Below are positions 1 through 64,000 of a stretch of DNA of 64,000 bases, in pieces (the stretch's first letter is position 1; each line of letters opens with the position of its first letter). The stretch spans positions 1 to 64,000 of the forward strand of contig JAQWOT010000226.1 in the NCBI GenBank assembly GCA_029245725.1, written 5' to 3'. This DNA is from SAR324 cluster bacterium (GTDB lineage Bacteria; SAR324; NAC60-12). The notes below the pieces were generated by a model. That model ran no database searches. It worked only from the letters and a program-made list of their open reading frames with translations, and was not told where the DNA came from. Made by a program: the position numbers and the translations under genes.

Positions 1-1
1 G

Positions 2-334
2 GCCCAGGGTTCATTGGAAGAGATCTTTGGGACAACGGAGTCGGTAGCGGAGATGATGCAGATGATTCGTCATGCCGCAGAGGAGCAGTCACAGGGGATC
101 CGTCAGGTGAACCAGGCGTTGGAGGAGTTGAACCAGATGACGATGGAGAATGCGCAGTTTTCAGAGGTGAACGCGAAGTCGAGTTCACAGTTATCCCAGC
201 AAGCCGAAGAGTTGTTGGAGGTGGTACACCAGTTTCGTTTGTGGGAGGGAGAAGAGGAAGAAGAAAGTGAAAGTCCAGCTGCCTTGCCCAAGCCTGAAGA
301 ATTAGAAGCTATGGAAACAGCACCGGTAAACTAG
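2..334 (+). CDS. Methyl-accepting chemotaxis protein, C-terminal end (partial)
   Basis: The frame is open from the left edge, so only the last 110 residues are present. They form the Gln/Glu/Ala-rich helix typical of the end of the chemoreceptor signalling domain: a stretch beginning AEEQSQGIRQVNQALEEL is the conserved C-terminal part of the methylated-helix hairpin that packs against CheA/CheW. The protein would be an inner-membrane or cytoplasmic receptor controlling flagellar rotation. The tail is acidic (a run of Glu after residue 80) and lacks an obvious CheR-binding pentapeptide. It converges on the ABC permease genes with 22 bases between stops. The family call is firm; the ligand is unknown because the sensor part lies outside the window. 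Confidence 0.85.
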   Translation, partial: AQGSLEEIFGTTESVAEMMQMIRHAAEEQSQGIRQVNQALEELNQMTMENAQFSEVNAKSSSQLSQQAEELLEVVHQFRLWEGEEEEESESPAALPKPEELEAMETAPVN

Positions 335-356
335 ACCTTCCTGAACACCACCACCG

Positions 357-1160
357 CTAATCGACCCGACCCATTGAAAATCCTCGAGTGAGATGACGAC
401 GTACCAGGATGACAATCAGAATTCCTGGAATCAACGTCAAGACGCCGGCTGCTGAGAGAATCGGCACGTTTGCAGTAAAAACACTGGACACCCGCGACAT
501 GATTGCCCCGATTGGCTTGACATCAATTGTTGTCAGCGCGTTGGAGAGAATGACTTCGGTCCAGGAAAACAAGAAGCAGAAGAAGGCAGTGACAGCAATT
601 CCTGGGGCTATTTCAGGCAGTAGAATCTTTCGAAAATACGTGGCCAGATTGTAGCCATCAATGCGCGCCAATTCATCCAACTCAGCTGGCACGGATGAGA
701 TGAATCCTTCAAGAATCCAGATTGCAATCGGTAGATTAAAGAAACAGTGGGCTAGTGCCACTGCGATGTAGGTGTCGATAAGATTGAGATCAGAAAAAAT
801 CTGGACGATTGGAATCAGTAGAATCGCCGGGGACATCATCCGGAAGGCAAGCAGGCCAAAGAAGAGAGAACGACTACCAAAGAAACGGTAGCGAGAGAAA
901 GCATAGGCCGCTGGAATGGCAGCTACCAGGCAGATGGCAACATTCATCAGTACATAGACCGTTGCATTGAGATAGCCCAGGTACCAGCTCGAATCACTGA
1001 AGATGACTTGGTAGTGATCCAGAGTTGGGGACTTTGGATACAAGGTCAGCTGACCAGCGAGTTCCTTCATCGGCTTGAAGCTCATCGTCAGTAACCAATA
1101 GAGAGGAATCAATAGAAAGGCCAGATAGAAAACGGGTACAATCGAAAATCTCTGGTTCAT
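357..1160 (-). CDS. Carbohydrate-type ABC transporter permease (MalG/UgpE family)
   Basis: A 267-residue inner-membrane permease with about six hydrophobic segments. It carries the EAA loop of binding-protein-dependent permeases (ELDELARIDG around residues 170-180) that contacts the ATPase. The start is the ATG at 1160: it is preceded by a strong AGGAGG ribosome site and overlaps the stop of the upstream permease as ATGA, indicating translational coupling. A longer in-frame reading to 1217 is less likely. With its partner at 1157-2038 it would form the membrane pore of a sugar or polyol importer. No ATPase or binding protein gene of this type is in the window, so the substrate cannot be assigned. 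Confidence 0.87.
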   Translation of the reverse strand: MNQRFSIVPVFYLAFLLIPLYWLLTMSFKPMKELAGQLTLYPKSPTLDHYQVIFSDSSWYLGYLNATVYVLMNVAICLVAAIPAAYAFSRYRFFGSRSLFFGLLAFRMMSPAILLIPIVQIFSDLNLIDTYIAVALAHCFFNLPIAIWILEGFISSVPAELDELARIDGYNLATYFRKILLPEIAPGIAVTAFFCFLFSWTEVILSNALTTIDVKPIGAIMSRVSSVFTANVPILSAAGVLTLIPGILIVILVRRHLTRGFSMGRVD

Positions 1161-2038
1161 GTACCCTCCTGAGACTTCATGCTTTGTGATGGAATAATCC
1201 GCGAGAAAAATAACCAAGCTACGACTACCACGATTGTGGCATAGATGACGGCCATGGCGCCTCCTTCACCCAAGTCGAACTGGATCGTAGCAGTTTGGAT
1301 CAATTCCAGAGAAAGAAAGTTGGTGCTGACGCCAGGTCCCCCTCGAGCCAGCACATAAGCTTCTGTGTAGATGATGAAGCTATCCATGAAGCGGAGAAGT
1401 CCAGCAATCAGTAGCACCAACCGAAGCTTGGGCAGTTGGATATGCCGGAAGATTGCCCAACGTCCAGCACCATCAATTGCTGCTGCCTGGTAATAAGCAT
1501 CTGGAAGCGTACGCAGTCCAGCAAAGCAAAGCAGCACCACTAAACTGGTCCAGTGCCAGGTGTCCATCAGAATCAGTGTGATCCACACAACAACAGGATC
1601 ATTTAGGTCATAATTCCATCCCAGCAACGCCACGAACTCGCTGAGGAGCCCAATTTTTGGTAGAACCAGAAACCTCCAGATATAGCCCACCACAATCACT
1701 GGCATCAGCAATGGGATGGCAAAAATGATGATGTATAATTTGGAGAGCAGTCCCTGGGCGGGTAACTTCAGCGCAATGTAGATCCCCAGGGGCAATTGAA
1801 TAGCCAGAGCCAGGATCGAAAATCCAAGACTCCGCAAGAGAGCAGCATAAAATTCAGCAGATCCCAGCACCTGCTCGTACCAAGTGGTGCCCACCCAGAT
1901 ATAGTGTTCCCCCGCAAAGGTGTCATGTAGAGAAAAATAAATCACTATTGCGAAGGGAATCACTCCGCTGAGGATCATTAATACTAGGGTTGGACTAAGC
2001 AGTCCATAGGCAAGGCGGTGCTGTGCAGTGGAAGCCAT
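1157..2038 (-). CDS. Carbohydrate-type ABC transporter permease (MalF/UgpA family)
   Basis: A 293-residue membrane protein with about six transmembrane segments and an EAA-type loop (AAAIDGAGRWAIFRHIQLP near residue 190-210). This is the partner permease of the MalF class. I place the start at the ATG at 2038 (MASTAQHRL), 34 bases after the start point predicted by a TTGAAC-17-TATTTT promoter; an in-frame ATG at 2062 has no ribosome site. It is the first gene of a two-gene operon and overlaps the next permease by four bases. Both genes look intact, but the usual neighbours (solute-binding lipoprotein and MalK-type ATPase) are absent here, so they may be encoded elsewhere. Confidence 0.87.
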   Translation of the reverse strand: MASTAQHRLAYGLLSPTLVLMILSGVIPFAIVIYFSLHDTFAGEHYIWVGTTWYEQVLGSAEFYAALLRSLGFSILALAIQLPLGIYIALKLPAQGLLSKLYIIIFAIPLLMPVIVVGYIWRFLVLPKIGLLSEFVALLGWNYDLNDPVVVWITLILMDTWHWTSLVVLLCFAGLRTLPDAYYQAAAIDGAGRWAIFRHIQLPKLRLVLLIAGLLRFMDSFIIYTEAYVLARGGPGVSTNFLSLELIQTATIQFDLGEGGAMAVIYATIVVVVAWLFFSRIIPSQSMKSQEGT

Positions 2039-2078
2039 GGGTGCCTTAAAATTGTAAAACAATCAGGGGAAAAGAAAG

Positions 2079-2107
2079 AAAATAGTGCGCTTGCTTTGGA
2101 GGTTCAA
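2079..2107 (-). promoter_or_regulatory. Predicted sigma-70 promoter for the ABC permease pair
   Basis: Reading leftward, TTGAAC (2107-2102) and TATTTT (2084-2079) are separated by exactly 17 bases. Transcription would start near 2072 and give a short leader before the permease ATG at 2038. This is a pattern match only. The -35 hexamer lies inside one arm of an inverted repeat (see findings). Confidence 0.45.
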
Positions 2108-2258
2108 GAGCAGATCTACTTAAAAACAATTGGTACCATTCTTGCGGAATGTTTCCTCCAAAACATCTCTTTCGGATCAGGCTCTTGAAGAGTTCTGAAG
2201 GATAGGGAGCGTTTTGTAAAACTGGTGTCTGAGAAGACACGACTGGGTAAGGAGGAAA

Positions 2259-2408
2259 ATGCCAGATAAAAACACAGAGGGTCAACCGAATGTCTTGCTC
2301 CGTGAAGCCAACCTACGTCGAGAAAGGGAAAAAAACCAGGACTGGAACGGGGAAGTGCGAGAGACGATGCTGCGTAAATTTCTAGAAGGAATTGTAGAAG
2401 CTGATTGA
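2259..2408 (+). CDS. Hypothetical 49-residue charged protein
   Basis: A short ORF (MPDKNTEGQPNVLLREAN... ending EGIVEAD) preceded by an almost perfect ribosome site, AAGGAGG four bases before the ATG. The product is hydrophilic and rich in Arg, Glu and Lys, with a likely helical middle and no signal peptide or membrane segment. It stands alone between the divergent permease promoter and the end of rplL, and a GC-rich stem-loop follows its stop by eight bases. I do not recognise a family. The ribosome site and the terminator-like hairpin are the main reasons to consider it real; a chance ORF of this length is still possible. Confidence 0.45.
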   Translation: MPDKNTEGQPNVLLREANLRREREKNQDWNGEVRETMLRKFLEGIVEAD

Positions 2409-2416
2409 ACAGAAAT

Positions 2417-2443
2417 GAGGGATCGACACTAGTCCGGTCCCTC
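2417..2443 (-). terminator. Stem-loop terminator after rplL
   Basis: GAGGGATCG (2417-2425) pairs with CGGTCCCTC (2435-2443): nine pairs including one G-U, with a nine-base loop. It lies ten bases beyond the rplL stop and is followed leftward by a short T-rich run. It can equally serve the small rightward ORF. It fits the end of the ribosomal-protein operon, since no rpoB follows. Confidence 0.6.
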
Positions 2444-2453
2444 AAACCACCAC

Positions 2454-2843
2454 TTACTTGATGGACGCAGAGGCTCCAGCTTCCTGCAGCTTCTTAACGA
2501 TCTCTTCGGCTTCTTCTTTCGGGCAGCCTTCCTTCACGGTTTTCGGTGCGCTCTCAACGAATTCCTTGGCTTCCTTCAGGCCAAGTCCGGTGATTGCGCG
2601 GATTTCCTTGATCACGTTGATCTTCTTCTCACCAGCAGCATCAAGGACAACATCAAATTCGGTCTTCTCTTCGGCTGCGGCCTCCCCACCACCAGCGCCA
2701 CCAGCTGTAGGCGCAACAGCAACCGCTGCAGCGGCAGCGCTCACACCAAACTTCTCTTCCAACTCCTTGACTAACTCAGACAATTCCAGCACCGTCATGT
2801 TGGCAATATGCTCGATCAATTGCTCTTTGGTAATTTCAGACAT
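2454..2843 (-). CDS. rplL: 50S ribosomal protein L7/L12
   Basis: A 129-residue stalk protein of usual length. The N-terminal dimerisation helices ([17 protein letters not shown]) are followed by an Ala/Gly-rich hinge at about residues 35-58 and the compact C-terminal domain with the signature [12 protein letters not shown], which recruits elongation and initiation factors to the ribosome. It is 25 bases downstream of rplJ and is the last gene of the operon. A stem-loop follows it, and the expected next gene, rpoB, is not there. Expression should be set by the L10 leader upstream of rplJ. Confidence 0.98.
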
Positions 2844-2868
2844 TTCGATTTCCTTTCAATAACTTGGA

Positions 2869-3402
2869 TTAGGCAGCAGACTTTGATTCGGCAACAGCTG
2901 CCAACGTACGAACAAACTTGGCTGGAACCTCGTTGAGTGTGCGAACGAACTGGGTTGACGGTGCCTGCAACACAAAGAGCACCTTGACAATCAGCTCCTC
3001 CCGACTTGGGAGTTTGGCCAGCGCTTCGACCTCTCCTGCATTCAGCAGAGAGGCACGATTGGCGTCGGATAGCACACCCGCCTTGATTACCAACTGAGGA
3101 TTGGTCTTGGCGAATTCCGTGAGAATCTTTGCCTGACCCACAGGGTCAGATGGCGAGTACACCAAGGCACAGGTCTCAACAAACTCCTTCTCCAAAACAC
3201 CGAAGGGAGTTCCCTCGGAGGCAATGCGAGCCAGAGTGTTTTTGAGCACCTTCATGGTCGAAGCTGAATTGCGCAACTGCTGTCGCAGCTCCACGATCTT
3301 ATTAGCTTCCAGACCTCGGTAGTCAACCAGTACGCCAGCGGCGGCGTTGTTAAAGATCTCCCGGATCTCGTCCACGACCGTTTCTTTTTGAGAACGATCC
3401 AC
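2869..3402 (-). CDS. rplJ: 50S ribosomal protein L10
   Basis: L10 anchors the L7/L12 dimers to 23S rRNA and represses its own operon by binding the leader. The protein begins with the family pattern DRSQKETVVDEIREIF and has the conserved GVLVDYRGL and MKVLKNTLARIA segments. The open frame extends to 3465, but I choose the GTG at 3402: it gives a 177-residue protein whose N-terminus aligns with the family, and it has AGAGG five bases upstream. The C-terminal helix that binds L7/L12 is present. The 279-base gap after rplA contains a recognisable L10 leader. Confidence 0.95.
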   Translation of the reverse strand: MDRSQKETVVDEIREIFNNAAAGVLVDYRGLEANKIVELRQQLRNSASTMKVLKNTLARIASEGTPFGVLEKEFVETCALVYSPSDPVGQAKILTEFAKTNPQLVIKAGVLSDANRASLLNAGEVEALAKLPSREELIVKVLFVLQAPSTQFVRTLNEVPAKFVRTLAAVAESKSAA

Positions 3403-3523
3403 GAGAACCTCTGATGGAAATTTCACGAGTGAACCGGGCTTCCAAAGAAGACCGGAAGGGTGCATCAGGTCGTTACTACACTACGCAGAAACTACTGATG
3501 ATCGGGCAGGACAGTTCTGAAGA

Positions 3524-3605
3524 GAGCAAGGTAGGACTTGCTCCAGCACCACAATTGTCTCGGCGGGGAAGATTAAGCCCGGCAGGGCCCCAGCTGTCTT
3601 CAACA
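3524..3605 (-). promoter_or_regulatory. Ribosomal protein L10 leader (rplJ 5' UTR autoregulatory element)
   Basis: The leftward transcript between rplA and rplJ contains GAAGACAG (near 3601), then GGGCTTAATCTTCCCCGCCG followed by AGACA, the conserved core I recall for L10 leaders, where the L10(L12)4 complex binds. A perfect hairpin, GAGCAAG-TCCTAC-CTTGCTC (3543-3524), lies just after the core. Further 5' are two more perfect hairpins, GACTCC/GGAGTC and GGTGGG/CCCACC (about 3668-3625). Binding of L10 here should repress translation of rplJ and rplL. The match is by eye. Confidence 0.75.
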
Positions 3606-3681
3606 ACTGCTTGCCAGATTCGTAAAGGTGGGCTTTTAGACCCACCAGAGACTCCCTATCAGGAGTCAATTCAACAAAATT

Positions 3682-4365
3682 TTATAGACTTACGCGCAGT
3701 CCAGGTCCCATCGTGGAACTGACACAGCACTGGCGCATGTAGACCCCTTTGGAGGTCGAGGGCTTGAGCCGCTGAACCGAATCAATGAAGGAGCGGATGT
3801 TTTCAGCCAGCTGGTCCAAATTGAAAGATATCTGGCCAACAGGTGCGTGTAGGTTACCTTGTTTGTCGACACGGAATTCTACCTGACCTGCCTTGATGTC
3901 TTTCACAGCGTTGGCCACATCCATGGTGACAGTTCCCACTTTCGGGTTTGGCATCAAGCCACGAGGTCCCAGGATTTTCCCAAGACGACCTACAATATTC
4001 ATCACATCAGGGGTAGCAACAACACGCTCATAATCGAACCAGCTTTCTTTCTGGATTCGTTCAGCGATGTCTTCGGCTCCAACATAATCAGCTCCAGCCT
4101 CTTCGGCTTCACGAGCTTTTTCTCCCTTGGCAAATACCAGTACGCGTACCTCTTTACCCAGTCCGTGAGGCAAGGAGCAGGTTCCACGAACCATCTGGTC
4201 CGCTTTGCGCGGATCCACACCAAGTCGGAGGACAACATCGACAGTTTCATCAAACTTGGTTGCTTTCACTTCCTGCAGGAGTTGCAGGGCTTCTTCGAGT
4301 GAATACTGCTTTTCCAGTTCCACTTTTTCACGAATCGCCTTCTGGCGCTTACTCAGCTTCTTCAT
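3682..4365 (-). CDS. rplA: 50S ribosomal protein L1
   Basis: A 227-residue L1 of normal size, carrying the signature segment [17 protein letters not shown] near residue 125 and the [20 protein letters not shown] region that contacts 23S rRNA at the E-site stalk. The start is the ATG at 4365 ([13 protein letters not shown]), with AAGGAGAG four bases upstream; the frame remains open further upstream but that stretch overlaps rplK and is not L1-like. The C-terminus reads [19 protein letters not shown], a usual L1 ending. It follows rplK by ten bases. Confidence 0.97.
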
Positions 4366-4375
4366 TGTTCTCTCC

Positions 4376-4798
4376 TTAATCGCCGATAGCCACACCCATA
4401 CTACGAGCTGTCCCAGCAATGATCGCTTTGGCAGCTTCAATATCGTAGCAGTTGAGGTCTGGTAATTTAGTTTTGGCAATTTCCTCTAACTGGGCTTGCG
4501 AGAGGGTCCCAACCGTAGCGGTATTGGGTGTAGCCGAACCCTTGCCAAGCTTTAGGGTTTCTTTGATCAACACCGAGGCAGGTGGGGTCTTTGTGATGAA
4601 ACTGAAAGAGCGATCCTTGTAGACCGTGATCACGACTGGAATGATCGTATCAAGTCCCTGCGTGCGAGCATTGAATGCCTTGCAGAACTCCATGATGTTG
4701 ACGCCATGTTGGCCAAGAGCTGGTCCAATTGGCGGCGAGGGGTTAGCCTTCCCAGCAGCAACTTGCAGCTTGATGAAGGCCTTGACTTCTTTTGCCAT
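4376..4798 (-). CDS. rplK: 50S ribosomal protein L11
   Basis: A 140-residue L11. The N-terminal domain has the conserved [18 protein letters not shown] motif, which binds near the GTPase centre and is the thiostrepton-site region. The C-terminal RNA-binding domain ends with [16 protein letters not shown]. It follows nusG and precedes rplA in the classic order. Nothing is unusual. Confidence 0.98.
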
Positions 4799-4849
4799 GA
4801 AAACCTGTTGGAGTAGTCAGCGTTGGGTAGAACTCCCAACTCCTACTGT

Positions 4850-5485
4850 TTAGGCCTTGACCACCTTGTCGAAATCGACTTCGACAGGGGTTGGGCGGCC
4901 AAAAATACTGACAAGCACCTTGAGCTTGCCACGTTCGTGGCTGATCTCATCGATCACACCACTGAAGTTGCTGAAAGGACCTTCGGTGATCATCACCTTC
5001 TGCTCCCGAACAAATTCTTCTTCCACACTGGCTTGCTGGAAACCGCTGTCGATCTGTTCCTTGATCGTCATCAGTTCTTCATTGCTGAGCGGTATCGGGG
5101 GAATGTAGTGATTTTCATCACGATGCTTACGCCCTACGAAGCCGTTGACTCTGTTAATGTTAATAATTAGATGCCAGAGATCTTCCTGCAGGTCCATGTG
5201 CAGCAGCAGATAGCCTGGGAAATATTTCTGCGTGACAACACGCTGCTTCCCACCTTTGCTACGAGTGACTTCTTCAGAAGGAATAAAGATTTCCCCGACC
5301 AAATGCTGAAGTCCCTTGATCTCCAGTTGTTTTTCGATCGTTAGCTTGACTCGCTTCTCATACCCTGTGTGGGCCTGGAGAATGTACCACTTGAAGTGGC
5401 TGTTCTCGGCAGGTACAGGTTCAGCAGGTTCGTCTGTTCCAGGTGGAATAATTGGAATTTCGGGATTCAGTTCACTATCGCTCAT
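4850..5485 (-). CDS. nusG: Transcription termination/antitermination factor NusG
   Basis: A 211-residue protein. A roughly 30-residue Pro/Glu-rich N-terminal extension precedes the NGN domain (WYILQAHTGYEKRVK and the PGYLLLHMDL strand) that binds the RNA polymerase clamp. The C-terminal KOW domain (ITEGPFSNFSGVIDEI) follows. NusG links RNA polymerase to Rho or ribosomal protein S10. It is ten bases downstream of secE. The N-terminal extension is longer than in E. coli NusG but is seen in other bacteria. Confidence 0.97.
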   Translation of the reverse strand: MSDSELNPEIPIIPPGTDEPAEPVPAENSHFKWYILQAHTGYEKRVKLTIEKQLEIKGLQHLVGEIFIPSEEVTRSKGGKQRVVTQKYFPGYLLLHMDLQEDLWHLIININRVNGFVGRKHRDENHYIPPIPLSNEELMTIKEQIDSGFQQASVEEEFVREQKVMITEGPFSNFSGVIDEISHERGKLKVLVSIFGRPTPVEVDFDKVVKA

Positions 5486-5495
5486 CGCATATCTC

Positions 5496-5684
5496 TTAGC
5501 CGGAAATCAGGAGTTGCATCAGGTTGGAGAGTCCAAGATCAGCCACCCCCAAATAGATCGCAATGATCAGCGATACCAGAACCACGATGGAAGTTTGCCG
5601 GATCGTGCGCTCACGGGTCGCCCATTGAATACGTTTAAATTCGGCTTGGACGTCAATAAAAAATTGCCGGATTCTATTGAACAT
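5496..5684 (-). CDS. secE: Preprotein translocase subunit SecE
   Basis: A short, 62-residue SecE with an amphipathic N-terminal helix (FFIDVQAEFKRIQWATRER) containing the conserved E-x-K-R-I-x-W pattern, then a single transmembrane helix (SIVVLVSLIIAIYLGVA). It clamps SecY in the protein-conducting channel. It follows tRNA-Trp by 75 bases, the standard arrangement, and leads into nusG. Confidence 0.95.
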   Translation of the reverse strand: MFNRIRQFFIDVQAEFKRIQWATRERTIRQTSIVVLVSLIIAIYLGVADLGLSNLMQLLISG

Positions 5685-5759
5685 GACCTTGTTTGGATTG
5701 GACGTGATGACGAGTCTGCCAGAACCGAGACAGGGCGGGAATCATGGCTTGGTGCTGTG

Positions 5760-5832
5760 CAGGCCAGACAGGGGTCGAACCTGCGACCTGCGGATTTGGA
5801 ATCCGCTGCTCTACCAACTGAGCTACTGGCCT
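5760..5832 (-). tRNA. tRNA-Trp (anticodon CCA)
   Basis: A complete 73-base cloverleaf. The acceptor arms AGGCCAG and CTGGCCT pair fully, with discriminator G, as expected for tRNA-Trp. The D arm (GCTCAGTTGGTAGAGC) and the T arm (GGTTCGACCCC) are canonical. The anticodon loop ATTCCAAAT puts CCA at 5799-5797. The 3' CCA is not encoded, unlike its three neighbours. It is the last tRNA before secE. Confidence 0.97.
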
Positions 5833-5857
5833 GTACAAGGTAACGGTTCAATGTCAC

Positions 5858-5932
5858 TGGAGCCCGAGAGCAGGATTGAACTGCCGACCTTTTCCTTACC
5901 AAGGAAACGCTCTACCACTGAGCTACCCGGGC
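5858..5932 (-). tRNA. tRNA-Thr (anticodon GGT)
   Basis: The cloverleaf has GCCCGGG paired with CTCGGGC (one G-U), discriminator T and an encoded CCA end. The anticodon stem-loop reads TTTCCTTGGTAAGGAAA, giving GGT. It lies ten bases after tRNA-Tyr and 25 bases before tRNA-Trp in the leftward transcript. In many genomes a tuf gene follows this tRNA; here none does. Confidence 0.97.
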
Positions 5933-5942
5933 CCATCGCTGG

Positions 5943-6027
5943 TGGTGGGGAGAGAAGGATTCGAACCTTCGAAGGCTGAGCCAACAGATTTACAGTCTGC
6001 CCCCTTTGACCGCTCGGGAATCTCCCC
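5943..6027 (-). tRNA. tRNA-Tyr (anticodon GTA)
   Basis: An 85-base class II tRNA with a long variable arm. The acceptor arms are GGGGAGA and TCTCCCC, the discriminator is A, and CCA is encoded. The anticodon loop CTGTAAA gives GTA. It is the second tRNA of the cluster. Confidence 0.97.
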
Positions 6028-6040
6028 ACATAATCGTTCC

Positions 6041-6116
6041 TGGAGCTGGCTGACGGATTCGAACCCCCGACCTGCTGATTACAAATCAGCTGCTCTACCA
6101 ACTGAGCTAAGCCAGC
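6041..6116 (-). tRNA. tRNA-Thr (anticodon TGT)
   Basis: A 76-base cloverleaf including the encoded CCA. The acceptor arms GCTGGCT and AGCCAGC pair fully. The anticodon stem-loop GCTGATTTGTAATCAGC gives TGT. It is the first gene of the operon, nine bases or so after the predicted start point. Confidence 0.97.
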
Positions 6117-6131
6117 CAAGGAAAGCCGCTA

Positions 6132-6160
6132 ATAATATGCAAAATTTACAGTGATGTCAA
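6132..6160 (-). promoter_or_regulatory. Consensus sigma-70 promoter of the tRNA-secE-nusG-rpl operon
   Basis: Leftward, a perfect TTGACA (6160-6155) and TATTAT (6137-6132) are separated by 17 bases, followed by a GC-rich discriminator (TAGCGG). The first tRNA begins about 10 bases after the likely start point. A GC-rich discriminator is typical of stringently controlled stable-RNA promoters; that regulation is inferred, not shown. Confidence 0.85.
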
Positions 6161-6305
6161 CTTTCTTTTCTGGACCAATCCACCTGATTTGACTACTATT
6201 CTCGCTGTTGACAACAGGTTTCTCACTTGCAACTTTTTTGACCCTCCGTACCTTGATCTAATCTTTGAGCCTCTGTTGTACGCCACTCCCCAGCCTCATT
6301 TGTCG

Positions 6306-8993
6306 ATGTCCCAGCCGGCCAGTGAAACCCCGATGATGCGCCAGTTCCATGATGCCAAGCGGCAACATCCGGACAAGATCCTCTTCTTCCGCATGGGAGA
6401 CTTCTACGAAATGTTCGGGGATGATGCAGTGAAGGCTGCGCCCATTCTCCAGATTGCGCTGACTTCTCGGAACAAGCAGCAGGAAGGGGCGATTCCAATG
6501 TGCGGTGTCCCCTATCGCGCTCATGAGAGCTATCTCAATCGTCTGACTGCTGCTGGATATAAGGTCGCTATTTGTGAGCAGACCGAAGATCCTGCCAAAG
6601 CAAAGGGCCTGGTCAATCGAGAAATTGTCAGGATTGTCACACCTGGAACCACTGTTTCCCCCGAACTTCTTCCCCCTGACGACAACCACTATCTGGTTGC
6701 CTTGCTTTGGCAGGCGCGTCCTGCTGGTATTGGGCTGGCCAGGGCCGATCTTTCCACGGGTGAACTGGAAATCACAGAGTTTGAAGAAAGTGAAAAGTCA
6801 TTGTGCCTAGACTTTTTGCGTCAGCTACAACCAAGCGAGGTGCTGCTGCCAGAAGCTCGAACTGAGGGTGAAGCTGAGTTTGTGCAGAGTGTCCTACAGC
6901 TACTGAAACAGCTCCCGAAGGTTGGGGAGCAGGCAGTGACTATTCGCTCAGCCTATGATTTTGACACGCAGACTTCACGGCAGCGACTTCTCGAACATTT
7001 TGGCACCCTGAACCTTGCTGGGTTTGGCGTGGAGGAATTGGCACGTGGCATTCGGGCTGCTGGAGCATTGCTACAGTACATGTGTCAGACACAGCAGTGT
7101 AGCTTGTCGCATCTGACCAGTATCCGTCAGTTACGACGTAGTCAGGCAATGCCACTGGATGAAACAACCATCCGGAACCTGGAGATCTTCGAAACCCCCA
7201 CCGGACAGAAGCGGCATACACTCTTTCATGTGCTCAATCAATGTGTGACTCCGATGGGAGCACGCCAGTTGCGACAGTGGCTGCGCTACCCACTATTGGA
7301 TAAAGGACCGCTGGAAGCTCGCTATGATGCAGTTGAAGAGTTCCAAGAGCAGGGTCGAATGCGACAGGAACTACATCAGCAGCTGTCTCAGGTTCAGGAT
7401 CTACCCAGAATTGCAGGACGGATTAGTTTGCCGGTTGCAGGCATCAGTGACTTTCTCACTTTGCGCAGTTCGTTGGAACCTCTGCAATTGCTACCAGAGT
7501 TGTTGACGCCCCTGTCCACACCATTGCTGGTCGAGGTAGGTGCTTCCTTTGATCCCCTGAATGACCTGCTCACCTTGCTGGAACAACGGTTGCTGCCAGA
7601 CCCTTCTTTGAAGTTGGCAGAGGGTGGTTATATCGCCGATGGAGTGTCACAGGAGTTGGATGATCTGCGACTCTTGACCACAGATTCCAAAGAGTTTCTC
7701 AATCGAATGCTGCAACAGGAGCGTGAACGAAGCGGTATTGCCAGCCTTAAGCTAGGCTTCAACAAGGTGTTTGGCTACTATTTGGAAGTCAGCAATGCTC
7801 ACAAAAATCGGGTTCCTGGCCATTATCTTCGCAAGCAGACTCTGACTAATGGAGAACGCTATATCACGCAGGAACTCAAGGAATTTGAAGAGAAAATTCT
7901 TAGCGCAGAAGAACGTAGTGTGGAGTTGGAGCAAGTACTGTTTGCGGAACTAAGGCAGGAGGTTCTTCAACAACTTGGACGCCTTCAGGAAAGTGCTCGC
8001 AAATTAGCTATTTTAGATGTTCTGGCTGGTTGGGCAGAACTGGCTTTGGCAGCTAACTATGTTCGGCCCTGCCTACTGGAAACTGGACATTCAAGAAAGC
8101 TTCGTTTGCAAGCTTCTCGGCATCCAGTGATTGAGCAACTGGATCTGGGTGAACCTTTTGTCCCGAATGACATTGACTTGGAGGAAGAAAAGCAACAGGT
8201 TCTGCTGATTACCGGCCCTAACATGGCTGGTAAGTCGACATTCATGCGCCAAGTTGCTCTAAACGTGTTGATGGCCCAAACTGGCTGTTTTGTAGCAGCT
8301 GCTTCTGCTGAACTAACGCTAGTAGATCGAGTATTTACCAGGGTTGGGGCTTCTGACAACCTCAGTCAGGGGCAGAGTACCTTCATGGTGGAAATGAACG
8401 AGGCAGCAGCAATTCTTAACAATGCCTCAGAAAACAGTCTGATCGTATTGGATGAGATTGGGCGTGGCACGAGCACCTTTGACGGAATCAGCATCGCCTG
8501 GGCGATTGTCGAACATCTCCACGAATTGGGCTCACTGACACTTTGCGCAACGCACTATCATGAACTCACAGAACTAGCGCAGCAATTGGCCGGAGTTGTG
8601 AATGCAAGCGTGCGCATAGAGGAAGATGGTGAACGCATTGTCTTTTTACGCAGAATTAGTCCGGGAGAAGCTGACAAGAGCTACGGAGTGCAGGTCGCTC
8701 GACTGGCTGGACTGCCACCCTTGGTGATTCAGCGGGCTCAGCAGATTTTGCAAACTATTGAGCAGGCCCATACTTTGGGACATGTGGTGCAAGAGGTCCC
8801 GCCCGTGTATGATAATTCAATTATGCATCAGGCAGCAGCAACTCAAGAACCTATCAACGGCTCCCAACTGCAACTTTTATTGTTTGCTGAAGATTCCTGG
8901 CTAGTTGAGGAATTGCGAGCGCTCAATTTGTCGCAAACCACACCGCTGGAGGCACTAAATCTGCTGCATGAGTTGCAGCAGCGCCTGCAGTGA
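6306..8993 (+). CDS. mutS: DNA mismatch repair protein MutS
   Basis: About 895 residues with all MutS domains. The N-terminal mismatch-binding motif FFRMGDFYEMF is present, with the Phe-x-Glu that wedges into mispairs, followed by connector and lever domains and the C-terminal ATPase. The ATPase has Walker A GPNMAGKSTFMRQ (about residue 637), Walker B VLDEIGRGTSTFDG (about 714) and a CATHYHELTEL switch. I start it at the ATG at 6306 (MSQPASETPMMRQF), since the 39 extra upstream codons are not MutS-like; the ribosome site is weak. It is divergent from the tRNA operon. mutL is not in the window. Confidence 0.97.
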   Translation: MSQPASETPMMRQFHDAKRQHPDKILFFRMGDFYEMFGDDAVKAAPILQIALTSRNKQQEGAIPMCGVPYRAHESYLNRLTAAGYKVAICEQTEDPAKAKGLVNREIVRIVTPGTTVSPELLPPDDNHYLVALLWQARPAGIGLARADLSTGELEITEFEESEKSLCLDFLRQLQPSEVLLPEARTEGEAEFVQSVLQLLKQLPKVGEQAVTIRSAYDFDTQTSRQRLLEHFGTLNLAGFGVEELARGIRAAGALLQYMCQTQQCSLSHLTSIRQLRRSQAMPLDETTIRNLEIFETPTGQKRHTLFHVLNQCVTPMGARQLRQWLRYPLLDKGPLEARYDAVEEFQEQGRMRQELHQQLSQVQDLPRIAGRISLPVAGISDFLTLRSSLEPLQLLPELLTPLSTPLLVEVGASFDPLNDLLTLLEQRLLPDPSLKLAEGGYIADGVSQELDDLRLLTTDSKEFLNRMLQQERERSGIASLKLGFNKVFGYYLEVSNAHKNRVPGHYLRKQTLTNGERYITQELKEFEEKILSAEERSVELEQVLFAELRQEVLQQLGRLQESARKLAILDVLAGWAELALAANYVRPCLLETGHSRKLRLQASRHPVIEQLDLGEPFVPNDIDLEEEKQQVLLITGPNMAGKSTFMRQVALNVLMAQTGCFVAAASAELTLVDRVFTRVGASDNLSQGQSTFMVEMNEAAAILNNASENSLIVLDEIGRGTSTFDGISIAWAIVEHLHELGSLTLCATHYHELTELAQQLAGVVNASVRIEEDGERIVFLRRISPGEADKSYGVQVARLAGLPPLVIQRAQQILQTIEQAHTLGHVVQEVPPVYDNSIMHQAAATQEPINGSQLQLLLFAEDSWLVEELRALNLSQTTPLEALNLLHELQQRLQ

Positions 8994-9026
8994 TTCCTGT
9001 TTCCTTGTTCTTTGGAGAAGCGCTCC

Positions 9027-9545
9027 ATGGCCCCAACCCGTGTGGCTATTTACCCGACAAGTTCTAATCCTCCGACCCTCGGGCACGCTGATATCGTCAC
9101 ACGTGCTGCCCGGCACTTTGAGCACGTCTACTGGGCGGCTGCCGTGAATCCAGAGAAGGAGTATCTCTTCACTCAGGAAGAACGCAAGGAGATGATGCAG
9201 GCGTATGTGGATCATCTCCCTGGCTTGGGGAACGTGAGTGTTGATGCCTACCAGGGTCCCACCGTACGCTATGCACAGAGTAAAGGTGCAAGTGTGCTCA
9301 TCAAGGGACTACGCAGTACAAACGATTTTCATGGAGAGCTGCAACAGGCGATTGGTAATTTGGGGATTGACCCTCAACTGGAAACCTTCTGCCTGTTTGG
9401 GCGGCCAGATCTTTTTGTGGTTAGTTCCACGCTGGTGAGGGAGGTGGCTTTGTTGGGAGAGCGCATTGATTCCTATGTCATTCCTCCAGTAGCAGAACAG
9501 ATCTATACAATTCTGAAAAATCAGGGACTGCTACCTGCCAAGTAA
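9027..9545 (+). CDS. coaD: Phosphopantetheine adenylyltransferase (CoaD), divergent motif
   Basis: A 172-residue nucleotidyltransferase of CoaD length and architecture, catalysing ATP plus 4'-phosphopantetheine to dephospho-CoA, the penultimate step of CoA synthesis. It retains TLGH of the T/HxGH motif, the NPEKEYLFTQEER loop, and VSSTLVREVALLG, matching the ISSTxVRE motif. Two conserved places differ: the first strand reads YPTSSNPPTLGH rather than YPGSFDPxTxGH, and the ATP loop reads KGLRSTNDF rather than RGLRxxxDF. The ATG at 9027 is preferred over an upstream TTG at 9012. It sits 33 bases after mutS on the same strand. It is probably the genome's CoaD, but I am less sure than for a canonical member. 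Confidence 0.85.
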   Translation: MAPTRVAIYPTSSNPPTLGHADIVTRAARHFEHVYWAAAVNPEKEYLFTQEERKEMMQAYVDHLPGLGNVSVDAYQGPTVRYAQSKGASVLIKGLRSTNDFHGELQQAIGNLGIDPQLETFCLFGRPDLFVVSSTLVREVALLGERIDSYVIPPVAEQIYTILKNQGLLPAK

Positions 9546-9596
9546 TTTTGGATTGCTCACCTAGGATGGGTGGGATGTTAGGAAAGGATTTTCGCA

Positions 9597-10535
9597 GTGG
9601 ATACGATCAATTTGGAAGCGTCGCCACGCTTACGTTGGCGATCTGACTGGTTTTTCCTCGTACTGGCGCTGCTCGGTGGAGTAGCTTTGGCGACGGCTGA
9701 ATTTGTTGATCCCACGGTATTTAGTCCATTGACTCCGCCGGAGGGAATACACAACTGGTTAGGGTTGCTAGGTGCACTGATTGGGGGCTCACTGCTGGAA
9801 ATCTTTGGGCCACCGACTCCTTTACTGTTCTGGTTTCTAATCCCCCTGAGTAGACCACATTGGCATCGCTTTTCTCTGCTCAGCGGATGGTATCATGCCC
9901 TGTTGCTCTGCTGGCTCCTTTCCATTTTGCATGTGTTAGTGTTGACACTGGAACACAACACAGTCCCATTCCAAGGGCTCTGGAGTTACGGTTACCTCGG
10001 ATTGTTGGGTTCACAGTGGATCTTGCAGCATCTGCCTCACCAAGAGGCTGCCGCAGTAATTGGTGCGGTTTGTTTCTATCTGAGTGTGCGTATCTACACT
10101 GCTCTGCCTTTCCTGCCAATCCTTCGAGGTCTTGCATTGCTGACTGTTACCGCTTTTGGGTTAGCGCATGGGTTGCCATGGCAAGCAATCCTTAGAGGAT
10201 TGTACAAAGTTTGGGAGCAGTTGAAGCGCAACCTGCGGATCATGGTGCTGATGCCCGAAACGGTCCCGGTGAAGAAGCCATCAACAGCAACCGCACAGGA
10301 AGTAGAAGAAGATTTCTTGCTGACCGAAAATCCTTTGATGCTGGATCAATTGGAACGTAAGGATCCGAACAACCTGAACGAAGCAGCCATGCTCTACGAG
10401 CAGTGGTTGCAGTATCAGGAGGAAGAAGTTATTGAAATTCCAGTTTTGACTACCATTCCGAGACGACTACCCAACCCGGTTGGACTCTCTGTGGGGCCCA
10501 CCACTTTCCCGAAAAAACCTCAACCGTTTCCCTGA
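9597..10535 (+). CDS. Membrane protein resembling the FtsK/SpoIIIE N-terminal 4TM domain, no motor domain
   Basis: A 312-residue protein starting at GTG with an AGGAAAGG ribosome site. The first 200 residues contain about five hydrophobic segments and resemble the FtsK membrane anchor: an opening segment followed by FVDPTVFSPL, then a segment with IHNWLGLLGALIGGSLLEIFG, like the HNxxGxxGAxxAD...LFG pattern of FtsK. After residue 205 comes a basic, then acidic, Pro-rich cytoplasmic tail. The gene stops there, with no RecA-like motor (no Walker A) and no gamma domain; trpD begins 18 bases later. It could be a stand-alone anchor, a truncated ftsK, or an unrelated protein of similar topology. Confidence 0.55.
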   Translation: MDTINLEASPRLRWRSDWFFLVLALLGGVALATAEFVDPTVFSPLTPPEGIHNWLGLLGALIGGSLLEIFGPPTPLLFWFLIPLSRPHWHRFSLLSGWYHALLLCWLLSILHVLVLTLEHNTVPFQGLWSYGYLGLLGSQWILQHLPHQEAAAVIGAVCFYLSVRIYTALPFLPILRGLALLTVTAFGLAHGLPWQAILRGLYKVWEQLKRNLRIMVLMPETVPVKKPSTATAQEVEEDFLLTENPLMLDQLERKDPNNLNEAAMLYEQWLQYQEEEVIEIPVLTTIPRRLPNPVGLSVGPTTFPKKPQPFP

Positions 10536-10553
10536 GTTTGCGGAGTCCTGTTG

Positions 10554-11567
10554 ATGAAAGAACTGCTAGCTAAGTTACTTGAACGAAAGAATCTGAGCCG
10601 GGAAGAGGCTCGGGAGATGATTCTCTGGGTCATGAGTGAAGAAGCGGTTCCTACACAGGCAGCTGCGTTACTTGCCCTACTCCAAGCCAAAGGTGCAACG
10701 ATTGATGAGATTGTCGGTGCAGCCCACGCCATGCGAGTGCGCTCAGAGAAAATCCAGGCTCCAAGTGACGCAATTGATACTTGCAGTACCGGAGGCAATG
10801 GCATCAGTACCTTCAATATTTCCACCTGCGCTGCGTTGATCGCTGCTGCTGGAGGGGCTGTTGTGGCCAAGCACGGAAATCGGAGCAACACACGACGTAG
10901 CGGTAGTGCAGAAGCCCTACAGGCACTAGGAGTAAATATTGATTTGGATCTTTCGCAAGTTGAGGCTTGCCTACAGGAATTACAACTCTGCTTCTGTTAT
11001 GCGATTAAGCACCATCCTGCAATGCGATTTGCGGGGCCAATTCGTCGAGAGCTAGGAATCCCGACAGTTTTCAACATTCTTGGACCATTGACCAACCCGG
11101 CTCAAGCTCAGCGCCAGCTGGTGGGTGTACCCAACGTAGAATGGACTTTCCGAATTGCTCAGGTGCTTGCGGAACTTGGGGCAGAAAGCGCGCTGGTGGT
11201 TCACGGTGCGGACGGTCTCTGTGAATTAACCACAACAGCCAAAACCCATGTTGCAGAGCTTCGAGACGGTAAGGTCGAACTGTATCAACTGGAACCTGAA
11301 GAGGTAGGCTTGCCGAAAGGCAATTTGGAAGAGATACGCATTGACAGTCCAGAAGAGAGTGCCCAAATGATCCGAGAGATTTTCCAAGGAAAAAACCAAG
11401 GCACCCCACGACATGTTGCTCTTTACAATGCTGCGGGTGCCCTAGTAGTCGCAGGAAAGGTAGAGAATCTCAGGGATGGTGTTGAGCAGGCAGCCCAACT
11501 GGTGGACTCTGGCAAGGCTTGGCAGCGCTTGGAAGAACTAGTCGAATTCACGAATCAGGCGGCATAA
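10554..11567 (+). CDS. trpD: Anthranilate phosphoribosyltransferase
   Basis: A 337-residue TrpD, transferring phosphoribose from PRPP to anthranilate in tryptophan synthesis. Visible motifs are DTCSTGGNGISTFNIST (the PRPP-binding glycine loop, usually GTGGDG), KHGNRS, SGSAEALQALGV and HHPAMRFAGPIRRELG. The start is the ATG at 10554, with GGAG eight bases upstream. No other trp gene is nearby; it is the last gene of the mutS-coaD run and is followed by a strong terminator. The Ser and Asn substitutions in the glycine loop are mild, and the family call is secure. Confidence 0.95.
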   Translation: MKELLAKLLERKNLSREEAREMILWVMSEEAVPTQAAALLALLQAKGATIDEIVGAAHAMRVRSEKIQAPSDAIDTCSTGGNGISTFNISTCAALIAAAGGAVVAKHGNRSNTRRSGSAEALQALGVNIDLDLSQVEACLQELQLCFCYAIKHHPAMRFAGPIRRELGIPTVFNILGPLTNPAQAQRQLVGVPNVEWTFRIAQVLAELGAESALVVHGADGLCELTTTAKTHVAELRDGKVELYQLEPEEVGLPKGNLEEIRIDSPEESAQMIREIFQGKNQGTPRHVALYNAAGALVVAGKVENLRDGVEQAAQLVDSGKAWQRLEELVEFTNQAA

Positions 11568-11603
11568 GCTATGGATTGCTCTTGATTGAGCACCCCATAG
11601 CTT
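11566..11603. terminator. Bidirectional rho-independent terminator between trpD and the quinone oxidoreductase gene
   Basis: AAGCTATGG (11566-11574) pairs perfectly with CCATAGCTT (11595-11603), and an inner TGCTC/GAGCA stem extends it. A TTTTC tract follows on the plus strand. It overlaps the trpD stop and lies between convergent genes, so it can serve both. Confidence 0.85.
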
Positions 11604-11617
11604 TTCTGAAGATTTTG

Positions 11618-12586
11618 TCAGGGAATCAGAACAGTAGATCCTGTTGTTCTGCGGCCTTCGAGATCAGCGTGAGCCTGCGCAACTTCACGTAAAGGATAAC
11701 GTTGATTGATTGAAATCTTGACCTTCCCACTACCGATAGCTCCAAACAGTGCCTGGGAACTGTCCAGCAATTCGGCACGAGTAGCAATATAGGAAAAGAG
11801 TGTTGGACGCGTGTAGAACAAACTCTTTGGACTGAAGACTCGCAGATCCACTGGAGGCACTGGTCCAGAAGATTGACCAAAGCTCACGAACAAACCTCTT
11901 GTACTCAGACAGCCGATCGTCCCCTCGAAAGTGTCACGCCCTACTGAATCATAGACCAACCGAACGCCCTTCCCGTTGGTGATTTCCATCACCTGATCTA
12001 AGAAGTTTTCCTGCTCATAATTAATCACGAAGTCACATCCGTTGTCTCGAGCCAAAGATTCCTTGGCAGGCGAACTGACCGTGCCAATTACCGTACAACC
12101 CAAGGCTTTTGCCCACTGACACGCAATCAGTCCAGTCCCTCCAGCAGCAGCGTGGAAGAGAATCACATCATCTGCCTGAACTCTTCCGATACGGCGGAGC
12201 AGGTATTCTGCGGTCATCCCTTTCAGCATGGAGGCTGCGGCGACTTCATCTTTCACGTCATCTGGAATGGGAACCACCAAGTTGGCCACAATCTGAGAGG
12301 CTTCACTATAAGCGCTGGTCCCACTGGCATAGACAACCCGGTCTCCTTTCTTGAATTCCTTGACTGCACTACCAATCTCTTCCACAACACCAGCGGCTTC
12401 CTTACCCAGTCCACAGGGTGGGTTGAGAGGATAGAGACCGCTCCGCTGATAGGTGTCAATGAAGTTCAGGCCAATGGCGGTGTGGCGAATACGGATTTCT
12501 TCAGAACCAAGCTTAGGCAGATCGACGGATTCCCAGCGCATGACTTCCGGACCTCCCTGTTCGTAAATACGAATCGCATTCAGCAT
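11618..12586 (-). CDS. NADPH:quinone oxidoreductase, zinc-independent MDR family
   Basis: A 322-residue medium-chain dehydrogenase/reductase. The substrate-binding half has GLNFIDTYQRSGLYP and GKEAAGVVEEIG. The Rossmann half has the nucleotide-binding loop HAAAGGTGLIACQWAKALG (about residues 145-165) and the FGQSSGP segment typical of QorA-type quinone reductases. It lacks the catalytic-zinc cysteines of alcohol dehydrogenases. It likely reduces quinones or related electrophiles with NADPH in the cytoplasm. It is a single-gene unit facing trpD across a terminator. Confidence 0.9.
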   Translation of the reverse strand: MLNAIRIYEQGGPEVMRWESVDLPKLGSEEIRIRHTAIGLNFIDTYQRSGLYPLNPPCGLGKEAAGVVEEIGSAVKEFKKGDRVVYASGTSAYSEASQIVANLVVPIPDDVKDEVAAASMLKGMTAEYLLRRIGRVQADDVILFHAAAGGTGLIACQWAKALGCTVIGTVSSPAKESLARDNGCDFVINYEQENFLDQVMEITNGKGVRLVYDSVGRDTFEGTIGCLSTRGLFVSFGQSSGPVPPVDLRVFSPKSLFYTRPTLFSYIATRAELLDSSQALFGAIGSGKVKISINQRYPLREVAQAHADLEGRRTTGSTVLIP

Positions 12587-12848
12587 GATCTCCTTAAAAA
12601 AATGATGGGTTAAATGAGTTCCTTGAGAATAACGATCAGAAATTTTCTGGCAAGTGGGAAACGTACATGTAATTCGAAAGTTTTACTGTAGTTGTTTGGT
12701 GAGTTGTTCGAATAATTGCTCGGCAACAGTCTGAACAGCTAGAGAGAGGACAACAGTCTGATAAATTTGTTCGACTTAAATCAGCCGCTATTCACGTTTT
12801 GTTTTGCAAAAAGCATTATCGGTTTGTCGCAGTAAATTCTGGAATCCT

Positions 12849-13502
12849 TTAGTTTTGATTTGAGGAGGCTTGCCATTTGTAAACAATTAAAATGGATTGA
12901 TAATTTGTAGGTGAAAACTCACTTTGAGTGTATCCATAGTTAACAGACTGTGAATCCTGTACATAAACTGTTGAATAACCCAACCACAAACGGTCAGTTA
13001 GCTCCAGAATCAGATTCGTGCCATAGCTGGTCATATCGGAATAAGCGTGCTGCTCTTCGAAATTTTTCGACCACGTCTGTTCTTGTTGCAAGGCTACGCT
13101 GAAGCGAGTTTGGCCAATTCCGTAGGATACAAATAACTGTAGGTGCACAAAATTAAATAGATCCCAATTCCATCCGAAATGGTACTGTAGGTTGAGCATT
13201 TCTAATCTAAGATCGTGTGAAATGTCCCTACCATCAATTCCTGTTCCTGAAAGTTCCAATTGGAGTAATTGCAGCCCATCAAAAAAACCTGATTTCTCTC
13301 TGTCCTGCCAAAACATGATTTCGAGTGCATCACCAGTCAGACTAATAGATTTATCACCACTTTTTGTAACATAAGAACCTTCAACACTTCCCAATCCAAT
13401 CCAACTGATAGTTGTCTGATTATCAATGCCTTGAGCAGCGAGTGGGGTAGAGAGGAGAATCAACCAAGTGACACTTACCAAAAAATGGCACGGGGGTTTC
13501 AT
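12849..13502 (-). CDS. Hypothetical secreted, possibly outer-membrane beta-barrel protein
   Basis: A 217-residue protein beginning with a clear signal peptide (hydrophobic FLVSVTWLILLSTPLAAQG, cleavage likely after LAA). The mature part has alternating polar/aromatic strands and many Tyr and Trp residues, with several candidate amphipathic strands, suggesting a small barrel. The C-terminus (IVYKWQASSNQN) does not end in the usual aromatic residue. I start it at the ATG at 13502; an upstream start would bury the signal peptide. I recognise no family. It is flanked by AT-rich gaps of about 260 and 210 bases in which I find no supported gene. Confidence 0.6.
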   Translation of the reverse strand: MKPPCHFLVSVTWLILLSTPLAAQGIDNQTTISWIGLGSVEGSYVTKSGDKSISLTGDALEIMFWQDREKSGFFDGLQLLQLELSGTGIDGRDISHDLRLEMLNLQYHFGWNWDLFNFVHLQLFVSYGIGQTRFSVALQQEQTWSKNFEEQHAYSDMTSYGTNLILELTDRLWLGYSTVYVQDSQSVNYGYTQSEFSPTNYQSILIVYKWQASSNQN

Positions 13503-13712
13503 GAGAATAGTTATCAAGCAATGCAGGGTTTCTTGCACTGATCTCCATGTTCAGTATAGAAGCACCACTGTGATTGGAAGAAATCTCCAGCTAGCAATTG
13601 ATAAACCACTTAAACTAAAGCCCTCAATAATTTTGGAGAACACTACAAAGCTGAAAGATTTAAAGAACTTTGCATCAGCATGTTTAATGAACAGTTTTCA
13701 ATGGGTAGTTGA

Positions 13713-13922
13713 ATGAAAAACGGGTTGTGGTTACTGAGCCTACCACTGCTGATAGGTTGCTCATCAAACGGCCATGATCTCTATTTTCCTCAAGGAGAGC
13801 GAGAGGTCCTGGGTCTTCAGGCATTTCAGAGCTGTGGACATGAAAACTACCAAGTACTGCAGGAAGGCCAGGCTGGACCGTACGATCATGCCTTGATTGA
13901 ATGTGGTGAGCATCCACGGTGA
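13713..13922 (+). CDS. Small hypothetical lipoprotein
   Basis: A 69-residue precursor with a short signal peptide and lipobox LLIGC (Cys16), so it should be lipid-modified and anchored in the membrane. The mature peptide of about 54 residues has two further cysteines: FQSCGHENYQV and ALIECGEHPR. This spacing and the final A-(L/V)-I-E-C motif recur in the lipoprotein at 33258-33494. The end overlaps the convergent nucleotidyltransferase gene by 37 bases. Function unknown. Confidence 0.6.
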   Translation: MKNGLWLLSLPLLIGCSSNGHDLYFPQGEREVLGLQAFQSCGHENYQVLQEGQAGPYDHALIECGEHPR

Positions 13923-14668
13923 GCATCAGCTAGTCCTGGAACAGTTAGCCAGTCAGATTCCAACTGCTGGAGACTGCTTAATTTGCCAATATCCCGCCAA
14001 TAGGCGGAACCAATATCTACGGTTCGGATTTCCTCACCTCGGGTGACCTGCCCTAGGTACACGGGGATAATTCTGAAGATTTCCTGCTCAGGTAAAACTT
14101 CAAAAATCCTTGGGGCAACCAAATGAATCCCACAAAAGCCTACTTCTCGCAGGCTTCCAACGGGGTCTCGTAGGATGCGGTGATCCTGTTGTTTCACATA
14201 GTGAACACCACAGAGAAGATCAGCCTCATCAACGAGTAGGCGATTATTGGTGGGGCGTTGTTTTATGAGCAGAGTGGCTAGAGGATTGGTCTCAGAGTGA
14301 ACTTGCCAAGCGGTGGTCAAATCGGCGTTGGAGAAGACATCTGCATTGTGCAGTAAAATCGGCATGTTCACTGACCAAAAAGAATGACTTTGCCGCAGTC
14401 CACCACCAGTATCGAGAAGGGTTGGTTCGTGTGAGATTTGTAGGTTCAGAAAAGAAGGAGTACGAACTTCAACAAAGCGATGGATCTTTTCTGCGTGCGC
14501 ATGTGTGTTGATCACGATCTGGCGGACTTGCTGCTGTTCGAGTCTTCGTAAAATCCACTCAAGAGCAGGAATGCCGTGAATTGGGGCGAGAGCTTTGGGA
14601 AGTTGTTTTGTCAAAGGAGCCAAGCGGGTGCCGAGTCCAGCGGCAAAAACCAAGGCTTGTGGAGTCAC
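13886..14668 (-). CDS. Sugar-1-phosphate nucleotidyltransferase (MurU/mannose-1-phosphate guanylyltransferase-like)
   Basis: A 260-residue GT-A-fold nucleotidyltransferase. It has the NTP-binding loop AAGLGTRLAPLTKQLPKAL at residues 9-27, the DTGGGL segment that holds the base and sugar, and LLHNADVFSN containing the catalytic Asp. The size and the DTGGG segment resemble MurU and short mannose-1-phosphate guanylyltransferases. The exact sugar and base cannot be set from sequence alone, and no AmgK-type kinase is adjacent. It overlaps dcd by four bases (ATGA), so the two are co-translated. Confidence 0.85.
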   Translation of the reverse strand: MTPQALVFAAGLGTRLAPLTKQLPKALAPIHGIPALEWILRRLEQQQVRQIVINTHAHAEKIHRFVEVRTPSFLNLQISHEPTLLDTGGGLRQSHSFWSVNMPILLHNADVFSNADLTTAWQVHSETNPLATLLIKQRPTNNRLLVDEADLLCGVHYVKQQDHRILRDPVGSLREVGFCGIHLVAPRIFEVLPEQEIFRIIPVYLGQVTRGEEIRTVDIGSAYWRDIGKLSSLQQLESDWLTVPGLADAHRGCSPHSIKA

Positions 14669-15186
14669 TCGAACTCAGAGTCTTGATCCAGGCGACTCGG
14701 TGTTGCCCCACGTTGATTTAGGTACTTACCAGCATAAGGTTGCTCTGCTGTCTCGAGCATCTGAACAAACACGATTTGACAGATACGCACTCCAACTTGC
14801 AGAACGATTGGAAATGGTGACTGGTTTTCAAGTTCTAGAGTGATCTGACCCTCAAAACCAGCATCGATAAAGCCTGCGTTTTGGACCTGTAATCCGAGTC
14901 GACCAATACTTGAACGGCCTTCGACGTAAGCAGCCATGTTGTTGGGAATCCGAATACTCTCACACGTTGTGGCTAGGACAAAGTGATTGGGTAGCAACTC
15001 ATAGCTGTCAGCTACTTCAGAGGCATATTCGACAGGTTCACCCAGCACAATTTTTCTTCGAGAGGGTGCCAGCCAACTGAAGCTATTGCCCAAGGTTAGA
15101 TCTACACTGGAGGGACCAATTTTGACTCCCTCTGGCAGATAGCCCTGGGCTATCATCTGGCGGAGGTGAGTATCAGGAACGATCAT
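14665..15186 (-). CDS. dcd: dCTP deaminase family protein
   Basis: A 173-residue trimeric dUTPase-fold protein. It has the signature YVEGRSSIGRLGLQVQNAG followed by DAGFEGQITLELEN, where the Glu near the end is the general base in Dcd, and a C-terminal QRGATPSR lid. It should convert dCTP to dUTP, or directly to dUMP if bifunctional; the two cannot be separated safely by eye. It is the first gene of a two-gene unit with the nucleotidyltransferase and is divergent from the small zinc protein. No clear ribosome site precedes its ATG. Confidence 0.88.
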   Translation of the reverse strand: MIVPDTHLRQMIAQGYLPEGVKIGPSSVDLTLGNSFSWLAPSRRKIVLGEPVEYASEVADSYELLPNHFVLATTCESIRIPNNMAAYVEGRSSIGRLGLQVQNAGFIDAGFEGQITLELENQSPFPIVLQVGVRICQIVFVQMLETAEQPYAGKYLNQRGATPSRLDQDSEFE

Positions 15187-15223
15187 AATTTTGATTTATT
15201 AACAGATTTTTTTTAGGCAGAGC

Positions 15224-15472
15224 ATGCAACCGAACCAACCACCAAGTTTACTCGCAGATTTCAAGGAGTCTTGCAAAGTTTGTGAGGGGAGCGGTCGAAA
15301 ATTAGGATATTTGGAAATCGATACTTTGCAGCCTCATCTTTCACAGAAATGCTTCCAATGCCAAGGACGAGGCTACACGTTGACGCAGTTGGGTGAAGAC
15401 CTGCTAGAACTCTACCGCCCAGCTATCCAACAGTGGATTTGTGAAGAGCTCTCTCGTGCAGGCACACGCTAA
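15224..15472 (+). CDS. Small DnaJ-type zinc-finger protein
   Basis: An 82-residue cytoplasmic protein with two zinc-ribbon halves, CKVCEGSGRKLG (from Cys17) and CFQCQGRGYTLT (from Cys43). These are the CxxCxGxG repeats found in the DnaJ cysteine-rich domain. There is no J domain or substrate-binding domain. A modest AGG ribosome site precedes the ATG. It is divergent from dcd and meets the following gene tail to tail with a two-base gap. The motif is clear; the role is unknown. Confidence 0.7.
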   Translation: MQPNQPPSLLADFKESCKVCEGSGRKLGYLEIDTLQPHLSQKCFQCQGRGYTLTQLGEDLLELYRPAIQQWICEELSRAGTR

Positions 15473-15474
15473 AC

Positions 15475-17670
15475 TTAGGCCGCTAGCCAAAACGCGCTGT
15501 TGCGCTGCTCGGAACGTTCTAGCAGTTTCCAGCGTACGATTGGAATTTCTCGAAGCAATTCTGAGTCACTGATCTTGTACACTCGTGAGTCCTTAACCGC
15601 TCTCATCAGGAAGCGACGCTGTTGTCCGAGAATCGTTTCTTCACCACAGAATTCCCCTTCTTCCACAATCTGTGGAGTCTTCCCTTCCATTAACAACTCA
15701 ACCTGACCTCGACGGACCAACACCAGAGAGGGTTGAGTGAGTTCGATCTCACTTCCTTCAGGATAGAACTCCTGCTCCATCACCTGGGCGATCTTGGTCT
15801 GAATTGGATAAGAGACCGACTCTCCGAATAAAGGGGTGGACCGCATGAACTCAATGCGGTCCTGCACTCGCTGGATTTCATTGAAGATCCGGTTACGCGC
15901 AACAAACTCCTCGAAGAGATGACTGGGAATCTGGAGAGTCTCAATGTAGCTGGCAGCCCGGTAGGTACCGAAGTTGATCAGCCCAAATAAGGCACCCATG
16001 TCACCAGCCAATGAGCCTGCAGAGAGGATGTTGTTGATTTTACTCTCAGCGCGGATGAACTCCACACTGCCGGTCAGAATCAAATAAACGTGGGCCGGAG
16101 CCTCGTTATTCTTGAGCAGGATGGTCCCTGCGCTAAACGATACTCTTGGGCAGTTCAGCAGCATGTTGATCTCACTCTCAGGAACCATCGGGTAGTAGGC
16201 GTGGAGATACTTTGCTGCGTACTTCAGGTAGTAGTCGATCTTCCCTGGGATCAGAACGTCTGTCATCCCAAAAGCCAGACCGGAACCGATCTCTTTTTCC
16301 TGATTTGACAGAGGACCAGCGGTGTGAGAGAGCACGATCTTTGTTGAATTGTCCGCTCGAAAATCAGTCGCCAAGCCGTGGATCATCCCTCCCCCAATAT
16401 CAATCTTTTTCAGATTTACCTTGGTCAGGTAATGGGATCGGGTGCGCTCATAGAATTCACGAGAAATTCCAGGAGCTTTGGGGTCGTCACTGATCATTCC
16501 TTCTAAAACACTGAAGGCAGTGATGTCTGCGAGATGAGCGTAAGTGACATGGCCCTCCTTCCAAAGAGTACGTAGGAAGAGGATGTTGGTCTCTACCGGG
16601 TGAGGTGAAAATACTGGGAAGACTTCCAAGCCATTGACGTTGTTCCAAGTATCAAACTCAAGGTCGTGTACCTCAAAAAACTCATTGAACTGATTCTCAT
16701 CAATTGACATCAAGGCTGCCAATTTCTTGGTGACGGATTCACGAACGAGTCGAGTCGAGTAGTATTTAATGCGGTGGTCAGAACGAATTAATGAGGTCAG
16801 CCCAGCAAAGTGGTCATCATGCGCATGGGTGTGGAAGATACCTTCGATCTCATTGACATTGATGCCCAGCGCGTTGAGGCTGTGAGAAATGTTGGGTCCA
16901 GCGTCAATCAGGTAGATGCGTCCCTGAAATGTGACGATGCTAGCCATGCAGGGACGGTTGGTATCCCATCCATCTCCCTCTCCAGAGTGTGTGATTGCGA
17001 AGTAATCGCGACTGACCTGGTGTGCTCCAAGTTCATAGGGTGTTTCATAGGCCTCTCCCTCACTCAAATTCAGATCGACCTGCACCGAGTCTCCTTCATA
17101 GCTGAACTCGTAGATATTGAAGCCAAGTCTACGAACAAGAACCCCATTTCGAATCTCTGCTGCCTGATCACGAACAATGCAGTCTTCAAGCAGATCCTCC
17201 GTTGGACGGATATTGCCGAAGGCAAAGCGGAGCTTCATTCGCATCATCTCATCAGCAACATCAGGAGAGATACCAGCTGCTTCGATCTCCTGCAGGGAAA
17301 TCAGGCCGTAGTTACCTCGATAGATATAGTTCATTTGTGAGCGAACGATCTCTTCTTGGCCGATCAGGATCGGTTTGTGTCCGGTGTTGTTAGGATGATT
17401 GGGGATGATGATACCTTGGCGATAGAGCATCTGAAGCACTGGGAATTCCGCAAGATTGGCGAAATGTCCGTTCTGCAGTGAGAGATCTGAGAGCAGGATG
17501 GCGTTGGGCCCGGTCTCATAAGTTACTCCGTTCTTCTCAACCCACTGAATCAAGCCCTTTTTCATCAAGTGCTTGACGCTATCAGCTGGGCAACCGCAAA
17601 GAATACGAAGTTGGGCCTGTGGAACAGCAACCCAGTAGACTCCCGTAGTAATCTGGGTTTTTTCGATCAA
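15475..17670 (-). CDS. Metallo-beta-lactamase-fold hydrolase fused to two cyclic-nucleotide-binding-like domains
   Basis: A 731-residue protein starting at TTG behind a strong GGGAGG ribosome site. Residues about 1-200 are of unknown type. About 220-470 form a metallo-beta-lactamase domain with FHTHAHDDHFAGL (the HxHxDH metal motif) and later conserved His/Asp residues (LSHTAG). From about 500 come two cNMP-binding-like modules: the first with AGTILLKNNEAPAHVYLILTG and GDMGALFG, the second with GSEIELTQPSLVLVRRGQVELL and GEFCGEETILG. It has no signal peptide. It could be a cyclic-nucleotide-gated hydrolase or phosphodiesterase. It is a single-gene unit. Confidence 0.8.
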   Translation of the reverse strand: MIEKTQITTGVYWVAVPQAQLRILCGCPADSVKHLMKKGLIQWVEKNGVTYETGPNAILLSDLSLQNGHFANLAEFPVLQMLYRQGIIIPNHPNNTGHKPILIGQEEIVRSQMNYIYRGNYGLISLQEIEAAGISPDVADEMMRMKLRFAFGNIRPTEDLLEDCIVRDQAAEIRNGVLVRRLGFNIYEFSYEGDSVQVDLNLSEGEAYETPYELGAHQVSRDYFAITHSGEGDGWDTNRPCMASIVTFQGRIYLIDAGPNISHSLNALGINVNEIEGIFHTHAHDDHFAGLTSLIRSDHRIKYYSTRLVRESVTKKLAALMSIDENQFNEFFEVHDLEFDTWNNVNGLEVFPVFSPHPVETNILFLRTLWKEGHVTYAHLADITAFSVLEGMISDDPKAPGISREFYERTRSHYLTKVNLKKIDIGGGMIHGLATDFRADNSTKIVLSHTAGPLSNQEKEIGSGLAFGMTDVLIPGKIDYYLKYAAKYLHAYYPMVPESEINMLLNCPRVSFSAGTILLKNNEAPAHVYLILTGSVEFIRAESKINNILSAGSLAGDMGALFGLINFGTYRAASYIETLQIPSHLFEEFVARNRIFNEIQRVQDRIEFMRSTPLFGESVSYPIQTKIAQVMEQEFYPEGSEIELTQPSLVLVRRGQVELLMEGKTPQIVEEGEFCGEETILGQQRRFLMRAVKDSRVYKISDSELLREIPIVRWKLLERSEQRNSAFWLAA

Positions 17671-17790
17671 AACATACCTCCCTGACGAGGATTCATGGGC
17701 AAAAAGACAAAAAGGTACCCCAAGCTAGCGATGCTCTGACTCGATGACAAGATGAAAATCCTTGGTTTGGATTTGGCTAATAAGCTGGAA

Positions 17791-18867
17791 TTAGCCTATT
17801 TGTTGGATAGGTAGGTAGACCTGGAACAGAGCCCCACCTCCAGGGATCGGTTGGTAATTCAGGAGACCAGCATGAGATTGAATGATGCGGTAAGAAATCG
17901 ACAAACCAAGCCCATGTCCAGTTGGTTTGGTTGTAAAGAGGGGTTGAAACAATTGTCCGATGTGATTGTCAGCTACCCCTGGTCCTTGATCCTGTACTTC
18001 GATCAGCATGTATTTTCGCTGGGGAGTGAGATGTTTCCCAGCTAGCTGCCATTGACTACAGAAAGAACTACAGATTGTTACTTCCCCACCTTCGGGAGAA
18101 GCTTCAATGGCGTTTCTGATCAGGTTTAAAAAGACTTGGTGCAACTTATCGCGATCGCCTTCAATCTCAGGCAGAGATGGGTCAAAAATACGGTTCAGCA
18201 GCAATCGCCGATTGCCTCGGTTTTCTTCAAACCAAATGACGGTCTCCAGTACTTCGTGGATATTAAAAGGCTGGGCCGATAAGGGTAGGGGGTCGGAGTG
18301 CAGAAGCAACTCTTCCAACAGTCGCTCAATTCGATTGATTTCCTCCAAAACCATCTCCGAAGGCTCTGTGGAGATCCCCAGTTCCTCCAAATCTCTCATT
18401 TGTAACTGGGTAGCCCCCTTGATCCCACCGAGAGGATTTTGAATTTCATGAGCCATCGAGGAGGCCAACATCCCGATTGCGTTGTTGAGATGTAACTGCT
18501 GCTCCCGCTCCTGCTTGTCGCGCTGCGCTGATATGTCATAGAGGGTGATGAGAGCACTAACGATTTTGCCATCTTCGTAGACCGGACTGATACTAAGTTG
18601 AAAGATTCCTTGTCGAAGATTTGGGGCATCAATCTGATACTCTTTTGCATTGAATTCTTTCCCATGCCGTAAAGCTTGATAAAGCTTAGACAGAAGGGTT
18701 TCGTCACCTAGAAAAAGTAGATCAAAAGGCTTTTTGCAGAGTTTTTGTGGGTCTTTCTGCCAGAGCCTGGAGGCTGCTTCATTTACATAAGTGACCTGTC
18801 CACGCTGATCACAAACGAGTAATACCGAAGGCAGATGATCTAGAATGTTGTGAGCAAAATCTTTCAT
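17791..18867 (-). CDS. NtrB-like sensor histidine kinase (PAS-HisKA-HATPase)
   Basis: A 358-residue soluble kinase. The N-terminal PAS domain (about 8-115, LPSVLLVCDQRGQVTYVNEAA) senses a signal. The HisKA domain contains MAHEIQNPLGGIKGATQL with the phosphorylated His near residue 140. The ATPase domain has N-box LIRNAIEASP, G1 DQGPGV and G2 GHGLGLSIS. This architecture and the HEIxNPLGGIxGAxQLL motif match NtrB/GlnL, which controls NtrC. It has no membrane segment and no adjacent response regulator, so the partner is elsewhere. It is the last gene of the dnaG-rpoD-hemB unit and overlaps the disrupted transporter gene as ATGA. Confidence 0.92.
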   Translation of the reverse strand: MKDFAHNILDHLPSVLLVCDQRGQVTYVNEAASRLWQKDPQKLCKKPFDLLFLGDETLLSKLYQALRHGKEFNAKEYQIDAPNLRQGIFQLSISPVYEDGKIVSALITLYDISAQRDKQEREQQLHLNNAIGMLASSMAHEIQNPLGGIKGATQLQMRDLEELGISTEPSEMVLEEINRIERLLEELLLHSDPLPLSAQPFNIHEVLETVIWFEENRGNRRLLLNRIFDPSLPEIEGDRDKLHQVFLNLIRNAIEASPEGGEVTICSSFCSQWQLAGKHLTPQRKYMLIEVQDQGPGVADNHIGQLFQPLFTTKPTGHGLGLSISYRIIQSHAGLLNYQPIPGGGALFQVYLPIQQIG

Positions 18868-19783
18868 AGACTTATCTGTTTATCAGCACCTTGCCAAAGG
18901 CGATGAGCCAGCAAAACATTGGCAAGAAAAATCAGTGCAGCCCCCACCCAGCCACCTAGTGAAAGCACTTCCCCTACAAGTAGGATGGGGCCAAAGGCTG
19001 CGGCAATCAGGATACGTGTTGAGGAGATAATGCTTCCTTCCACAGGATTCACATAGCAGAACCCTAGGGTCAGAGCATATTGACCGATAAAACTGAGCGC
19101 TGCACTACCAAATAAATATTGGGCTTCCTGCCAGCCTGGCCAGAAAACTCTTGATAGAACCCTGCCAGGCAGATCACAGCACCCGTGCCAAAAACGTAAA
19201 ACAACAAATCTGTGGCTGTATTGCGCTGTCTGGCTCGATTGAGTGCAAGCATGCCAAAAGCAGCAATGAATCCTGAGGCAATTCCCCAAAAATTACCCTT
19301 CTGCCAATAAAATTCTCCCGGAAACATCACCAGCACAATGCCAATAAAGGCAAGAACGGTTAGCCCAGAGGCCAGCCAGTCCCGTTCTCCTAGACCTAAC
19401 CAACTGAGCATAACAATAAAAACCGGATAGGTCATATTGAGAATATTGGCCTCAGCCAGTCCAGTCTCTTGGACGGCTTGGTAGAAACAGAAAACAGAGA
19501 GCAGGTTGGCAATAGCACGAAGGGCAACCCAGCCTCTATCTTCTATTTTGGGGAGCCTTCGAGCTCGGCACAAAACACAGGAGATAATTATCCAGCTGAG
19601 CAAAAAGCGGACAAAGAGATAGAAAGTGGAAGTCAGCTCCGGTACAGCTTCTTGTCCCCAGCGCATGACAACCGTGTGGAGGTACAGCAGGAAAGCCGAA
19701 CTGAGAACGGCCAACATGCCCCAGCGTTCGTTAGACAAGGACAAGTGTGGCCGATGAAAGAGTTGAAAAGTGCGGGGACTCAA
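18864..19783 (-). pseudogene. DMT/EamA-family drug-metabolite transporter, frameshifted
   Basis: Two overlapping frames together encode one EamA-type exporter of about 300 residues and roughly ten membrane segments. The first (19783 to 19070) covers the N-terminal half and runs to LAGFYQEFSGQAG. The second (open from 19289 to 18864) supplies the missing C-terminal repeat, from WQEAQYLFGSAALSF to WQGADKQISL. Joining them needs a -1 shift near 19125-19165, equivalent to one lost base. Both termini keep ATGA overlaps with hemB and the kinase gene, so the ancestral gene was an intact operon member. A sequencing error, recent decay or programmed slippage near GAGTTTTCTGG are all possible. Confidence 0.8.
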
Positions 19784-20769
19784 GAAAAGGAGTGGACTTG
19801 CTGCTGAAGTAACCGCGCAGCGGCAGGAGCAAAGTAAGTGAGGATCATGTCAGCTCCGGCACGACGAATTGAGAGCAGAGTTTCTATCATGGCACGCTCC
19901 TGATCAATCCAACCTTTTTCTGCAGCAGCACAGATCATCGCATATTCACCAGAGACGTTGTAGGCAGCAATCGGCACATCAAAGGCTTCCCGCAGACGGG
20001 TGATTACATCGAGATAGCCCAAGGCAGGTTTGACCATGATCACGTCGGCTCCTTCGGAGATGTCCAGTTCGGCTTCTCGTAGAGCCTCACGCCAGTTTGC
20101 GGGATCTATCTGATAGGTTTTCTTATCACCCTTTTTAGGTGCTGAATCCAGAGCACCTCGGAAGGGACCATAAAAGCAGGATGCGTACTTTGCGGTGTAA
20201 GCCAAGATGCTAACTTGCTCAAACCCAGAAGCATCAAGTGCTTCACGGATTGCTCCTACTCGACCATCCATCATGTCGGAGGGGGCAATCCAGTCGGCTC
20301 CAGCTTCAGCATGAGAAACTGCCATCTTACAAAGGACCTCAACGGTCTCATCGTTGACGATCTCTTCTCCCACCACCAAGCCATCGTGGCCATGGATAGT
20401 GTAGGGGTCGAGGGCAACATCGGTCTGAACACAAAGATCGGGCAGCGCAGCCTTGATGGCCCGAATGGCTCGTTGCACTAGTCCTTGTACATCATAGGCC
20501 TTGGTAGCCTTGTCGTCCTTTTCTGTGGAGTAACCAAATAGGTTGACAGCACCAATTCCCAGTTCGTATGCCATTTGGCACTCTTTGACCAATTCATCCA
20601 CAGAAAGTCGATGTTGACCTGGCATGGTACTGATTGGCCCACGCAGCCCTTTCCCTTCGGCGACGAAGAGTGGGTAGATCAACTGCTGTGGAGCCAGCAA
20701 GGTTTCACGTACCAAAGACCGAATCGGAGCATTCCGACGTAAGCGCCGTGGACGATACGTCAACTCCAT
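19780..20769 (-). CDS. hemB: Delta-aminolevulinic acid dehydratase (porphobilinogen synthase)
   Basis: A 329-residue HemB that condenses two 5-aminolevulinates into porphobilinogen for tetrapyrrole synthesis. The two active-site lysines are visible in LAYTAKYASCFYGPFR and VIMVKPALGYLDV. The metal region reads DVALDPYTIHGHDG, in which Asp and Ala replace the zinc cysteines, as in Mg/K-dependent enzymes. The start is the ATG at 20769, one base after the rpoD stop, with GAAGG inside the rpoD end serving as ribosome site; the open frame upstream of it only overlaps rpoD. Confidence 0.97.
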   Translation of the reverse strand: MELTYRPRRLRRNAPIRSLVRETLLAPQQLIYPLFVAEGKGLRGPISTMPGQHRLSVDELVKECQMAYELGIGAVNLFGYSTEKDDKATKAYDVQGLVQRAIRAIKAALPDLCVQTDVALDPYTIHGHDGLVVGEEIVNDETVEVLCKMAVSHAEAGADWIAPSDMMDGRVGAIREALDASGFEQVSILAYTAKYASCFYGPFRGALDSAPKKGDKKTYQIDPANWREALREAELDISEGADVIMVKPALGYLDVITRLREAFDVPIAAYNVSGEYAMICAAAEKGWIDQERAMIETLLSIRRAGADMILTYFAPAAARLLQQQVHSFS

Positions 20770-20770
20770 T

Positions 20771-22576
20771 TCAACCTTCGTGGAAGGATTTGAGTAGTTT
20801 GCTCCGTGTCGGATGGCGCAACTTTCGGAGTGCCTTGGCTTCAATCTGGCGAATTCGCTCCCGTGTTACGTCAAAGTCCTGTCCAACCTCTTCAAGGGTG
20901 TGATCCTTGACTTCATCGATCCCAAAGCGCATGCGCAGCACCTTTTCCTCTCGTGGAGTGAGGGTTCCTAAGGCAGTCCGTGTCAGGTCCCCCAAATTTG
21001 CCTTCGTGGTCGCATCTGATGGATTACTGGCTTTTTCATCAGCAATGAAGTCCTTGAGTTGTGAATCTTCATCGTCTCCGATAGGTGTGTCGAGGGAAAT
21101 CGGTTCCTTGGCAATCTTGAGAACCTTTCGCACCTTGTGAAGTGGCATACCGATGTGTTCGGCCAGCTCATCTGGCGTTGGTTCTCTCCCAAACTCCTGA
21201 ATCAGGGAACGAGAGGTGCGGGAGAGCTTATTGATGGTCTCGATCATGTGCACAGGAATACGGATGGTTCTCGCCTGATCAGCAATCGCTCGGGTAATCG
21301 ACTGACGAATCCACCAGGTGGCATAGGTTGAAAACTTGTAGCCTCGGCGATACTCGAACTTGTCCACGGCCTTCATTAACCCAATGTTTCCTTCCTGAAT
21401 CAGATCCAGAAACTGTAGGCCACGGTTTGTGTACTTTTTGGCGATGCTGATCACGAGTCGAAGATTTGCTTCCACCAACTGGCTTTTGGCAAACTTCACA
21501 TTGCGCTCGGCTTGCCGCAATTTCTTTACTTCCAATTGGAAGGCGTCCCAGTCTAGTGCAGTGCGCTCAGTCATCGTCGCAATCCGCTGTCGGCAAGCCT
21601 GTATTTTCTCGTAGACACGTCGAGCGATATTGAAAGGCTGTTTGGCTCGTTCTTCAATCTGCTTTCGAATTGACGCTTCTAGCTCTTCATTCTCAGTTTC
21701 ATGAGCTCGCTCCCACTCTGTAAAGAGTTCGTCGGCAGCATCCAAATCGAGAACCAGATTTTGCCGATATCGATCCAACTGACGATAGGTCAAATCAATC
21801 TTGCCCTTGTGCTTGAACATCAAGCTGCACATGTTGTCGATTTGTCGAGAGTTGAAGTTGATACTGCGAATCGTGTTCTGGTAATTCTGCTTGTGCGTGG
21901 TCATCAGGGCTTGTTCTTCCTCAGTCAGCTCTCGCTCCTGGGATTGTTGCCGAAGGCCAACGACAATGTCATAGTCTTCTCGGGCTCGATCCAAGTTCTG
22001 GATCAGTTCTCGTGTTGCCTTGGATTCATCTTCTATGACATTGTCGTCTTCATCGAGTCCTGAAATGATATGACGAGCACGCAGTTTCTCAGAGCGCAAT
22101 TTTTTGGCGACATCAAACAGATGTAGCAGTACAAGATTGGATTCCACGAAGATTTCGATCAACTCCTGATGGCCTTCCTCAATCTGCCGAGCAACAGAAA
22201 CCTCTCCATCCCGGGTGAGCAGTTCAATACCACCCATCTCCCGCAGATACATGCGTACGGGGTCATCAGTGTTGTTGTCAACTCCCGGCTCCAGATCCAA
22301 TTCCTCTGCAGGCTCAAAGTCCATGTCATTACTGCTTTCCTGCTTGCCAAGGCTGACATTTTTACTTGAATCAAGGACCTCAATGTCCATATCAGAGAGA
22401 ACGTTGAGGATGCGCTCCAACTGTTCAGGGGTTGTGGTACTGCTGATTTGAGCATTGATTTCGTCAAGAGTGACGAATCCTTTGTCGCGTCCTTCCGCAA
22501 TTAGTTCACGGATTACCTTGTCCAAAATTTTTTGTTCGGCTTGGGCTTGCGAGGAGGAGTGGGCATTTGCGTTCAT
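20771..22576 (-). CDS. rpoD: RNA polymerase primary sigma factor (sigma-70/RpoD)
   Basis: A 601-residue housekeeping sigma factor. It has region 1.1 at the N-terminus, region 1.2 ([17 protein letters not shown]), a roughly 230-residue non-conserved insert, then region 2 ([20 protein letters not shown], and the -10-binding [19 protein letters not shown]). Region 3 follows, and region 4 with the -35 helix-turn-helix ([20 protein letters not shown]). It ends at the usual short tail. It follows dnaG by ten bases, in the ancient rpsU-dnaG-rpoD type arrangement, though rpsU is not upstream here. hemB is translated directly from its end. Confidence 0.98.
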
Positions 22577-22586
22577 GGGCTCACAC

Positions 22587-24347
22587 TTAGCGAGGTTTGA
22601 AAATGCGGTTCAACTCTTCTTCCATCTGACGTAAGTTGCGTCCCAACAGAGCATGTTCTGTTGAATTGGGCGCTACCGACTGCAAGCGCTCCTGGCGATA
22701 TTCTCGCAGGTGACGTTCCTTGAGACGGCGCAGAGAGAGACGGAACTGAGACTCAAGATGTTCGTGTAAGAAGTCGGTGGCGTACAAAGCTGCCAATTCC
22801 CGTGCTAACTCTGGTTGCTCCTTGGCAAATTGTTGTGGAAGGTGGGCGCTAGATGCGTCGTCTGGGAGCTGCAACAGTTGTTCATACAGTTGCCGGTAGA
22901 GGGAGTGTCGGAAATCTTCTGGACGCAAAAACTGCTTTGCAAGAGACATCAATTGAGCCTCGGTCAGCAGCGCTTGCAGCAAAAACCGCTCGTCTGGTGA
23001 ATGCGGTGATTGACGCATCGCAGAATTTGAAAAACCAAGGATAATATTATTTTGTGAGAAATTTGTCAAGTTTTTTGCTGCAGCAAAAACTGTTTCGTTA
23101 GGTAGGCGTAGTGCCTCAGCAATTTGCACCCAAACCATCTGGCGCTGTTCGAGTTTATGAATCGGCTGAGCTGCGACGAGCAACTCACGAAGAGCTTCCT
23201 GACGTCCAGGGACAGTTTCAGGATATTTTGCCAAAGTTTGGCGGATCAAATACTCTAAAAGAGGTTGCTTCCTCGCTAATAATTTGGAGAATGCTTCTTC
23301 GCCTTTATTCTGTAAAAAGCTGTCAGGATCTTCGTTTTCAGGGAGTGTTAGGATGTAGGTGTCGAGAGGAACAGGCAGAAACAACTGACAATTCTTCAAA
23401 GCTGCTTTTTGACCTGCAGCGTCACCATCGAACAGTAAGACCACTGAGTTGGCGTGGCGTCGAATCAGTTGCAGATGTTCAGGAGTCAACGCGGTTCCAC
23501 AAGTAGCGACTGCTTGGGTGAAGCCGCACTGATGCATCCGGATTACATCCAGATACCCCTCCACAAAGATCAGTTCCCGGCTCCGACGAATCGTCTCCAA
23601 GCCTTCGTAAAGACCGTAGAGGACCTGGCTTTTACGGTAGTATGGGGTCTCAGGGCTATTCAAATACTTCGGTTGATCTTCGCTACGGATGACCCTACCC
23701 CCAAAGCCGATACAACGTCCCCGAGCATCCCGAATGGGAAAGATCAGTCGGTTGCGAAAGCGATCATAGCGACGCTCTTGCTGTTCTGCCATTTTGACTA
23801 GTCCACACTGCTCTTGAATCTGAGCAGGAATTTTTTGGGCAAGGAGATACTGGTGAAGTCGCTGCCAATCATCTGGAGCAAAGCCAAGCTGAAAGCGTTC
23901 CTGCCATTCTGCTGGGACATAACGCTGATCTAGGTATGCACGAACATCTTGTCCCGTCGGCCCTTGCAGTTGTTGTTGATAGAAGTCGCTAGCGAGTTGT
24001 AAGGCATGCAGACCAGCTTCCTGGTCAGGTTTGTGCTGATTCGATTTACCCTCATGACGCAACTCTACGCCCACCTTATTGGCGAGGTCGGTGACCGCTT
24101 CGGCAAAGGTCAAGCGTTCGAACAACATCAGAAAACGAATGGCATCACCGCTAGTTCCGCAGCCAAAACAATGAAAGAAGCCACGCTGTGGATTGACGTT
24201 GAAGGATGGAGTCTTTTCAGAATGGAAAGGACAGCAGGCTTTGAAGGTGCTACCTGTGCGGCGTAGAGCGACACCTCGTTCTTCCATTAACTGGACGAGG
24301 TCAGTACGATTGACTACCTCACGAACAAAATCATCGCTGAAGCGCAT
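22587..24347 (-). CDS. dnaG: DNA primase
   Basis: A 586-residue primase. The N-terminal CHC2-type zinc ribbon reads [12 protein letters not shown]...[10 protein letters not shown] (about residues 38-65). The RNA-polymerase core follows with a TOPRIM domain: VEGYLDVI with the catalytic Glu, and [13 protein letters not shown] with the acidic pair. A C-terminal helicase-binding domain would contact DnaB, which is encoded at 46.9-48.3 kb. It is downstream of the nitrilase-type hydrolase gene by nine bases and upstream of rpoD. Confidence 0.97.
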
Positions 24348-24356
24348 TGGAATAGC

Positions 24357-25202
24357 TTAGCAAAAGGTCAGACGAAACTGGGGTTGGTGTTGCCATGCGG
24401 GTACCTTATAACGAACTCGTTCTGGTTCCGTCAATGAAATTGTCCCGTAGAGATTACAAGGAGTCTCTCCAGCCTCTGCCAGAATTTCTCCCCAAGGAGA
24501 GATGATCAGGCTGTGGCCATAGGTTGCTCGGCCATCTTGATGTTCACCACACTGAGCCGCAGCAATCACAAAGCAACTATTTTCAATGGCTCGAGCTCGC
24601 AGTAGCGTATGCCAGTGGGCTTTTCCAGTAGGGCGTGTGAAAGCTGCGGGAATGGCTAATAATTGGGCACCAGCCTGACTGAGCGCACGGTACAAATGTG
24701 GAAACCGCATGTCATAGCAGATACTCATTCCGTATCCTCCCCAAGGAGTTTGTAGCAGGGCTGCCTCCTTGCCAGCTTCAAAACTCGCTGACTCACGGTA
24801 GGATTCCTGATCACTGAGAATGGCATCAAAGAGATGGATTTTATCGTAGCGGGCTCGAATCTTCCCCTGATCATCGATGACAAATCCACGATTCAGCAAC
24901 CGTCCGTCGCAGGTTGAGTTGCGGAGAATCAGGGAACCGACATGAATCCAGACTCTTGCTTGTACAGCAATATCTAAGCAGCACTTCAGCACAGGATCTT
25001 CTTCTTCAGTAACGGCTGTTGCTCGAGCAAGAGGATTTTTCTGCTGCAGCAGGTTGACGGCTTCTGGCAGAACGATCCACTGTGCTCCGTTTTCAACCGC
25101 TTCCTGCAAAGCAACTTCCACCTGTTGGCGATTGTATTCGAGGTCAATGCCAGAGGTTAGCTGTACACAAGTAACCTTAAGCTCGCTAGGTGTATTTGTC
25201 AT
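24357..25202 (-). CDS. Carbon-nitrogen hydrolase (nitrilase superfamily, Nit/omega-amidase-like)
   Basis: A 281-residue amidase with the complete Glu-Lys-Cys triad: VLPEAVN (Glu near 46), YDKIHLFD (Lys near 117) and SICYDMRFPHLYR (Cys near 157). The YDMRFPHLYR segment and length resemble the Nit1/Nit2 group that hydrolyses deaminated glutathione or omega-amides, but the substrate is not certain. I start at the ATG at 25202, which overlaps the msrA stop (ATGA); there is no strong ribosome site, consistent with coupling. It is soluble and cytoplasmic. Confidence 0.9.
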   Translation of the reverse strand: MTNTPSELKVTCVQLTSGIDLEYNRQQVEVALQEAVENGAQWIVLPEAVNLLQQKNPLARATAVTEEEDPVLKCCLDIAVQARVWIHVGSLILRNSTCDGRLLNRGFVIDDQGKIRARYDKIHLFDAILSDQESYRESASFEAGKEAALLQTPWGGYGMSICYDMRFPHLYRALSQAGAQLLAIPAAFTRPTGKAHWHTLLRARAIENSCFVIAAAQCGEHQDGRATYGHSLIISPWGEILAEAGETPCNLYGTISLTEPERVRYKVPAWQHQPQFRLTFC

Positions 25203-25708
25203 GAAAAATTCAACTTTTGTAGTTTGGGAGTGATGATGACTTGGCAATAGGGATTTTCTGGATGCCGACGATAGTAGTTTTGATGATAGTCTTCTGCGGG
25301 ATAAAAGGAGCCTAAGGGAACGATCTCAGTAACGATTGGCCTTGAGAACTTTGAGGATATTTCCTGTTTTGATTTTATAGCCAGTTCCTGTTGCTCTTCG
25401 GAATGATAAAAAATTGCTGAGCGGTATTGGGTGCCAACGTCATTGCCTTGACGATTGAGTGTCGTGGGATCGTGCATCCTCCAGAACCAATCCAAAACCT
25501 TGGAATAGCTGACCATCTCTGAATCAAAATCGAGTTGAACAACCTCCACATGTCCTGTCATTCCAGAACAGATTGAGCGATAATCTGGATTGTTGGTATG
25601 TCCGCCGGTGTAGCCGCTCACAACGCGGTGGATGCCTTCAATACGCTGGTAGGCTGCTTCCAAACACCAGAAGCAGCCGCCAGCTAGGGTAGCTTTAGTC
25701 AACTCCAT
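25199..25708 (-). CDS. msrA: Peptide methionine sulfoxide reductase MsrA
   Basis: A 169-residue MsrA. It has the catalytic GCFWCLEAAYQ motif at residues 10-20, then VSGYTGG, GHVEVVQLDFD and the GNDVGTQYRSAIFYH substrate pocket. It reduces methionine-S-sulfoxide in proteins. No recycling cysteines are obvious near the C-terminus, so recycling may depend on another thiol. It is the first gene of the msrA-nitrilase-dnaG-rpoD run. Confidence 0.97.
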   Translation of the reverse strand: MELTKATLAGGCFWCLEAAYQRIEGIHRVVSGYTGGHTNNPDYRSICSGMTGHVEVVQLDFDSEMVSYSKVLDWFWRMHDPTTLNRQGNDVGTQYRSAIFYHSEEQQELAIKSKQEISSKFSRPIVTEIVPLGSFYPAEDYHQNYYRRHPENPYCQVIITPKLQKLNFS

Positions 25709-25777
25709 ACCGTCACTCCTTTGTGAAAAATAGATGCTTTCGACACATGGCTGTCAAGATTTGGCGATTCCCTCAAT

Positions 25778-26494
25778 TTAGCAATGGGCAGTGAGAAAGC
25801 CGACTTGAAATTGCCCTTTCGACTTGAAGAGTCGTTCGAATTCCGTAGGGATATTTTCCTCATTCAAGGGACTGTTCCAGAGATCTTCCGTCAGAGCGCC
25901 GATCTTGTAGTTCGGATGGTTCTGGAGTAGTTCAAGCACCATCCAGAAGTATTCTTGATGATCGGTTTTGAAGCGAATTTCTCCACTTTCTCGAAAGAAA
26001 ATCAGCAATCGATCCAGGAATTCTCTGGAAAACAGCCGGTGCTTTCGATGAGCCTTCTTGGGCCAGGGGTCTGGAAAGTTTACATGGAGGATGTCCAGAC
26101 TTTTTTCAGGTAGATATTCTCCGAGCAGTTCCCCCCGATCTTTTACAAGCAGAGCATTGGTCAACTGAGCTTGAGTCAGTTTACGAGCGGCCAGTGTTAG
26201 GCGTTTGAAGCGTAACTCAAAGCCGAGGAACGAGTCTTGTGGATGTTGGCTAGCCCAGGCTTGCAAATAACCACCAGAACCACAGCCGATCTCCACATGC
26301 ACTCGTTCTGAGCGCTCACGCAGAGGCTCCCAATGCTGCTGGATCTGATCCAAGGTGGGGTGAGGTAACAGCAGATCCGGATAGTCGTGCACCTGCTTCA
26401 GATAAGGATTGGTGCGGGTCATTCGCTCGTAGACCTGTTCTGGCAATTCCCGATGGTCTCGTATGCGGAATTTTTTTAGTTGCTCTAGATTCAT
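25778..26494 (-). CDS. trmB: tRNA (guanine-N7)-methyltransferase
   Basis: A 238-residue Rossmann methyltransferase that forms m7G46 in tRNA. The SAM loop EIGCGSGGYLQAWA (about residues 68-80) and the hallmark FPDPWPKKAHRKHRL (about 141-155) are both present, with RFKTDHQEYFWM further on. The N-terminal extension RIRDHRELP is the usual TrmB lead-in. Its ATG lies only six bases from the start of the divergent recX gene, and neither has a recognisable ribosome site. Confidence 0.95.
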   Translation of the reverse strand: MNLEQLKKFRIRDHRELPEQVYERMTRTNPYLKQVHDYPDLLLPHPTLDQIQQHWEPLRERSERVHVEIGCGSGGYLQAWASQHPQDSFLGFELRFKRLTLAARKLTQAQLTNALLVKDRGELLGEYLPEKSLDILHVNFPDPWPKKAHRKHRLFSREFLDRLLIFFRESGEIRFKTDHQEYFWMVLELLQNHPNYKIGALTEDLWNSPLNEENIPTEFERLFKSKGQFQVGFLTAHC

Positions 26495-26500
26495 ATTTGT

Positions 26501-27109
26501 ATGTTGCAGTTAGAGCAGATTCAATGGCAAACAGATGGGAGCGCACTGCTTCGATTCTCTGATAGTGAGGAAGTTCGCACCTTGGCGCTCTCCGTGACAG
26601 AGCTATCCTTATACGAAGGACAGCAACTTTCACCCGATCTGCTGGAACAAATTCAATCTGCTGGCCGATTCCGTGAGATATATAAAAAATCTCTGGACTT
26701 GCTTGCCCGACGCGAACACTCGATCGGGGAACTCCGACAAAAATTACGACAGCGTTTTCCTAGATTCAGGGAGGTGGAGCCTGTCTTGTTGCAACTAGAG
26801 GAGCAAAAGTTTCTTTGTGATGAACGCTTCTCTCTGAATTTTGTTCGTTCCCGTATGGCCAATCGCTCTTGGGGCGCTTATCGGTTGCGTGCTGAACTAC
26901 AGCAGCGTGGCGTTGCAGGGCAGTGGATCGAGCAAGCCTTGGCCTCAGAGGTAGATGAATCTGTCTTGAGGGAAAAAGCCGAAGCACTCGTACGAAAGTC
27001 CGGATTTCCCACAGATCCTGCAGCGAAAAGAAAGTTGGCTCAAAAACTCTACCAACGAGGTTTCTCACAAGAATTGATCAACCAAGTGCTTTCGCAAGAT
27101 TCTCTGTGA
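26501..27109 (+). CDS. recX: RecX-family regulatory protein
   Basis: A 202-residue protein. After a 60-residue N-terminal part it shows the helical RecX repeats: LLARREHSIGELRQKL, then NFVRSRMANRSWGAYRLRAELQQRGV, and a third module ending in LAQKLYQRGFSQELINQVL. RecX binds inside the RecA filament and modulates its activity. recA is not in the window. The next genes are an exonuclease and recJ, so DNA-repair genes cluster here. Confidence 0.85.
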   Translation: MLQLEQIQWQTDGSALLRFSDSEEVRTLALSVTELSLYEGQQLSPDLLEQIQSAGRFREIYKKSLDLLARREHSIGELRQKLRQRFPRFREVEPVLLQLEEQKFLCDERFSLNFVRSRMANRSWGAYRLRAELQQRGVAGQWIEQALASEVDESVLREKAEALVRKSGFPTDPAAKRKLAQKLYQRGFSQELINQVLSQDSL

Positions 27110-27148
27110 TACGGATTCTCTCATTTGTAAACCTCCGATAGGTCATTT

Positions 27149-27754
27149 ATGTTCCCCAAGCGCATTACCAAGGAAGAGGTTGGTGAGTTGCCTCTAGTTA
27201 GCTATTCTGGAAGAATTGAGTTAGTGGCAAATCATGAAAGTCTCAAGGCCTGTCTGCCAGCATTATACGCTGAAAAACTGCTTGGGTTTGATACAGAGAC
27301 CCGTCCCTCTTTTCGTAAGGGAGTGATGTTCCCGATTGCCCTGCTGCAATTGGCGACCCAGGAAACAGTCTACTTAATTCGCCTGAACCAGCTTGGATTT
27401 CCCGAAGAACTGCGTGAACTATTGGCATCACCGGATTCACAGAAAGTTGGGGTAGCCATCCGAGATGACATCAAGAGCCTTCAGCAATTAGGATTGTTTA
27501 TACCACAGGGCTTCGTTGAACTTAGTCAACTCGCTCGTCAGTTGGGAATTGTCACCTGTGGACTACGAAATCTTGCTGGAATTTTTCTCAATGTGCGAAT
27601 CTCAAAGAAAGCCCAACTCAGTAACTGGGAGCAGGAAGAACTGACAGAGAGTCAGCAATATTATGCAGCGACTGATGCATGGATCAGCAGGGAAATTTAT
27701 GGTTTCCTTGACCAAGGTGGCTGGTTACAGAATACCCCAAGCTTTGAATCCTGA
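27149..27754 (+). CDS. DEDD-family 3'-5' exonuclease (RNase D/WRN-like)
   Basis: A 201-residue single-domain exonuclease. It shows motif I LLGFDTETRPSF (Asp and Glu of DEDD), motif II around VGVAIRDDIKSLQQLG, a GLRNLAGIFLN segment, and motif III QQYYAATDAWISREIYG with the Tyr-x3-Asp pattern. Such proteins degrade RNA or DNA ends; no HRDC domain is present, unlike full-length RNase D. It ends one base before recJ begins, so the two are co-translated. Confidence 0.88.
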   Translation: MFPKRITKEEVGELPLVSYSGRIELVANHESLKACLPALYAEKLLGFDTETRPSFRKGVMFPIALLQLATQETVYLIRLNQLGFPEELRELLASPDSQKVGVAIRDDIKSLQQLGLFIPQGFVELSQLARQLGIVTCGLRNLAGIFLNVRISKKAQLSNWEQEELTESQQYYAATDAWISREIYGFLDQGGWLQNTPSFES

Positions 27755-27755
27755 C

Positions 27756-29453
27756 ATGGAAGTTCAAAAACAATGGCTATTTGCAGCTAGTGCAGACGAG
27801 AGTATCTGCCAATCTCTAAGCCGAGAAACAGGCTTGCACCCGCTTGTTGCTGATATCTTGTATCGTCGCGGCTATTGTACACCGGATGAAGTAGGAATCT
27901 TTCTGCAACCAGAACTTCGTCAGCTTCGAGATCCATTTTTGCTCCGGCATATGCAGGAAGCAGTTGAGTTGGTGCTGCCTTGTCTGCGAGAGAATCACCG
28001 CATTCTGATCTTGGGAGATTATGATGTCGACGGAATCACATCGACAGCGCTGCTACTGAGTTTTTTACGTGACGCAGGATGCAGTCAACTCGACTACTTT
28101 ATTCCACAGCGATTGCAGCACGGCTATGGTTTGACCTCAGCTAGTGTCGATGTAATCTTGTCGCGTCAACCAGAGTTGGTGATTACTGTTGATAACGGCA
28201 TTACTGCTCGCAAAGAAGTTCAGGAACTCCAGAATGAGGGTGTTCGTGTTTTAATCACGGACCACCACCTAGCTCTCCCAGATTCTCTCCCAGAGACTGT
28301 TACCGTCAATCCCAACCATCCAGCTTGTTCCTATCCGTTTAAAAAAATTTCTGGCTGTGGGGTGGCCTTCAAACTAGTGATGGCTTTGCGCAAAGCCCTA
28401 CGAGACGTTGTTTGGTGGAATGAAGGACGGCCAGAACCAAATTTAAAGCAGTTGCTTGATTTTGCTGCGCTGGGGACAGTTGCAGATGTGGTCGATCTGC
28501 GTGATGAAAATCGTTTGCTTGTCCATGCGGGACTACAATTAATGAACAATCAACCGAGGCCTGCAATCCAAGCGTTAAAGCAGGTCAAAAGAGTTGATGG
28601 AGAGATTACCGCCACAACACTAGGATTTAAGTTTGCACCCCTGATGAATGCTGCGGGTCGTCTTTATGATGCTTCATTGGCAGTAGAACTATTGCTGAGT
28701 CCAACTCTGGACCAAGCTTTGCCACTCGCCCAGCAACTCAATGACATGAATGAAGAGCGGCGCAACCTAGAACAGGGGATGTTGACCATTGCCTTTGAGC
28801 AAGCGGCTCAGCAGGAAGACCAAAAAGGTTTGGTGCTTGCCTCAGGGCAGTTTCATGAGGGAATCAATGGAATTGTTGCTGCACGTTTAGCTGAAAAAAC
28901 CTTCAAACCAACGATTCTGTTGAGTACTGCCAATCCTGAACGATACACGGGCTCAGGACGGTCAGTGATTCCAGACTTTCACCTCAAGGAAGCGCTGCAG
29001 GATTGTGCTGACCAGCTAGTTCGTTTTGGAGGTCATGCGGGTGCTGCAGGGTGTACAGTTGCTCCTGAAAATCTTGAGGCTTTCCGCACTGCTTTTGCAA
29101 GAGTTTGTGAAGACTGGTTGCCTAAGCAACTGAGGCCCCAGCTACTGCTGGACGGAAAGCTGCCGCAGCAAGGACCAGATGTGCTTTTGGTAGAGCAAAT
29201 TCAACAACTTGAACCCTTTGGCGCGGCAAACCCAGAGCCACTCTTTGCGTTACCAATTCCACAAGAGGAATTTCAGTTACTTAAGGAGCATCATGTGAAG
29301 TGGATACTTTCTCGCTCTACCGAAGTCATTGGATGGAATTTTGCTGAGCAATTGCAGGGAGTCAAACCACATCAACTAGCGGTGACAGTCGGCTTCAATG
29401 AGTTTAGAGGACAGCGAAAAATTCAAATGCTGCTTAAGGAAATCCAAGCATGA
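27756..29453 (+). CDS. recJ: Single-stranded-DNA-specific exonuclease RecJ
   Basis: A 565-residue DHH/DHHA1 nuclease that degrades single-stranded DNA 5' to 3' in recombination and mismatch repair. Motifs are GDYDVDGITSTALL (II), TVDNGITARKEV, the name-giving ITDHHLA (III), and FGGHAGAAGCTV in the DHHA1 domain; an OB-like C-terminus follows. The ATG at 27756 is chosen because it is one base after the upstream exonuclease stop; the longer open frame just overlaps that gene. Its stop overlaps the ancestral start of the decayed cutA. Confidence 0.96.
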   Translation: MEVQKQWLFAASADESICQSLSRETGLHPLVADILYRRGYCTPDEVGIFLQPELRQLRDPFLLRHMQEAVELVLPCLRENHRILILGDYDVDGITSTALLLSFLRDAGCSQLDYFIPQRLQHGYGLTSASVDVILSRQPELVITVDNGITARKEVQELQNEGVRVLITDHHLALPDSLPETVTVNPNHPACSYPFKKISGCGVAFKLVMALRKALRDVVWWNEGRPEPNLKQLLDFAALGTVADVVDLRDENRLLVHAGLQLMNNQPRPAIQALKQVKRVDGEITATTLGFKFAPLMNAAGRLYDASLAVELLLSPTLDQALPLAQQLNDMNEERRNLEQGMLTIAFEQAAQQEDQKGLVLASGQFHEGINGIVAARLAEKTFKPTILLSTANPERYTGSGRSVIPDFHLKEALQDCADQLVRFGGHAGAAGCTVAPENLEAFRTAFARVCEDWLPKQLRPQLLLDGKLPQQGPDVLLVEQIQQLEPFGAANPEPLFALPIPQEEFQLLKEHHVKWILSRSTEVIGWNFAEQLQGVKPHQLAVTVGFNEFRGQRKIQMLLKEIQA

Positions 29454-29784
29454 ATCCAGAGCCAGTGTTGCTTTGACAGCATCCAGTCCAGAGGAGGCCG
29501 AGTGTCTTGTAGAACTGCTATCACAGAAGGGATTGGTGGCTTGTGCCAATTTATCCCAAGAGAAATGAAGTCGATCTTCTATTGGCAAGGCAACCTATCA
29601 CTCAAAAGAACATTCAATGCTTGTGAAAACTACGCAGAGTCACCTTTCAGTCATTCAGCAGCTTCTTGGTGAAAATCACTCCTATGATTTTTCCTGTCTG
29701 TTAGCCTTTCCCATTCTGCGGGGCAATCTGGACTTTTTAAATTGGATCAAGGAGGAAACCCATCCTCAGGAGTCGATTGGATGA
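29450..29784 (+). pseudogene. cutA: Decayed cutA (divalent-cation tolerance protein)
   Basis: Three frames pieced together reproduce a complete CutA1 of about 110 residues. The pieces are: LTASSPEEAECLVELLSQKG with LVACANLSQE; then KSIFYWQGNL (normally YxWxGK); then MLVKTTQSHLSVIQQLLGEN with HSYDFSCLLAFPILRGNLDFLNWIKEE. At least two frameshifts separate them, and a UGA interrupts the first part. The ancestral gene kept its context: its ATG (29450) overlaps the recJ stop and its stop (TGA at 29782-29784) overlaps the start of the next gene. Several lesions in one small gene point to genuine decay rather than one sequencing error. Confidence 0.8.
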
Positions 29785-30815
29785 GTAGTGTTCGGACAAA
29801 AAGAATTGTGCTGCTATGGCTGGGCACAACTTTTTTGATTTTGGGAGGAGCAGCTTCTGCTGTGATGAGCTTGGTTGATCCCAAGAGCCATGTGAGTACT
29901 CAGATTCAAACAGTCACAATTGAAGAACTTCAATCGATCCCTTTCGGGGTTGATTCTTCAGAAGTATCAGGTGATAACGCAACCCAGGTTGTGGAACCAG
30001 CATTGCCCCTACCGCAGGGAGCTGTCCGAGCAGCTCTGCTAGAAGTTGATCAACCCTATTGGGAAGTGATCGATCGACAGCGCTTGGGCATGGTTACTGA
30101 GAATTGGCAAACGGTCCTGATTCAGAACCACCACAAGCTGGACTACACGATCATTCCCGAATATGCCCGTGACTGGGAATGGATTCAGGATAGCAGGAAA
30201 ATCAAGGTTCAGTTTCATACTGAGGTTGATGCAATGAAGGATATTCTGTCACGCAAAAAACTGGGCAAATTTGCAGTACAGATGACCTCTTTACCGGTCA
30301 CTGATTTTCCAAAAGCATTGGAGTTGTTACAACTGCTGGTGCAGGATGGTCACTATGCCTACATACACCGTACCGAAGACAAGTTTGAGGGAATGGTTTG
30401 GTACCGCGTGAGAATCGGGTTTTTCCAAGATGCAGAAGAAGCACAGTTGGTAGGCCAGGAGGTGTTTGAGAAATATTCTAAAGGCGGTGAGTTTACCGGA
30501 GATTACTGGGCGGTGGCGCCAACTTCTCGAGAATTGTCCCGTAATTTAATTGATCTTCAACAACCGATTACCAAACCCTGGACTATCGAATTGCCCATCG
30601 AGGAGGACTTGACGACAGCGAGCGCTCTGTTACCCAAGTTCATTGAGCACACAGACTTCAGTTACCTATCCCAGCGATTTGATAGAGAAACCAATAAACT
30701 GCAATTCCGTATTCGTGTGGGATTTTTTGAGACAACTGGGGAAGCTCGCTCCACTATGTATTCACTGCGTAATCATTATAGCGGCTTCCGAAATGCCCGC
30801 ATTGTCAAACTTTAG
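29781..30815 (+). CDS. Membrane-anchored protein with two SPOR-like domains
   Basis: A 344-residue protein with one N-terminal transmembrane helix (IVLLWLGTTFLILGGAAS), a roughly 90-residue linker, and two repeats of SPOR type. The first (about residues 170-230) contains FAVQMTSLPVTDFPKALEL and WYRVRIGFFQDAEEAQLVG. The second (about 270-340) contains WTIELPIEEDLTTASALLP and FRIRVGFFETTGEARS. SPOR domains bind denuded septal peptidoglycan, so a cell-division or envelope role is likely. The ATG at 29781 has CAGGAG eight bases upstream and overlaps the cutA remnant stop. Its end overlaps the convergent GT61 gene by 11 bases. Confidence 0.78.
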   Translation: MSSVRTKRIVLLWLGTTFLILGGAASAVMSLVDPKSHVSTQIQTVTIEELQSIPFGVDSSEVSGDNATQVVEPALPLPQGAVRAALLEVDQPYWEVIDRQRLGMVTENWQTVLIQNHHKLDYTIIPEYARDWEWIQDSRKIKVQFHTEVDAMKDILSRKKLGKFAVQMTSLPVTDFPKALELLQLLVQDGHYAYIHRTEDKFEGMVWYRVRIGFFQDAEEAQLVGQEVFEKYSKGGEFTGDYWAVAPTSRELSRNLIDLQQPITKPWTIELPIEEDLTTASALLPKFIEHTDFSYLSQRFDRETNKLQFRIRVGFFETTGEARSTMYSLRNHYSGFRNARIVKL

Positions 30816-31689
30816 GATGCCAACTCTGCAGACGTTCAGCGAGTAGCGCTGGTTCTAGTTGAAAAGCTGGTCGACGAGTCGGTACCAGCACCTCGTGCTC
30901 CAGAAAAGATAACGCACAGATTTCTGAGAAGCAAAAATCTCCGCTTACATAGGACGGCCGAATCTCCAGAACCTTTCCCCCTACCGGCATCCAAAGAGCA
31001 TTCGTCAATCCTGCTCCATGCGGAGCTACTACGTGAGTCACTCCACTAAAAAGCTGCATCTGCCTTTCGATCGACCAATCTTCCAGCTCGACTATCCTAT
31101 AACCATAACGATCCAGTACCGGCAGTAACTCCTGCTCATTCTGCAAGTGCCGACGCTTTACACGTCGACGAGAAATATAAATTCGGCTAGTAAAACCAGT
31201 GCAGGAATTGCTGCTACTGAGATAATTCTGACGAAGGTACTCTACAGAGCGTGTGATGCCTTGAAGAGATGGCTTATTAGGAATAGTGAGCGAGTCACAT
31301 TGAAAGATTCTTGGGTTTAAAACCGTCAGCCTGATTCGGAGTTGCTGAAGAAAAGTGATGTAATTTACTGGTAACCACCAAGGCAGTAACCAGTGACTTC
31401 CCCTTTGTGTGAGCACTTGGGGAATGAGTTCTGTCCAGAGATGGTAGTAGCTGTGAAAGTGAGGATGGATACCGAGATGAAAGTGCCCTGAGAGTCTTTG
31501 TGTTTTTGCAGTGGGATCAGGGATTCTCCCAGAAAGACGCTGGGTAAAGCGGTTGAAATTTTCTCTGTTTGTAGGATTGCTGTGGGGATCGATCAAGTTC
31601 CAGCGAAAGTGATTCCCATGGAAGTATAGCCAATCACTGGAGCGGACGAGTCCATCTTGTGCATCAAGGTAAGCCTGCTGAATCTGCAT
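30805..31689 (-). CDS. Glycosyltransferase family 61-like protein
   Basis: A 294-residue protein. The C-terminal part carries the GT61/DUF563 signature THVVAPHGAGLTNALWMP followed by KVLEIRP. The N-terminal half has HFHSYYHLWTELIPQVL, also typical of the family. It likely transfers a sugar to a surface glycan. Its ATG follows the rfbB stop directly (TGAATG), so it is coupled to dTDP-sugar synthesis. The acceptor and sugar are unknown. Confidence 0.82.
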   Translation of the reverse strand: MQIQQAYLDAQDGLVRSSDWLYFHGNHFRWNLIDPHSNPTNRENFNRFTQRLSGRIPDPTAKTQRLSGHFHLGIHPHFHSYYHLWTELIPQVLTQRGSHWLLPWWLPVNYITFLQQLRIRLTVLNPRIFQCDSLTIPNKPSLQGITRSVEYLRQNYLSSSNSCTGFTSRIYISRRRVKRRHLQNEQELLPVLDRYGYRIVELEDWSIERQMQLFSGVTHVVAPHGAGLTNALWMPVGGKVLEIRPSYVSGDFCFSEICALSFLEHEVLVPTRRPAFQLEPALLAERLQSWHPKV

Positions 31690-32736
31690 TCAGACATTGT
31701 ATTGCTGACGATAGTATTCTCGATAAGATCCCGAGGTCACTTGCTCCACCCACGCTTGATTATTGAGATACCAGCGAATGGTTTGTAGGAGTCCCGTTTG
31801 GAAATCCAACTCTGGGGACCACTTCAATTCCCGTAGCATCTTCCGTGGATCAATTGCGTAGCGCTGATCGTGGCCTGGTCGGTCTTTGACAAAGGTAACT
31901 AGTTTACGGCAGGAATCGTCTCCATTTCGGCCTAGTTCCTTGTCTAACAGATCACAGATAAGATGCACTACATCCAGATTGCACCATTCGTTGGAGCCTC
32001 CGATGTTGTAACATTCCCCTGCTCGCCCCTCGTGGAAAACTAGGTTGAGAGCTCGGCAGTGATCCTTGACGTACAACCAGTCCCTGATGTTGCCACCATC
32101 GCCATAGACGGGCAAAGAGCGTTCTGCCAGGCAGTTGTGAATCAGTAGTGGAATTAGCTTCTCAGGAAACTGAAATGGACCATAGTTGTTCGAGCAATTG
32201 GTCGTGACAACATTCAGTCCGTAGGTATTATGGTATGCTCGAACCAGATGGTCGCTACTGGCTTTACTGGCAGAGTAGGGCGAGTTTGGTGCATAGGGAG
32301 TTTCTTCATGAAAAGCGCCCTCTGGGCCGAGTGAGCCAAAGACTTCATCCGTGCTCACATGATGAAACCGTGGGTCAGCGCTATTGCCCCAGTAGGCTCG
32401 TGCAGCTTCTAATAAGTGAAAGGTGCCTAAAATATTTGTCTCAATGAAGTCTGCAGGTCCACTAATACTACGGTCAACGTGGGACTCTGCAGCTAGATGA
32501 AGAACTCCTTCGATTTTGTTTTCAATGAAGATCTTCTTGACAACATCAGATTGCCGTAAATCTGCATGAAGGAAGTGATAGTTTGAATGCCCCTCAACTT
32601 CTTTCAGGTTGAGCAAATTTCCAGCATATGTCAGAGCGTCAAGGTTGAAGACGTGATCTTGTGGGTGATGTTGTAGCCAGTGGAGAACTAGGTTGGAGCC
32701 GATGAAGCCGGCCCCACCTGTAATCAAGATTCTCAT
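31690..32736 (-). CDS. rfbB: dTDP-glucose 4,6-dehydratase
   Basis: A 348-residue extended short-chain dehydrogenase. It has the NAD loop GGAGFIGSNLVLHWL at residues 7-21, HLAAESHVDRSI, HVSTDEVFGSLG (catalytic Thr-Asp-Glu) and YSASKASSDHLVRAYH (Tyr-x3-Lys). YGPFQFPEKLIPL and GDGGNIRDWLYVKDHC confirm the RfbB/RmlB group. It makes dTDP-4-keto-6-deoxyglucose for rhamnose or related sugars. No rfbA, C or D is nearby. It is followed without a gap by the GT61 gene. Confidence 0.96.
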   Translation of the reverse strand: MRILITGGAGFIGSNLVLHWLQHHPQDHVFNLDALTYAGNLLNLKEVEGHSNYHFLHADLRQSDVVKKIFIENKIEGVLHLAAESHVDRSISGPADFIETNILGTFHLLEAARAYWGNSADPRFHHVSTDEVFGSLGPEGAFHEETPYAPNSPYSASKASSDHLVRAYHNTYGLNVVTTNCSNNYGPFQFPEKLIPLLIHNCLAERSLPVYGDGGNIRDWLYVKDHCRALNLVFHEGRAGECYNIGGSNEWCNLDVVHLICDLLDKELGRNGDDSCRKLVTFVKDRPGHDQRYAIDPRKMLRELKWSPELDFQTGLLQTIRWYLNNQAWVEQVTSGSYREYYRQQYNV

Positions 32737-32742
32737 CAGGTT

Positions 32743-33195
32743 TCAGAAAGAAATGTGCAAGAGGGATAACGTGGTTGAATGCTCCCCACTGAATGATCGT
32801 TGGATCAGGCTGTTTGCCAATGGGGTTGGGTTGATGGCTAGGGTATGCTTAGCTCGATTGTAATCGAAAATACTTGGCGTAGTTTCTTGCTGGGCATTGA
32901 ACATGTCATCTTGGACACTGCCACCTTGGCCAATCTCATAGAGGCCAAACATCATTCCCCCGAAAACGCCAACAGCAGCTCCACGGGCGATCATGCTGGT
33001 AACTTCAGTTGATTTCTGATCTTTCCAAGCCCACAGAGCCAGTCCACTAACAGCGCCAATTCCTCCTCCCCAGAGAGAATCAATGAAAACAATTTCTAGA
33101 TTTGCTTGAGCATGGGATTGCTGGGGGGCTGCAAAGATGAGAGTGATAGCGCCTACGGTAGCGCAGAGAGTACTTTTAATCCATTTACGAACCAT
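32743..33195 (-). CDS. Hypothetical exported protein with glycine-rich hydrophobic segments
   Basis: A 150-residue protein with a signal peptide (about residues 1-30, ending SHAQA). Two glycine-rich hydrophobic stretches follow: SLWGGGIGAVSGLALWAW and RGAAVGVFGGMMFGLYEIG, reminiscent of glycine-zipper membrane segments. The C-terminal 60 residues are polar. I recognise no family. It sits between rfbB and a lipoprotein gene, on the same strand as both, but a shared function cannot be claimed. Confidence 0.6.
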   Translation of the reverse strand: MVRKWIKSTLCATVGAITLIFAAPQQSHAQANLEIVFIDSLWGGGIGAVSGLALWAWKDQKSTEVTSMIARGAAVGVFGGMMFGLYEIGQGGSVQDDMFNAQQETTPSIFDYNRAKHTLAINPTPLANSLIQRSFSGEHSTTLSLLHISF

Positions 33196-33257
33196 TCAAA
33201 CCTCCTGTTTGTGGTGAAAAACTCAAAATGTTTTTGCAAGTACTGTTCTAGTTGTTT

Positions 33258-33494
33258 TTATTCCCACCAGTTCTGACGAGGATTCCTACCCTTGTCCTGA
33301 TAGGGCGGTAGGCATTCAATAACAGCGCTATCTGTATCGTATTCGACTACGCGATAGTGAGGGCTCTGGTCGACCCTCAGACAGGCCCGATATGCGTCAT
33401 TCTTGAACTGCTTGGCATCGTGGTAGCCCACACGGGTAGTGCTGTTACATCCTGCCAAAATCCCTAAGGCACAAACCAAGAACAGTGAGCGCAT
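33258..33494 (-). CDS. Small hypothetical lipoprotein
   Basis: A 78-residue precursor with lipobox ILAGC (Cys15). The mature part contains ACLRVDQSPHYRVVEYDTDS and AVIECLPPY, matching in spacing the pattern of the lipoprotein at 13713-13922 (a Cys, then Tyr-x-Val, then Asp-x-Ala-(Val/Leu)-Ile-Glu-Cys). The C-terminus is basic and Trp-rich (RQNWWE). It follows the gene at 33496 by one base, so the two are probably co-transcribed. Function unknown. Confidence 0.65.
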   Translation of the reverse strand: MRSLFLVCALGILAGCNSTTRVGYHDAKQFKNDAYRACLRVDQSPHYRVVEYDTDSAVIECLPPYQDKGRNPRQNWWE

Positions 33495-33495
33495 T

Positions 33496-34149
33496 TCAAA
33501 CCGGTCTACGAGTCGCAGTCGGACGATGGAGCGAGAGCATTTGCTCTGGGGAGAGATACCTGGCCATATATCCTAAGACCATGGACCAGCTTTTGAGATG
33601 AGAATGCAAAATCTTGGCACCATAGCGGTACTGTGTACTGGGATGAACTAAACCGTAGTTTTTGACCAATTCGTTGAGTTCAGGTTTGTTGAGTTGTTCT
33701 TCTAATCCATATATTTCAACCAACCTTTGAGTACTGTTGGTACTTTTGTTGTGAAGTAGCCCAAGCAGTTCAGGATCAATTTTCAAATTTAGTTCCTCAT
33801 AGGTATCAAAGATTAGTTGTCGGACACACATGGCGAGAATGTTCTCATCATCCTGAGGTCTTGACCAAAGAATTTCTAAGCGAACGATAGCATTAAGTGG
33901 ATCAGCTTCAGGATGTGCCTCTGTTTGAACCTCCATTGTTAACAGATCACCCGGGTGGTAGATCACATCACTACATAAACCAGTGCCTGTATCATGAAAT
34001 TTGATGAGAATACCTTGATTGTCGGCAGTTACTTCGACAGTCTCTGGGACATCATGAGACATACGGATGATTTCTGTTAGACGTCCATTGATTTCAGGAA
34101 TCGTAGCGTCACCAGAATCTGGTCGAGCGAAAGAATACATGAGCTTCAT
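33496..34149 (-). CDS. Hypothetical protein, possible PilZ-like domain
   Basis: A 217-residue soluble protein. Residues about 45-95 (ITADNQ-like strand, GTGLCSDVIYHPGDLLTMEV, IVRLEILWSR) faintly resemble the strand order of PilZ domains, but the N-terminal RxxxR signature is not convincing. The C-terminal half is helical and polar (LEEQLNKPELNELVKNYG). It lies between the lipoprotein gene and the fliW/csrA region. I would call it unknown; c-di-GMP binding is only a suggestion. Confidence 0.5.
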   Translation of the reverse strand: MKLMYSFARPDSGDATIPEINGRLTEIIRMSHDVPETVEVTADNQGILIKFHDTGTGLCSDVIYHPGDLLTMEVQTEAHPEADPLNAIVRLEILWSRPQDDENILAMCVRQLIFDTYEELNLKIDPELLGLLHNKSTNSTQRLVEIYGLEEQLNKPELNELVKNYGLVHPSTQYRYGAKILHSHLKSWSMVLGYMARYLSPEQMLSLHRPTATRRPV

Positions 34150-34393
34150 TACACAAGAGGATGCCAGAAAATTTAGTGCCTCAGAATCATTGATTCTCCC
34201 TCAACTTGCAAGGATCGTGTGTCTTTCTCACATTCCTGCGTTGTGGAAGAACGTCATCCTAGTGTGCTTTCTTGTTGCACGAGATCTTCATGAACAGAAA
34301 ATAGGATGATTTTTTGAGAGTTTTTCATTCTATCCTGTCAACAATTACAAACAATTTGAAAAGTAAGAATATTGTTTGGCACCTATTAAGATA

Positions 34394-34864
34394 ATGAATT
34401 GGGCTCAGCATTGGATATATAAGACAACCAGTACAACGCTGGTCAACATTGCGTTTCTGGAAGACTGTGTCAACCAGCAAATCCCAGTAGATCTAGTCTG
34501 TAAATCTGAGAACTGGATCACTGCTTCTGGTGTGCTAGCTACTATCACAAAGCGTCAATATGTCGTTTCGTCAGATCAGACGTTGGCGGAAAACCTTTCA
34601 CCCAAAGAAAATCCGCTTATTTATTGGCATCTTCTGCAATTGGAAGAGTCCGATCCTGTTATTCCGCTAAAAACTGAGAGAGCAGCGGTGATTGCTGTAA
34701 AATCTCATCAGTTATGTGTGCCGAGGAGTAAAATCAGGTGGGGTGGTTCTATTAGTCTAATGTGTGGAGAATTCTTCAGGGACGGACAAGCTGTTGACGT
34801 TGATTGGCCTTCAGAAGAGGAGAGAATCTATCGGGAACTTTCTATAGTCTCAGAACCCTACTAA
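34394..34864 (+). CDS. Hypothetical protein next to fliW
   Basis: A 156-residue soluble protein with no signal peptide or membrane segment and no family that I recognise. It has strand-like segments (VDLVCKSENWITASGVLATI, AAVIAVKSHQLCVP) and an acidic end. An in-frame TTG at 34376 is a possible alternative start. The ATG has only a weak purine stretch before it. It converges on fliW, with stops overlapping by four bases. About 240 bases of AT-rich sequence upstream contain no other supported feature. Confidence 0.5.
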   Translation: MNWAQHWIYKTTSTTLVNIAFLEDCVNQQIPVDLVCKSENWITASGVLATITKRQYVVSSDQTLAENLSPKENPLIYWHLLQLEESDPVIPLKTERAAVIAVKSHQLCVPRSKIRWGGSISLMCGEFFRDGQAVDVDWPSEEERIYRELSIVSEPY

Positions 34865-35367
34865 CCGACAGCCTTTTGTTTGTTTTTGTTGTGTGACTTT
34901 TCATTATTTTGTTCTTTGCTTTCAGAAGAAGATACAGACTGTTCACCGAAAAGTGGATGGCGAGTGTTGTATTTCCCATCAGGAATCACTAACTGCATCC
35001 CGATACGTTTTTCCAGATTCAGCAGTATCGGGCCTTGTAAGTTGATGGTAATATTCGATAGTTCCCGAGCCATAGTCAAAATACAACGAACCTCAATCTG
35101 ATCAGCTGATTCCGCTTCCAATTTCCGAAGGTGATCTTCATTCAGGTTGATGTGATAATCTGAGTAGGCGTAGGTTGGAGCCATGACAACGAAAGCAAGA
35201 TCTGGCGTGTCCATGGAGTGCAGCCACTGAAAAGGAGACTCTGGCTCTTCATCATTAAGCAGAACGAAATGCCGCTCATTTGAGAAGCCGAGTAGACCAC
35301 TGGGTAAGGTCAGTACCTGACTATCATCAATTTCGACCTTACCGAACCGGGTGGTTTGCATACTCAT
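34861..35367 (-). CDS. fliW: Flagellar assembly factor FliW
   Basis: A 168-residue FliW. The core (about residues 5-135) has LTLPSGLLGFSNERHFVLL, SPFQWLHSMDTPDLAFVVM and LQGPILLNLEKRIGMQLVI. FliW binds flagellin and antagonises CsrA, linking flagellin supply to flagellin translation. The C-terminal 30 residues are a Ser/Lys/Asn-rich, probably disordered, extension. It directly follows csrA, the usual pairing for this partner switch. Confidence 0.95.
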   Translation of the reverse strand: MSMQTTRFGKVEIDDSQVLTLPSGLLGFSNERHFVLLNDEEPESPFQWLHSMDTPDLAFVVMAPTYAYSDYHINLNEDHLRKLEAESADQIEVRCILTMARELSNITINLQGPILLNLEKRIGMQLVIPDGKYNTRHPLFGEQSVSSSESKEQNNEKSHNKNKQKAVG

Positions 35368-35450
35368 GAAGCCTCTTTGATCGCTGGCCTGAAAGTTGGG
35401 TAGTTGGGTTTGATTTCTGGAAGTACATTTTGTTAAAACAGGTAATAGCT

Positions 35451-35684
35451 TTACCGTCCGCGGGCTAGGAGATCTCGCAGATTCTTTAGGGAAACTGGTG
35501 ATTTCTCTGCAGCACGTTTGTTTTCTTCCTGAATGCGGATGTACACTTCCTCCCGGTGAATGACGTAGTTTCGCGGAGCCTCAATTCCAATCCGGACTTG
35601 CTTCCCCTTGATTTCTATGACCTGGATCTTGACATCATCACCGATCGTAATGCTCTCACCCGACTTCCTTGTCAGTATAAGCAT
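35451..35684 (-). CDS. csrA: Carbon storage regulator CsrA
   Basis: A 77-residue CsrA, an RNA-binding dimer that blocks or stabilises mRNAs at GGA sites. The N-terminal [17 protein letters not shown] and the [14 protein letters not shown] strand (with the Arg-Glu pair that contacts RNA) are typical. A C-terminal tail of about 20 residues is longer than in E. coli, as in many flagellar-cluster CsrAs that interact with FliW. It lies about 110 bases after flgL and before fliW. Confidence 0.96.
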
Positions 35685-35792
35685 CTCGCCTTTCCGTTAT
35701 TGGGAGTAGGGCGCTCAAAACATTTGATGGCATTTGTATGCGATCCTATGCTGGCAGGGCGCTTGGAATCCAGTTCTGCGAACAATGTAGGC

Positions 35793-37103
35793 TTATCGCA
35801 AAAAATCTGTCAATGATGGCTGAATGAGGCGACTACCGGCGTCTAAAGAAACGCGGTTATTCAGTTCAGCAGTTTTCAGATGCAGGGCAGATTCCGCCAA
35901 ATCAGCATCGCGAATCTCAGAGAGTCGGCGCTCCTGATCGAAGATCTGAACTTCCTGTTTCTGTTGCGCTTCTTGCAGATCTCGCATCGTGTTTCCTATA
36001 AAAGCACGTTGCTTTAGGACCTGCTCCAAGGCCAATTCTAATTCCTGCAATTTTTCTGCAAGAACAGAACCATCATTAGTTTCCAAGGCTCTTTCGAGCG
36101 ACATCAGCAGGGAGAAAGTGTCTACTTCGATTTCTCCCTCTCCCAACAACAGTTCGTTCGCAGTGACAGTCACTGGAACAGTAATTCCGTCTGCAATCAG
36201 AGTCTCTTTCTTTTGAGGACTGCCGATGAAAGAAATGGGTGGGTTAGGTGTAAACATAAACTCCATTCCTTCCGGAAACACTGGGCCCAACTCTGAAATG
36301 TCAAAATCTTCAACCTTCTCACTACTGAAATCAAAAGCATCTGGCAGTAGGTTGACCTTGTTCTGTAATTCTCCTCGATCATCAGAGAATTTTAATTTGA
36401 CCTGGTCGCTCTCCTTCCCAGATGGATTGATCATATCGACCACAGGCCGAAGGCTCAGTTCTGGTCCCCAATTCTGCCCACCATCATCAGAAATTTGGTA
36501 GCGTGCCCGACCCCAAGGCCCTGACTCCGTAATCCTCAATACATATGGATTGTTCGAAAAGCCTTCAAATTGAGCCTGAAACTGGGTGACATCAACTAAG
36601 TCACGAATGTCACTCTGGACAATCTTTTCAGTTTCAACCTTAGCTGGTTGGAGGATGTGGTTGTGTTTGATTGCAGGAGTTAGTGATTTGATCCCTGAGA
36701 AGAGATATAGTTTGCCGGAACGAGCGTTGCCTGCATCGAATAAGGCATCTCGGATATCCTTGATTTCACCTGCTGTTGCATTGCGTGTGTCCTCATTTGC
36801 AGAACTGGTCGATTGTGACATGACCAGCGTTTTTGCTTTGTCAAGAAACTCATTGATCTTGATCAACTCAATCTCTGAGCGTTCCAACCAAGAAATGGAA
36901 TCTGCCAGGTTTGCTAGGCGTTGGTGTTGTTTAGAGATGTTGGTCACGATGTCCTGGGCCATCGTGGCACCAAGTGGGTCATCAGAGGGCTTGTTGATCC
37001 GCTGCCCTGTTGCCATCTCTAGTTGCAGATCCTGCAGCTTCTGGGCGTTTCTTTGAATGTTGCCGAGGACTTGATCCCGCTTGATGGTTTCAGTCACACG
37101 CAT
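35793..37103 (-). CDS. flgL: Flagellar hook-associated protein FlgL
   Basis: A 436-residue hook-filament junction protein. The N-terminal coiled-coil (LGNIQRNAQKLQDLQLEMATGQRINKPS in its register, beginning MRVTETIKRDQ) and the C-terminal flagellin-like helix (DLAESALHLKTAELNNRVSL) pack as in flagellin. The central part is a roughly 200-residue variable domain. It is exported by the flagellar secretion system and needs no signal peptide. It follows flgK by 33 bases. Confidence 0.93.
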   Translation of the reverse strand: MRVTETIKRDQVLGNIQRNAQKLQDLQLEMATGQRINKPSDDPLGATMAQDIVTNISKQHQRLANLADSISWLERSEIELIKINEFLDKAKTLVMSQSTSSANEDTRNATAGEIKDIRDALFDAGNARSGKLYLFSGIKSLTPAIKHNHILQPAKVETEKIVQSDIRDLVDVTQFQAQFEGFSNNPYVLRITESGPWGRARYQISDDGGQNWGPELSLRPVVDMINPSGKESDQVKLKFSDDRGELQNKVNLLPDAFDFSSEKVEDFDISELGPVFPEGMEFMFTPNPPISFIGSPQKKETLIADGITVPVTVTANELLLGEGEIEVDTFSLLMSLERALETNDGSVLAEKLQELELALEQVLKQRAFIGNTMRDLQEAQQKQEVQIFDQERRLSEIRDADLAESALHLKTAELNNRVSLDAGSRLIQPSLTDFLR

Positions 37104-37136
37104 GAGGCGATTCTCTAACTATGAAATGAGTGCGGC

Positions 37137-38825
37137 TTACATGCGCACAAGAGTTTCCATCATTTGGTCGACAGTACCTACGAAACGTGCGGATGCCTCA
37201 TAAGCTTTTTGATACTGCATCATCTTGGCTAGTTCTTCGTCCATGTTGACTCCGCTGATTGAGCTGCGGATCTGACTGAACTGATTCACTAAGCTATCTT
37301 GTTGAGCTTTTTCTGTCTGGTTACGTTGTATCCTAAGACCAAGGTCAGCAAGAATCGTGTTGTAGAATTCATCGAAGGTCATCGTGTCGTTGCGCATGTG
37401 TGGATCAGTCTGCAACTTGGCAATGTCTAGTGCTACTCGATTATCACCAGGATAGAGATCACGGCCTGTGGAAATCGTGTTTGGATCCAGCATGATTCGG
37501 TCACTCAACCTAAGGTCTTCGGCGCCTTTGAGTGTTTCAAAAAAACTATTGAAGCCCAGCACTTGGGTCAAATCGGTTTTGTCATCACCAAAGATGAATT
37601 TGTAGTCTGTGCCCGTCTGAATGAACATCGAGCCATCTTCTTCAACAGAGGCGTAGAGTAATTCTGGGGCGTTTACGGTCTGATTGATCCGCTGTACAAT
37701 ATCATTTAGTGTATCCTGACCAGCTTGGATCTCAATTTCGTAAGTTTCTACGAATTCATTCTCACGATCGACCAAGTGTAATTGGAAGATGCCATCTTTT
37801 AGAAAAGGCAATGGCTGAAGTCTCGCCTCTGCATTTAAGCCGTAGGCGCTTTTCATCATATTGCTGGCAGACTTCAGACCTGTTCCGGTAGCATGCAATT
37901 GGTTGATTTTGCTAGTTAGGCCAAAAGCTAAATCATTCAAATCATCCATGTACTTGACAATGGTTTTGTCTCGAACCTCTGTCAATTCTTGCATTTCACC
38001 AGCCCGGAAAATCTCGGTGATGTCACGTCGGGATTCTCGAGAAAGCTTCCCCTCCACACGGTACATGCCAATCTCACCACCCTTCAGTGATGCTACCAAC
38101 TCATTCGCTTTATTACCCTGGACCAGTGTCCAGTCTCTACCAATGAAGACTGTCAACATTCCATCTTTGCCTTCTACCCAGTTGAGATCGACTAGCTTCG
38201 AAAGACTCTCCAGTGTTCGGTCTCGCTCATCTCGGGCGTCGTTAGCGTGGCGACCTCCACCAGCTTCGTAGGAAAAGATTTGGCGATTTAGCTCCTGAAG
38301 TTTTCTGGCGTGCTCATTGATAGTTTCGACGGTGGCCCCAATTCGAGAATTAGTTTCGTTACGTAGGCTACGAAGTTGAGCGTTGGTGTCTCGAAATCGA
38401 GTTGCTAGTCGGTCCCCCATGTCTCTTGCTTTTGCCCGAGCAGAGTCAGATTCTGGATGATTGGCGAGCTGTGCCCAAGAATCCCAGAAATCATTCATTG
38501 AACGACGAAGACCATTGTTGTTCATTTCATCAAAGATGACTTCCAACTTCGTTAGAGCATCTTCGCGAACTCCATAACGGCCTGACCGCGGTGACTCTTG
38601 TAGAATTTTGCGCTGGAGAAACTGATCGTATACACGTTTAGTGGGGAGTGCTTCAGCGCCTGCGCCAAGTCCTGTAGGATCAGCTTGTGCGGCTCGAGTA
38701 CTGACTTCCTGACGTGAAAAGCCCTCTGTATTCTGATTGGCAATGTTGTGGCCAGCAGTCGATACACCTCTTTGTTGTGCAGAGAGGGAACGGCTGCCCA
38801 TATTCAGGGCGTGGGTCAGGGACAT
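37137..38825 (-). CDS. flgK: Flagellar hook-associated protein FlgK
   Basis: A 562-residue FlgK. The N-terminus MSLTHALNMGSRSLSAQQRG leads into STAGHNIANQNTEGFSRQ, the conserved rod/hook helix. The C-terminus (NMDEELAKMMQYQKAYEASA) is the matching helix. I choose the ATG at 38825 because this N-terminus is diagnostic; the open frame reaches back to 38876 but that part overlaps flgN. The start lies 23 bases after the flgN stop, with no strong ribosome site. Confidence 0.95.
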   Translation of the reverse strand: MSLTHALNMGSRSLSAQQRGVSTAGHNIANQNTEGFSRQEVSTRAAQADPTGLGAGAEALPTKRVYDQFLQRKILQESPRSGRYGVREDALTKLEVIFDEMNNNGLRRSMNDFWDSWAQLANHPESDSARAKARDMGDRLATRFRDTNAQLRSLRNETNSRIGATVETINEHARKLQELNRQIFSYEAGGGRHANDARDERDRTLESLSKLVDLNWVEGKDGMLTVFIGRDWTLVQGNKANELVASLKGGEIGMYRVEGKLSRESRRDITEIFRAGEMQELTEVRDKTIVKYMDDLNDLAFGLTSKINQLHATGTGLKSASNMMKSAYGLNAEARLQPLPFLKDGIFQLHLVDRENEFVETYEIEIQAGQDTLNDIVQRINQTVNAPELLYASVEEDGSMFIQTGTDYKFIFGDDKTDLTQVLGFNSFFETLKGAEDLRLSDRIMLDPNTISTGRDLYPGDNRVALDIAKLQTDPHMRNDTMTFDEFYNTILADLGLRIQRNQTEKAQQDSLVNQFSQIRSSISGVNMDEELAKMMQYQKAYEASARFVGTVDQMMETLVRM

Positions 38826-38847
38826 AATAGTCTGCTGGGGGTCGTTT

Positions 38848-39294
38848 TTAGACAGAGGTTCGAGGAACTTTGCCACCAGAATGCTGCAATTCTCCAGAAC
38901 CAGAGTAGGTCGCTTGCTGTCGACCGGAGCCTTCTGTCAGAAATCGCATAGAGGCTTCCACAGATTTTAATCTGGCCGAGGATTCTAAACTGTTGCGTTC
39001 GGCTAAGATGCGTATCTCTGATAAGATGTTTTGCAACTCATCAAAACAATATTGCAAAGCTTTAGCCGGATCAGTGGGTGCCAGTTGAATGATCACACTG
39101 AGGGTGAATGGGCTGGGTTGCTGCGGCCAGAGCTGAGGGAATTGGTCAACCAGAGAAATCCGCTTTTCTTCCTGCCGAATCACCTGTTCAACAATCTTGT
39201 CCTTCACTCTCTGAATCCTGAGCAACTCATTTCCACTGAGAACACCAAACCCACTGGCTTCCTCCTGCAGTTGTTCCCAAAGTGCTTGGTGCAA
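38848..39294 (-). CDS. flgN: FlgN-like flagellar export chaperone
   Basis: A helical, Gln/Glu-rich protein of about 148 residues from the TTG at 39294, in the position of FlgN, the chaperone that delivers FlgK and FlgL to the export gate. The frame is also open upstream and reads ALVSLQDILKTEIEL, which looks like the missing first FlgN helix. A CTG at 39366, overlapping the flgM stop and preceded by GAGGA, may therefore be the true start, giving about 172 residues. The assignment rests on helix pattern and gene order, since FlgN is poorly conserved. Confidence 0.72.
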   Translation of the reverse strand: MHQALWEQLQEEASGFGVLSGNELLRIQRVKDKIVEQVIRQEEKRISLVDQFPQLWPQQPSPFTLSVIIQLAPTDPAKALQYCFDELQNILSEIRILAERNSLESSARLKSVEASMRFLTEGSGRQQATYSGSGELQHSGGKVPRTSV

Positions 39295-39362
39295 CTCAAT
39301 CTCTGTTTTCAGGATGTCCTGCAGAGAAACTAGCGCATTTTTTTGGGAACTGACTTTAGTGG

Positions 39363-39653
39363 TCAGGAGAGTTCCTCGTTGAGTGCTTCTGTCAACATCT
39401 TGTCGGCTAGCCGGGCTGTGTCGACTTTATATTCACCGTTGCGCAGCTGATCACGGAGACTGGCAACCTTATCCATTCGAATCTCTGGCTCAGCAGCAAT
39501 GCGTTGCTTGAGCTTGTCGATTGTGAAGGATGAGGTTTTAACAAAGTTGTCCTTGCGTAACTGCTGGTCACGCCGAGCAGCTTCCTGACCCTCTGTTCGG
39601 AGTCCACCGCGTGCATCCTGCAAAAGGGGTTGCGGCTGGTTTGTTACCTTCAT
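39363..39653 (-). CDS. flgM: Anti-sigma-28 factor FlgM
   Basis: A 96-residue, mostly disordered protein. Its C-terminal sigma-28-binding region has RMDKVASLRDQLRNGEY and the family ending ADKMLTEALNEEL. It holds FliA inactive until it is exported through the finished hook. The start is the ATG at 39653 with GAGG five bases upstream; a GTG at 39659 is the alternative. A sigma-28 promoter match lies about 125 bases upstream, which would give the classic negative feedback loop. Confidence 0.93.
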   Translation of the reverse strand: MKVTNQPQPLLQDARGGLRTEGQEAARRDQQLRKDNFVKTSSFTIDKLKQRIAAEPEIRMDKVASLRDQLRNGEYKVDTARLADKMLTEALNEELS

Positions 39654-39777
39654 GGGCACCTCGTCGGGCTAAGATGATCGTGATCAACTTGAAGAGGTTG
39701 TCACGATAGTGTGATTACAAACAAAGAAAAATTGGATTTCTCGCTGAGGGATCAATCCAAAAACTTGCTTACTCAAC

Positions 39778-39804
39778 ATATCGGCAGTTTTGCCAGAAAC
39801 TTGA
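39778..39804 (-). promoter_or_regulatory. Sigma-28 (FliA) promoter upstream of flgM
   Basis: Leftward, TCAAGTTT (39804-39797), 11 bases, then GCCGATAT (39785-39778). The E. coli consensus is TAAAGTTT-N11-GCCGATAA, so 14 of 16 positions match with the exact spacing. It lies in the 153-base gap between flgJ and flgM and would drive flgM-flgN-flgK-flgL. Confidence 0.75.
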
Positions 39805-39812
39805 GTGAATTT

Positions 39813-40121
39813 TCAGAATTTTTTTGCTGGGGGCTTTAATTGGCGCAATAGTGCTTCTGCCAAAGATCCTTCAGACTGAGCCATCGATTGTGCGTACTGT
39901 TCATCCAACATAGAGCGGAAGATTTTTTCACCATTGGACTCCGGCAGCAAGTCCGACTTGAATCCAGCTTCTCGCATGGTTTTGAGCATCTGCTGAGTGA
40001 GTAGTGCCTCGAAGTCCTCTGCAGCTTTGCGCAGCCGGACATCATCATTGTTCAGTTTGCTCGTCTCTTCTGTTTGCATGGTGCGCTGCATCAAAGGCAT
40101 CAGCGCAGGATTGAGCTTCAT
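39813..40121 (-). CDS. flgJ: Rod-binding protein, FlgJ N-terminal domain type
   Basis: A 102-residue protein containing only the rod-capping domain of FlgJ: LRKAAEDFEALLTQQMLKTM and a SMLDEQYAQSMA segment. The C-terminal muramidase of enterobacterial FlgJ is absent, which is usual outside gammaproteobacteria. The ATG at 40121 has AAGGA four bases upstream. It follows flgI by seven bases. Rod assembly through peptidoglycan would need a separate lytic enzyme. Confidence 0.9.
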   Translation of the reverse strand: MKLNPALMPLMQRTMQTEETSKLNNDDVRLRKAAEDFEALLTQQMLKTMREAGFKSDLLPESNGEKIFRSMLDEQYAQSMAQSEGSLAEALLRQLKPPAKKF

Positions 40122-40128
40122 GGTTTCC

Positions 40129-41220
40129 TTACTGAATGATGAGTTCTGCGTGCAAGGCACCGGCTGCTTTAACAGCCTTGAGCATCTCGATCAGATCTTT
40201 ACTGGAGGCTCCAATTTTGTTGAAGCCATCCACAATTTCTTTCAAGTCTGCTCCTCCCTTGAACATGAAGACTCCCGACTCAATGGTATTTCCCTCTGGG
40301 TTGGCTTCAGGGTCAGCAGCAGGGGTTTTGACCTGAATGCTCAGTCCACCCTGAGAGATTGCGATTGGTGAAATTCGTACCTGACCACCCATGACCACGG
40401 TGCCGGAGCGTTCATCAAGTACTACCTGTGCCACACTGTCTGGAGTAATCTCCATATTTTCTATACGGGAAATCAACTCGACAGTCTGTCCAAGATAACT
40501 ATCTGGTACAAGAATCTCGACAGTACCTGCGTCTTTTGCTCTTGCAGTGCGATACCCCAAATTCTGGTCAATAAGCTTTGCGAGCCGGAACGCTGTAGTA
40601 AAATCTGGAGATTTGAGGTTTAGGAATAGCCGAGCCCGACTATTCAGATTTAAATTAATCTCTCGTTCAACCAAAGCCCCACCTGGAATTGCTCCAACAG
40701 AAGCAACCATGCGGGCTCCCACCGGTAACCCAGCTAGTTCCTCCGGAGGCAAGGCTTCCGCACGACTGACACCTTGTGGGATACCGGAGATCGGGCCTTG
40801 AGCTACCGCATAGACCAAGCGATCTGGACCTCTTAGCGGTGCCATCAGCAAGACACCACCACGTAGAGATACTGCATCTCCAATGGTAGCTGCTGTCACA
40901 TCCAGACGTTGGCCAGATTTGGAGAATGCAGGCAGCGTGGCCGTCAACCAGACTGCGGCAATGCTCTGACCATTGATGTCTTCACTAGCTAGACTAATTC
41001 CAACTCGCTCCAAGGCGTTAACGATTGGCTTACGTGAGAGTAAGCTCCCTGGACTGTCTCCAGTGCCATCTAGACCCACAACGAGCCCAAAGCCGATCAG
41101 TTGGTTATCACGGGCACCACGCAGATTTGCGATGTCTTTGACTCGCACTCCCCAGGCTGGTGAGGCTATGGTTAGGAAAAGTCCCCAGATCAGTAGTAGC
41201 CGAAATCCCTTACGAAACAT
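40129..41220 (-). CDS. flgI: Flagellar P-ring protein FlgI
   Basis: A 363-residue precursor with a signal peptide (FRLLLIWGLFLTIASPAWG) followed by the conserved VRVKDIANLRGARDNQLIGFGLVVGL start of mature FlgI. It contains the family segments GLDGTGDS and VILDERSGTVVMGG-like VVLDERSGTVVMGG, and ends with MLKAVKAAGALHAELIIQ. It forms the periplasmic ring around the rod and implies an outer membrane. The ATG at 41220 is chosen for the signal peptide. Upstream, where flgH normally sits, is instead an FG-GAP protein gene. Confidence 0.97.
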   Translation of the reverse strand: MFRKGFRLLLIWGLFLTIASPAWGVRVKDIANLRGARDNQLIGFGLVVGLDGTGDSPGSLLSRKPIVNALERVGISLASEDINGQSIAAVWLTATLPAFSKSGQRLDVTAATIGDAVSLRGGVLLMAPLRGPDRLVYAVAQGPISGIPQGVSRAEALPPEELAGLPVGARMVASVGAIPGGALVEREINLNLNSRARLFLNLKSPDFTTAFRLAKLIDQNLGYRTARAKDAGTVEILVPDSYLGQTVELISRIENMEITPDSVAQVVLDERSGTVVMGGQVRISPIAISQGGLSIQVKTPAADPEANPEGNTIESGVFMFKGGADLKEIVDGFNKIGASSKDLIEMLKAVKAAGALHAELIIQ

Positions 41221-41314
41221 GATTGCCTTTTGCAAGTAAACTCGCTGTGTGCTGCCAGAGTGGGTAGCACCAGATTCAAGTTCGGTGCCAGTCAATTGGC
41301 CTGTTTCCAGCCGT

Positions 41315-44300
41315 CTAGTTCTCTTTGATGGCTTTATTGCGGTAGAATTGCAGATCCCCTGCTTCAGTGCCCACGATTAAGTCCAGATCTCCATCGGAGT
41401 CGTAGTCAACAAAAACTGGTACACCCCCAACAGGCATGCTCAGCTTGGCGAGGGGTCCATCATTCAGTTTCCACCCCCATGGGGTATCTTGGGTAGCATC
41501 TGCGGGACGAAATTCGATCAGTCGGCCTCCATCAGAACCGACAACCAACTCATTTTGTTGATCATTGTTAAAGTCAGCAAAGACTGGTACGGCACCCAGC
41601 CCAACGTCTAGATCAAGAAATCGTCTATGGTAGAGCCGGAATCGAAAACCTGTACCATTGGCTTCTTGAAGATACAGTCGCATATTGCCGCCGAAGTTGC
41701 CAAGGAGTAAATCAGCCCGACCGTCCTGATTGACATCATAGATGGCAGGGATCGAATTACGTCCGCTGGTCACACCATTCATAGGTCGTGGATCTCGGAA
41801 AAATTCTGGGAATTCCGGAGTGCCACGGTTTTCCCAGAATAGCACGCTACCGCTTTCATTGCCGACCAAGAGGTCTTTGTCACCGTCACTGTCTACGTCA
41901 GCAAAGAAGGGAGCTGCATTAGCTCCACCACTATACTTCAGAAAGTTCTCATCTATTAAATTCCAGCGATCCGATCCATTTTCTGGGTCATTTTGGAAAC
42001 TTCTTAACTCTCCTCTACGGTTCCCAACGATCAGATCTAAGTCTCCATCTCCATCCAAATCCAATAATGCTGGTACAGCACGATTCCCAAAGTTTTGCCC
42101 TGCGAATCTCTGACTCACAAGTTCATAAATGGGCTCACGAGGTAAGATTGGAGTTGGTGGAGAAACTACCTGAATTGTTGGTTCTGGGGGTAGATCAGCG
42201 AAATCCTGGCCTTCTACAATTCTTGGTTGCTCCAAGGTGTTTGCCGTCATCACTGGTTCTGGTGGAGCGATGTCTGTAGGTTGCTGCTTACCAATAAACA
42301 ACCAACTCAGCAGATGTCCATCTTCATCTCCAACTAGTAAATCCTGCTGTTGGTCGCCGTTCAGATCAACCAAGAAGGGTGCACTACTCCCCGCAGTTTC
42401 GAGGTCTTGCCAAATCTGAGCTTGTTGCTGCCAACCAAGGCTGACGGGATAGTTGGGTTGTGGTTGGTGAGTCAACAGTTGCAGCGTGCCACTGCTTTCG
42501 CCAATCAGTAAATCAGCATTCTCATCGTCATCCCACTGAAAAATTGCAGGGACTGCGTTACCGGAGGAAGACTGCGCATTCGCAAACCGAGCACTTTCCA
42601 ATACAAAATTTGCCTTTTCAGAACTCCCCTGATTTTCAAAGTAGATCAGAAAGCCTTGGCTGTTGCCCATCAGGAGATCTAAGTCAGAATCCCCATCCAG
42701 ATCACGAATCAAGGGTGTGCTGCGACTGCCAATATCAATTTTTGCAAAACGGACTTCAGCCATCTGCCAGTCTGGGCTTTCCTTGCTACCTTCATTACGC
42801 AACATGTCCAAGGTACCATCCTCACGGCCCACGAGAATATCAAGGTCTCCATCTCCATCAAGATCAGCGAGGGAAGGTGCACTGAAACTACGACCGTTCG
42901 GTGCAAGCGGAGGGACTTCCACTCTAGACCAATCAGGATCCTCAGTTCCTCCTTGATTAACGTAGGCATAGAGCGCGCCAGAGCGGCTGCCCAAGAGTAG
43001 ATCTGGATCTCCGTCTCCATCCCAGTCACCAGCGGTGACCAAGGTGTGTCGATCCTTGGGGAGCAGTTCGCCAATATTGAAGAAATTGTCGGTGACGGGC
43101 CAGTAACGATTCCGGCTACGTGCTTCTCGAGAAATGGGTGGCTCAGCTGTCTCTGTTGTTGTCTCCTCATCATTGACCACAGGTGCGTTGACCTGCATTG
43201 TGTACATGTTGCCTGGGGCTGCAGCATTGCTGGATGCCTGAGGATCAGGCACTACGTCCGGCCCAATTTCTGTTGACAGAAAGCTTGGACTTGGACGCAG
43301 GCTGCGTTCAACAATTTCCTCAAGTGTGGTTACTTCTAAGGGGAGTCCAAATCCTTCTAGCAGCGGCGGGAGGCAGTTTGGAAAAACATCAATTTGAGCG
43401 CAGGCTTCTTCCATCAAGGCCAGCGGTGCTTTCCTTGGATCGAGGTTGACTCTTCGCAAAGCCGCTACTTGCTTAAGTCCAGTAGTGATTGGATCTCGAT
43501 TTTCGTAGTAAAGAATGCGAGAGGTGCGAGTGCCAATCAGTAGCTCGGGATAACCATCTCTATTGACATCGAAGAAGCGAGGAGCAGCGAATCCACCAGT
43601 GTTGATGAAGAGGAAGCGACTAGATTCTAATTCCCATTCGGGCTGAAGCTTAGTACCTCGATTTAGGTAGAAATCAATGCGCCCTCTGGACTTGCCTACT
43701 AGAATATCTTGGTCCCCATCACCTTCCCAGTCCACGAAAGTTGGGGTTGCATCCACTTCTGGAGCAATATTACCGATCAGTTGTGTCCTAGCTTTTTCAC
43801 AACCCTTGATCCGAGAACGTTGAGAAGTCACATCTGGGCAGAAGAGTGCGCGGGTAGTAACTCCTTGATTGTAAAAAAGTTTTGTGTCTCCTTGCTGATT
43901 TCCGAGCAGCAAGTCTGCTGCTCGGTCTGCGTTGACATCACTGAAGTTAGGGACACTGTTGCCATTGACCTGAATGTTCATGTAGGCTGGAGTGACCAGT
44001 TCCAGCACAGGTAGTAGGGCGTTACCCCGATTTTGGTAGAAGAAGATGGTGCCGTCCCCAGAGCCAACAAACAAATCAAGGTCGCCGTCATCATCAATAT
44101 CAAACCAGGTAGGCGCTGCATTGGAGCCAACATCAATCACACGCTTAACGCGAACCTTGCGGCTATTTTGAACATCTTCCTGAAACGCGCTGAAATCCTC
44201 AGTTTCTAGACGGAATTGGTTGTCACCTGGATTACGAAACAGAGCGATTCGGCCATCACTTTTCCCAACGAAAAGATCTTCATCTCCATCACCATCAAAA

Positions 44301-44503
44301 TCTGCAAAGCTTAGGATGCTACGTTCAAATCCACGTGTGTAGAGTAATTGCTCTTGTCCATTCAATTTGCCGTAGTATTGACGTTGCCATTGGTAGATAG
44401 GGGCATTGTCTTCTGCAGCAGGAAGAGTGTTCGCCCCGCTTAGGCCCAAAATTCCCAGTAGGGCAGTGGTCCAGCATTGGCGGAAAGAAAGGCGGCGTTG
44501 CAT
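41315..44503 (-). CDS. Large exported FG-GAP/VCBS repeat protein
   Basis: A 1062-residue protein with an N-terminal signal peptide (WTTALLGILGLSGANTLPAA). I count about 15 calcium-binding FG-GAP blades of the type D-x-D-x-DG-x-x-D-hydrophobic-G, for example DFDGDGDEDLFVG, DIDDDGDLDLFVG and DYDSDGDLDLIVG, enough for two beta-propellers. They are separated near residues 430-480 and 750-800 by Pro/Glu-rich linkers. There is no membrane anchor, so it is secreted or surface-associated. The gene lies directly upstream of flgI (94 bases), an unusual place. A role in adhesion or surface binding is typical of such propellers but not shown. Confidence 0.85.
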   Translation of the reverse strand: MQRRLSFRQCWTTALLGILGLSGANTLPAAEDNAPIYQWQRQYYGKLNGQEQLLYTRGFERSILSFADFDGDGDEDLFVGKSDGRIALFRNPGDNQFRLETEDFSAFQEDVQNSRKVRVKRVIDVGSNAAPTWFDIDDDGDLDLFVGSGDGTIFFYQNRGNALLPVLELVTPAYMNIQVNGNSVPNFSDVNADRAADLLLGNQQGDTKLFYNQGVTTRALFCPDVTSQRSRIKGCEKARTQLIGNIAPEVDATPTFVDWEGDGDQDILVGKSRGRIDFYLNRGTKLQPEWELESSRFLFINTGGFAAPRFFDVNRDGYPELLIGTRTSRILYYENRDPITTGLKQVAALRRVNLDPRKAPLALMEEACAQIDVFPNCLPPLLEGFGLPLEVTTLEEIVERSLRPSPSFLSTEIGPDVVPDPQASSNAAAPGNMYTMQVNAPVVNDEETTTETAEPPISREARSRNRYWPVTDNFFNIGELLPKDRHTLVTAGDWDGDGDPDLLLGSRSGALYAYVNQGGTEDPDWSRVEVPPLAPNGRSFSAPSLADLDGDGDLDILVGREDGTLDMLRNEGSKESPDWQMAEVRFAKIDIGSRSTPLIRDLDGDSDLDLLMGNSQGFLIYFENQGSSEKANFVLESARFANAQSSSGNAVPAIFQWDDDENADLLIGESSGTLQLLTHQPQPNYPVSLGWQQQAQIWQDLETAGSSAPFLVDLNGDQQQDLLVGDEDGHLLSWLFIGKQQPTDIAPPEPVMTANTLEQPRIVEGQDFADLPPEPTIQVVSPPTPILPREPIYELVSQRFAGQNFGNRAVPALLDLDGDGDLDLIVGNRRGELRSFQNDPENGSDRWNLIDENFLKYSGGANAAPFFADVDSDGDKDLLVGNESGSVLFWENRGTPEFPEFFRDPRPMNGVTSGRNSIPAIYDVNQDGRADLLLGNFGGNMRLYLQEANGTGFRFRLYHRRFLDLDVGLGAVPVFADFNNDQQNELVVGSDGGRLIEFRPADATQDTPWGWKLNDGPLAKLSMPVGGVPVFVDYDSDGDLDLIVGTEAGDLQFYRNKAIKEN

Positions 44504-44623
44504 AAGATGAAACGGTAAGTGGGGGTTGTTTGGTGGGGGCAGTGTTGCAAGACCTACGCCCGTTATCGGCGCTTTTTACAGGTCAATTTTTGATATGGAT
44601 GCGGGTTGTTTCAGCTGTGATGG

Positions 44624-45883
44624 CTACGGGCAAGTCAGGCGGCCACGGAACGCTTTTCCGTCGAAGAGAGCAACCTTAGCTTGTTGGGGTAATGCGACCA
44701 TCAGGTCCAACCTTCCATTACCATCAACGTTTTCAATGATTATGTCTCCGGGAGTGTCTCCCTGCAGATGGTGGGTTGCGGCAAATAATTCCGGACTTTT
44801 GTAGGCCCCAGTTCCACGAGCAGAAATGCCATTGCTGAGGACCAGTGCCATGTCTCCGGAGAGCGTCGTGACCGAAGTGAACACAACAACAAAGCGGTTG
44901 CTGATTACGAAATCAAGAACTCCATCCTCATTGAAATCAGCTACGTCAAAAGATGAGGGACCGCGTCCAGCCGGCAGGTCAAACTGGTTTCCAAAATTTC
45001 CAGACCCATCACCATACCAAATCCGAAGAACTTCTGCACTACGACTACTAACTGCCAGATCCTGTCTGCCATCACAGTCGAAATCAGCTACCTCCAATTG
45101 TTGAGGAGAACTGGGTGTATCTAAATCTGTAGCTTTTTCGAAGGTTCCATCTCCCTTGCCCCTCCATAGTTGGAGGAGGTTTTCACCGACAGAGAGGGAA
45201 GCCAGATCGGCTACATTATCTCCATTCCAGTCGCCCTGTACTAATTGCTGAGGAAAGTCGGCAGTGTCCAAAGAAGAAGCTGTCGTGAAATTGTCATAAC
45301 CGTTGTTGAGCAGTATCGAGATAGAATCTGTCCCACGATTGGCAACGGCAATATCTTTTCGCCCATCATTGTTCCAATCTCCGGCTTGCAGAGAGATGGG
45401 TGTTAATTCAACGAATTCAGTATGGTTGTCATCCAACCAATTTGGGCCCTTGAGCAGTTGCAGATAGACACTTTCAGATTGGGTCAGCATTAAGTCATTG
45501 TGGCCATCAAGGTCAAAATCTTCGATGACGAAAGACTGGTGCCAGTGGGGTTCGTTTGGGATCCAAGACGGCAGGTCGTCAGCTTGCAGCCATTCACTGG
45601 ATTGAGGTTGCAGGGTAAAGGCTTGAATCCTCCCATCATCTGTGGTGCCCGAACCCTCGCTGCGTTGTGGGACAGGAACGAGTAGCTCAATATCTCCATC
45701 ATTGTCCCAATCGCTCCGAATCAGCTGAGCAGAACCAACCGGGAGAGATTGTTCTCTGGGTGCAGAAAATTGATCATTCATCACTGTTGAGGGAGGAGCG
45801 TCCTCTTCAATAAGATGATCACCAGAGCGACAGGCGAGTAGGCTCAGCAAACAGAGAAAGGACAGCGCATGGAGGAGTTTCAT
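44624..45883 (-). CDS. FG-GAP repeat lipoprotein
   Basis: A 419-residue lipoprotein precursor with signal peptide and lipobox LSLLAC (Cys18), followed by about seven FG-GAP/VCBS repeats such as DWDNDGDIELLVP, DFDLDGHNDLMLT and DFNEDGVLDFVIS. It would form one surface- or periplasm-facing beta-propeller. The start ATG at 45883 overlaps the stop of the EAL-like gene (ATGA), so the two are co-translated. The next gene downstream is the larger FG-GAP protein, suggesting a shared system. Confidence 0.83.
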   Translation of the reverse strand: MKLLHALSFLCLLSLLACRSGDHLIEEDAPPSTVMNDQFSAPREQSLPVGSAQLIRSDWDNDGDIELLVPVPQRSEGSGTTDDGRIQAFTLQPQSSEWLQADDLPSWIPNEPHWHQSFVIEDFDLDGHNDLMLTQSESVYLQLLKGPNWLDDNHTEFVELTPISLQAGDWNNDGRKDIAVANRGTDSISILLNNGYDNFTTASSLDTADFPQQLVQGDWNGDNVADLASLSVGENLLQLWRGKGDGTFEKATDLDTPSSPQQLEVADFDCDGRQDLAVSSRSAEVLRIWYGDGSGNFGNQFDLPAGRGPSSFDVADFNEDGVLDFVISNRFVVVFTSVTTLSGDMALVLSNGISARGTGAYKSPELFAATHHLQGDTPGDIIIENVDGNGRLDLMVALPQQAKVALFDGKAFRGRLTCP

Positions 45884-46878
45884 TCTTGCAGCAAACCTTT
45901 GAAAAAAAGCCCATAGTCTTCGGGCAGATAGTCTTGAATCATACCGAAGTAGCGATCCCAAGGAGGTAGGGGCAACCGTTCACGGCTCTGGTAGTAGAGA
46001 GCGGTCTCGGAGTTATTCCAATTCTCTTCGAGGAAATACTTGAGTGGGGAGGTCTCTCCAAGACCTTCGAACACGATCACGGGTGAATTATTTCCTCGAC
46101 AGTAGTTCTCGTAGTGTTCCAGCAGGCGGTTGCCCAAGCCCTGTTGCAGGTAGTCTTCCAGCACTCGAGTGGCCTGAAAATCAATCTTGATCCAATCTGC
46201 CAAGTCAATCAGCCCGTTGTGAACATCCTGATTCATCTTGTTTGAATCATCCAATGCCAGCCGAATGCCCAGATCCTGAGAGAGGTTACGAATTGTTGGT
46301 AGATAGTCCGGAGTGATCAATTCGTTGACCTCAAAATAGAACATGCTCTGATATTCGGGAAAGAGCTGGAGCAGGTTCTTCAGTGCCCGTGGATAGTTAA
46401 GATAATCTGCATCCACATTTTGGGTGAACATCAGCGCTGGCATGGGCTGATTATCCATCTTCATCTGTCGACGTAAGAGCCGGATGGTTAGAAACGTGGC
46501 AATCAGCGAAGAGAAGCGCAATAGCACTGAGGGAATCTCTAGTTCCTTGCATTGCTTGACAATCTTGCCAAAGCTCTGTCCAGAACGATCCATGGCTAAC
46601 AATTCGAATCCCTTGGTTGGGGACTGGGGAGATTTCGGGGCCAGAGCGTCGATCGACTCGGCTTTGATTGCTAGCCATTTTAGATATTGTCGAGCCCGTT
46701 CACTCAGAGAACTCCATTCTTCTGCCAGCAGTGTCCCCAATAGTTCTGCAACCACATCTGGAAAGCATGGGAAGGGCAGTGAAGGTGGCAAGGGAGTCAC
46801 CACACTACAGGCAAGATGCTCGGGTTCCACTGCCTGCCAAGCGGTTTCAGACCAGAATCCATCGGAGATTTGGTTCAT
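45880..46878 (-). CDS. Degenerate EAL-domain protein
   Basis: A 332-residue cytoplasmic protein. Residues about 145-305 follow the EAL phosphodiesterase fold, but with eroded motifs: FEVNELITP (normally ELTES), LALDDSNKMNQDVHNG (normally LDDFGTG), DWIKIDFQAT (normally KIDRSF) and IVFEGLGETS (normally AEGVE). The opening EAL tripeptide is not recognisable. Some acidic ligands remain, but c-di-GMP hydrolysis is doubtful; a c-di-GMP sensor or protein-protein role is more likely. The N-terminal 140 residues match nothing I know. It follows dnaB by 18 bases and overlaps the FG-GAP lipoprotein gene. Confidence 0.7.
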   Translation of the reverse strand: MNQISDGFWSETAWQAVEPEHLACSVVTPLPPSLPFPCFPDVVAELLGTLLAEEWSSLSERARQYLKWLAIKAESIDALAPKSPQSPTKGFELLAMDRSGQSFGKIVKQCKELEIPSVLLRFSSLIATFLTIRLLRRQMKMDNQPMPALMFTQNVDADYLNYPRALKNLLQLFPEYQSMFYFEVNELITPDYLPTIRNLSQDLGIRLALDDSNKMNQDVHNGLIDLADWIKIDFQATRVLEDYLQQGLGNRLLEHYENYCRGNNSPVIVFEGLGETSPLKYFLEENWNNSETALYYQSRERLPLPPWDRYFGMIQDYLPEDYGLFFKGLLQE

Positions 46879-46896
46879 GAAGGAAATAACTGGGGG

Positions 46897-48255
46897 TTAG
46901 GACTTGCCGAGGGCCAAGTTGGCGAACTTGGTATATTGTCCGATAAAGGCCAATCGGCGCACACCACACTCACCATTCCGGTGCTTGGCAACAATGATCT
47001 CCGCAATGCCTTTAGACTCAGAATTTGGATTATACACCTCATCCCGATAAATGAACATGATCAGATCAGCATCTTGCTCAAGCGCACCAGATTCTCGTAA
47101 ATCTGCCATGATTGGATGCTTGTCAGCTCGACGTTCCAGATCACGGTTTAATTGAGATAGAGCAACAACAGGTACAGAAAACTCCTTGGCGATAGCCTTG
47201 AGTTGCCTTGAAATATCAGCAATCTCCTGTTCACGAGATTGTAGACGTCGGCCTCCAGCCATCAGCTGTAGGTAGTCGATAACAATCATGCCGATGGGTG
47301 TGTCTCCATACTCTTGGGTAACTTGCCTAGCCACCTTGCGTACATAACCGGGAGTGATTCCAGAAGCATCATCGATCAGCAGGGGTGCTTCCAGCATTTG
47401 TCCAGTCGCATCCACCAGCTTCTCCCAATCGTCTGGTTCTAAATTTCCAAGCCAAAGCCGCTGGCTGTCAACCCGGGCTTCGCTACAGATTAGACGCATT
47501 GCGATGTGTTCCTTGGGCATTTCCAGGCTGAAGATCAGGATGGGCTGCTTGGACTGCAGCGCAGCATACATCCCCATGTTCATTGCAAATGAAGTTTTTC
47601 CCATCGAAGGTCGGGCTGCCAAGATAATCAGATCGCCACGCTGTAGACCACGGGTTAGTTCATCAAGTTCTGTGAAGCCAGTCGGGATACCGGTGATGAC
47701 CTGTGGATTTTCTGAAAGAGCCTCCAGGTACTCGAAGTTGCTGAGCAATACCTCACGTAGTGGCGTGTAACTGCGAGTGCGGACTCTGTTCTCGATTTCA
47801 CGAAATTTTTCAGAGGCTTCTCCCAGAAATTCACTGATGCTGCGTTGGCCTTCCTGTCCCTCGCGAGCCAGTTCATAGGCAGTGGAGATAATTGCTCGAA
47901 GCTGGCTTTTCTCCTGAACGAGCTGGGCATAATACTCAGCATTGTCCGCCACTGGTGTGGTCTGAGTCAGCAAGAGCAGGTAGTCCACGCCTCCAGATTC
48001 ATCAAGAAAGTTGTGATCTCGGAGCCATCCAGAAACGGATACTTCATCAATCGGAGCTTCTTCTCCCGCTAACTCCTGCATGGCCGTAAAGATCTTTTGA
48101 TTGGCTGGGGAGAAGAAATCTGTGGGCTGCAAGTAGTCCTGAATTTGAGCCAGCAACTCATTGCGGTAGATGATGGCTCCAAGGACAGCTTGTTCAGCAA
48201 GCTTGTCGTTGGGCAGCAGTTCTTCAGGTTTCGGTTTCGTGGGCGCACCGGGCAT
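46897..48255 (-). CDS. dnaB: Replicative DNA helicase DnaB
   Basis: A 452-residue hexameric helicase. The N-terminal primase-interaction domain (AEQAVLGAIIYRNELL) is followed by the RecA-like motor with Walker A ARPSMGKTSFAMNMG, IVIDYLQLM, VALSQLNRDLERR and the LRESGALEQDADLIMFIYRD motif. No intein is present. The ATG at 48255 is preferred to the TTG two codons upstream. It follows rplI in the classic rpsF-rpsR-rplI-dnaB order. Confidence 0.97.
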   Translation of the reverse strand: MPGAPTKPKPEELLPNDKLAEQAVLGAIIYRNELLAQIQDYLQPTDFFSPANQKIFTAMQELAGEEAPIDEVSVSGWLRDHNFLDESGGVDYLLLLTQTTPVADNAEYYAQLVQEKSQLRAIISTAYELAREGQEGQRSISEFLGEASEKFREIENRVRTRSYTPLREVLLSNFEYLEALSENPQVITGIPTGFTELDELTRGLQRGDLIILAARPSMGKTSFAMNMGMYAALQSKQPILIFSLEMPKEHIAMRLICSEARVDSQRLWLGNLEPDDWEKLVDATGQMLEAPLLIDDASGITPGYVRKVARQVTQEYGDTPIGMIVIDYLQLMAGGRRLQSREQEIADISRQLKAIAKEFSVPVVALSQLNRDLERRADKHPIMADLRESGALEQDADLIMFIYRDEVYNPNSESKGIAEIIVAKHRNGECGVRRLAFIGQYTKFANLALGKS

Positions 48256-48338
48256 AGGCAACGCTGTGATAGAAGGTCACTGAGGAACGCAGACAGTGGA
48301 GGGGACAGGAGGCCAGAACCTCCTATGATAATTGACAG

Positions 48339-48905
48339 TCAGGAAGCTTCTGCTGCTTCGGCGGATTCTTCTTCCGCAGTCGCTTCAGTTTCCTCAATTG
48401 CTTCTTCTCCAGCCTCGGTGGTTGCAGCCACTTCGGCTTCTGGAGGTGCGGCGTTTGGATCGAACTCTGCCAACACACGGATGCTCATTTCAATCGAGAC
48501 TTCGGTGTGAACCCGAACAGTGAAGGTGTGAGTTCCAACGTTGCGGATCGGTACTGGTAGCAGGATTGCTCGACGCTCTACAGAGTAGCCCGCGGCTTCG
48601 AAGACTTCTTGAATGTCTCGGTTGTTTACGGAACCGAACAGGCGACCACCTGGGCCAGCCTTACGGGTGACTTCAAGATCCAGCACTTTCATCAGGGCTG
48701 CCTTTTGCTGAGCTTGGGCAATCTCCCCTTTGCGCATCTTTTCCAGATACTGCATGTGATGCCGGAATTCATTCGACTGCTGACCAGTAACTGGCAACGC
48801 CAAGCCCCGAGGCAACAGGTAGTTTCGTGCATAACCGGGCTTGACGTCAACGACGTCACCGAGTGTGCCAAGATTAGGCACTTCTTGTTTCAGGATCAGT
48901 TTCAC
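48339..48905 (-). CDS. rplI: 50S ribosomal protein L9
   Basis: A 188-residue L9. The N-terminal domain begins MKLILKQEVPNLGTLGDVVDVKPGYARNYLLPRG, the standard signature over residues 1-34 (stated here in pieces: LKQEVPNLG, VKPGYARNYLLP). The long connecting helix and C-terminal domain (LFGSVNNRDIQE) follow. About 40 residues of Ala/Glu-rich tail extend beyond the usual end of about 150 residues. It sits between rpsR and dnaB. Confidence 0.97.
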   Translation of the reverse strand: MKLILKQEVPNLGTLGDVVDVKPGYARNYLLPRGLALPVTGQQSNEFRHHMQYLEKMRKGEIAQAQQKAALMKVLDLEVTRKAGPGGRLFGSVNNRDIQEVFEAAGYSVERRAILLPVPIRNVGTHTFTVRVHTEVSIEMSIRVLAEFDPNAAPPEAEVAATTEAGEEAIEETEATAEEESAEAAEAS

Positions 48906-48930
48906 TGGATTACCTCAACGACAGGGTGCG

Positions 48931-49212
48931 TTAGTTCTGGGGGATGTAGCCCGCGGTGAAAGATAACAGAGCCAGATTACGAGCTCGCTTGATCGCGATC
49001 GCCAGCTTGCGTTGATATGGCGCTGATACGCCAGAAATGCGGCTCGGAACAATCTTTCCACCCTCGGTCACATAGGACTTCAACAACTCCAGATCTTTGT
49101 AATCAATCTCTTCGATGCCAGCTTCCTTGAAAGGACAAACTTTGCGCTTGCGACGTAGAAGGATGCTGTTGGGGACACTGCGCATCGGGCGTTTTTTCTT
49201 TTTCTTGGCCAT
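48931..49212 (-). CDS. rpsR: 30S ribosomal protein S18
   Basis: A 93-residue S18 with a basic N-terminus ([11 protein letters not shown]), the [20 protein letters not shown] segment and the C-terminal [20 protein letters not shown] that contacts S6 and 16S rRNA. It lies 21 bases after rpsF and before rplI. Confidence 0.98.
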
Positions 49213-49233
49213 CTCTCGTTCCTGATTGGGGTC

Positions 49234-49665
49234 TTAGTCTTCGTTGGTTTCAGTGGGTTCTTCTTCAGTCTCAACCGCATCAGAGTCATCGTCTTCTTCA
49301 ACTTTCTCTTCTTCGCTGGCTTCCTCCACCGGTTTCAATTCAACGAGACTCTCAAATTTGGCTGCTGCGCTTTCCCAGTCTTCAACTTTGATGATCTGGG
49401 CTCGGATCACTTGCTCTGAATAACCGAACTGGCGCTCCAACTCTTCCAGCATTGCCCCATCACCACTGAGGTACCAGAGATGATAGATGCCATAGTCCTT
49501 CTTCTTAATTGGGTAGGCCAACTTACGTTGTCCCCAAAGATATTCACGGCAAATCTGCCCCTCAAAGCGTGCTACAAAACCGCGTACACGGGCAAGCAAC
49601 TCTGCTTGTTCTTCACTATTTAAATCGGCGGAAGTGATGAACACCGCCTCGTAGTCTCGCACCAT
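49234..49665 (-). CDS. rpsF: 30S ribosomal protein S6
   Basis: A 143-residue S6. The conserved core (MVRDYEAVFITSADL, and WGQRKLAYPIKKKDYGIYHL) is followed from about residue 105 by a roughly 40-residue acidic tail rich in Glu and Asp, reminiscent of the polyglutamate tails on S6. It is the first gene of the rpsF-rpsR-rplI-dnaB operon and follows ychF by 55 bases. Confidence 0.97.
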   Translation of the reverse strand: MVRDYEAVFITSADLNSEEQAELLARVRGFVARFEGQICREYLWGQRKLAYPIKKKDYGIYHLWYLSGDGAMLEELERQFGYSEQVIRAQIIKVEDWESAAAKFESLVELKPVEEASEEEKVEEDDDSDAVETEEEPTETNED

Positions 49666-49720
49666 GGATAATTTTCCTTTTGAGCGTTAGGCCCGCTGAT
49701 ACAGGCAAGGAAAGTAGACG

Positions 49721-50812
49721 TTAGACATTAAATCGAAAGTGCATAATGTCACCGTCCTGAACAACGTAATCGCGTCCTTCCAGACGCCAGCGTCCGGCTT
49801 CACGGACCGCTGTTTCCGAACCGAGGGAATCTAAGTCATCGAAGTGGTAAACTTCGGCACGGATGAAACCCTTCTCGAAATCGCTATGAATTTTACCAGC
49901 GGCCTGGGGGGCAGAAAATCCACGTTGAACCTCCCAGGCTCGAACTTCCTTTTTGCCCGCGGTGAAATATGTGATCTGATTCAGCAATTGGTAACCAGAT
50001 CGTGCGAGTTGTACGGTTCCAGAGTGACGAATGCCCATCTCTTCCATAAATGCCCGGGCTTCCTCTTCTTCCATTTCTGCCAACTCTGATTCCACCTGAG
50101 CACAGATTGGAATGACTTCGACCTGTTCTCGCGCAGCCAACTCTCGCAGAGCAACTTCAAATTCTGAGGCCTCACTCAGTCCCTCTTCGGAGACATTGGC
50201 GATGTAGAGGGACGGCTTACTGGTGATCAAGCTTAGCTCTGCAAAGATCACTAACTCTTCCACAGACCAATCTCCGGAGCGTGCTAGTTTACCATCTCCC
50301 AGATGGGCTAACATTTTTTCAAAAACTGGAATTGCTGCTGCAGCCTCTCGATTGCCCTTGGCCTGTTTACGCAGTCGTTCCAATTTTCGCTCAACCTGCT
50401 CTAAGTCAGACAAAACCAATTCAGTTTGGATGACCTCGATGTCTCGTATCGGATCTGGTGACCCATCAACATGAACCACATTCTCATCAGCAAAGCAACG
50501 AACGACGTGTGCAATCGCGTCAACCTGACGGATATGACTGAGAAACTGATTGCCTAATCCCTCTCCTTGGCTAGCTCCTTTAACCAGTCCCGCAATATCT
50601 ACCACCCGTAACATAGCTGGGATCGTCTGGTTTGGTTCAACCAACTCGGTCAAGCGCTGCAAGCGTGGATCTCGAACCGGCACCATCCCTACGTTGGGTT
50701 CGATCGTGCAGAAAGGGTAGTTGGCGGCTTCTGCTTCAACGCGTGTAAGCGCTCGAAAGAGCGTGGATTTGCCAACGTTGGGCAACCCAACGATTCCAAC
50801 TTCCAGAGCCAT
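49721..50812 (-). CDS. ychF: Ribosome-binding ATPase YchF (Obg-family P-loop)
   Basis: A 363-residue OLA1/YchF protein. G1 is GLPNVGKSTLFRAL, G3 is DIAGLVKG, and the G4 site reads ANVSEEG, that is, NxxE instead of NKxD, which explains the family's ATP preference. A coiled-coil insert and a C-terminal TGS-like domain (FSAPQAAGKIHSDFEKGF) follow. It associates with ribosomes and stress responses. It comes 12 bases after pth, a common pairing. Confidence 0.97.
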   Translation of the reverse strand: MALEVGIVGLPNVGKSTLFRALTRVEAEAANYPFCTIEPNVGMVPVRDPRLQRLTELVEPNQTIPAMLRVVDIAGLVKGASQGEGLGNQFLSHIRQVDAIAHVVRCFADENVVHVDGSPDPIRDIEVIQTELVLSDLEQVERKLERLRKQAKGNREAAAAIPVFEKMLAHLGDGKLARSGDWSVEELVIFAELSLITSKPSLYIANVSEEGLSEASEFEVALRELAAREQVEVIPICAQVESELAEMEEEEARAFMEEMGIRHSGTVQLARSGYQLLNQITYFTAGKKEVRAWEVQRGFSAPQAAGKIHSDFEKGFIRAEVYHFDDLDSLGSETAVREAGRWRLEGRDYVVQDGDIMHFRFNV

Positions 50813-50824
50813 GTGGAGCCAACT

Positions 50825-51388
50825 TCAGTGAGGTGCGTTAAGTGAGGTCTGAGGAAAGTTTGCACCGCTGATGAACTTTTCCAGCAGAGGAAAAACCTGG
50901 CGAATCAGTGTCTGACATTGTTGTCTGGCTTCTTGGCTCCAGCGTCGCAAAACATAATCAACAGTTGGTACGTCCGCAGGTGGTCGACCAATGCCAAGTC
51001 GGACACGCCGAAAGCTGTCAGAATTCAAGTGCTCCATCACGGAGCGCAAGCCATTGTGTCCCCCGTGCCCTCCACCAGAGCGCAATCGCGCTTTGCCAGG
51101 AGCCAGATCAAGATCATCTGTACAAATGACAATGTCAGGAGGGTCTATCTTGTAGAAGCGTGCGCATGCTGCAACCGCCTGGCCGCTATGATTCATGAAA
51201 GTGAGGGGCTTCAACAGAATCACCGATTGATCTCCACTTCCGTGGCGACCCATCATCGCTTGAAACTTCTCAGAACCAACCTCACAGCGCCAAGCCTCCG
51301 ACAAGGCGTTGATCAACCAGAAACCAGCGTTGTGTGGTGTCTGTTCATACTGCAGTCCTGGATTCCCCAGTCCCGCGATCAATTTCAC
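50825..51388 (-). CDS. pth: Peptidyl-tRNA hydrolase
   Basis: A 187-residue Pth that recycles dropped-off peptidyl-tRNAs. Catalytic residues are visible: the His in [10 protein letters not shown], the Asn in GLGNPG and [10 protein letters not shown], the Asp in DDLDLAPGK, and the Asn in GGHNGLRS. The length is normal. The start overlaps the end of rplY (ATGA), giving the usual rplY-pth-ychF order. Confidence 0.97.
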
Positions 51389-51993
51389 GGATTGTCGGCC
51401 GTAGCGGCAGCTTGTGCAATACGAACTGCACGACCAACAATGGAGGCAATGCTATAGTTGGCCTTGGCCCTCAGTTCCACTTGCTCAGGCAAGCGGACGT
51501 CCTGGATTCTCAGGTTGCCACCAAAATCGAGAGTGGAAACATCCACCTCAACATAATCGGGGATTGCATCTGGCTTACAATTGACAGGAACATCTCGTGC
51601 GACCAGTTGAAGAACACCTCCTTTGCGAACTCCTGGACTCTCTCCCACGGTTTTCAAGGGAACACGCAGGTTGATCGAATGTTCCGGATCCAACTCACGG
51701 AAGTCAAGATGGATCAAGAGGGGCTTGTAAACATGTTTTTGCACATCCTGCAGCAGTACCTGACGGACTTCTCCTTTTTTGGCGTCAGGTTCCCTGATTT
51801 CAAGTTTCAAGAGCTTGTGGGCGATGGTTAGTCGGCTCAATAGTTGGCGAGTTTTGACCTCATCCATTTCGAGGTTCAGGTTGTTCTCACCTCCATAAAC
51901 AACTGCGGGGATGCGATTTGCACGACGCAACTGCTGGATGGCTTTCTTGCCCATGTCGGTGCGCTTGTAGGCGACCAAAGTTTCTTCAGACAT
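51385..51993 (-). CDS. rplY: 50S ribosomal protein L25, long (CTC) form
   Basis: A 202-residue L25. The N-terminal 5S-rRNA-binding domain ([20 protein letters not shown]) is followed by the C-terminal TL5/CTC extension ([17 protein letters not shown] through [20 protein letters not shown]). I start at the ATG at 51993 ([11 protein letters not shown]) because the open region upstream reads as non-ribosomal hydrophobic sequence. It is the first gene of a three-gene translation unit with pth and ychF. The prs gene often found upstream is absent. Confidence 0.94.
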
Positions 51994-52083
51994 GTCGGTT
52001 TGCCCGAATGGGGTTGCAAAAAGAAAAACGACCTTTATAGCATCGTACAGAAATAAATTCAATTGATTTTACAGGAATTCAGA

Positions 52084-52950
52084 ATGATTCGACTGATCTG
52101 GTGTACTTTGATCGGGCTACTGATCTGGTCGCAGAGTCTCTCAGCACGGGAGCGTCCACGCTGGGAACTAGGGATTATCCACGCTGCAGGACAGCTACCG
52201 CACTACACCGGTTCCAATCACTATTACCAACGGAGCATCAATCTGCCCTATGGCATTCTCCGTTCAGAGCAAGTTGATGTGTCGGGGGTCCCCAGGCTAT
52301 TCACAGATTTTACCCCAGATCTGCGCTTGGAGATGGCTTTTGGAGCAGAGTTGCCCGTGGAATCGGATGATCTGAATGAATTGCCTCCACCTGGAGCGGA
52401 TGGTTCTTCCGATAAAGTCATTCGTACGAAGAATTACACGCGTCGTGGTATGGAAGATATCCAAGCGCTGATTGGTATCGGGCTGACACTCGATTGGTAC
52501 CTGGGAGAGCGCGTGACTGTCGATTTTCCATTGCTCAGCAAAAGTACTCTGGGAGGTGGCTTCCGTTATGCTGGGAATTCTTTTGCTCCAGGGATTTCAG
52601 TGGACGCTTTTGATCGAGATTCCAACTATGCACTGGCCCTCGGAGTATCATGGGAATACGGAGATGAAAACTTTAACCGTACCTACTATGAAGTGAAAGC
52701 AGACAATACTTTGCCAGATCGTCCTGCCTACACACCTTCTGCCGGCTTGATTTCCTTCAATGAAAATCTTCGCTTTACTGCTCAATTCACTCGCAGTCTA
52801 TATCTTTTTGTCCTGCGGTATCGCCGGGTACTCGAAAACAGTGTGGTTAAAGACAGTCCGCTGGTGGTTGCAAACAAGAACGAAGGATGGGTTTTAGGAA
52901 TCATTCTGGCTTTGGCTGCCAGTGATGCTTCAGTGACTCGTAGAAAATGA
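52084..52950 (+). CDS. MipA/OmpV-family outer-membrane protein
   Basis: A 288-residue precursor with a signal peptide (LIWCTLIGLLIWSQSLSA) and a mature part of alternating strands. ELGIIHAAGQLPHYTGSNHYYQR matches the MipA/OmpV start, and the protein continues through LALGVSWEYGDENFNRTYY, another family hallmark. It is likely a small outer-membrane barrel and scaffold. The ATG at 52084 has AGGA seven bases upstream. It is divergent from rplY and converges on hypB. Confidence 0.85.
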   Translation: MIRLIWCTLIGLLIWSQSLSARERPRWELGIIHAAGQLPHYTGSNHYYQRSINLPYGILRSEQVDVSGVPRLFTDFTPDLRLEMAFGAELPVESDDLNELPPPGADGSSDKVIRTKNYTRRGMEDIQALIGIGLTLDWYLGERVTVDFPLLSKSTLGGGFRYAGNSFAPGISVDAFDRDSNYALALGVSWEYGDENFNRTYYEVKADNTLPDRPAYTPSAGLISFNENLRFTAQFTRSLYLFVLRYRRVLENSVVKDSPLVVANKNEGWVLGIILALAASDASVTRRK

Positions 52951-52996
52951 TTTCTGAAAAAATTCAAACTTTCTTGGAATGCTTGAATGACTTACT

Positions 52997-53841
52997 TCAG
53001 GAGAGATCCGAAGCAACTTTTGGCAAAGTTTCCTGCTGCAGCTGAATCCAATCATACCACTCCTCCATTCCTTCTCCTGTTGTTGCAGAGACCTGTAAAA
53101 TCTTCAGAGTAGGGTTGATCTCCAAGGCTGCTGTGAGACAGCGATCCAAATCAAATTGTAGGTAGGGCAGTAGATCTACCTTGTTCAGCAGCATCAATTG
53201 AGCGGCCCGGAACATGTGTGGATATTTCAGCGGTTTGTCCTCCCCTTCGGTGACAGAGAGGATGACGACCTTGGCCCATTCGCCGAGGTCAAACAAAGCA
53301 GGGCAAACCAGGTTGCCCACATTCTCCAAGAAGAGCCGGTTGCTTTCGTGCAAATGGAGCTTATCGACTCCCCTACGTAACATGTCTGCTTCCAGATGAC
53401 AGCCCGTGCCCGTATTGATCTGGATTACCTCACAACCAGTCGCCCGAATTTGTTCAGCGTCGTGTAGGGTGGTTTGTTCTCCTTCCACTACTGCGATCGG
53501 TAGTTCTCCCTTCAAATCAGATAGAGTTTTTTCCAAGAGAGTGGTTTTGCCCGAACCGGGAGAGCTGACCAAGTTCAGTACACAAATTCTTTGCTCTGCA
53601 AACCGGGCACGATTCTCGGCAGAAAGTTGGTCATTCTTAGCCAGTAAATGAGTGCCTAAAGGGATGACACGGCCTTGCTCGTCATGGATGTGCTCATGGG
53701 TGTGATTGTGATGCTCATGGCCGTGCTCATGGTGATGATGGCTGTGTTCGTGACTGTCAGCAGGGCTATGTGGTGAGAGTGAGCTTGGAGTCCGTCAATC
53801 ATGATTGGTGAACGTCCCTTCTGTAGATGAGTCATCATCAC
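52997..53841 (-). CDS. hypB: Hydrogenase nickel incorporation GTPase HypB (reading frame broken near the N-terminus)
   Basis: The GTPase domain is complete: SSPGSGKTTLLEKTL (P-loop), VEGEQTTLHDAEQI, TGTGCHLEAD, ENVGNLVCPALFDLGE and LLNKVDLLPY. It delivers nickel to NiFe hydrogenases. In front lies a His-rich stretch (SHEHSHHHHEHGHEHHNH) and HDEQGRVIPLGTHLL. That frame has no ATG, GTG or TTG between an upstream UGA and the P-loop. A second frame, starting at 53841/53838 with AAGGAG five to eight bases upstream, encodes the preceding part (MTHLQ to LQAHSHH). A single lost base near 53775 would join them. Before that, TGT-TAG-ACT-TGT-GGC-TGT looks like a ruined HypB CxxCGC start. Confidence 0.8.
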
Positions 53842-53876
53842 TGCTGCTCCTTCGGAACAGCCACAAGTCTAACAAA

Positions 53877-54206
53877 TTAGCTAAGCTCCATTTCCTTGAT
53901 GTTGAGTTGGTCTCCGGAGCGAACAGCCAGCGAGGCAGATCCGCAGTCACAGACGTCGTAAAGTTGCTGCACGGTGAATTCGAGACCACAACGGCGATAG
54001 GTAACTTCACCCTCTGGTTCCAGTATTTCGAGTTGTGCTCCAGCGAGCAGTGTATTTTCGGTACAGGCTCCGAAACAGAAGTGGATTGCCTCAGCCATGA
54101 CGCCGCTCAGCTTGCCAATTTCCAGAGTGACCCTCTTGACTCGTTGTCCTTGGGCGTGTTCTTCAACAATGGCCACCAGGTTTTGAGTGATGCTGAGTTC
54201 ATGCAT
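53877..54206 (-). CDS. hypA: Hydrogenase maturation factor HypA
   Basis: A 109-residue HypA that carries nickel with HypB. The N-terminal MHELSITQNLV includes the Ni-binding Met-His-Glu. The usual structural zinc site is two CxxC pairs; here the first reads YRRCGLEF, with Tyr in place of the first Cys, and the second reads CDCGS, a CxC, so one ligand is lost and one spacing is changed. The start overlaps the hypE stop by one base (TAATG). The gene is otherwise of normal length. Confidence 0.93.
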   Translation of the reverse strand: MHELSITQNLVAIVEEHAQGQRVKRVTLEIGKLSGVMAEAIHFCFGACTENTLLAGAQLEILEPEGEVTYRRCGLEFTVQQLYDVCDCGSASLAVRSGDQLNIKEMELS

Positions 54207-55225
54207 TAGCAGATTCGTGGAAGCTGCTCACCGTAGAGCACATCGACAACCCGTTCTCCTCCAAAGGCAGTCTGAAGAATGACACGTCCCTTAGGAGATT
54301 CTGAGACAACTCCTATCTGGCAGCTATGCTGGCCAGCTGGGTGAGCACACATGGCACTTAGTACGGCCTCTGCCTGATCAGCAGGAACGAGAGCAACGAG
54401 AGTTCCTTCATTGGCCAAGTAGAGCGGATCTAGTCCCAGGATTTCGCAGACCCCCTGAACTACTTCACGAACTGAAATCTGTTGTTCCCAGAGGTGAATG
54501 CAGACTCCAGAATCCTGGGCAAATTCGTTCAGAACGGTCGCGATTCCTCCCCGAGTGGCATCACGCAGGCAATGAATCTCTGGGCAAACTGTGAGCATCT
54601 CAGCGATCAGGCCATTCAGTGGCTGGCAGTCACTCTCTACGGGAATTTGCAAGGAAAGCTCACCCCGTGCATCAACGATGGCAGCGCCGTGATCTCCGAG
54701 GAAATGATTGACTAAGACAGCATCACCAACTTCAGCTCGCCACGAAGTGATGTTTCGATTTTCTGGCAAAAAGCCAATTCCAGCCGTATTGATGAATAGC
54801 TGATCTGCCGCGCCTTTCTCAACCACCTTGATATCTCCTGTGACGATCTGTACTTGGGCCTTGGTTGCGGCAGTAGCCATAGAGGCTATAACCTGCTCCA
54901 GTACCGACAATTCCAGTCCTTCTTCGAGAATCAATCCGCAACTCAATACCTGAGGAATCGCACCACTGACAGCCAGGTCATTTACGGTTCCATTGATCGC
55001 CAGTTTGCCGATGTCACCACCCGGAAAGAAGAGCGGTTGCACAACAAAGCTGTCGGTTGTGAAGGCGATTCGATGTCCTGGTGGGGGTGATAATTCTGCA
55101 TGATCTTGCAATCCCTTGGGATCAGGTTTGCCAAAGTGTCGGAGGATTGTTCCTTCAATCAAGCTACGAGTAGCGCGTCCACCACCTCCATGTGCCAGGG
55201 TGATCGTATCCCGGGCGTCACTCAT
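54206..55225 (-). CDS. hypE: Hydrogenase maturation protein HypE
   Basis: A 339-residue AIR-synthase-fold protein that dehydrates the thiocarboxamide on its C-terminal Cys to make the cyanide ligand of the NiFe site. The protein ends in PRIC, the essential C-terminal motif. LAHGGGGRATRSLIEGTIL, TDSFVVQPLFFPGGDIG and LRDATRGGIATVLNE are family hallmarks. It overlaps hypD (ATGA) and hypA, so the unit is tightly coupled. The HypF partner that supplies carbamoyl groups is not in the window. Confidence 0.97.
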   Translation of the reverse strand: MSDARDTITLAHGGGGRATRSLIEGTILRHFGKPDPKGLQDHAELSPPPGHRIAFTTDSFVVQPLFFPGGDIGKLAINGTVNDLAVSGAIPQVLSCGLILEEGLELSVLEQVIASMATAATKAQVQIVTGDIKVVEKGAADQLFINTAGIGFLPENRNITSWRAEVGDAVLVNHFLGDHGAAIVDARGELSLQIPVESDCQPLNGLIAEMLTVCPEIHCLRDATRGGIATVLNEFAQDSGVCIHLWEQQISVREVVQGVCEILGLDPLYLANEGTLVALVPADQAEAVLSAMCAHPAGQHSCQIGVVSESPKGRVILQTAFGGERVVDVLYGEQLPRIC

Positions 55226-56364
55226 AAGGTGGCTTCCACCTCGGCTTGTTCACGCCAGCGAGAACCATAGTTGTAGTAGGCGGCACAGGCACCCTCAGAA
55301 GAGACCATCAAGGCCCCGATTGGATTATCGGGTGTACAGGATTTGCCAAAGACCTGGCATTGCCAGGGTTTGAGCCGCCCCTTGAGTACCTCACCACACT
55401 GACATTCAGCAGGATCAACAACGGGAACATCCCGAACGGCAAAGACCTTCTCAGCATCAAAATCTACAAATTCTGGTCGCATCTCCACCCCCGATTCAGG
55501 GATCGAACCCAGGCCCCGCCACTCGAATTGTTCACGTAGTTGGAAGACTTGATCCATGGCCTGTTGCGCAGCCAAGTTGCCTTGGGTAGGAACAACTCGG
55601 CGGTACTGATTCTCTACCTCACAGCGTTGTTCCTCAAATTGTTTGAGTAACATCCAGACCGACTGCAGGATATCCAAGGGTTCAAAACCAGCAACAACAA
55701 AGGGTTTCCGATGTTCAGAGGCGATAAAATCGTACCCTTCGGTACCAATAATCATGCTGACATGTCCAGGCCCAATGAAACCATCGAGGCGTAGATCCGA
55801 ATCAGCGAGAATTGCCCGCAAGGTTGGGATGATCGTGATGTGATTACAGAACAGGAAAAAGTTTGGGATCTGCTCTGCTTTAGCCTGTAGCACAGTAAAA
55901 GCGGTGCTAGGCATCGTTGTCTCGAAGCCGAGTCCAAAGAACACCACATTGTGCTCTGGATTGTTCCGTGCCAACTGAAGAGCATCCATTGGTGAATAGA
56001 CCATCCGGATGTCCTGACCAGCAGCCTTGGCCTGCAGCAGGCTCTTGTGAGAACCAGGAACCCGCATTGCGTCACCGAAGGTCGTCAGAATCACATCTTC
56101 GCGTTCTGCAATCGACACACAGTCGTCAACGCGGTTCATTGGTAGCACACAGACGGGACAGCCTGGGCCATGAATCAGATCGATTCCCCTAGGCAGCAAT
56201 TCTTCCAAGCCAAACTTGAAGATCGTGTGCGTATGACCGCCACACACCTCCATCAGGCGGATTGGTTTTTCAGCTGTGGCGTTGAGTTGTTGTGTCAGGT
56301 GTTCAATGCCTTGAAGGAGAAACTTTGCCTTTTCAGGATCACGAAATTCCTGAATGTATTTCAT
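55222..56364 (-). CDS. hypD: Hydrogenase maturation protein HypD
   Basis: A 380-residue iron-sulfur scaffold on which, with HypC, the Fe(CN)2CO centre is built. Conserved motifs are MEVCGGHTHTIFKFG (the catalytic Cys and His), GPGCPVCVLP, GFETTMPSTAF and GPGHVSMIIG. The C-terminal cluster ligands occur in VDPAECQCGEVLKGRLKPWQC and SSEGACAAYYNYG. Length and motifs are normal. Confidence 0.97.
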   Translation of the reverse strand: MKYIQEFRDPEKAKFLLQGIEHLTQQLNATAEKPIRLMEVCGGHTHTIFKFGLEELLPRGIDLIHGPGCPVCVLPMNRVDDCVSIAEREDVILTTFGDAMRVPGSHKSLLQAKAAGQDIRMVYSPMDALQLARNNPEHNVVFFGLGFETTMPSTAFTVLQAKAEQIPNFFLFCNHITIIPTLRAILADSDLRLDGFIGPGHVSMIIGTEGYDFIASEHRKPFVVAGFEPLDILQSVWMLLKQFEEQRCEVENQYRRVVPTQGNLAAQQAMDQVFQLREQFEWRGLGSIPESGVEMRPEFVDFDAEKVFAVRDVPVVDPAECQCGEVLKGRLKPWQCQVFGKSCTPDNPIGALMVSSEGACAAYYNYGSRWREQAEVEATL

Positions 56365-56373
56365 CGGACTCTC

Positions 56374-56661
56374 CTAGTTGACGGCTTGTAAAGAGGTCTG
56401 TGCTTCGTGCCATTCATCCTGCATTTCACCGAGTTTGGTGAGAAGTTCTAGGGTTCGCTGTGCTTCCTGTGGGTCAATGCGACTCATCGCAAAGCCCACG
56501 TGAATCAGGACCCAGTCGCCGATCAGTTCTTCCAAGTCATTCACGTCGTTTTGCAGGCAGGCGAGATTGACGGGTCGTCGGAGTCCACCCACACTGACTT
56601 CTCCAAGAAACTTGGACTTGTCGATAATTTTTTCAATTTGACCAGGGATTCCTAAACACAT
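56374..56661 (-). CDS. hypC: Hydrogenase maturation chaperone HypC
   Basis: A 95-residue HypC/HupF that starts with the hallmark MCLGIPGQI, whose Cys2 (after Met removal) binds the iron precursor. DWVLIHVGFAMSRIDPQEA is the conserved C-terminal core. AAGGAAAA lies before the ATG. It is the first gene of the hypCDEAB unit and carries whatever promoter controls it in the upstream gap. Confidence 0.97.
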   Translation of the reverse strand: MCLGIPGQIEKIIDKSKFLGEVSVGGLRRPVNLACLQNDVNDLEELIGDWVLIHVGFAMSRIDPQEAQRTLELLTKLGEMQDEWHEAQTSLQAVN

Positions 56662-56979
56662 GAGTTTTCCTTAATATGCGTCTGGTTAGATTTTTTGAGC
56701 ATTACTTTTGCTGATTGTCAGTAAGTGCTTTCAACCAATATTGTTAGTTCGTTGTGCGGTGGTTTGAACTTGCACACCCTGCTGCGCTTCGGGTAGTTGT
56801 TTCAGAGACTGAATTTCTAGTCAACAACAATAATTAAATCTATTGAAGATCTACAGGGGTCTCATTTTTTGGTAACTAACTATGAATGTTTGTATTGTTG
56901 CCAGAATGCGACGGACTCTGAAGTCAGTGTATTGCTGAAAACAACAAATATTCATCAAGTTCAGAGCGTGGAGAAACAA
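56662..56979. other. Intergenic region between divergent hypC and a P-loop protein gene
   Basis: About 320 bases of AT-rich sequence that must hold the promoters for hypC (leftward) and the P-loop gene (rightward). I see no RNA gene, no terminator and no clear sigma-70 hexamers. TGGTTTGAACTTGCA near 56770-56790 resembles a sigma-54 site but its GG/GC spacing is one base short. If the P-loop gene starts at the TTG at 56869 the gap is only 207 bases. Confidence 0.4.
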
Positions 56980-57585
56980 GTGTCAGAAAACAAGACAGGA
57001 TTTTGGGTAGTTGATCAGCGTCCGATGCGAGTTGAGCAAATGATGTTCACAGATGAAATGAATTGGGAACTGGAAACTCTGAAAGATGATCAGGTGAAGA
57101 GAGTGGCGATTATTGGTTCTAGAGGAGTTGGAAAGACATTATTTGCTCAAGCCTTGGCTGGCTTCCAAAGCATAGTGTTCAAAGTCTCAGAACTCGGGAA
57201 TGTACAGATTCCTAGTTCTGAAACAATTATTCTAAAAGGAGTAGATCAGCAATCTAAGGCAGAAGTTTTGAAAATATCAGAAAGAGAGCAGCAAACCATC
57301 TTGGTTGCTCAGGAAAACATCACGGAACACACCGGAGAATCAAATTCTTTTCGTCCAGTGAAATTAGAAGAGTTGATGCCGAAGAATCAGAAGTCTTTCG
57401 AGAAGATTAGGAATTACTTACTCAATGTTCTTGAGCAGAATCAGATTCAGCTTCAAGTCAGTGATCTACAGTTTCAGTTAAATATTGAAGAAATTTTCGA
57501 TAAGCTGTGGCCGAACATGAGACAAATCATTCGGCAAACACAAATGAGATCCAAAACTGGAGAATGGGTATCGATACCTGTTTGA
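56980..57585 (+). CDS. P-loop NTPase-like protein, possible degenerate sigma-54 activator
   Basis: A 201-residue protein if started at the GTG at 56980 (GGAG six bases upstream); a TTG at 56869 would add 37 residues including three Cys. A Walker A motif, IIGSRGVGKTLFAQALAG, lies near residues 45-62. The later order is reminiscent of AAA+ sigma-54 activators: FRPVKLEELMPK (like FRxxLPPLRER) and LWPNMRQIIRQTQ (like WPGNVRELxN). The GAFTGA loop, Walker B acidic pair and helix-turn-helix are not visible. It is divergent from hypC, where hydrogenase regulators of the HoxA type often lie. I do not assign a function. Confidence 0.55.
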   Translation: MSENKTGFWVVDQRPMRVEQMMFTDEMNWELETLKDDQVKRVAIIGSRGVGKTLFAQALAGFQSIVFKVSELGNVQIPSSETIILKGVDQQSKAEVLKISEREQQTILVAQENITEHTGESNSFRPVKLEELMPKNQKSFEKIRNYLLNVLEQNQIQLQVSDLQFQLNIEEIFDKLWPNMRQIIRQTQMRSKTGEWVSIPV

Positions 57586-57593
57586 CCAACCAG

Positions 57594-57615
57594 TTGAAAT
57601 CAGGTCTGGTTTCAA
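57594..57615 (+). terminator. Stem-loop after the P-loop protein gene
   Basis: TTGAAATC (57594-57601) pairs with GGTTTCAA (57608-57615), eight pairs with one G-U and a six-base loop, starting nine bases after the stop. There is no T-run behind it, so it may be only a weak terminator or an mRNA 3' end structure. Confidence 0.35.
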
Positions 57616-57719
57616 GAGCATATGATTGAATTAATAAGCTTGGATTTGTTTACTTAAGCAAGTAATTGAACTATTTTTAGCGATAAATAAACTGATTCAA
57701 ATTAGTATTTTGTTGAGGG

Positions 57720-58466
57720 TTATGTCTTAGGCACATGAACAAAGTATTTCAAATCACACTTGCTCCAGTAAAACTCCTCAAAGTTAACATTATAAATTTC
57801 TTGTAGAGAAATCACATTCATAATTTCTTTACATTGTCCATGCTGCTTTTGGCCAAAACCTAACATCATGAGTTGCTCACAGTGATGATAAGCTTGGTTT
57901 GGATCATGTGTAGAAAATACAAATGTTAGTGCGTTTGTTTCCTGTAGTTTCGTCAAAATTGCAAATAGTTTTTCTTGGTTCTGCAAATCCAAAGCAGAGC
58001 TAGGTTCATCCAAGATGAGCAAATTGCATTCGGAAGTGAGAGCTTGTGCAATCAACACGAACTGTTTTTGGCCTCCACTTAGTGTCATGAAAGAGGTTGT
58101 TGCCAGATGCCCGAGCGACATCATCTCTAACCATCTTTCTGCCTCTGCACGATCGATAGAATTTGGCTGCTGGTACCATTTGAGATATCGGGTCCGCCCC
58201 AGTAAAACCATCTCAAGAACATCTAGGTCGCTCTTAAGGTTTATATCTTGAGGCAAAAACGCAACTGTGCCCTCAACTGTTACACTTCCCGATGCAGGAC
58301 GATCGAGTCCAGCCAGTATCCGAAGCAACGAGCTTTTGCCCACACCGTTGGGTCCAACAACTCCTAAACTAGAGCCTTTAGGAAGTTTGAAATCCAGGCT
58401 CTCGATCAGCTGCTTTTTCCCTCTTTGTACTGCTAAATCTGAAGCAGCTAGGATCGTCTGATTCAT
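57720..58466 (-). CDS. ABC transporter ATP-binding protein (iron-chelate/B12/metal type)
   Basis: A 248-residue ATPase with Walker A GPNGVGKSSLLRILAG (about 36-51), Q-loop FLPQDI, signature LSGGQKQFVLIAQAL, Walker B LLILDEPSSALD and the switch His in FSTHDPNQAYHH. It belongs to the FepC/BtuD/ZnuC-like group. It ends a three-gene importer unit with a FecCD permease and a periplasmic binding protein. Because that unit is continuous with the CooC-like and hydrogenase maturation genes, nickel or a nickel chelate is a reasonable substrate guess. Confidence 0.92.
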   Translation of the reverse strand: MNQTILAASDLAVQRGKKQLIESLDFKLPKGSSLGVVGPNGVGKSSLLRILAGLDRPASGSVTVEGTVAFLPQDINLKSDLDVLEMVLLGRTRYLKWYQQPNSIDRAEAERWLEMMSLGHLATTSFMTLSGGQKQFVLIAQALTSECNLLILDEPSSALDLQNQEKLFAILTKLQETNALTFVFSTHDPNQAYHHCEQLMMLGFGQKQHGQCKEIMNVISLQEIYNVNFEEFYWSKCDLKYFVHVPKT

Positions 58467-58469
58467 ACC

Positions 58470-59459
58470 TTAGGATTCCAGCCTCCGCCGAAGTAGATAC
58501 GCAAAAAAAGGAGCACCAATAAGTGCCGTGATTACTCCGAGAGGAATCTCCATTGAACTTAGCCCTCTGCAAAGATAATCAATGATCATCATGTAATAAG
58601 CTCCGATGAATGCAGAAACGATCAAGAGAGAGAAATGATTGGATTTTGAGAAGTTTCTTGCAATGTGAGGTACGACAAGCCCAACCCAGCCGACGACTCC
58701 AGCGACAGAAACTACGCCAGCACAAATGACTGTAACCAGGCCTAAAACTGACCAACGATTACGCTCTACATTCAAACCGAGTGATTTGGCATGATCATCA
58801 CCGAGGTTTAGTACATCAATGCGATATCCCAGGATAATTAACGCGAGCAGTGCGATCAGTATGAGAGGGCCAACGAGTTGAATCTTGGCATAACTTGCTG
58901 TCGCAAAAGACCCCATTAACCAGTAAGTGATTGCGGGAAGCTTATCATCAGGATCTGCAATGAACTTTACCATGGAGACTAAGGCCAGGAAAAAGCTACT
59001 TGAGACAATTCCTGCTAGCACAAGTGTTAGTCGGCTTGTGTACCCTTGCACTCTTGCCACGACAAAGACCAAAATCATTGCGATCAACCCGAACAGAAAA
59101 GCAAGCGATAGTGTGAGGAAACTGTTCTCAGAGATGAGAATTCCAAGAGCTCCCCCAAACGCCGCACCAGAATATACCCCGATAATCTGAGGGCCAATCA
59201 GAGGATTAGCAAAGACTCCTTGCAGTGCACAACCACAAGCTGCTAACCCAGCTCCACAGATCATGGCTGTGAGTGCGCGTGGAATTCTAATGAGCAGTAT
59301 TACCCGCTCAACAATCACGTCTAATTCGAACGTGGGATGGAAGAGGTTGACAAGAATTTTGCCAAGATCAGCAACGGAGGAATTGAGTTGACCTGATGTA
59401 ATATATAGGACCGGGATAGTCACTGCGAGAAGAACTAATCCCAGTTTTTTCAGAACCAA
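58470..59459 (-). CDS. FecCD-family ABC transporter permease
   Basis: A 329-residue integral membrane protein with about nine to ten transmembrane segments, as in BtuC/FecCD. Family motifs are RIPRALTAMICGAGLAACG, then GVFANPLIGPQIIGVYSGAAFG, and GVVSVAGVVGWVGLVVPHIARN, the segment contacting the ATPase. It forms the homodimeric channel of the importer and lies six bases after the binding protein gene. Confidence 0.95.
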   Translation of the reverse strand: MVLKKLGLVLLAVTIPVLYITSGQLNSSVADLGKILVNLFHPTFELDVIVERVILLIRIPRALTAMICGAGLAACGCALQGVFANPLIGPQIIGVYSGAAFGGALGILISENSFLTLSLAFLFGLIAMILVFVVARVQGYTSRLTLVLAGIVSSSFFLALVSMVKFIADPDDKLPAITYWLMGSFATASYAKIQLVGPLILIALLALIILGYRIDVLNLGDDHAKSLGLNVERNRWSVLGLVTVICAGVVSVAGVVGWVGLVVPHIARNFSKSNHFSLLIVSAFIGAYYMMIIDYLCRGLSSMEIPLGVITALIGAPFFAYLLRRRLES

Positions 59460-59465
59460 TTTCGA

Positions 59466-60518
59466 TCACTTGAATAAGTTTGTATATCCTTTTGATCCAG
59501 CATTCATTTTCATTTTTAGAATCTCATTTAGATCCGAATCAGTAGCATCAGTCTCATAGAGCATCTTGTAAGAACGTTTTATCTCACCACGGAGTGGATA
59601 GCTGTGGTGCTCTGGATAGGTTAGCATCCCTAGCCACATCCATGTCAAAGGTGACTCCTGATTAGGAGGATCCCAACGATATCCTCCAAGTGGCATGGCG
59701 TAAACGGTCTTATTGATCGCTGCATCAGTTACTGAAAAGACAGGGTGTTCGATGTAATCTTTGGGAGAAAGTTTTGGTTCGAATCCATTCATCAGGACTA
59801 TGTCTGGATTCCAAGCCACGACCTGCTCTGGGGTTGCATTGTAGAACCCTTTGTTTCCTGCAGCAGGATTGATCCCACCTATGAGATTGATATAGAAATC
59901 GTTATAGGTTCCTTTGCCAGCAACCTGTAAGTTGTTTTTGAATAGCCGAAAATAGAGAACATTTTTCTTCTCCTGGATCTTGGCTGAATTGGTTTTGACT
60001 TCTTTCAGGGTCTGTTCACGCCAATTCACCATTTTCAGCGCCTTGTCTTCCTTACCAAGTACGGTTGACATGATCCGAATCCACTCTCGTGCGTCTTGTT
60101 CATTCCGAATCTTAATAGCTGCCACATTTAAACCAGCGTTGGTCAAGGGATCGAAGATTTCATCTCCATAGTTTCCCCATTGAAAGACCAAATCTGGCTT
60201 CAATGCTAAAACTCCCTCAATGTTGGGCATAAAGTTGAATCCACCACCAACAAAATCACTGGGTAATTGAAGCACTTCTGGGAAAAGCCTACCGAGAAAC
60301 CGACCTTTCATAGCAGTTTTGGTAAGCTGATGCACTCCCACTAATTTGTCAGCTGAACCGTCGATGGACATGAACATGGAGGGGGCTGGAATAGGGATGC
60401 TGACCACTCTCTCGACTGGATTTTCAAATCGGATTGTCCGGCCCTTTTGGTCGACTACTTCTAGAGCACTGGCTAAAGTGGCCCAAAACATACAAATTGT
60501 GATTAAGAAACTTCTCAT
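59466..60518 (-). CDS. Periplasmic substrate-binding protein of the metal/chelate ABC importer
   Basis: A 350-residue class III (FhuD/BtuF-like) binding protein. A signal peptide (FLITICMFWATLASA) has no lipobox Cys, so it is a free periplasmic protein. VVDQKGRTIRFENPVERVVSI and ALKPDLVFQWG are the standard N-lobe pattern, and PEQVVAWNPDIVLMNGF the C-lobe one. The ATG at 60518 overlaps the upstream stop (ATGA). The ligand cannot be read from sequence; context suggests nickel. The nearest neighbours in my memory include iron-chelate and molybdate-type binders. Confidence 0.9.
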   Translation of the reverse strand: MRSFLITICMFWATLASALEVVDQKGRTIRFENPVERVVSIPIPAPSMFMSIDGSADKLVGVHQLTKTAMKGRFLGRLFPEVLQLPSDFVGGGFNFMPNIEGVLALKPDLVFQWGNYGDEIFDPLTNAGLNVAAIKIRNEQDAREWIRIMSTVLGKEDKALKMVNWREQTLKEVKTNSAKIQEKKNVLYFRLFKNNLQVAGKGTYNDFYINLIGGINPAAGNKGFYNATPEQVVAWNPDIVLMNGFEPKLSPKDYIEHPVFSVTDAAINKTVYAMPLGGYRWDPPNQESPLTWMWLGMLTYPEHHSYPLRGEIKRSYKMLYETDATDSDLNEILKMKMNAGSKGYTNLFK

Positions 60519-61075
60519 AGCCCTATGTTGCAAATTTCGTTAGAAGGCGCTGGAAGGACACGTTGACACATCTCCCATTGTAAAACTCGGACCTCTGCAG
60601 GAGGAAGTTTACCAGCATTCCTGAGATGAACTGCTTCTAAAAATTCATCTCGTACAACACCTGGTTTGATACCTAGGTGGAAACGGGCTCCCGGACATGT
60701 AACCTCAAAGGCATAAATGCCAGAAGAGGCATTTGAACACTCAACAGATACTTCAGTCTCTGGATCAAAGGTAAACCCAGTTTCATGATCTGGTTGAAAA
60801 AGATAATTGAAGGCATCTCTCATCCCTTTTCCACCAAAGGCTCCTCGGATCTTAACCCCAGTTTTTGGAATTGCTCCGAGGCCTTGTTCCAAAAGGCATT
60901 GTGAGAGTTTGAAACCGAGTGAGAGTCCACACAAGGCCGATCCAGAATGATACTTTAGGAAGTCACCAAAGTGATATGGATATCCCCAGGTGATTTCTAT
61001 GTTTTCGTTTAGTGGAAATTGGCTGGCCCACTCAACTAGGCCAGCCTGTGTTGGTGGTTTGGGAGTCAAGCTCAT
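60515..61075 (-). CDS. Hypothetical protein, weakly FmdE-like
   Basis: A 186-residue soluble protein. The stretch KYHSGSALCGLSLGFKL (about 41-57) resembles the HGHxCxGxALGYR start of FmdE-type domains, and GKGMRDAFNY could match their GKGN region, but the match is weak. Several other cysteines (VECSNASS, EVTCPG, WEMCQ, EICNIG) could bind metal. It is coupled on both sides by ATGA overlaps, to the CooC-like gene before and the importer after, so it belongs to this pathway. A metal-handling role is inferred from context. Confidence 0.55.
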   Translation of the reverse strand: MSLTPKPPTQAGLVEWASQFPLNENIEITWGYPYHFGDFLKYHSGSALCGLSLGFKLSQCLLEQGLGAIPKTGVKIRGAFGGKGMRDAFNYLFQPDHETGFTFDPETEVSVECSNASSGIYAFEVTCPGARFHLGIKPGVVRDEFLEAVHLRNAGKLPPAEVRVLQWEMCQRVLPAPSNEICNIGL

Positions 61076-61848
61076 CCTTTAGCCAAAATCCAATCTGCAA
61101 TTTGACCGATTGCCTGCATGGATGGGGCTGCTGGATTGAAGTCGATCGGTGCAATTGCTTTCCTTTCGGATTCAATCAAGTTTTCATCATGGGGAATAGT
61201 CGTGATGATTGGCATAGAATGTTGCTTACAGAATGTCTCGATGGCTTCCCGATCTGCTTCTGTCCTTACCTTGTTAGAGACAGCATAGAGATGAGGAATC
61301 TTTAGCTCGGTTGCCAGCTTAAATGTCCTCATTCCTGCTTCTAAAGAACGATAATAGGGCTCTACCACGATCAGCATCATATCCACATTCTTTGCGGTTC
61401 CTCGCTTGAGATGCTCCAAACCTGCTTCCATATCAGTGACTGTGTGTTTTCCGTAGCCAGTCAGTTCTACGATGAGGCCGCGCACCGCACGGTGAGATGC
61501 ACACATTCAACCACTGCCAGCGGTTCCATCTGCAGGGTGACCCATGACGATCAGATCAATATTATCAGGTGCCTTTGAGCCGTATTGCTGAAATAGATCT
61601 GATTGAGAAAGTGTCATCTTCAGCACTCGTTCTCCAGCTTCGTCCTCTTCTAATTTCATGACTGTATGAGGGATGAAATTAATATTTCCGGCATCTTCTC
61701 GGCTAATTCCTAAGGTCAGTGCTAAATTAGGATTGGGGTCGCCATCAATAGCCAGAATTTTCTCCTGACGGCTAGCCAGCATTCTTGCTAACGTTCCAGC
61801 AAGAGTAGTTTTCCCAGAACCACCTTTACCAACAGTTGCGATTCTCAT
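61072..61848 (-). CDS. CooC-like nickel-insertion ATPase with an in-frame UGA at the CxC motif
   Basis: Read through one UGA (61509-61507), the frame encodes about 258 residues of a MinD/ArsA-type ATPase like CooC, which inserts nickel into carbon monoxide dehydrogenase and related enzymes. The deviant Walker A GKGGSGKTTLAGTLA starts the protein, followed by AIDGDPNPNLALTLGI. After the UGA come LIVELTGYGKHTVTDMEAGLEHLKRGT (given in parts: TDMEAGLEHLKRGT) and MMLIVVEPYYRSLE. The UGA sits in TAGSG-UGA-MCASH, where CooC proteins have GCxC. So either selenocysteine replaces the first Cys, the gene is split with a TGAATG restart, or the base is wrong. Both ends overlap neighbours as ATGA. Confidence 0.8.
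61479..61509 (-). other. In-frame UGA with possible SECIS-like hairpin
   Basis: The UGA is at 61509-61507. Downstream, TGTGC (+4 to +8) can pair with GCGCG (+24 to +28, two G-U), and ACC with GGT around a GTGC loop starting 16 bases after the UGA; five bases bulge on the 5' side. A G at the start of the apical loop and a 16-base distance are compatible with the loose bacterial SECIS rules, but such hairpins are easy to find by chance. Confidence 0.3.
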
Positions 61849-62369
61849 GTTGCTCCTGATTTTTGTTGATGGAAATGATCTTCAATCATTTGTTGGAGTA
61901 GCTGTACTGCCTCAGGAATAGCTCTTGAGACAACTTTTGAGAGTTCTAGTGTGCATGGTTCAAGACTGCTTGGCTCACAGGCTAAAATTCTTAGATAGGG
62001 AGGCAATTTACCTATATTTTTTAAAAATTGAAGAACCCTAGCTGGGGTAGCATAGTGTGTATCTGCGAAGTAATCACGCTGTTGCTGAACGTTCAAGGCC
62101 AAGTCTTCAACCACAGGCTCAAGTACTCTTAGTGTGCCAGGTGGAAACTTTTCTTCGAAAGCATCAACTAGAATCAAACCTTGGTAACTGAGCAGCATTT
62201 CCTGAATAATGTTGATGCCTCCAATCCCAGTTTCCATCAACTTTAGACCAGTCTGGGGAGTGTGGCTTTGTTGATAGCCTTGAACAACAAGTGGACCGAA
62301 GGCATCGTCAGAATTCAACATGTTGCCCACTCCTGCAACAAGCAACTGATGCTGTGCAATCAAGAGCAA
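61845..62369 (-). CDS. Hydrogenase maturation protease (HyaD/HybD/HoxM family)
   Basis: A 174-residue endopeptidase that trims the C-terminus of a NiFe-hydrogenase large subunit after nickel insertion. VAGVGNMLNSDDAFGPLVVQ contains the conserved GxGNxLxxDDxxG motif, whose Asp binds nickel, and LILVDAFEEKFPPGTLRVLE contains the second Asp. TGIGGINIIQEML matches the middle motif. It overlaps the CooC-like gene (ATGA). Its presence argues that a NiFe hydrogenase is encoded close by, outside the window. Confidence 0.9.
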   Translation of the reverse strand: MLLIAQHQLLVAGVGNMLNSDDAFGPLVVQGYQQSHTPQTGLKLMETGIGGINIIQEMLLSYQGLILVDAFEEKFPPGTLRVLEPVVEDLALNVQQQRDYFADTHYATPARVLQFLKNIGKLPPYLRILACEPSSLEPCTLELSKVVSRAIPEAVQLLQQMIEDHFHQQKSGAT

Positions 62370-62373
62370 TCTT

Positions 62374-63087
62374 TCAGAAACTGGGGAGTTCAGGAATGAA
62401 GGGCATATCGAGGCCGATCAAGATTCGTGGGGATTCCTTCTTGACTGGATAGCAGCCAAGGTAGGCGTCACTACCTAATCGTGCTCCGTTACGGATATCA
62501 TACAAGCAACCTTGGTGGTGAGGGCAAACCAGGGTATAGCCATCGATCTGAGCACCAAACATCAACTCATGGTTAACCATGCACTCTGCTGAAAATGCGT
62601 AGATTTTCCCCTCAACAAAACAGAGAAAAATGAAAACATCTTCGATCTGATCTGAATAGAGTAGGCCAGCTGATAGATTTTCTGCATTGTGACGGCTGGG
62701 AATCCACCGTGCCACCTTGCGAGAGTTGAGAGAGACACTTTGTGAGTCACCACCACTACAGCTTGATGCTGTAGGGAGTAGATCATATAGATCCATCAGT
62801 GTGCGAATAGGTGGATCTGTGATGACCTGCTCCATGACTCCGTCTTTGAATAAACGAACCAGACGAGTCAGAGATTCACGATGAATCTGATCGAGAACGT
62901 TCAACAATTCAAAAACTCGACGTCGTGCCGGATCGTCTTCGATTTGCTCTAGGGAGGAGACCAAGTAGTCAGCCCTAGCTAACAACTGATCCCATTCCTC
63001 ATTGGTCATGAATCCACGCAGGGCTTGTGGCTCAAATTCCTGCGTATTCTGGTCAGTGATGTTTGCAGCGGCTATGGTCGTCTCCAT
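62374..63087 (-). CDS. Rieske-like protein of the hydrogenase accessory cluster
   Basis: A 237-residue protein. The first 110 residues are helical and resemble the N-terminal part of NifU/Rieske-type proteins found with group 1h-like hydrogenases (RLVRLFKDGVMEQVITDPPI, with the ITDPxIRxLMxLYDL style). The C-terminal 80 residues have TLVCPHHQGCLYDIRNGARL, with a Rieske-type Cys-x2-His at 188-191; the first ligand pair would be Cys169 and His173, spaced by three residues instead of one. It could hold a 2Fe-2S cluster passing electrons from the hydrogenase. A start at the internal ATG at 63009 would avoid the 35-base overlap with the upstream gene. Confidence 0.65.
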   Translation of the reverse strand: METTIAAANITDQNTQEFEPQALRGFMTNEEWDQLLARADYLVSSLEQIEDDPARRRVFELLNVLDQIHRESLTRLVRLFKDGVMEQVITDPPIRTLMDLYDLLPTASSCSGGDSQSVSLNSRKVARWIPSRHNAENLSAGLLYSDQIEDVFIFLCFVEGKIYAFSAECMVNHELMFGAQIDGYTLVCPHHQGCLYDIRNGARLGSDAYLGCYPVKKESPRILIGLDMPFIPELPSF

Positions 63088-63391
63088 CGCAACACCCGTC
63101 TACACATTCATAGTGTCCGGGTTGCTGCATCTCATTGAATGATTCGATAAATAGTTTCCCACCTTCCTTGGTACCTGCCTCTAAAAACTGATAGCTACCG
63201 CTAGGAGTCTGCTCCATTCGTCCTGTTCCGCACAGTTCCTGTAAAATCATCTCCACCTGGTCAGTAGGCTGATTCAAGAAAGGACTGAGTGTCTGTGCTG
63301 TAAATTCATTCCCAAATCCTTCCCCTTGGTACCAAAAGCAAATCTCGAGGATTTCCTCCTTATGCACCAATTCATCAAGTGCAGTGCTCAT
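63053..63391 (-). CDS. Hypothetical protein with a Cys/His-rich tail
   Basis: A 112-residue protein. Residues 1-80 look like a small winged-helix-type domain (EEILEICFWYQGEG, FLNQPTDQVEMILQELCG). The last 18 residues, ECVDGCCDGDDHSRCKHH, hold four Cys and three His and look like a metal-binding tail. It begins directly at the preceding stop (TGAATG) and overlaps the Rieske-like gene. I do not know the family; a nickel-storage or sensor role is a guess. Confidence 0.6.
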   Translation of the reverse strand: MSTALDELVHKEEILEICFWYQGEGFGNEFTAQTLSPFLNQPTDQVEMILQELCGTGRMEQTPSGSYQFLEAGTKEGGKLFIESFNEMQQPGHYECVDGCCDGDDHSRCKHH

Positions 63392-64000
63392 TCAATTTAC
63401 ATAGTTGAGATGTTGCTTGAATTCATACTTGGTAAATAGTTCTGAGTCTACGAGATCATTGACGGACTTATCCAGAATAGCTTCTCGGCCAGAAGCCCCA
63501 TACTGTGCTACAGACCAGGCTAGATCAGCAACTTTTTTGCGGACAACATCGGGGTCGAAGCCAAGAATTTCCAGTAATTCTTCCTCTTTAGAGCCCATAT
63601 TTTCAGCCATTACAATTTCTCCAAAAGCATCTCCGGGTAGATCTACCTCTACCGTAAAGACTTCCTTTGGCCACACTTTGAAGTAGTCCCCAATGACCAG
63701 TGTGTTGTCGAGTGAGACAACACCGGTAACTCCTTCGTACATCCGCTCCTGCAACTTCAATGTCGACATCTCTCCTCCGATCCACTTGTAGACAACAACA
63801 TTACCAGGCCGCAGACAACCAGCTGAACTTCCAATGAGAACAGTGCGATCGTAAATGGTCTTATGGTCTTGTAGTCGTTGGGTGACGTGAATCGGACTCC
63901 AAGTCATGTTCTCAACTTCGATGATCGTGGATCCCCAATCTCTATCCTGTAAGTCCTGCATCAACAGCGGTCCAAGGGGATAGCGGTCGAGGATAGGAGA
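63392..64000 (-). CDS. Unknown protein of the hydrogenase accessory cluster (5' end outside the window)
   Basis: The last 202 codons of a gene that continues past the right edge: the frame is open to 64000, reading SPILDRYPLGPLLMQDLQ. The visible part has no signal peptide and no motif that I recognise. It contains a beta-rich middle (VLIGSSAGCLRPGNVVVYKW, EVFTVEVDLPGDAFGEIVM) and a helical end (LLEILGFDPDVVRKKVADLA). An internal ATG at 63961 follows a TTG at 63964, but coding similarity of the upstream part argues these are not starts. It is coupled to the next gene by TGAATG. Confidence 0.6.
   Translation of the reverse strand, partial: SPILDRYPLGPLLMQDLQDRDWGSTIIEVENMTWSPIHVTQRLQDHKTIYDRTVLIGSSAGCLRPGNVVVYKWIGGEMSTLKLQERMYEGVTGVVSLDNTLVIGDYFKVWPKEVFTVEVDLPGDAFGEIVMAENMGSKEEELLEILGFDPDVVRKKVADLAWSVAQYGASGREAILDKSVNDLVDSELFTKYEFKQHLNYVN

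Follow-up and report, generated by a model that had tools for sequence, protein, structure and literature searches.

The window (the whole 64,000-nucleotide stretch of SAR324 cluster DNA analysed here) carries a cooC-like gene whose product is very probably a selenoprotein, with selenocysteine (Sec) replacing the first metal-binding cysteine; Sec insertion itself is inferred from the sequence. The joint reading, to which we assign a probability of roughly 0.88, is of a full-length CooC-like selenoprotein with an Se2S2 site that takes part in nickel handover, and within it the insertion, the metal and the client enzyme are all inferences.

A cooC-like frame with a single internal UGA

The gene was read on the minus strand from 61848 to 61072 as one frame of 258 codons, interrupted once, by the UGA of codon 114 in the context TAGSG-U-MCASH, and closed by a terminal TGA (Table 1); its translation is MRIATVGKGGSGKTT...HPADGTAGSG-U-MCASHRAVRGL...ILAKG-stop. 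Under the standard code the same frame falls into two ORFs (113 and 144 residues) that meet at TGA-ATG, and genes of this kind are likely to be annotated as two broken halves. The first-pass annotation had reported a single-UGA frame of about 258 codons with correct coordinates, without giving the strand, and had called the product CooC-like with the UGA in place of the first CxC cysteine. That identification is borne out by alignment: among solved proteins CooC1 of Carboxydothermus hydrogenoformans is the closest (E=6e-34), the UGA aligns with the first Cys of its C-x-C (GSQCYC), and the second motif Cys is present. Conservation is equal on the two sides of the UGA, at 49% before and 50% after it against 60 relatives and at 60% and 62% against the 21 closest.

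The predicted fold (model built from 23 relatives, mean pLDDT 86.8) has CooC1 (3kje) as its top structural match, with low confidence in the loop 110-113, just before the motif. Of the features that mark CooC-type ATPases, a deviant Walker A motif (GKGGxGKTT) and a MinD fold nearest CooC1 are both present, whereas the strictly conserved Cys-x-Cys is matched only in its Sec-x-Cys form. None of the NCBIfam models scored above cut-off for the protein, and at E<=1e-20 the source genome holds one CooC-like gene, that of the window. Reading of UGA as Trp under another genetic code was considered and rejected, because the cooC-like gene itself and other window genes stop at TGA.

Table 1. Positions of the features discussed, in window coordinates.
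Feature	Position	Strand	Basis
cooC-like MinD/CooC-type ATPase, candidate selenoprotein	61072..61848	-	sequence, alignment, predicted fold
Deviant Walker A GKGGSGKTT, codons 7-15	61804..61830	-	sequence and alignment
In-frame UGA, codon 114, first Cys of CxC (GSG-U-M-C-ASH)	61507..61509	-	sequence, alignment
SECIS-like hairpin CCGUGC[GGU]GCGCGG, 15-29 nt after UGA	61478..61492	-	coincides with the hairpin conserved in other UGA homologues
Operon protein, conserved, function unknown; runs on to contig position 64048	63392..64000	-	synteny
Rieske-like protein, conserved neighbour in relatives	62374..63087	-	Cys/His motifs only; no Pfam match
HycI-type hydrogenase maturation protease	61845..62369	-	PF01750, 3e-13
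Unknown conserved gene, overlaps end of cooC-like gene	60515..61075	-	conserved
ABC importer, cobalamin/siderophore type (ATPase, permease, binding protein)	57720..60533	-	
hypB, hypA, hypE, hypD, hypC	52997..56661	-	sequence features and relatives' synteny

The two abutting ORFs could instead be two genes, an N-terminal half of 113 residues and a C-terminal half of 144, joined at TGA-ATG by translational coupling. A TGAATG junction does occur in the same operon, at 63391/63392, and the codon after the window UGA is ATG; that Met, however, is what Cys-type relatives normally have between the two cysteines (C-M-C), and the ribosome-binding sequence before the ATG amounts to at most three bases, whereas the real start has AGGAG. 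In other UGA homologues the next codon is CTC, CTG, GCT or ACC, and no ATG, GTG or TTG follows until codon +8 or later, with the exception of the Actinomycetota locus L109 (+4). A two-gene architecture among homologues, which would have overturned the selenoprotein reading, was looked for and is absent: no relative was found split in this way, and elsewhere no start codon directly follows the UGA. We regard a coupled gene pair as very improbable.

Selenocysteine machinery and the hairpin after the UGA

All four sel genes that the first-pass annotation had named for a search are present in the source genome: selA (434 bits), selB (349 bits), selD (382 bits) and a tRNA-Sec(UCA) (61.8 bits, also called as tRNA-Sec by ARAGORN, anticodon TCA). 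The selD gene has one in-frame TGA of its own, at TCGUAAK, the known Sec place of that enzyme. Although selA sits on a contig of 4 kb, contamination is an unlikely source of this system, because the SelB shares 48-50% identity with its counterparts in two same-family genomes.

The machinery also follows the UGA form across genomes. Counting the window's, 21 genomes have the UGA form, and 17 of them gave a selB match above the family cut-off; of 29 genomes with a close Cys relative, one did (Fisher P≈1e-8). When three same-class selB genomes with only distant CooC genes are added to the Cys group, its count becomes 4 of 32 and P about 1e-6. Missing selB in the remaining 4 of 21 UGA genomes is presumably due to incompleteness, and tRNA-Sec was found in three of these four. 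In a further test within Chloroflexota, selB was present in 4/5 newly found UGA genomes and 1/3 Cys genomes, and tRNA-Sec in 3/5 and 1/3, respectively. These P values overstate independence, since the genomes are mostly incomplete assemblies and are related in groups.

The weak SECIS-like hairpin that had been proposed to follow the UGA is present, but is local (+15 to +29). Its stem has an energy of -8.7 kcal/mol, against -3.3 kcal/mol expected for synonymous recodings (P=0.023), it ranks among the most stable 24-nt stretches of the gene, and its loop starts with GG; bacterial SECIS loops usually have a G within the first two places. A wide 71-nt fold is not exceptional (z=+1.3), and the local hairpin is the informative unit. 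The hairpin of the other UGA homologues occupies nt 16-30 past the UGA (for example GCUGC[CGUGC]GCAGC, GCCAC[CGUGC]GUGGU and GCUGC[GGUUC]GCAGC); that of the window is a form of its own, shifted by one base.

Mean energy at this place is -8.4 kcal/mol in UGA homologues versus -2.6 kcal/mol in Cys genes. Across the UGA homologues 77 pairs were seen, where synonymous recoding that draws on the codons of each gene itself predicts 50.9 (sd 3.6; z≈7), pair cells changed on both sides and the covariation score exceeded all 500 shuffles (0/500), and sliding the partner by 1-3 columns destroyed the pairing. In 21 Cys relatives with the HRAVRG peptide the mean is -6.7 against -6.1 expected, with no sign of selection in the hairpin region, and in a few Cys relatives (L038, L043 and L053) local stems are as stable as the window hairpin. 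Related sequences were counted as independent in the hairpin test. Selection on the hairpin is strongly supported when the UGA homologues are taken together, but only modestly for the window gene alone.

Recurrence of the UGA and origin of the window copy

UGA was found at the same codon in 26 homologous genes elsewhere, from Acidobacteriota, Chloroflexota, Actinomycetota and two genomes of the window's own family (GAG-U-ACGSH). Of 78 loci obtained from 84,980 species genomes, 19 have UGA at this codon and nearly all others Cys; the UGA contexts were GAG-U-LC in Acidobacteriota, U-LC and also U-T-U in Chloroflexota, and U-LG in one Thermoleophilaceae. Relatives were obtained from 40 of 400 Chloroflexota genomes scanned, and the nine closest comprise six UGA copies (one already known) and three Cys copies, the surroundings of the codon being closely alike (GAGKG-U-LCGQH versus GAGKG-C-ICGQH). 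A class-wide search of 52 genomes yielded no relative closer than the two same-family ones, and a plasmid collection yielded one distant relative only. Judged from these genes, the Sec form is recurrent and not a lone oddity, occurring in at least three named phyla and in the window's own family.

In a tree built without the motif columns, the window gene nests in an otherwise Cys-only Pseudomonadota clade (22 sequences, 99% SH-aLRT), at a wide distance from every other UGA copy. Parsimony requires five Sec/Cys changes, at least three of them forced by well-supported branches; long branches leave the deep placements unsure. Because of this nesting, Sec in the window gene is best explained as a separate switch from Cys.

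The same placement bears on another account, in which an ordinary Cys-type cooC-like gene has acquired the UGA through a mistake in sequencing or assembly or through a nonsense mutation of recent date. The window copy is the only UGA copy among the 22 sequences of its clade, and it is known from a single draft assembly, which leaves a base error possible; all other members have TGC or TGT, and TGC is one base from TGA. Such an event would nevertheless have had to hit by chance, in a Sec-decoding genome, the very codon, out of about 258, where UGA recurs elsewhere, and neither the remaining frame nor the operon is disrupted. We consider this account unlikely, and the selenoprotein reading is retained.

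Several relatives have further variants of the motif. A tandem CooC-like paralogue in Chloroflexota (L128/L140, about 7050-7800, minus strand) contains two UGAs, as PG-U-P-U-C-GVS, its counterpart in L099 reads PG-C-P-C-C-GVS, and the neighbours of the paralogue, near a hydrogenase small subunit, are a copy with U-T-C and a third P-loop copy. Both cysteines are replaced (U-T-U) in CooC-like genes of L055 (7200-7208) and L107 (4068-4076), the former lying directly after a Cys-type (C-M-C) copy. In Actinomycetota (L109:6319 and L106) the motif is U-L-G or C-L-G, the second Cys being lost and the first being Sec or Cys. A further CooC-like copy in L140 (10956, plus strand) looks frameshifted just before the motif.

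Hydrogenase neighbourhood and inferred role

The neighbourhood is that of a hydrogenase and not of a CO dehydrogenase. Upstream on the minus strand lie, in order, the HycI-type protease, the Rieske-like protein, unknown conserved genes, the hydrogenase large and small subunits (contig 64035-65915 and 67469-68716, respectively) and hypF, and downstream lie hypC, hypD, hypE, hypA and hypB; the same genes flank most Sec and Cys relatives. The nearest solved relative of the large subunit is HofG of R. eutropha, known as a group 1h enzyme. The large subunit beside the cooC-like gene is 76% identical to that of Marinovum algicola FF3, which is stated to encode a group 1l enzyme, and group 1l has been reported in SAR324, Bacteroidota and Proteobacteria (PMC10305171). 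The adjacent enzyme is accordingly described here as a putative group 1l/1h-type [NiFe] hydrogenase, without formal classification. Large subunits beside UGA genes keep their ordinary cysteines (DPCMPC), and no stop was found inside alignments of 48 large and 33 small subunits searched for Sec.

Cys-type CooC-like proteins of group 1l clusters (for example L036-L054, among them Marinovum algicola FF3, L052; Hymenobacter roseosalivarius, L077) have the same operon partners and are 58-65% (Pseudomonadota) or 42-46% (Bacteroidota) identical to the window protein; they differ from it in having TGC or TGT at the first position, in genomes almost always without selB. The fold, the Walker A motif GKGGxGKTT and the place of the motif are shared with CooC1 (3kje/3kjg/3kjh/3kji), which has Cys-x-Cys and serves CO dehydrogenase, whereas the window protein has Sec-x-Cys beside a [NiFe] hydrogenase. 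In [NiFeSe] hydrogenases Sec is a nickel ligand and belongs to the catalytic large subunit; for the window protein a like role in hydrogen metabolism is only proposed, and Sec belongs to an accessory protein while the large subunits keep Cys.

In the mechanism we propose, the UGA would be read as Sec by the host SelA, SelB, SelD and tRNA-Sec, aided by the following hairpin, to give a dimeric MinD-type ATPase related to CooC. CooC1 is a nucleotide-driven dimer in which each monomer contributes two strictly conserved cysteines, Cys112 and Cys114, to a metal site at the interface, with one nickel bound per dimer (Kd about 0.4 uM) (PMC6006190); by analogy, Sec114 and Cys116 of two subunits may form an Se2S2 metal site, and ATP binding and hydrolysis would drive its opening and closing. 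Nickel would then be passed to the HypA/HypB machinery or directly to the adjacent hydrogenase large subunit, in a step additional to HypA and HypB and not replacing them, since both genes are present. Any advantage of Sec to an aerobic H2 oxidiser is inferred, and would be that of a softer ligand less prone to irreversible oxidation. No selenium or nickel biochemistry stands behind these steps, so that nickel binding, the identity of the metal, the role in maturation and the client enzyme remain inferences.

Sec decoding would also be compatible with another role, as a redox or regulatory thiol-selenol switch or as a Zn or Fe-S ligand, with no part in nickel transfer. NifH-type ATPases, which hold an Fe-S cluster between their subunits, share the fold and are fold relatives of the model. 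Sec redox motifs are moreover common in selenoproteins (PMC13188914), and CooC1 structures contain zinc at the CxC site, although CooC1 also binds Ni there (PMC6006190). The neighbourhood, however, is devoted throughout to Ni-enzyme maturation, and Sec-x-Sec, found in some relatives, is no less suited to metal ligation than to redox chemistry. A role other than nickel transfer is possible, if the less likely assignment. With nickel handover kept as the preferred role, we lean, with some reserve, towards a wider interpretation in which selenium nickel chaperones have evolved repeatedly, with Sec-x-Cys, Sec-x-Sec and tandem-paralogue Sec-x-Sec-Cys sites at the dimer interface, for selenium-free [NiFe] hydrogenases that oxidise trace H2.

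No paper describing a CooC-type selenoprotein was found in a search limited to open-licence PMC papers, and the CooC/MinD type is absent from the 119 prokaryotic selenoprotein families and subfamilies inventoried in a 2026 review (PMC13188914). Nearest in kind there is a CobW-related selenoprotein (NF041053, UxxC), likewise a P-loop NTPase with Sec in a metal-handling protein, but of another family and motif; CopZ family and SO_0444 proteins, predicted metal-handling selenoproteins of other families, are not of the MinD/CooC type either (PMC13188914). The present gene would add a probable family missing from the most recent inventory we found (PMC13188914) and enlarge a sparse class of selenoproteins, that of NTPases for metal delivery, as opposed to redox enzymes of the thioredoxin fold. 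It suggests a use of selenium in nickel delivery in addition to that in the hydrogenase active site, which would link selenium supply to hydrogen oxidation, and the natural Cys/Sec pairs allow the effect of Sec on nickel binding to be measured directly.

Two further features of the window were recorded. The importer listed in Table 1, of BtuC/FecC type, lies directly downstream, and it may bring in nickel or a nickel complex, because its binding protein also adjoins a Cys-form cooC-like gene in L046 and L049; the Chloroflexota relatives L066 and L140 have SBP_bac_5-type importers beside the cooC-like gene instead. At 41315-45961, next to flagellar genes, two large FG-GAP-repeat-like proteins of 1062 and 445 aa are encoded.
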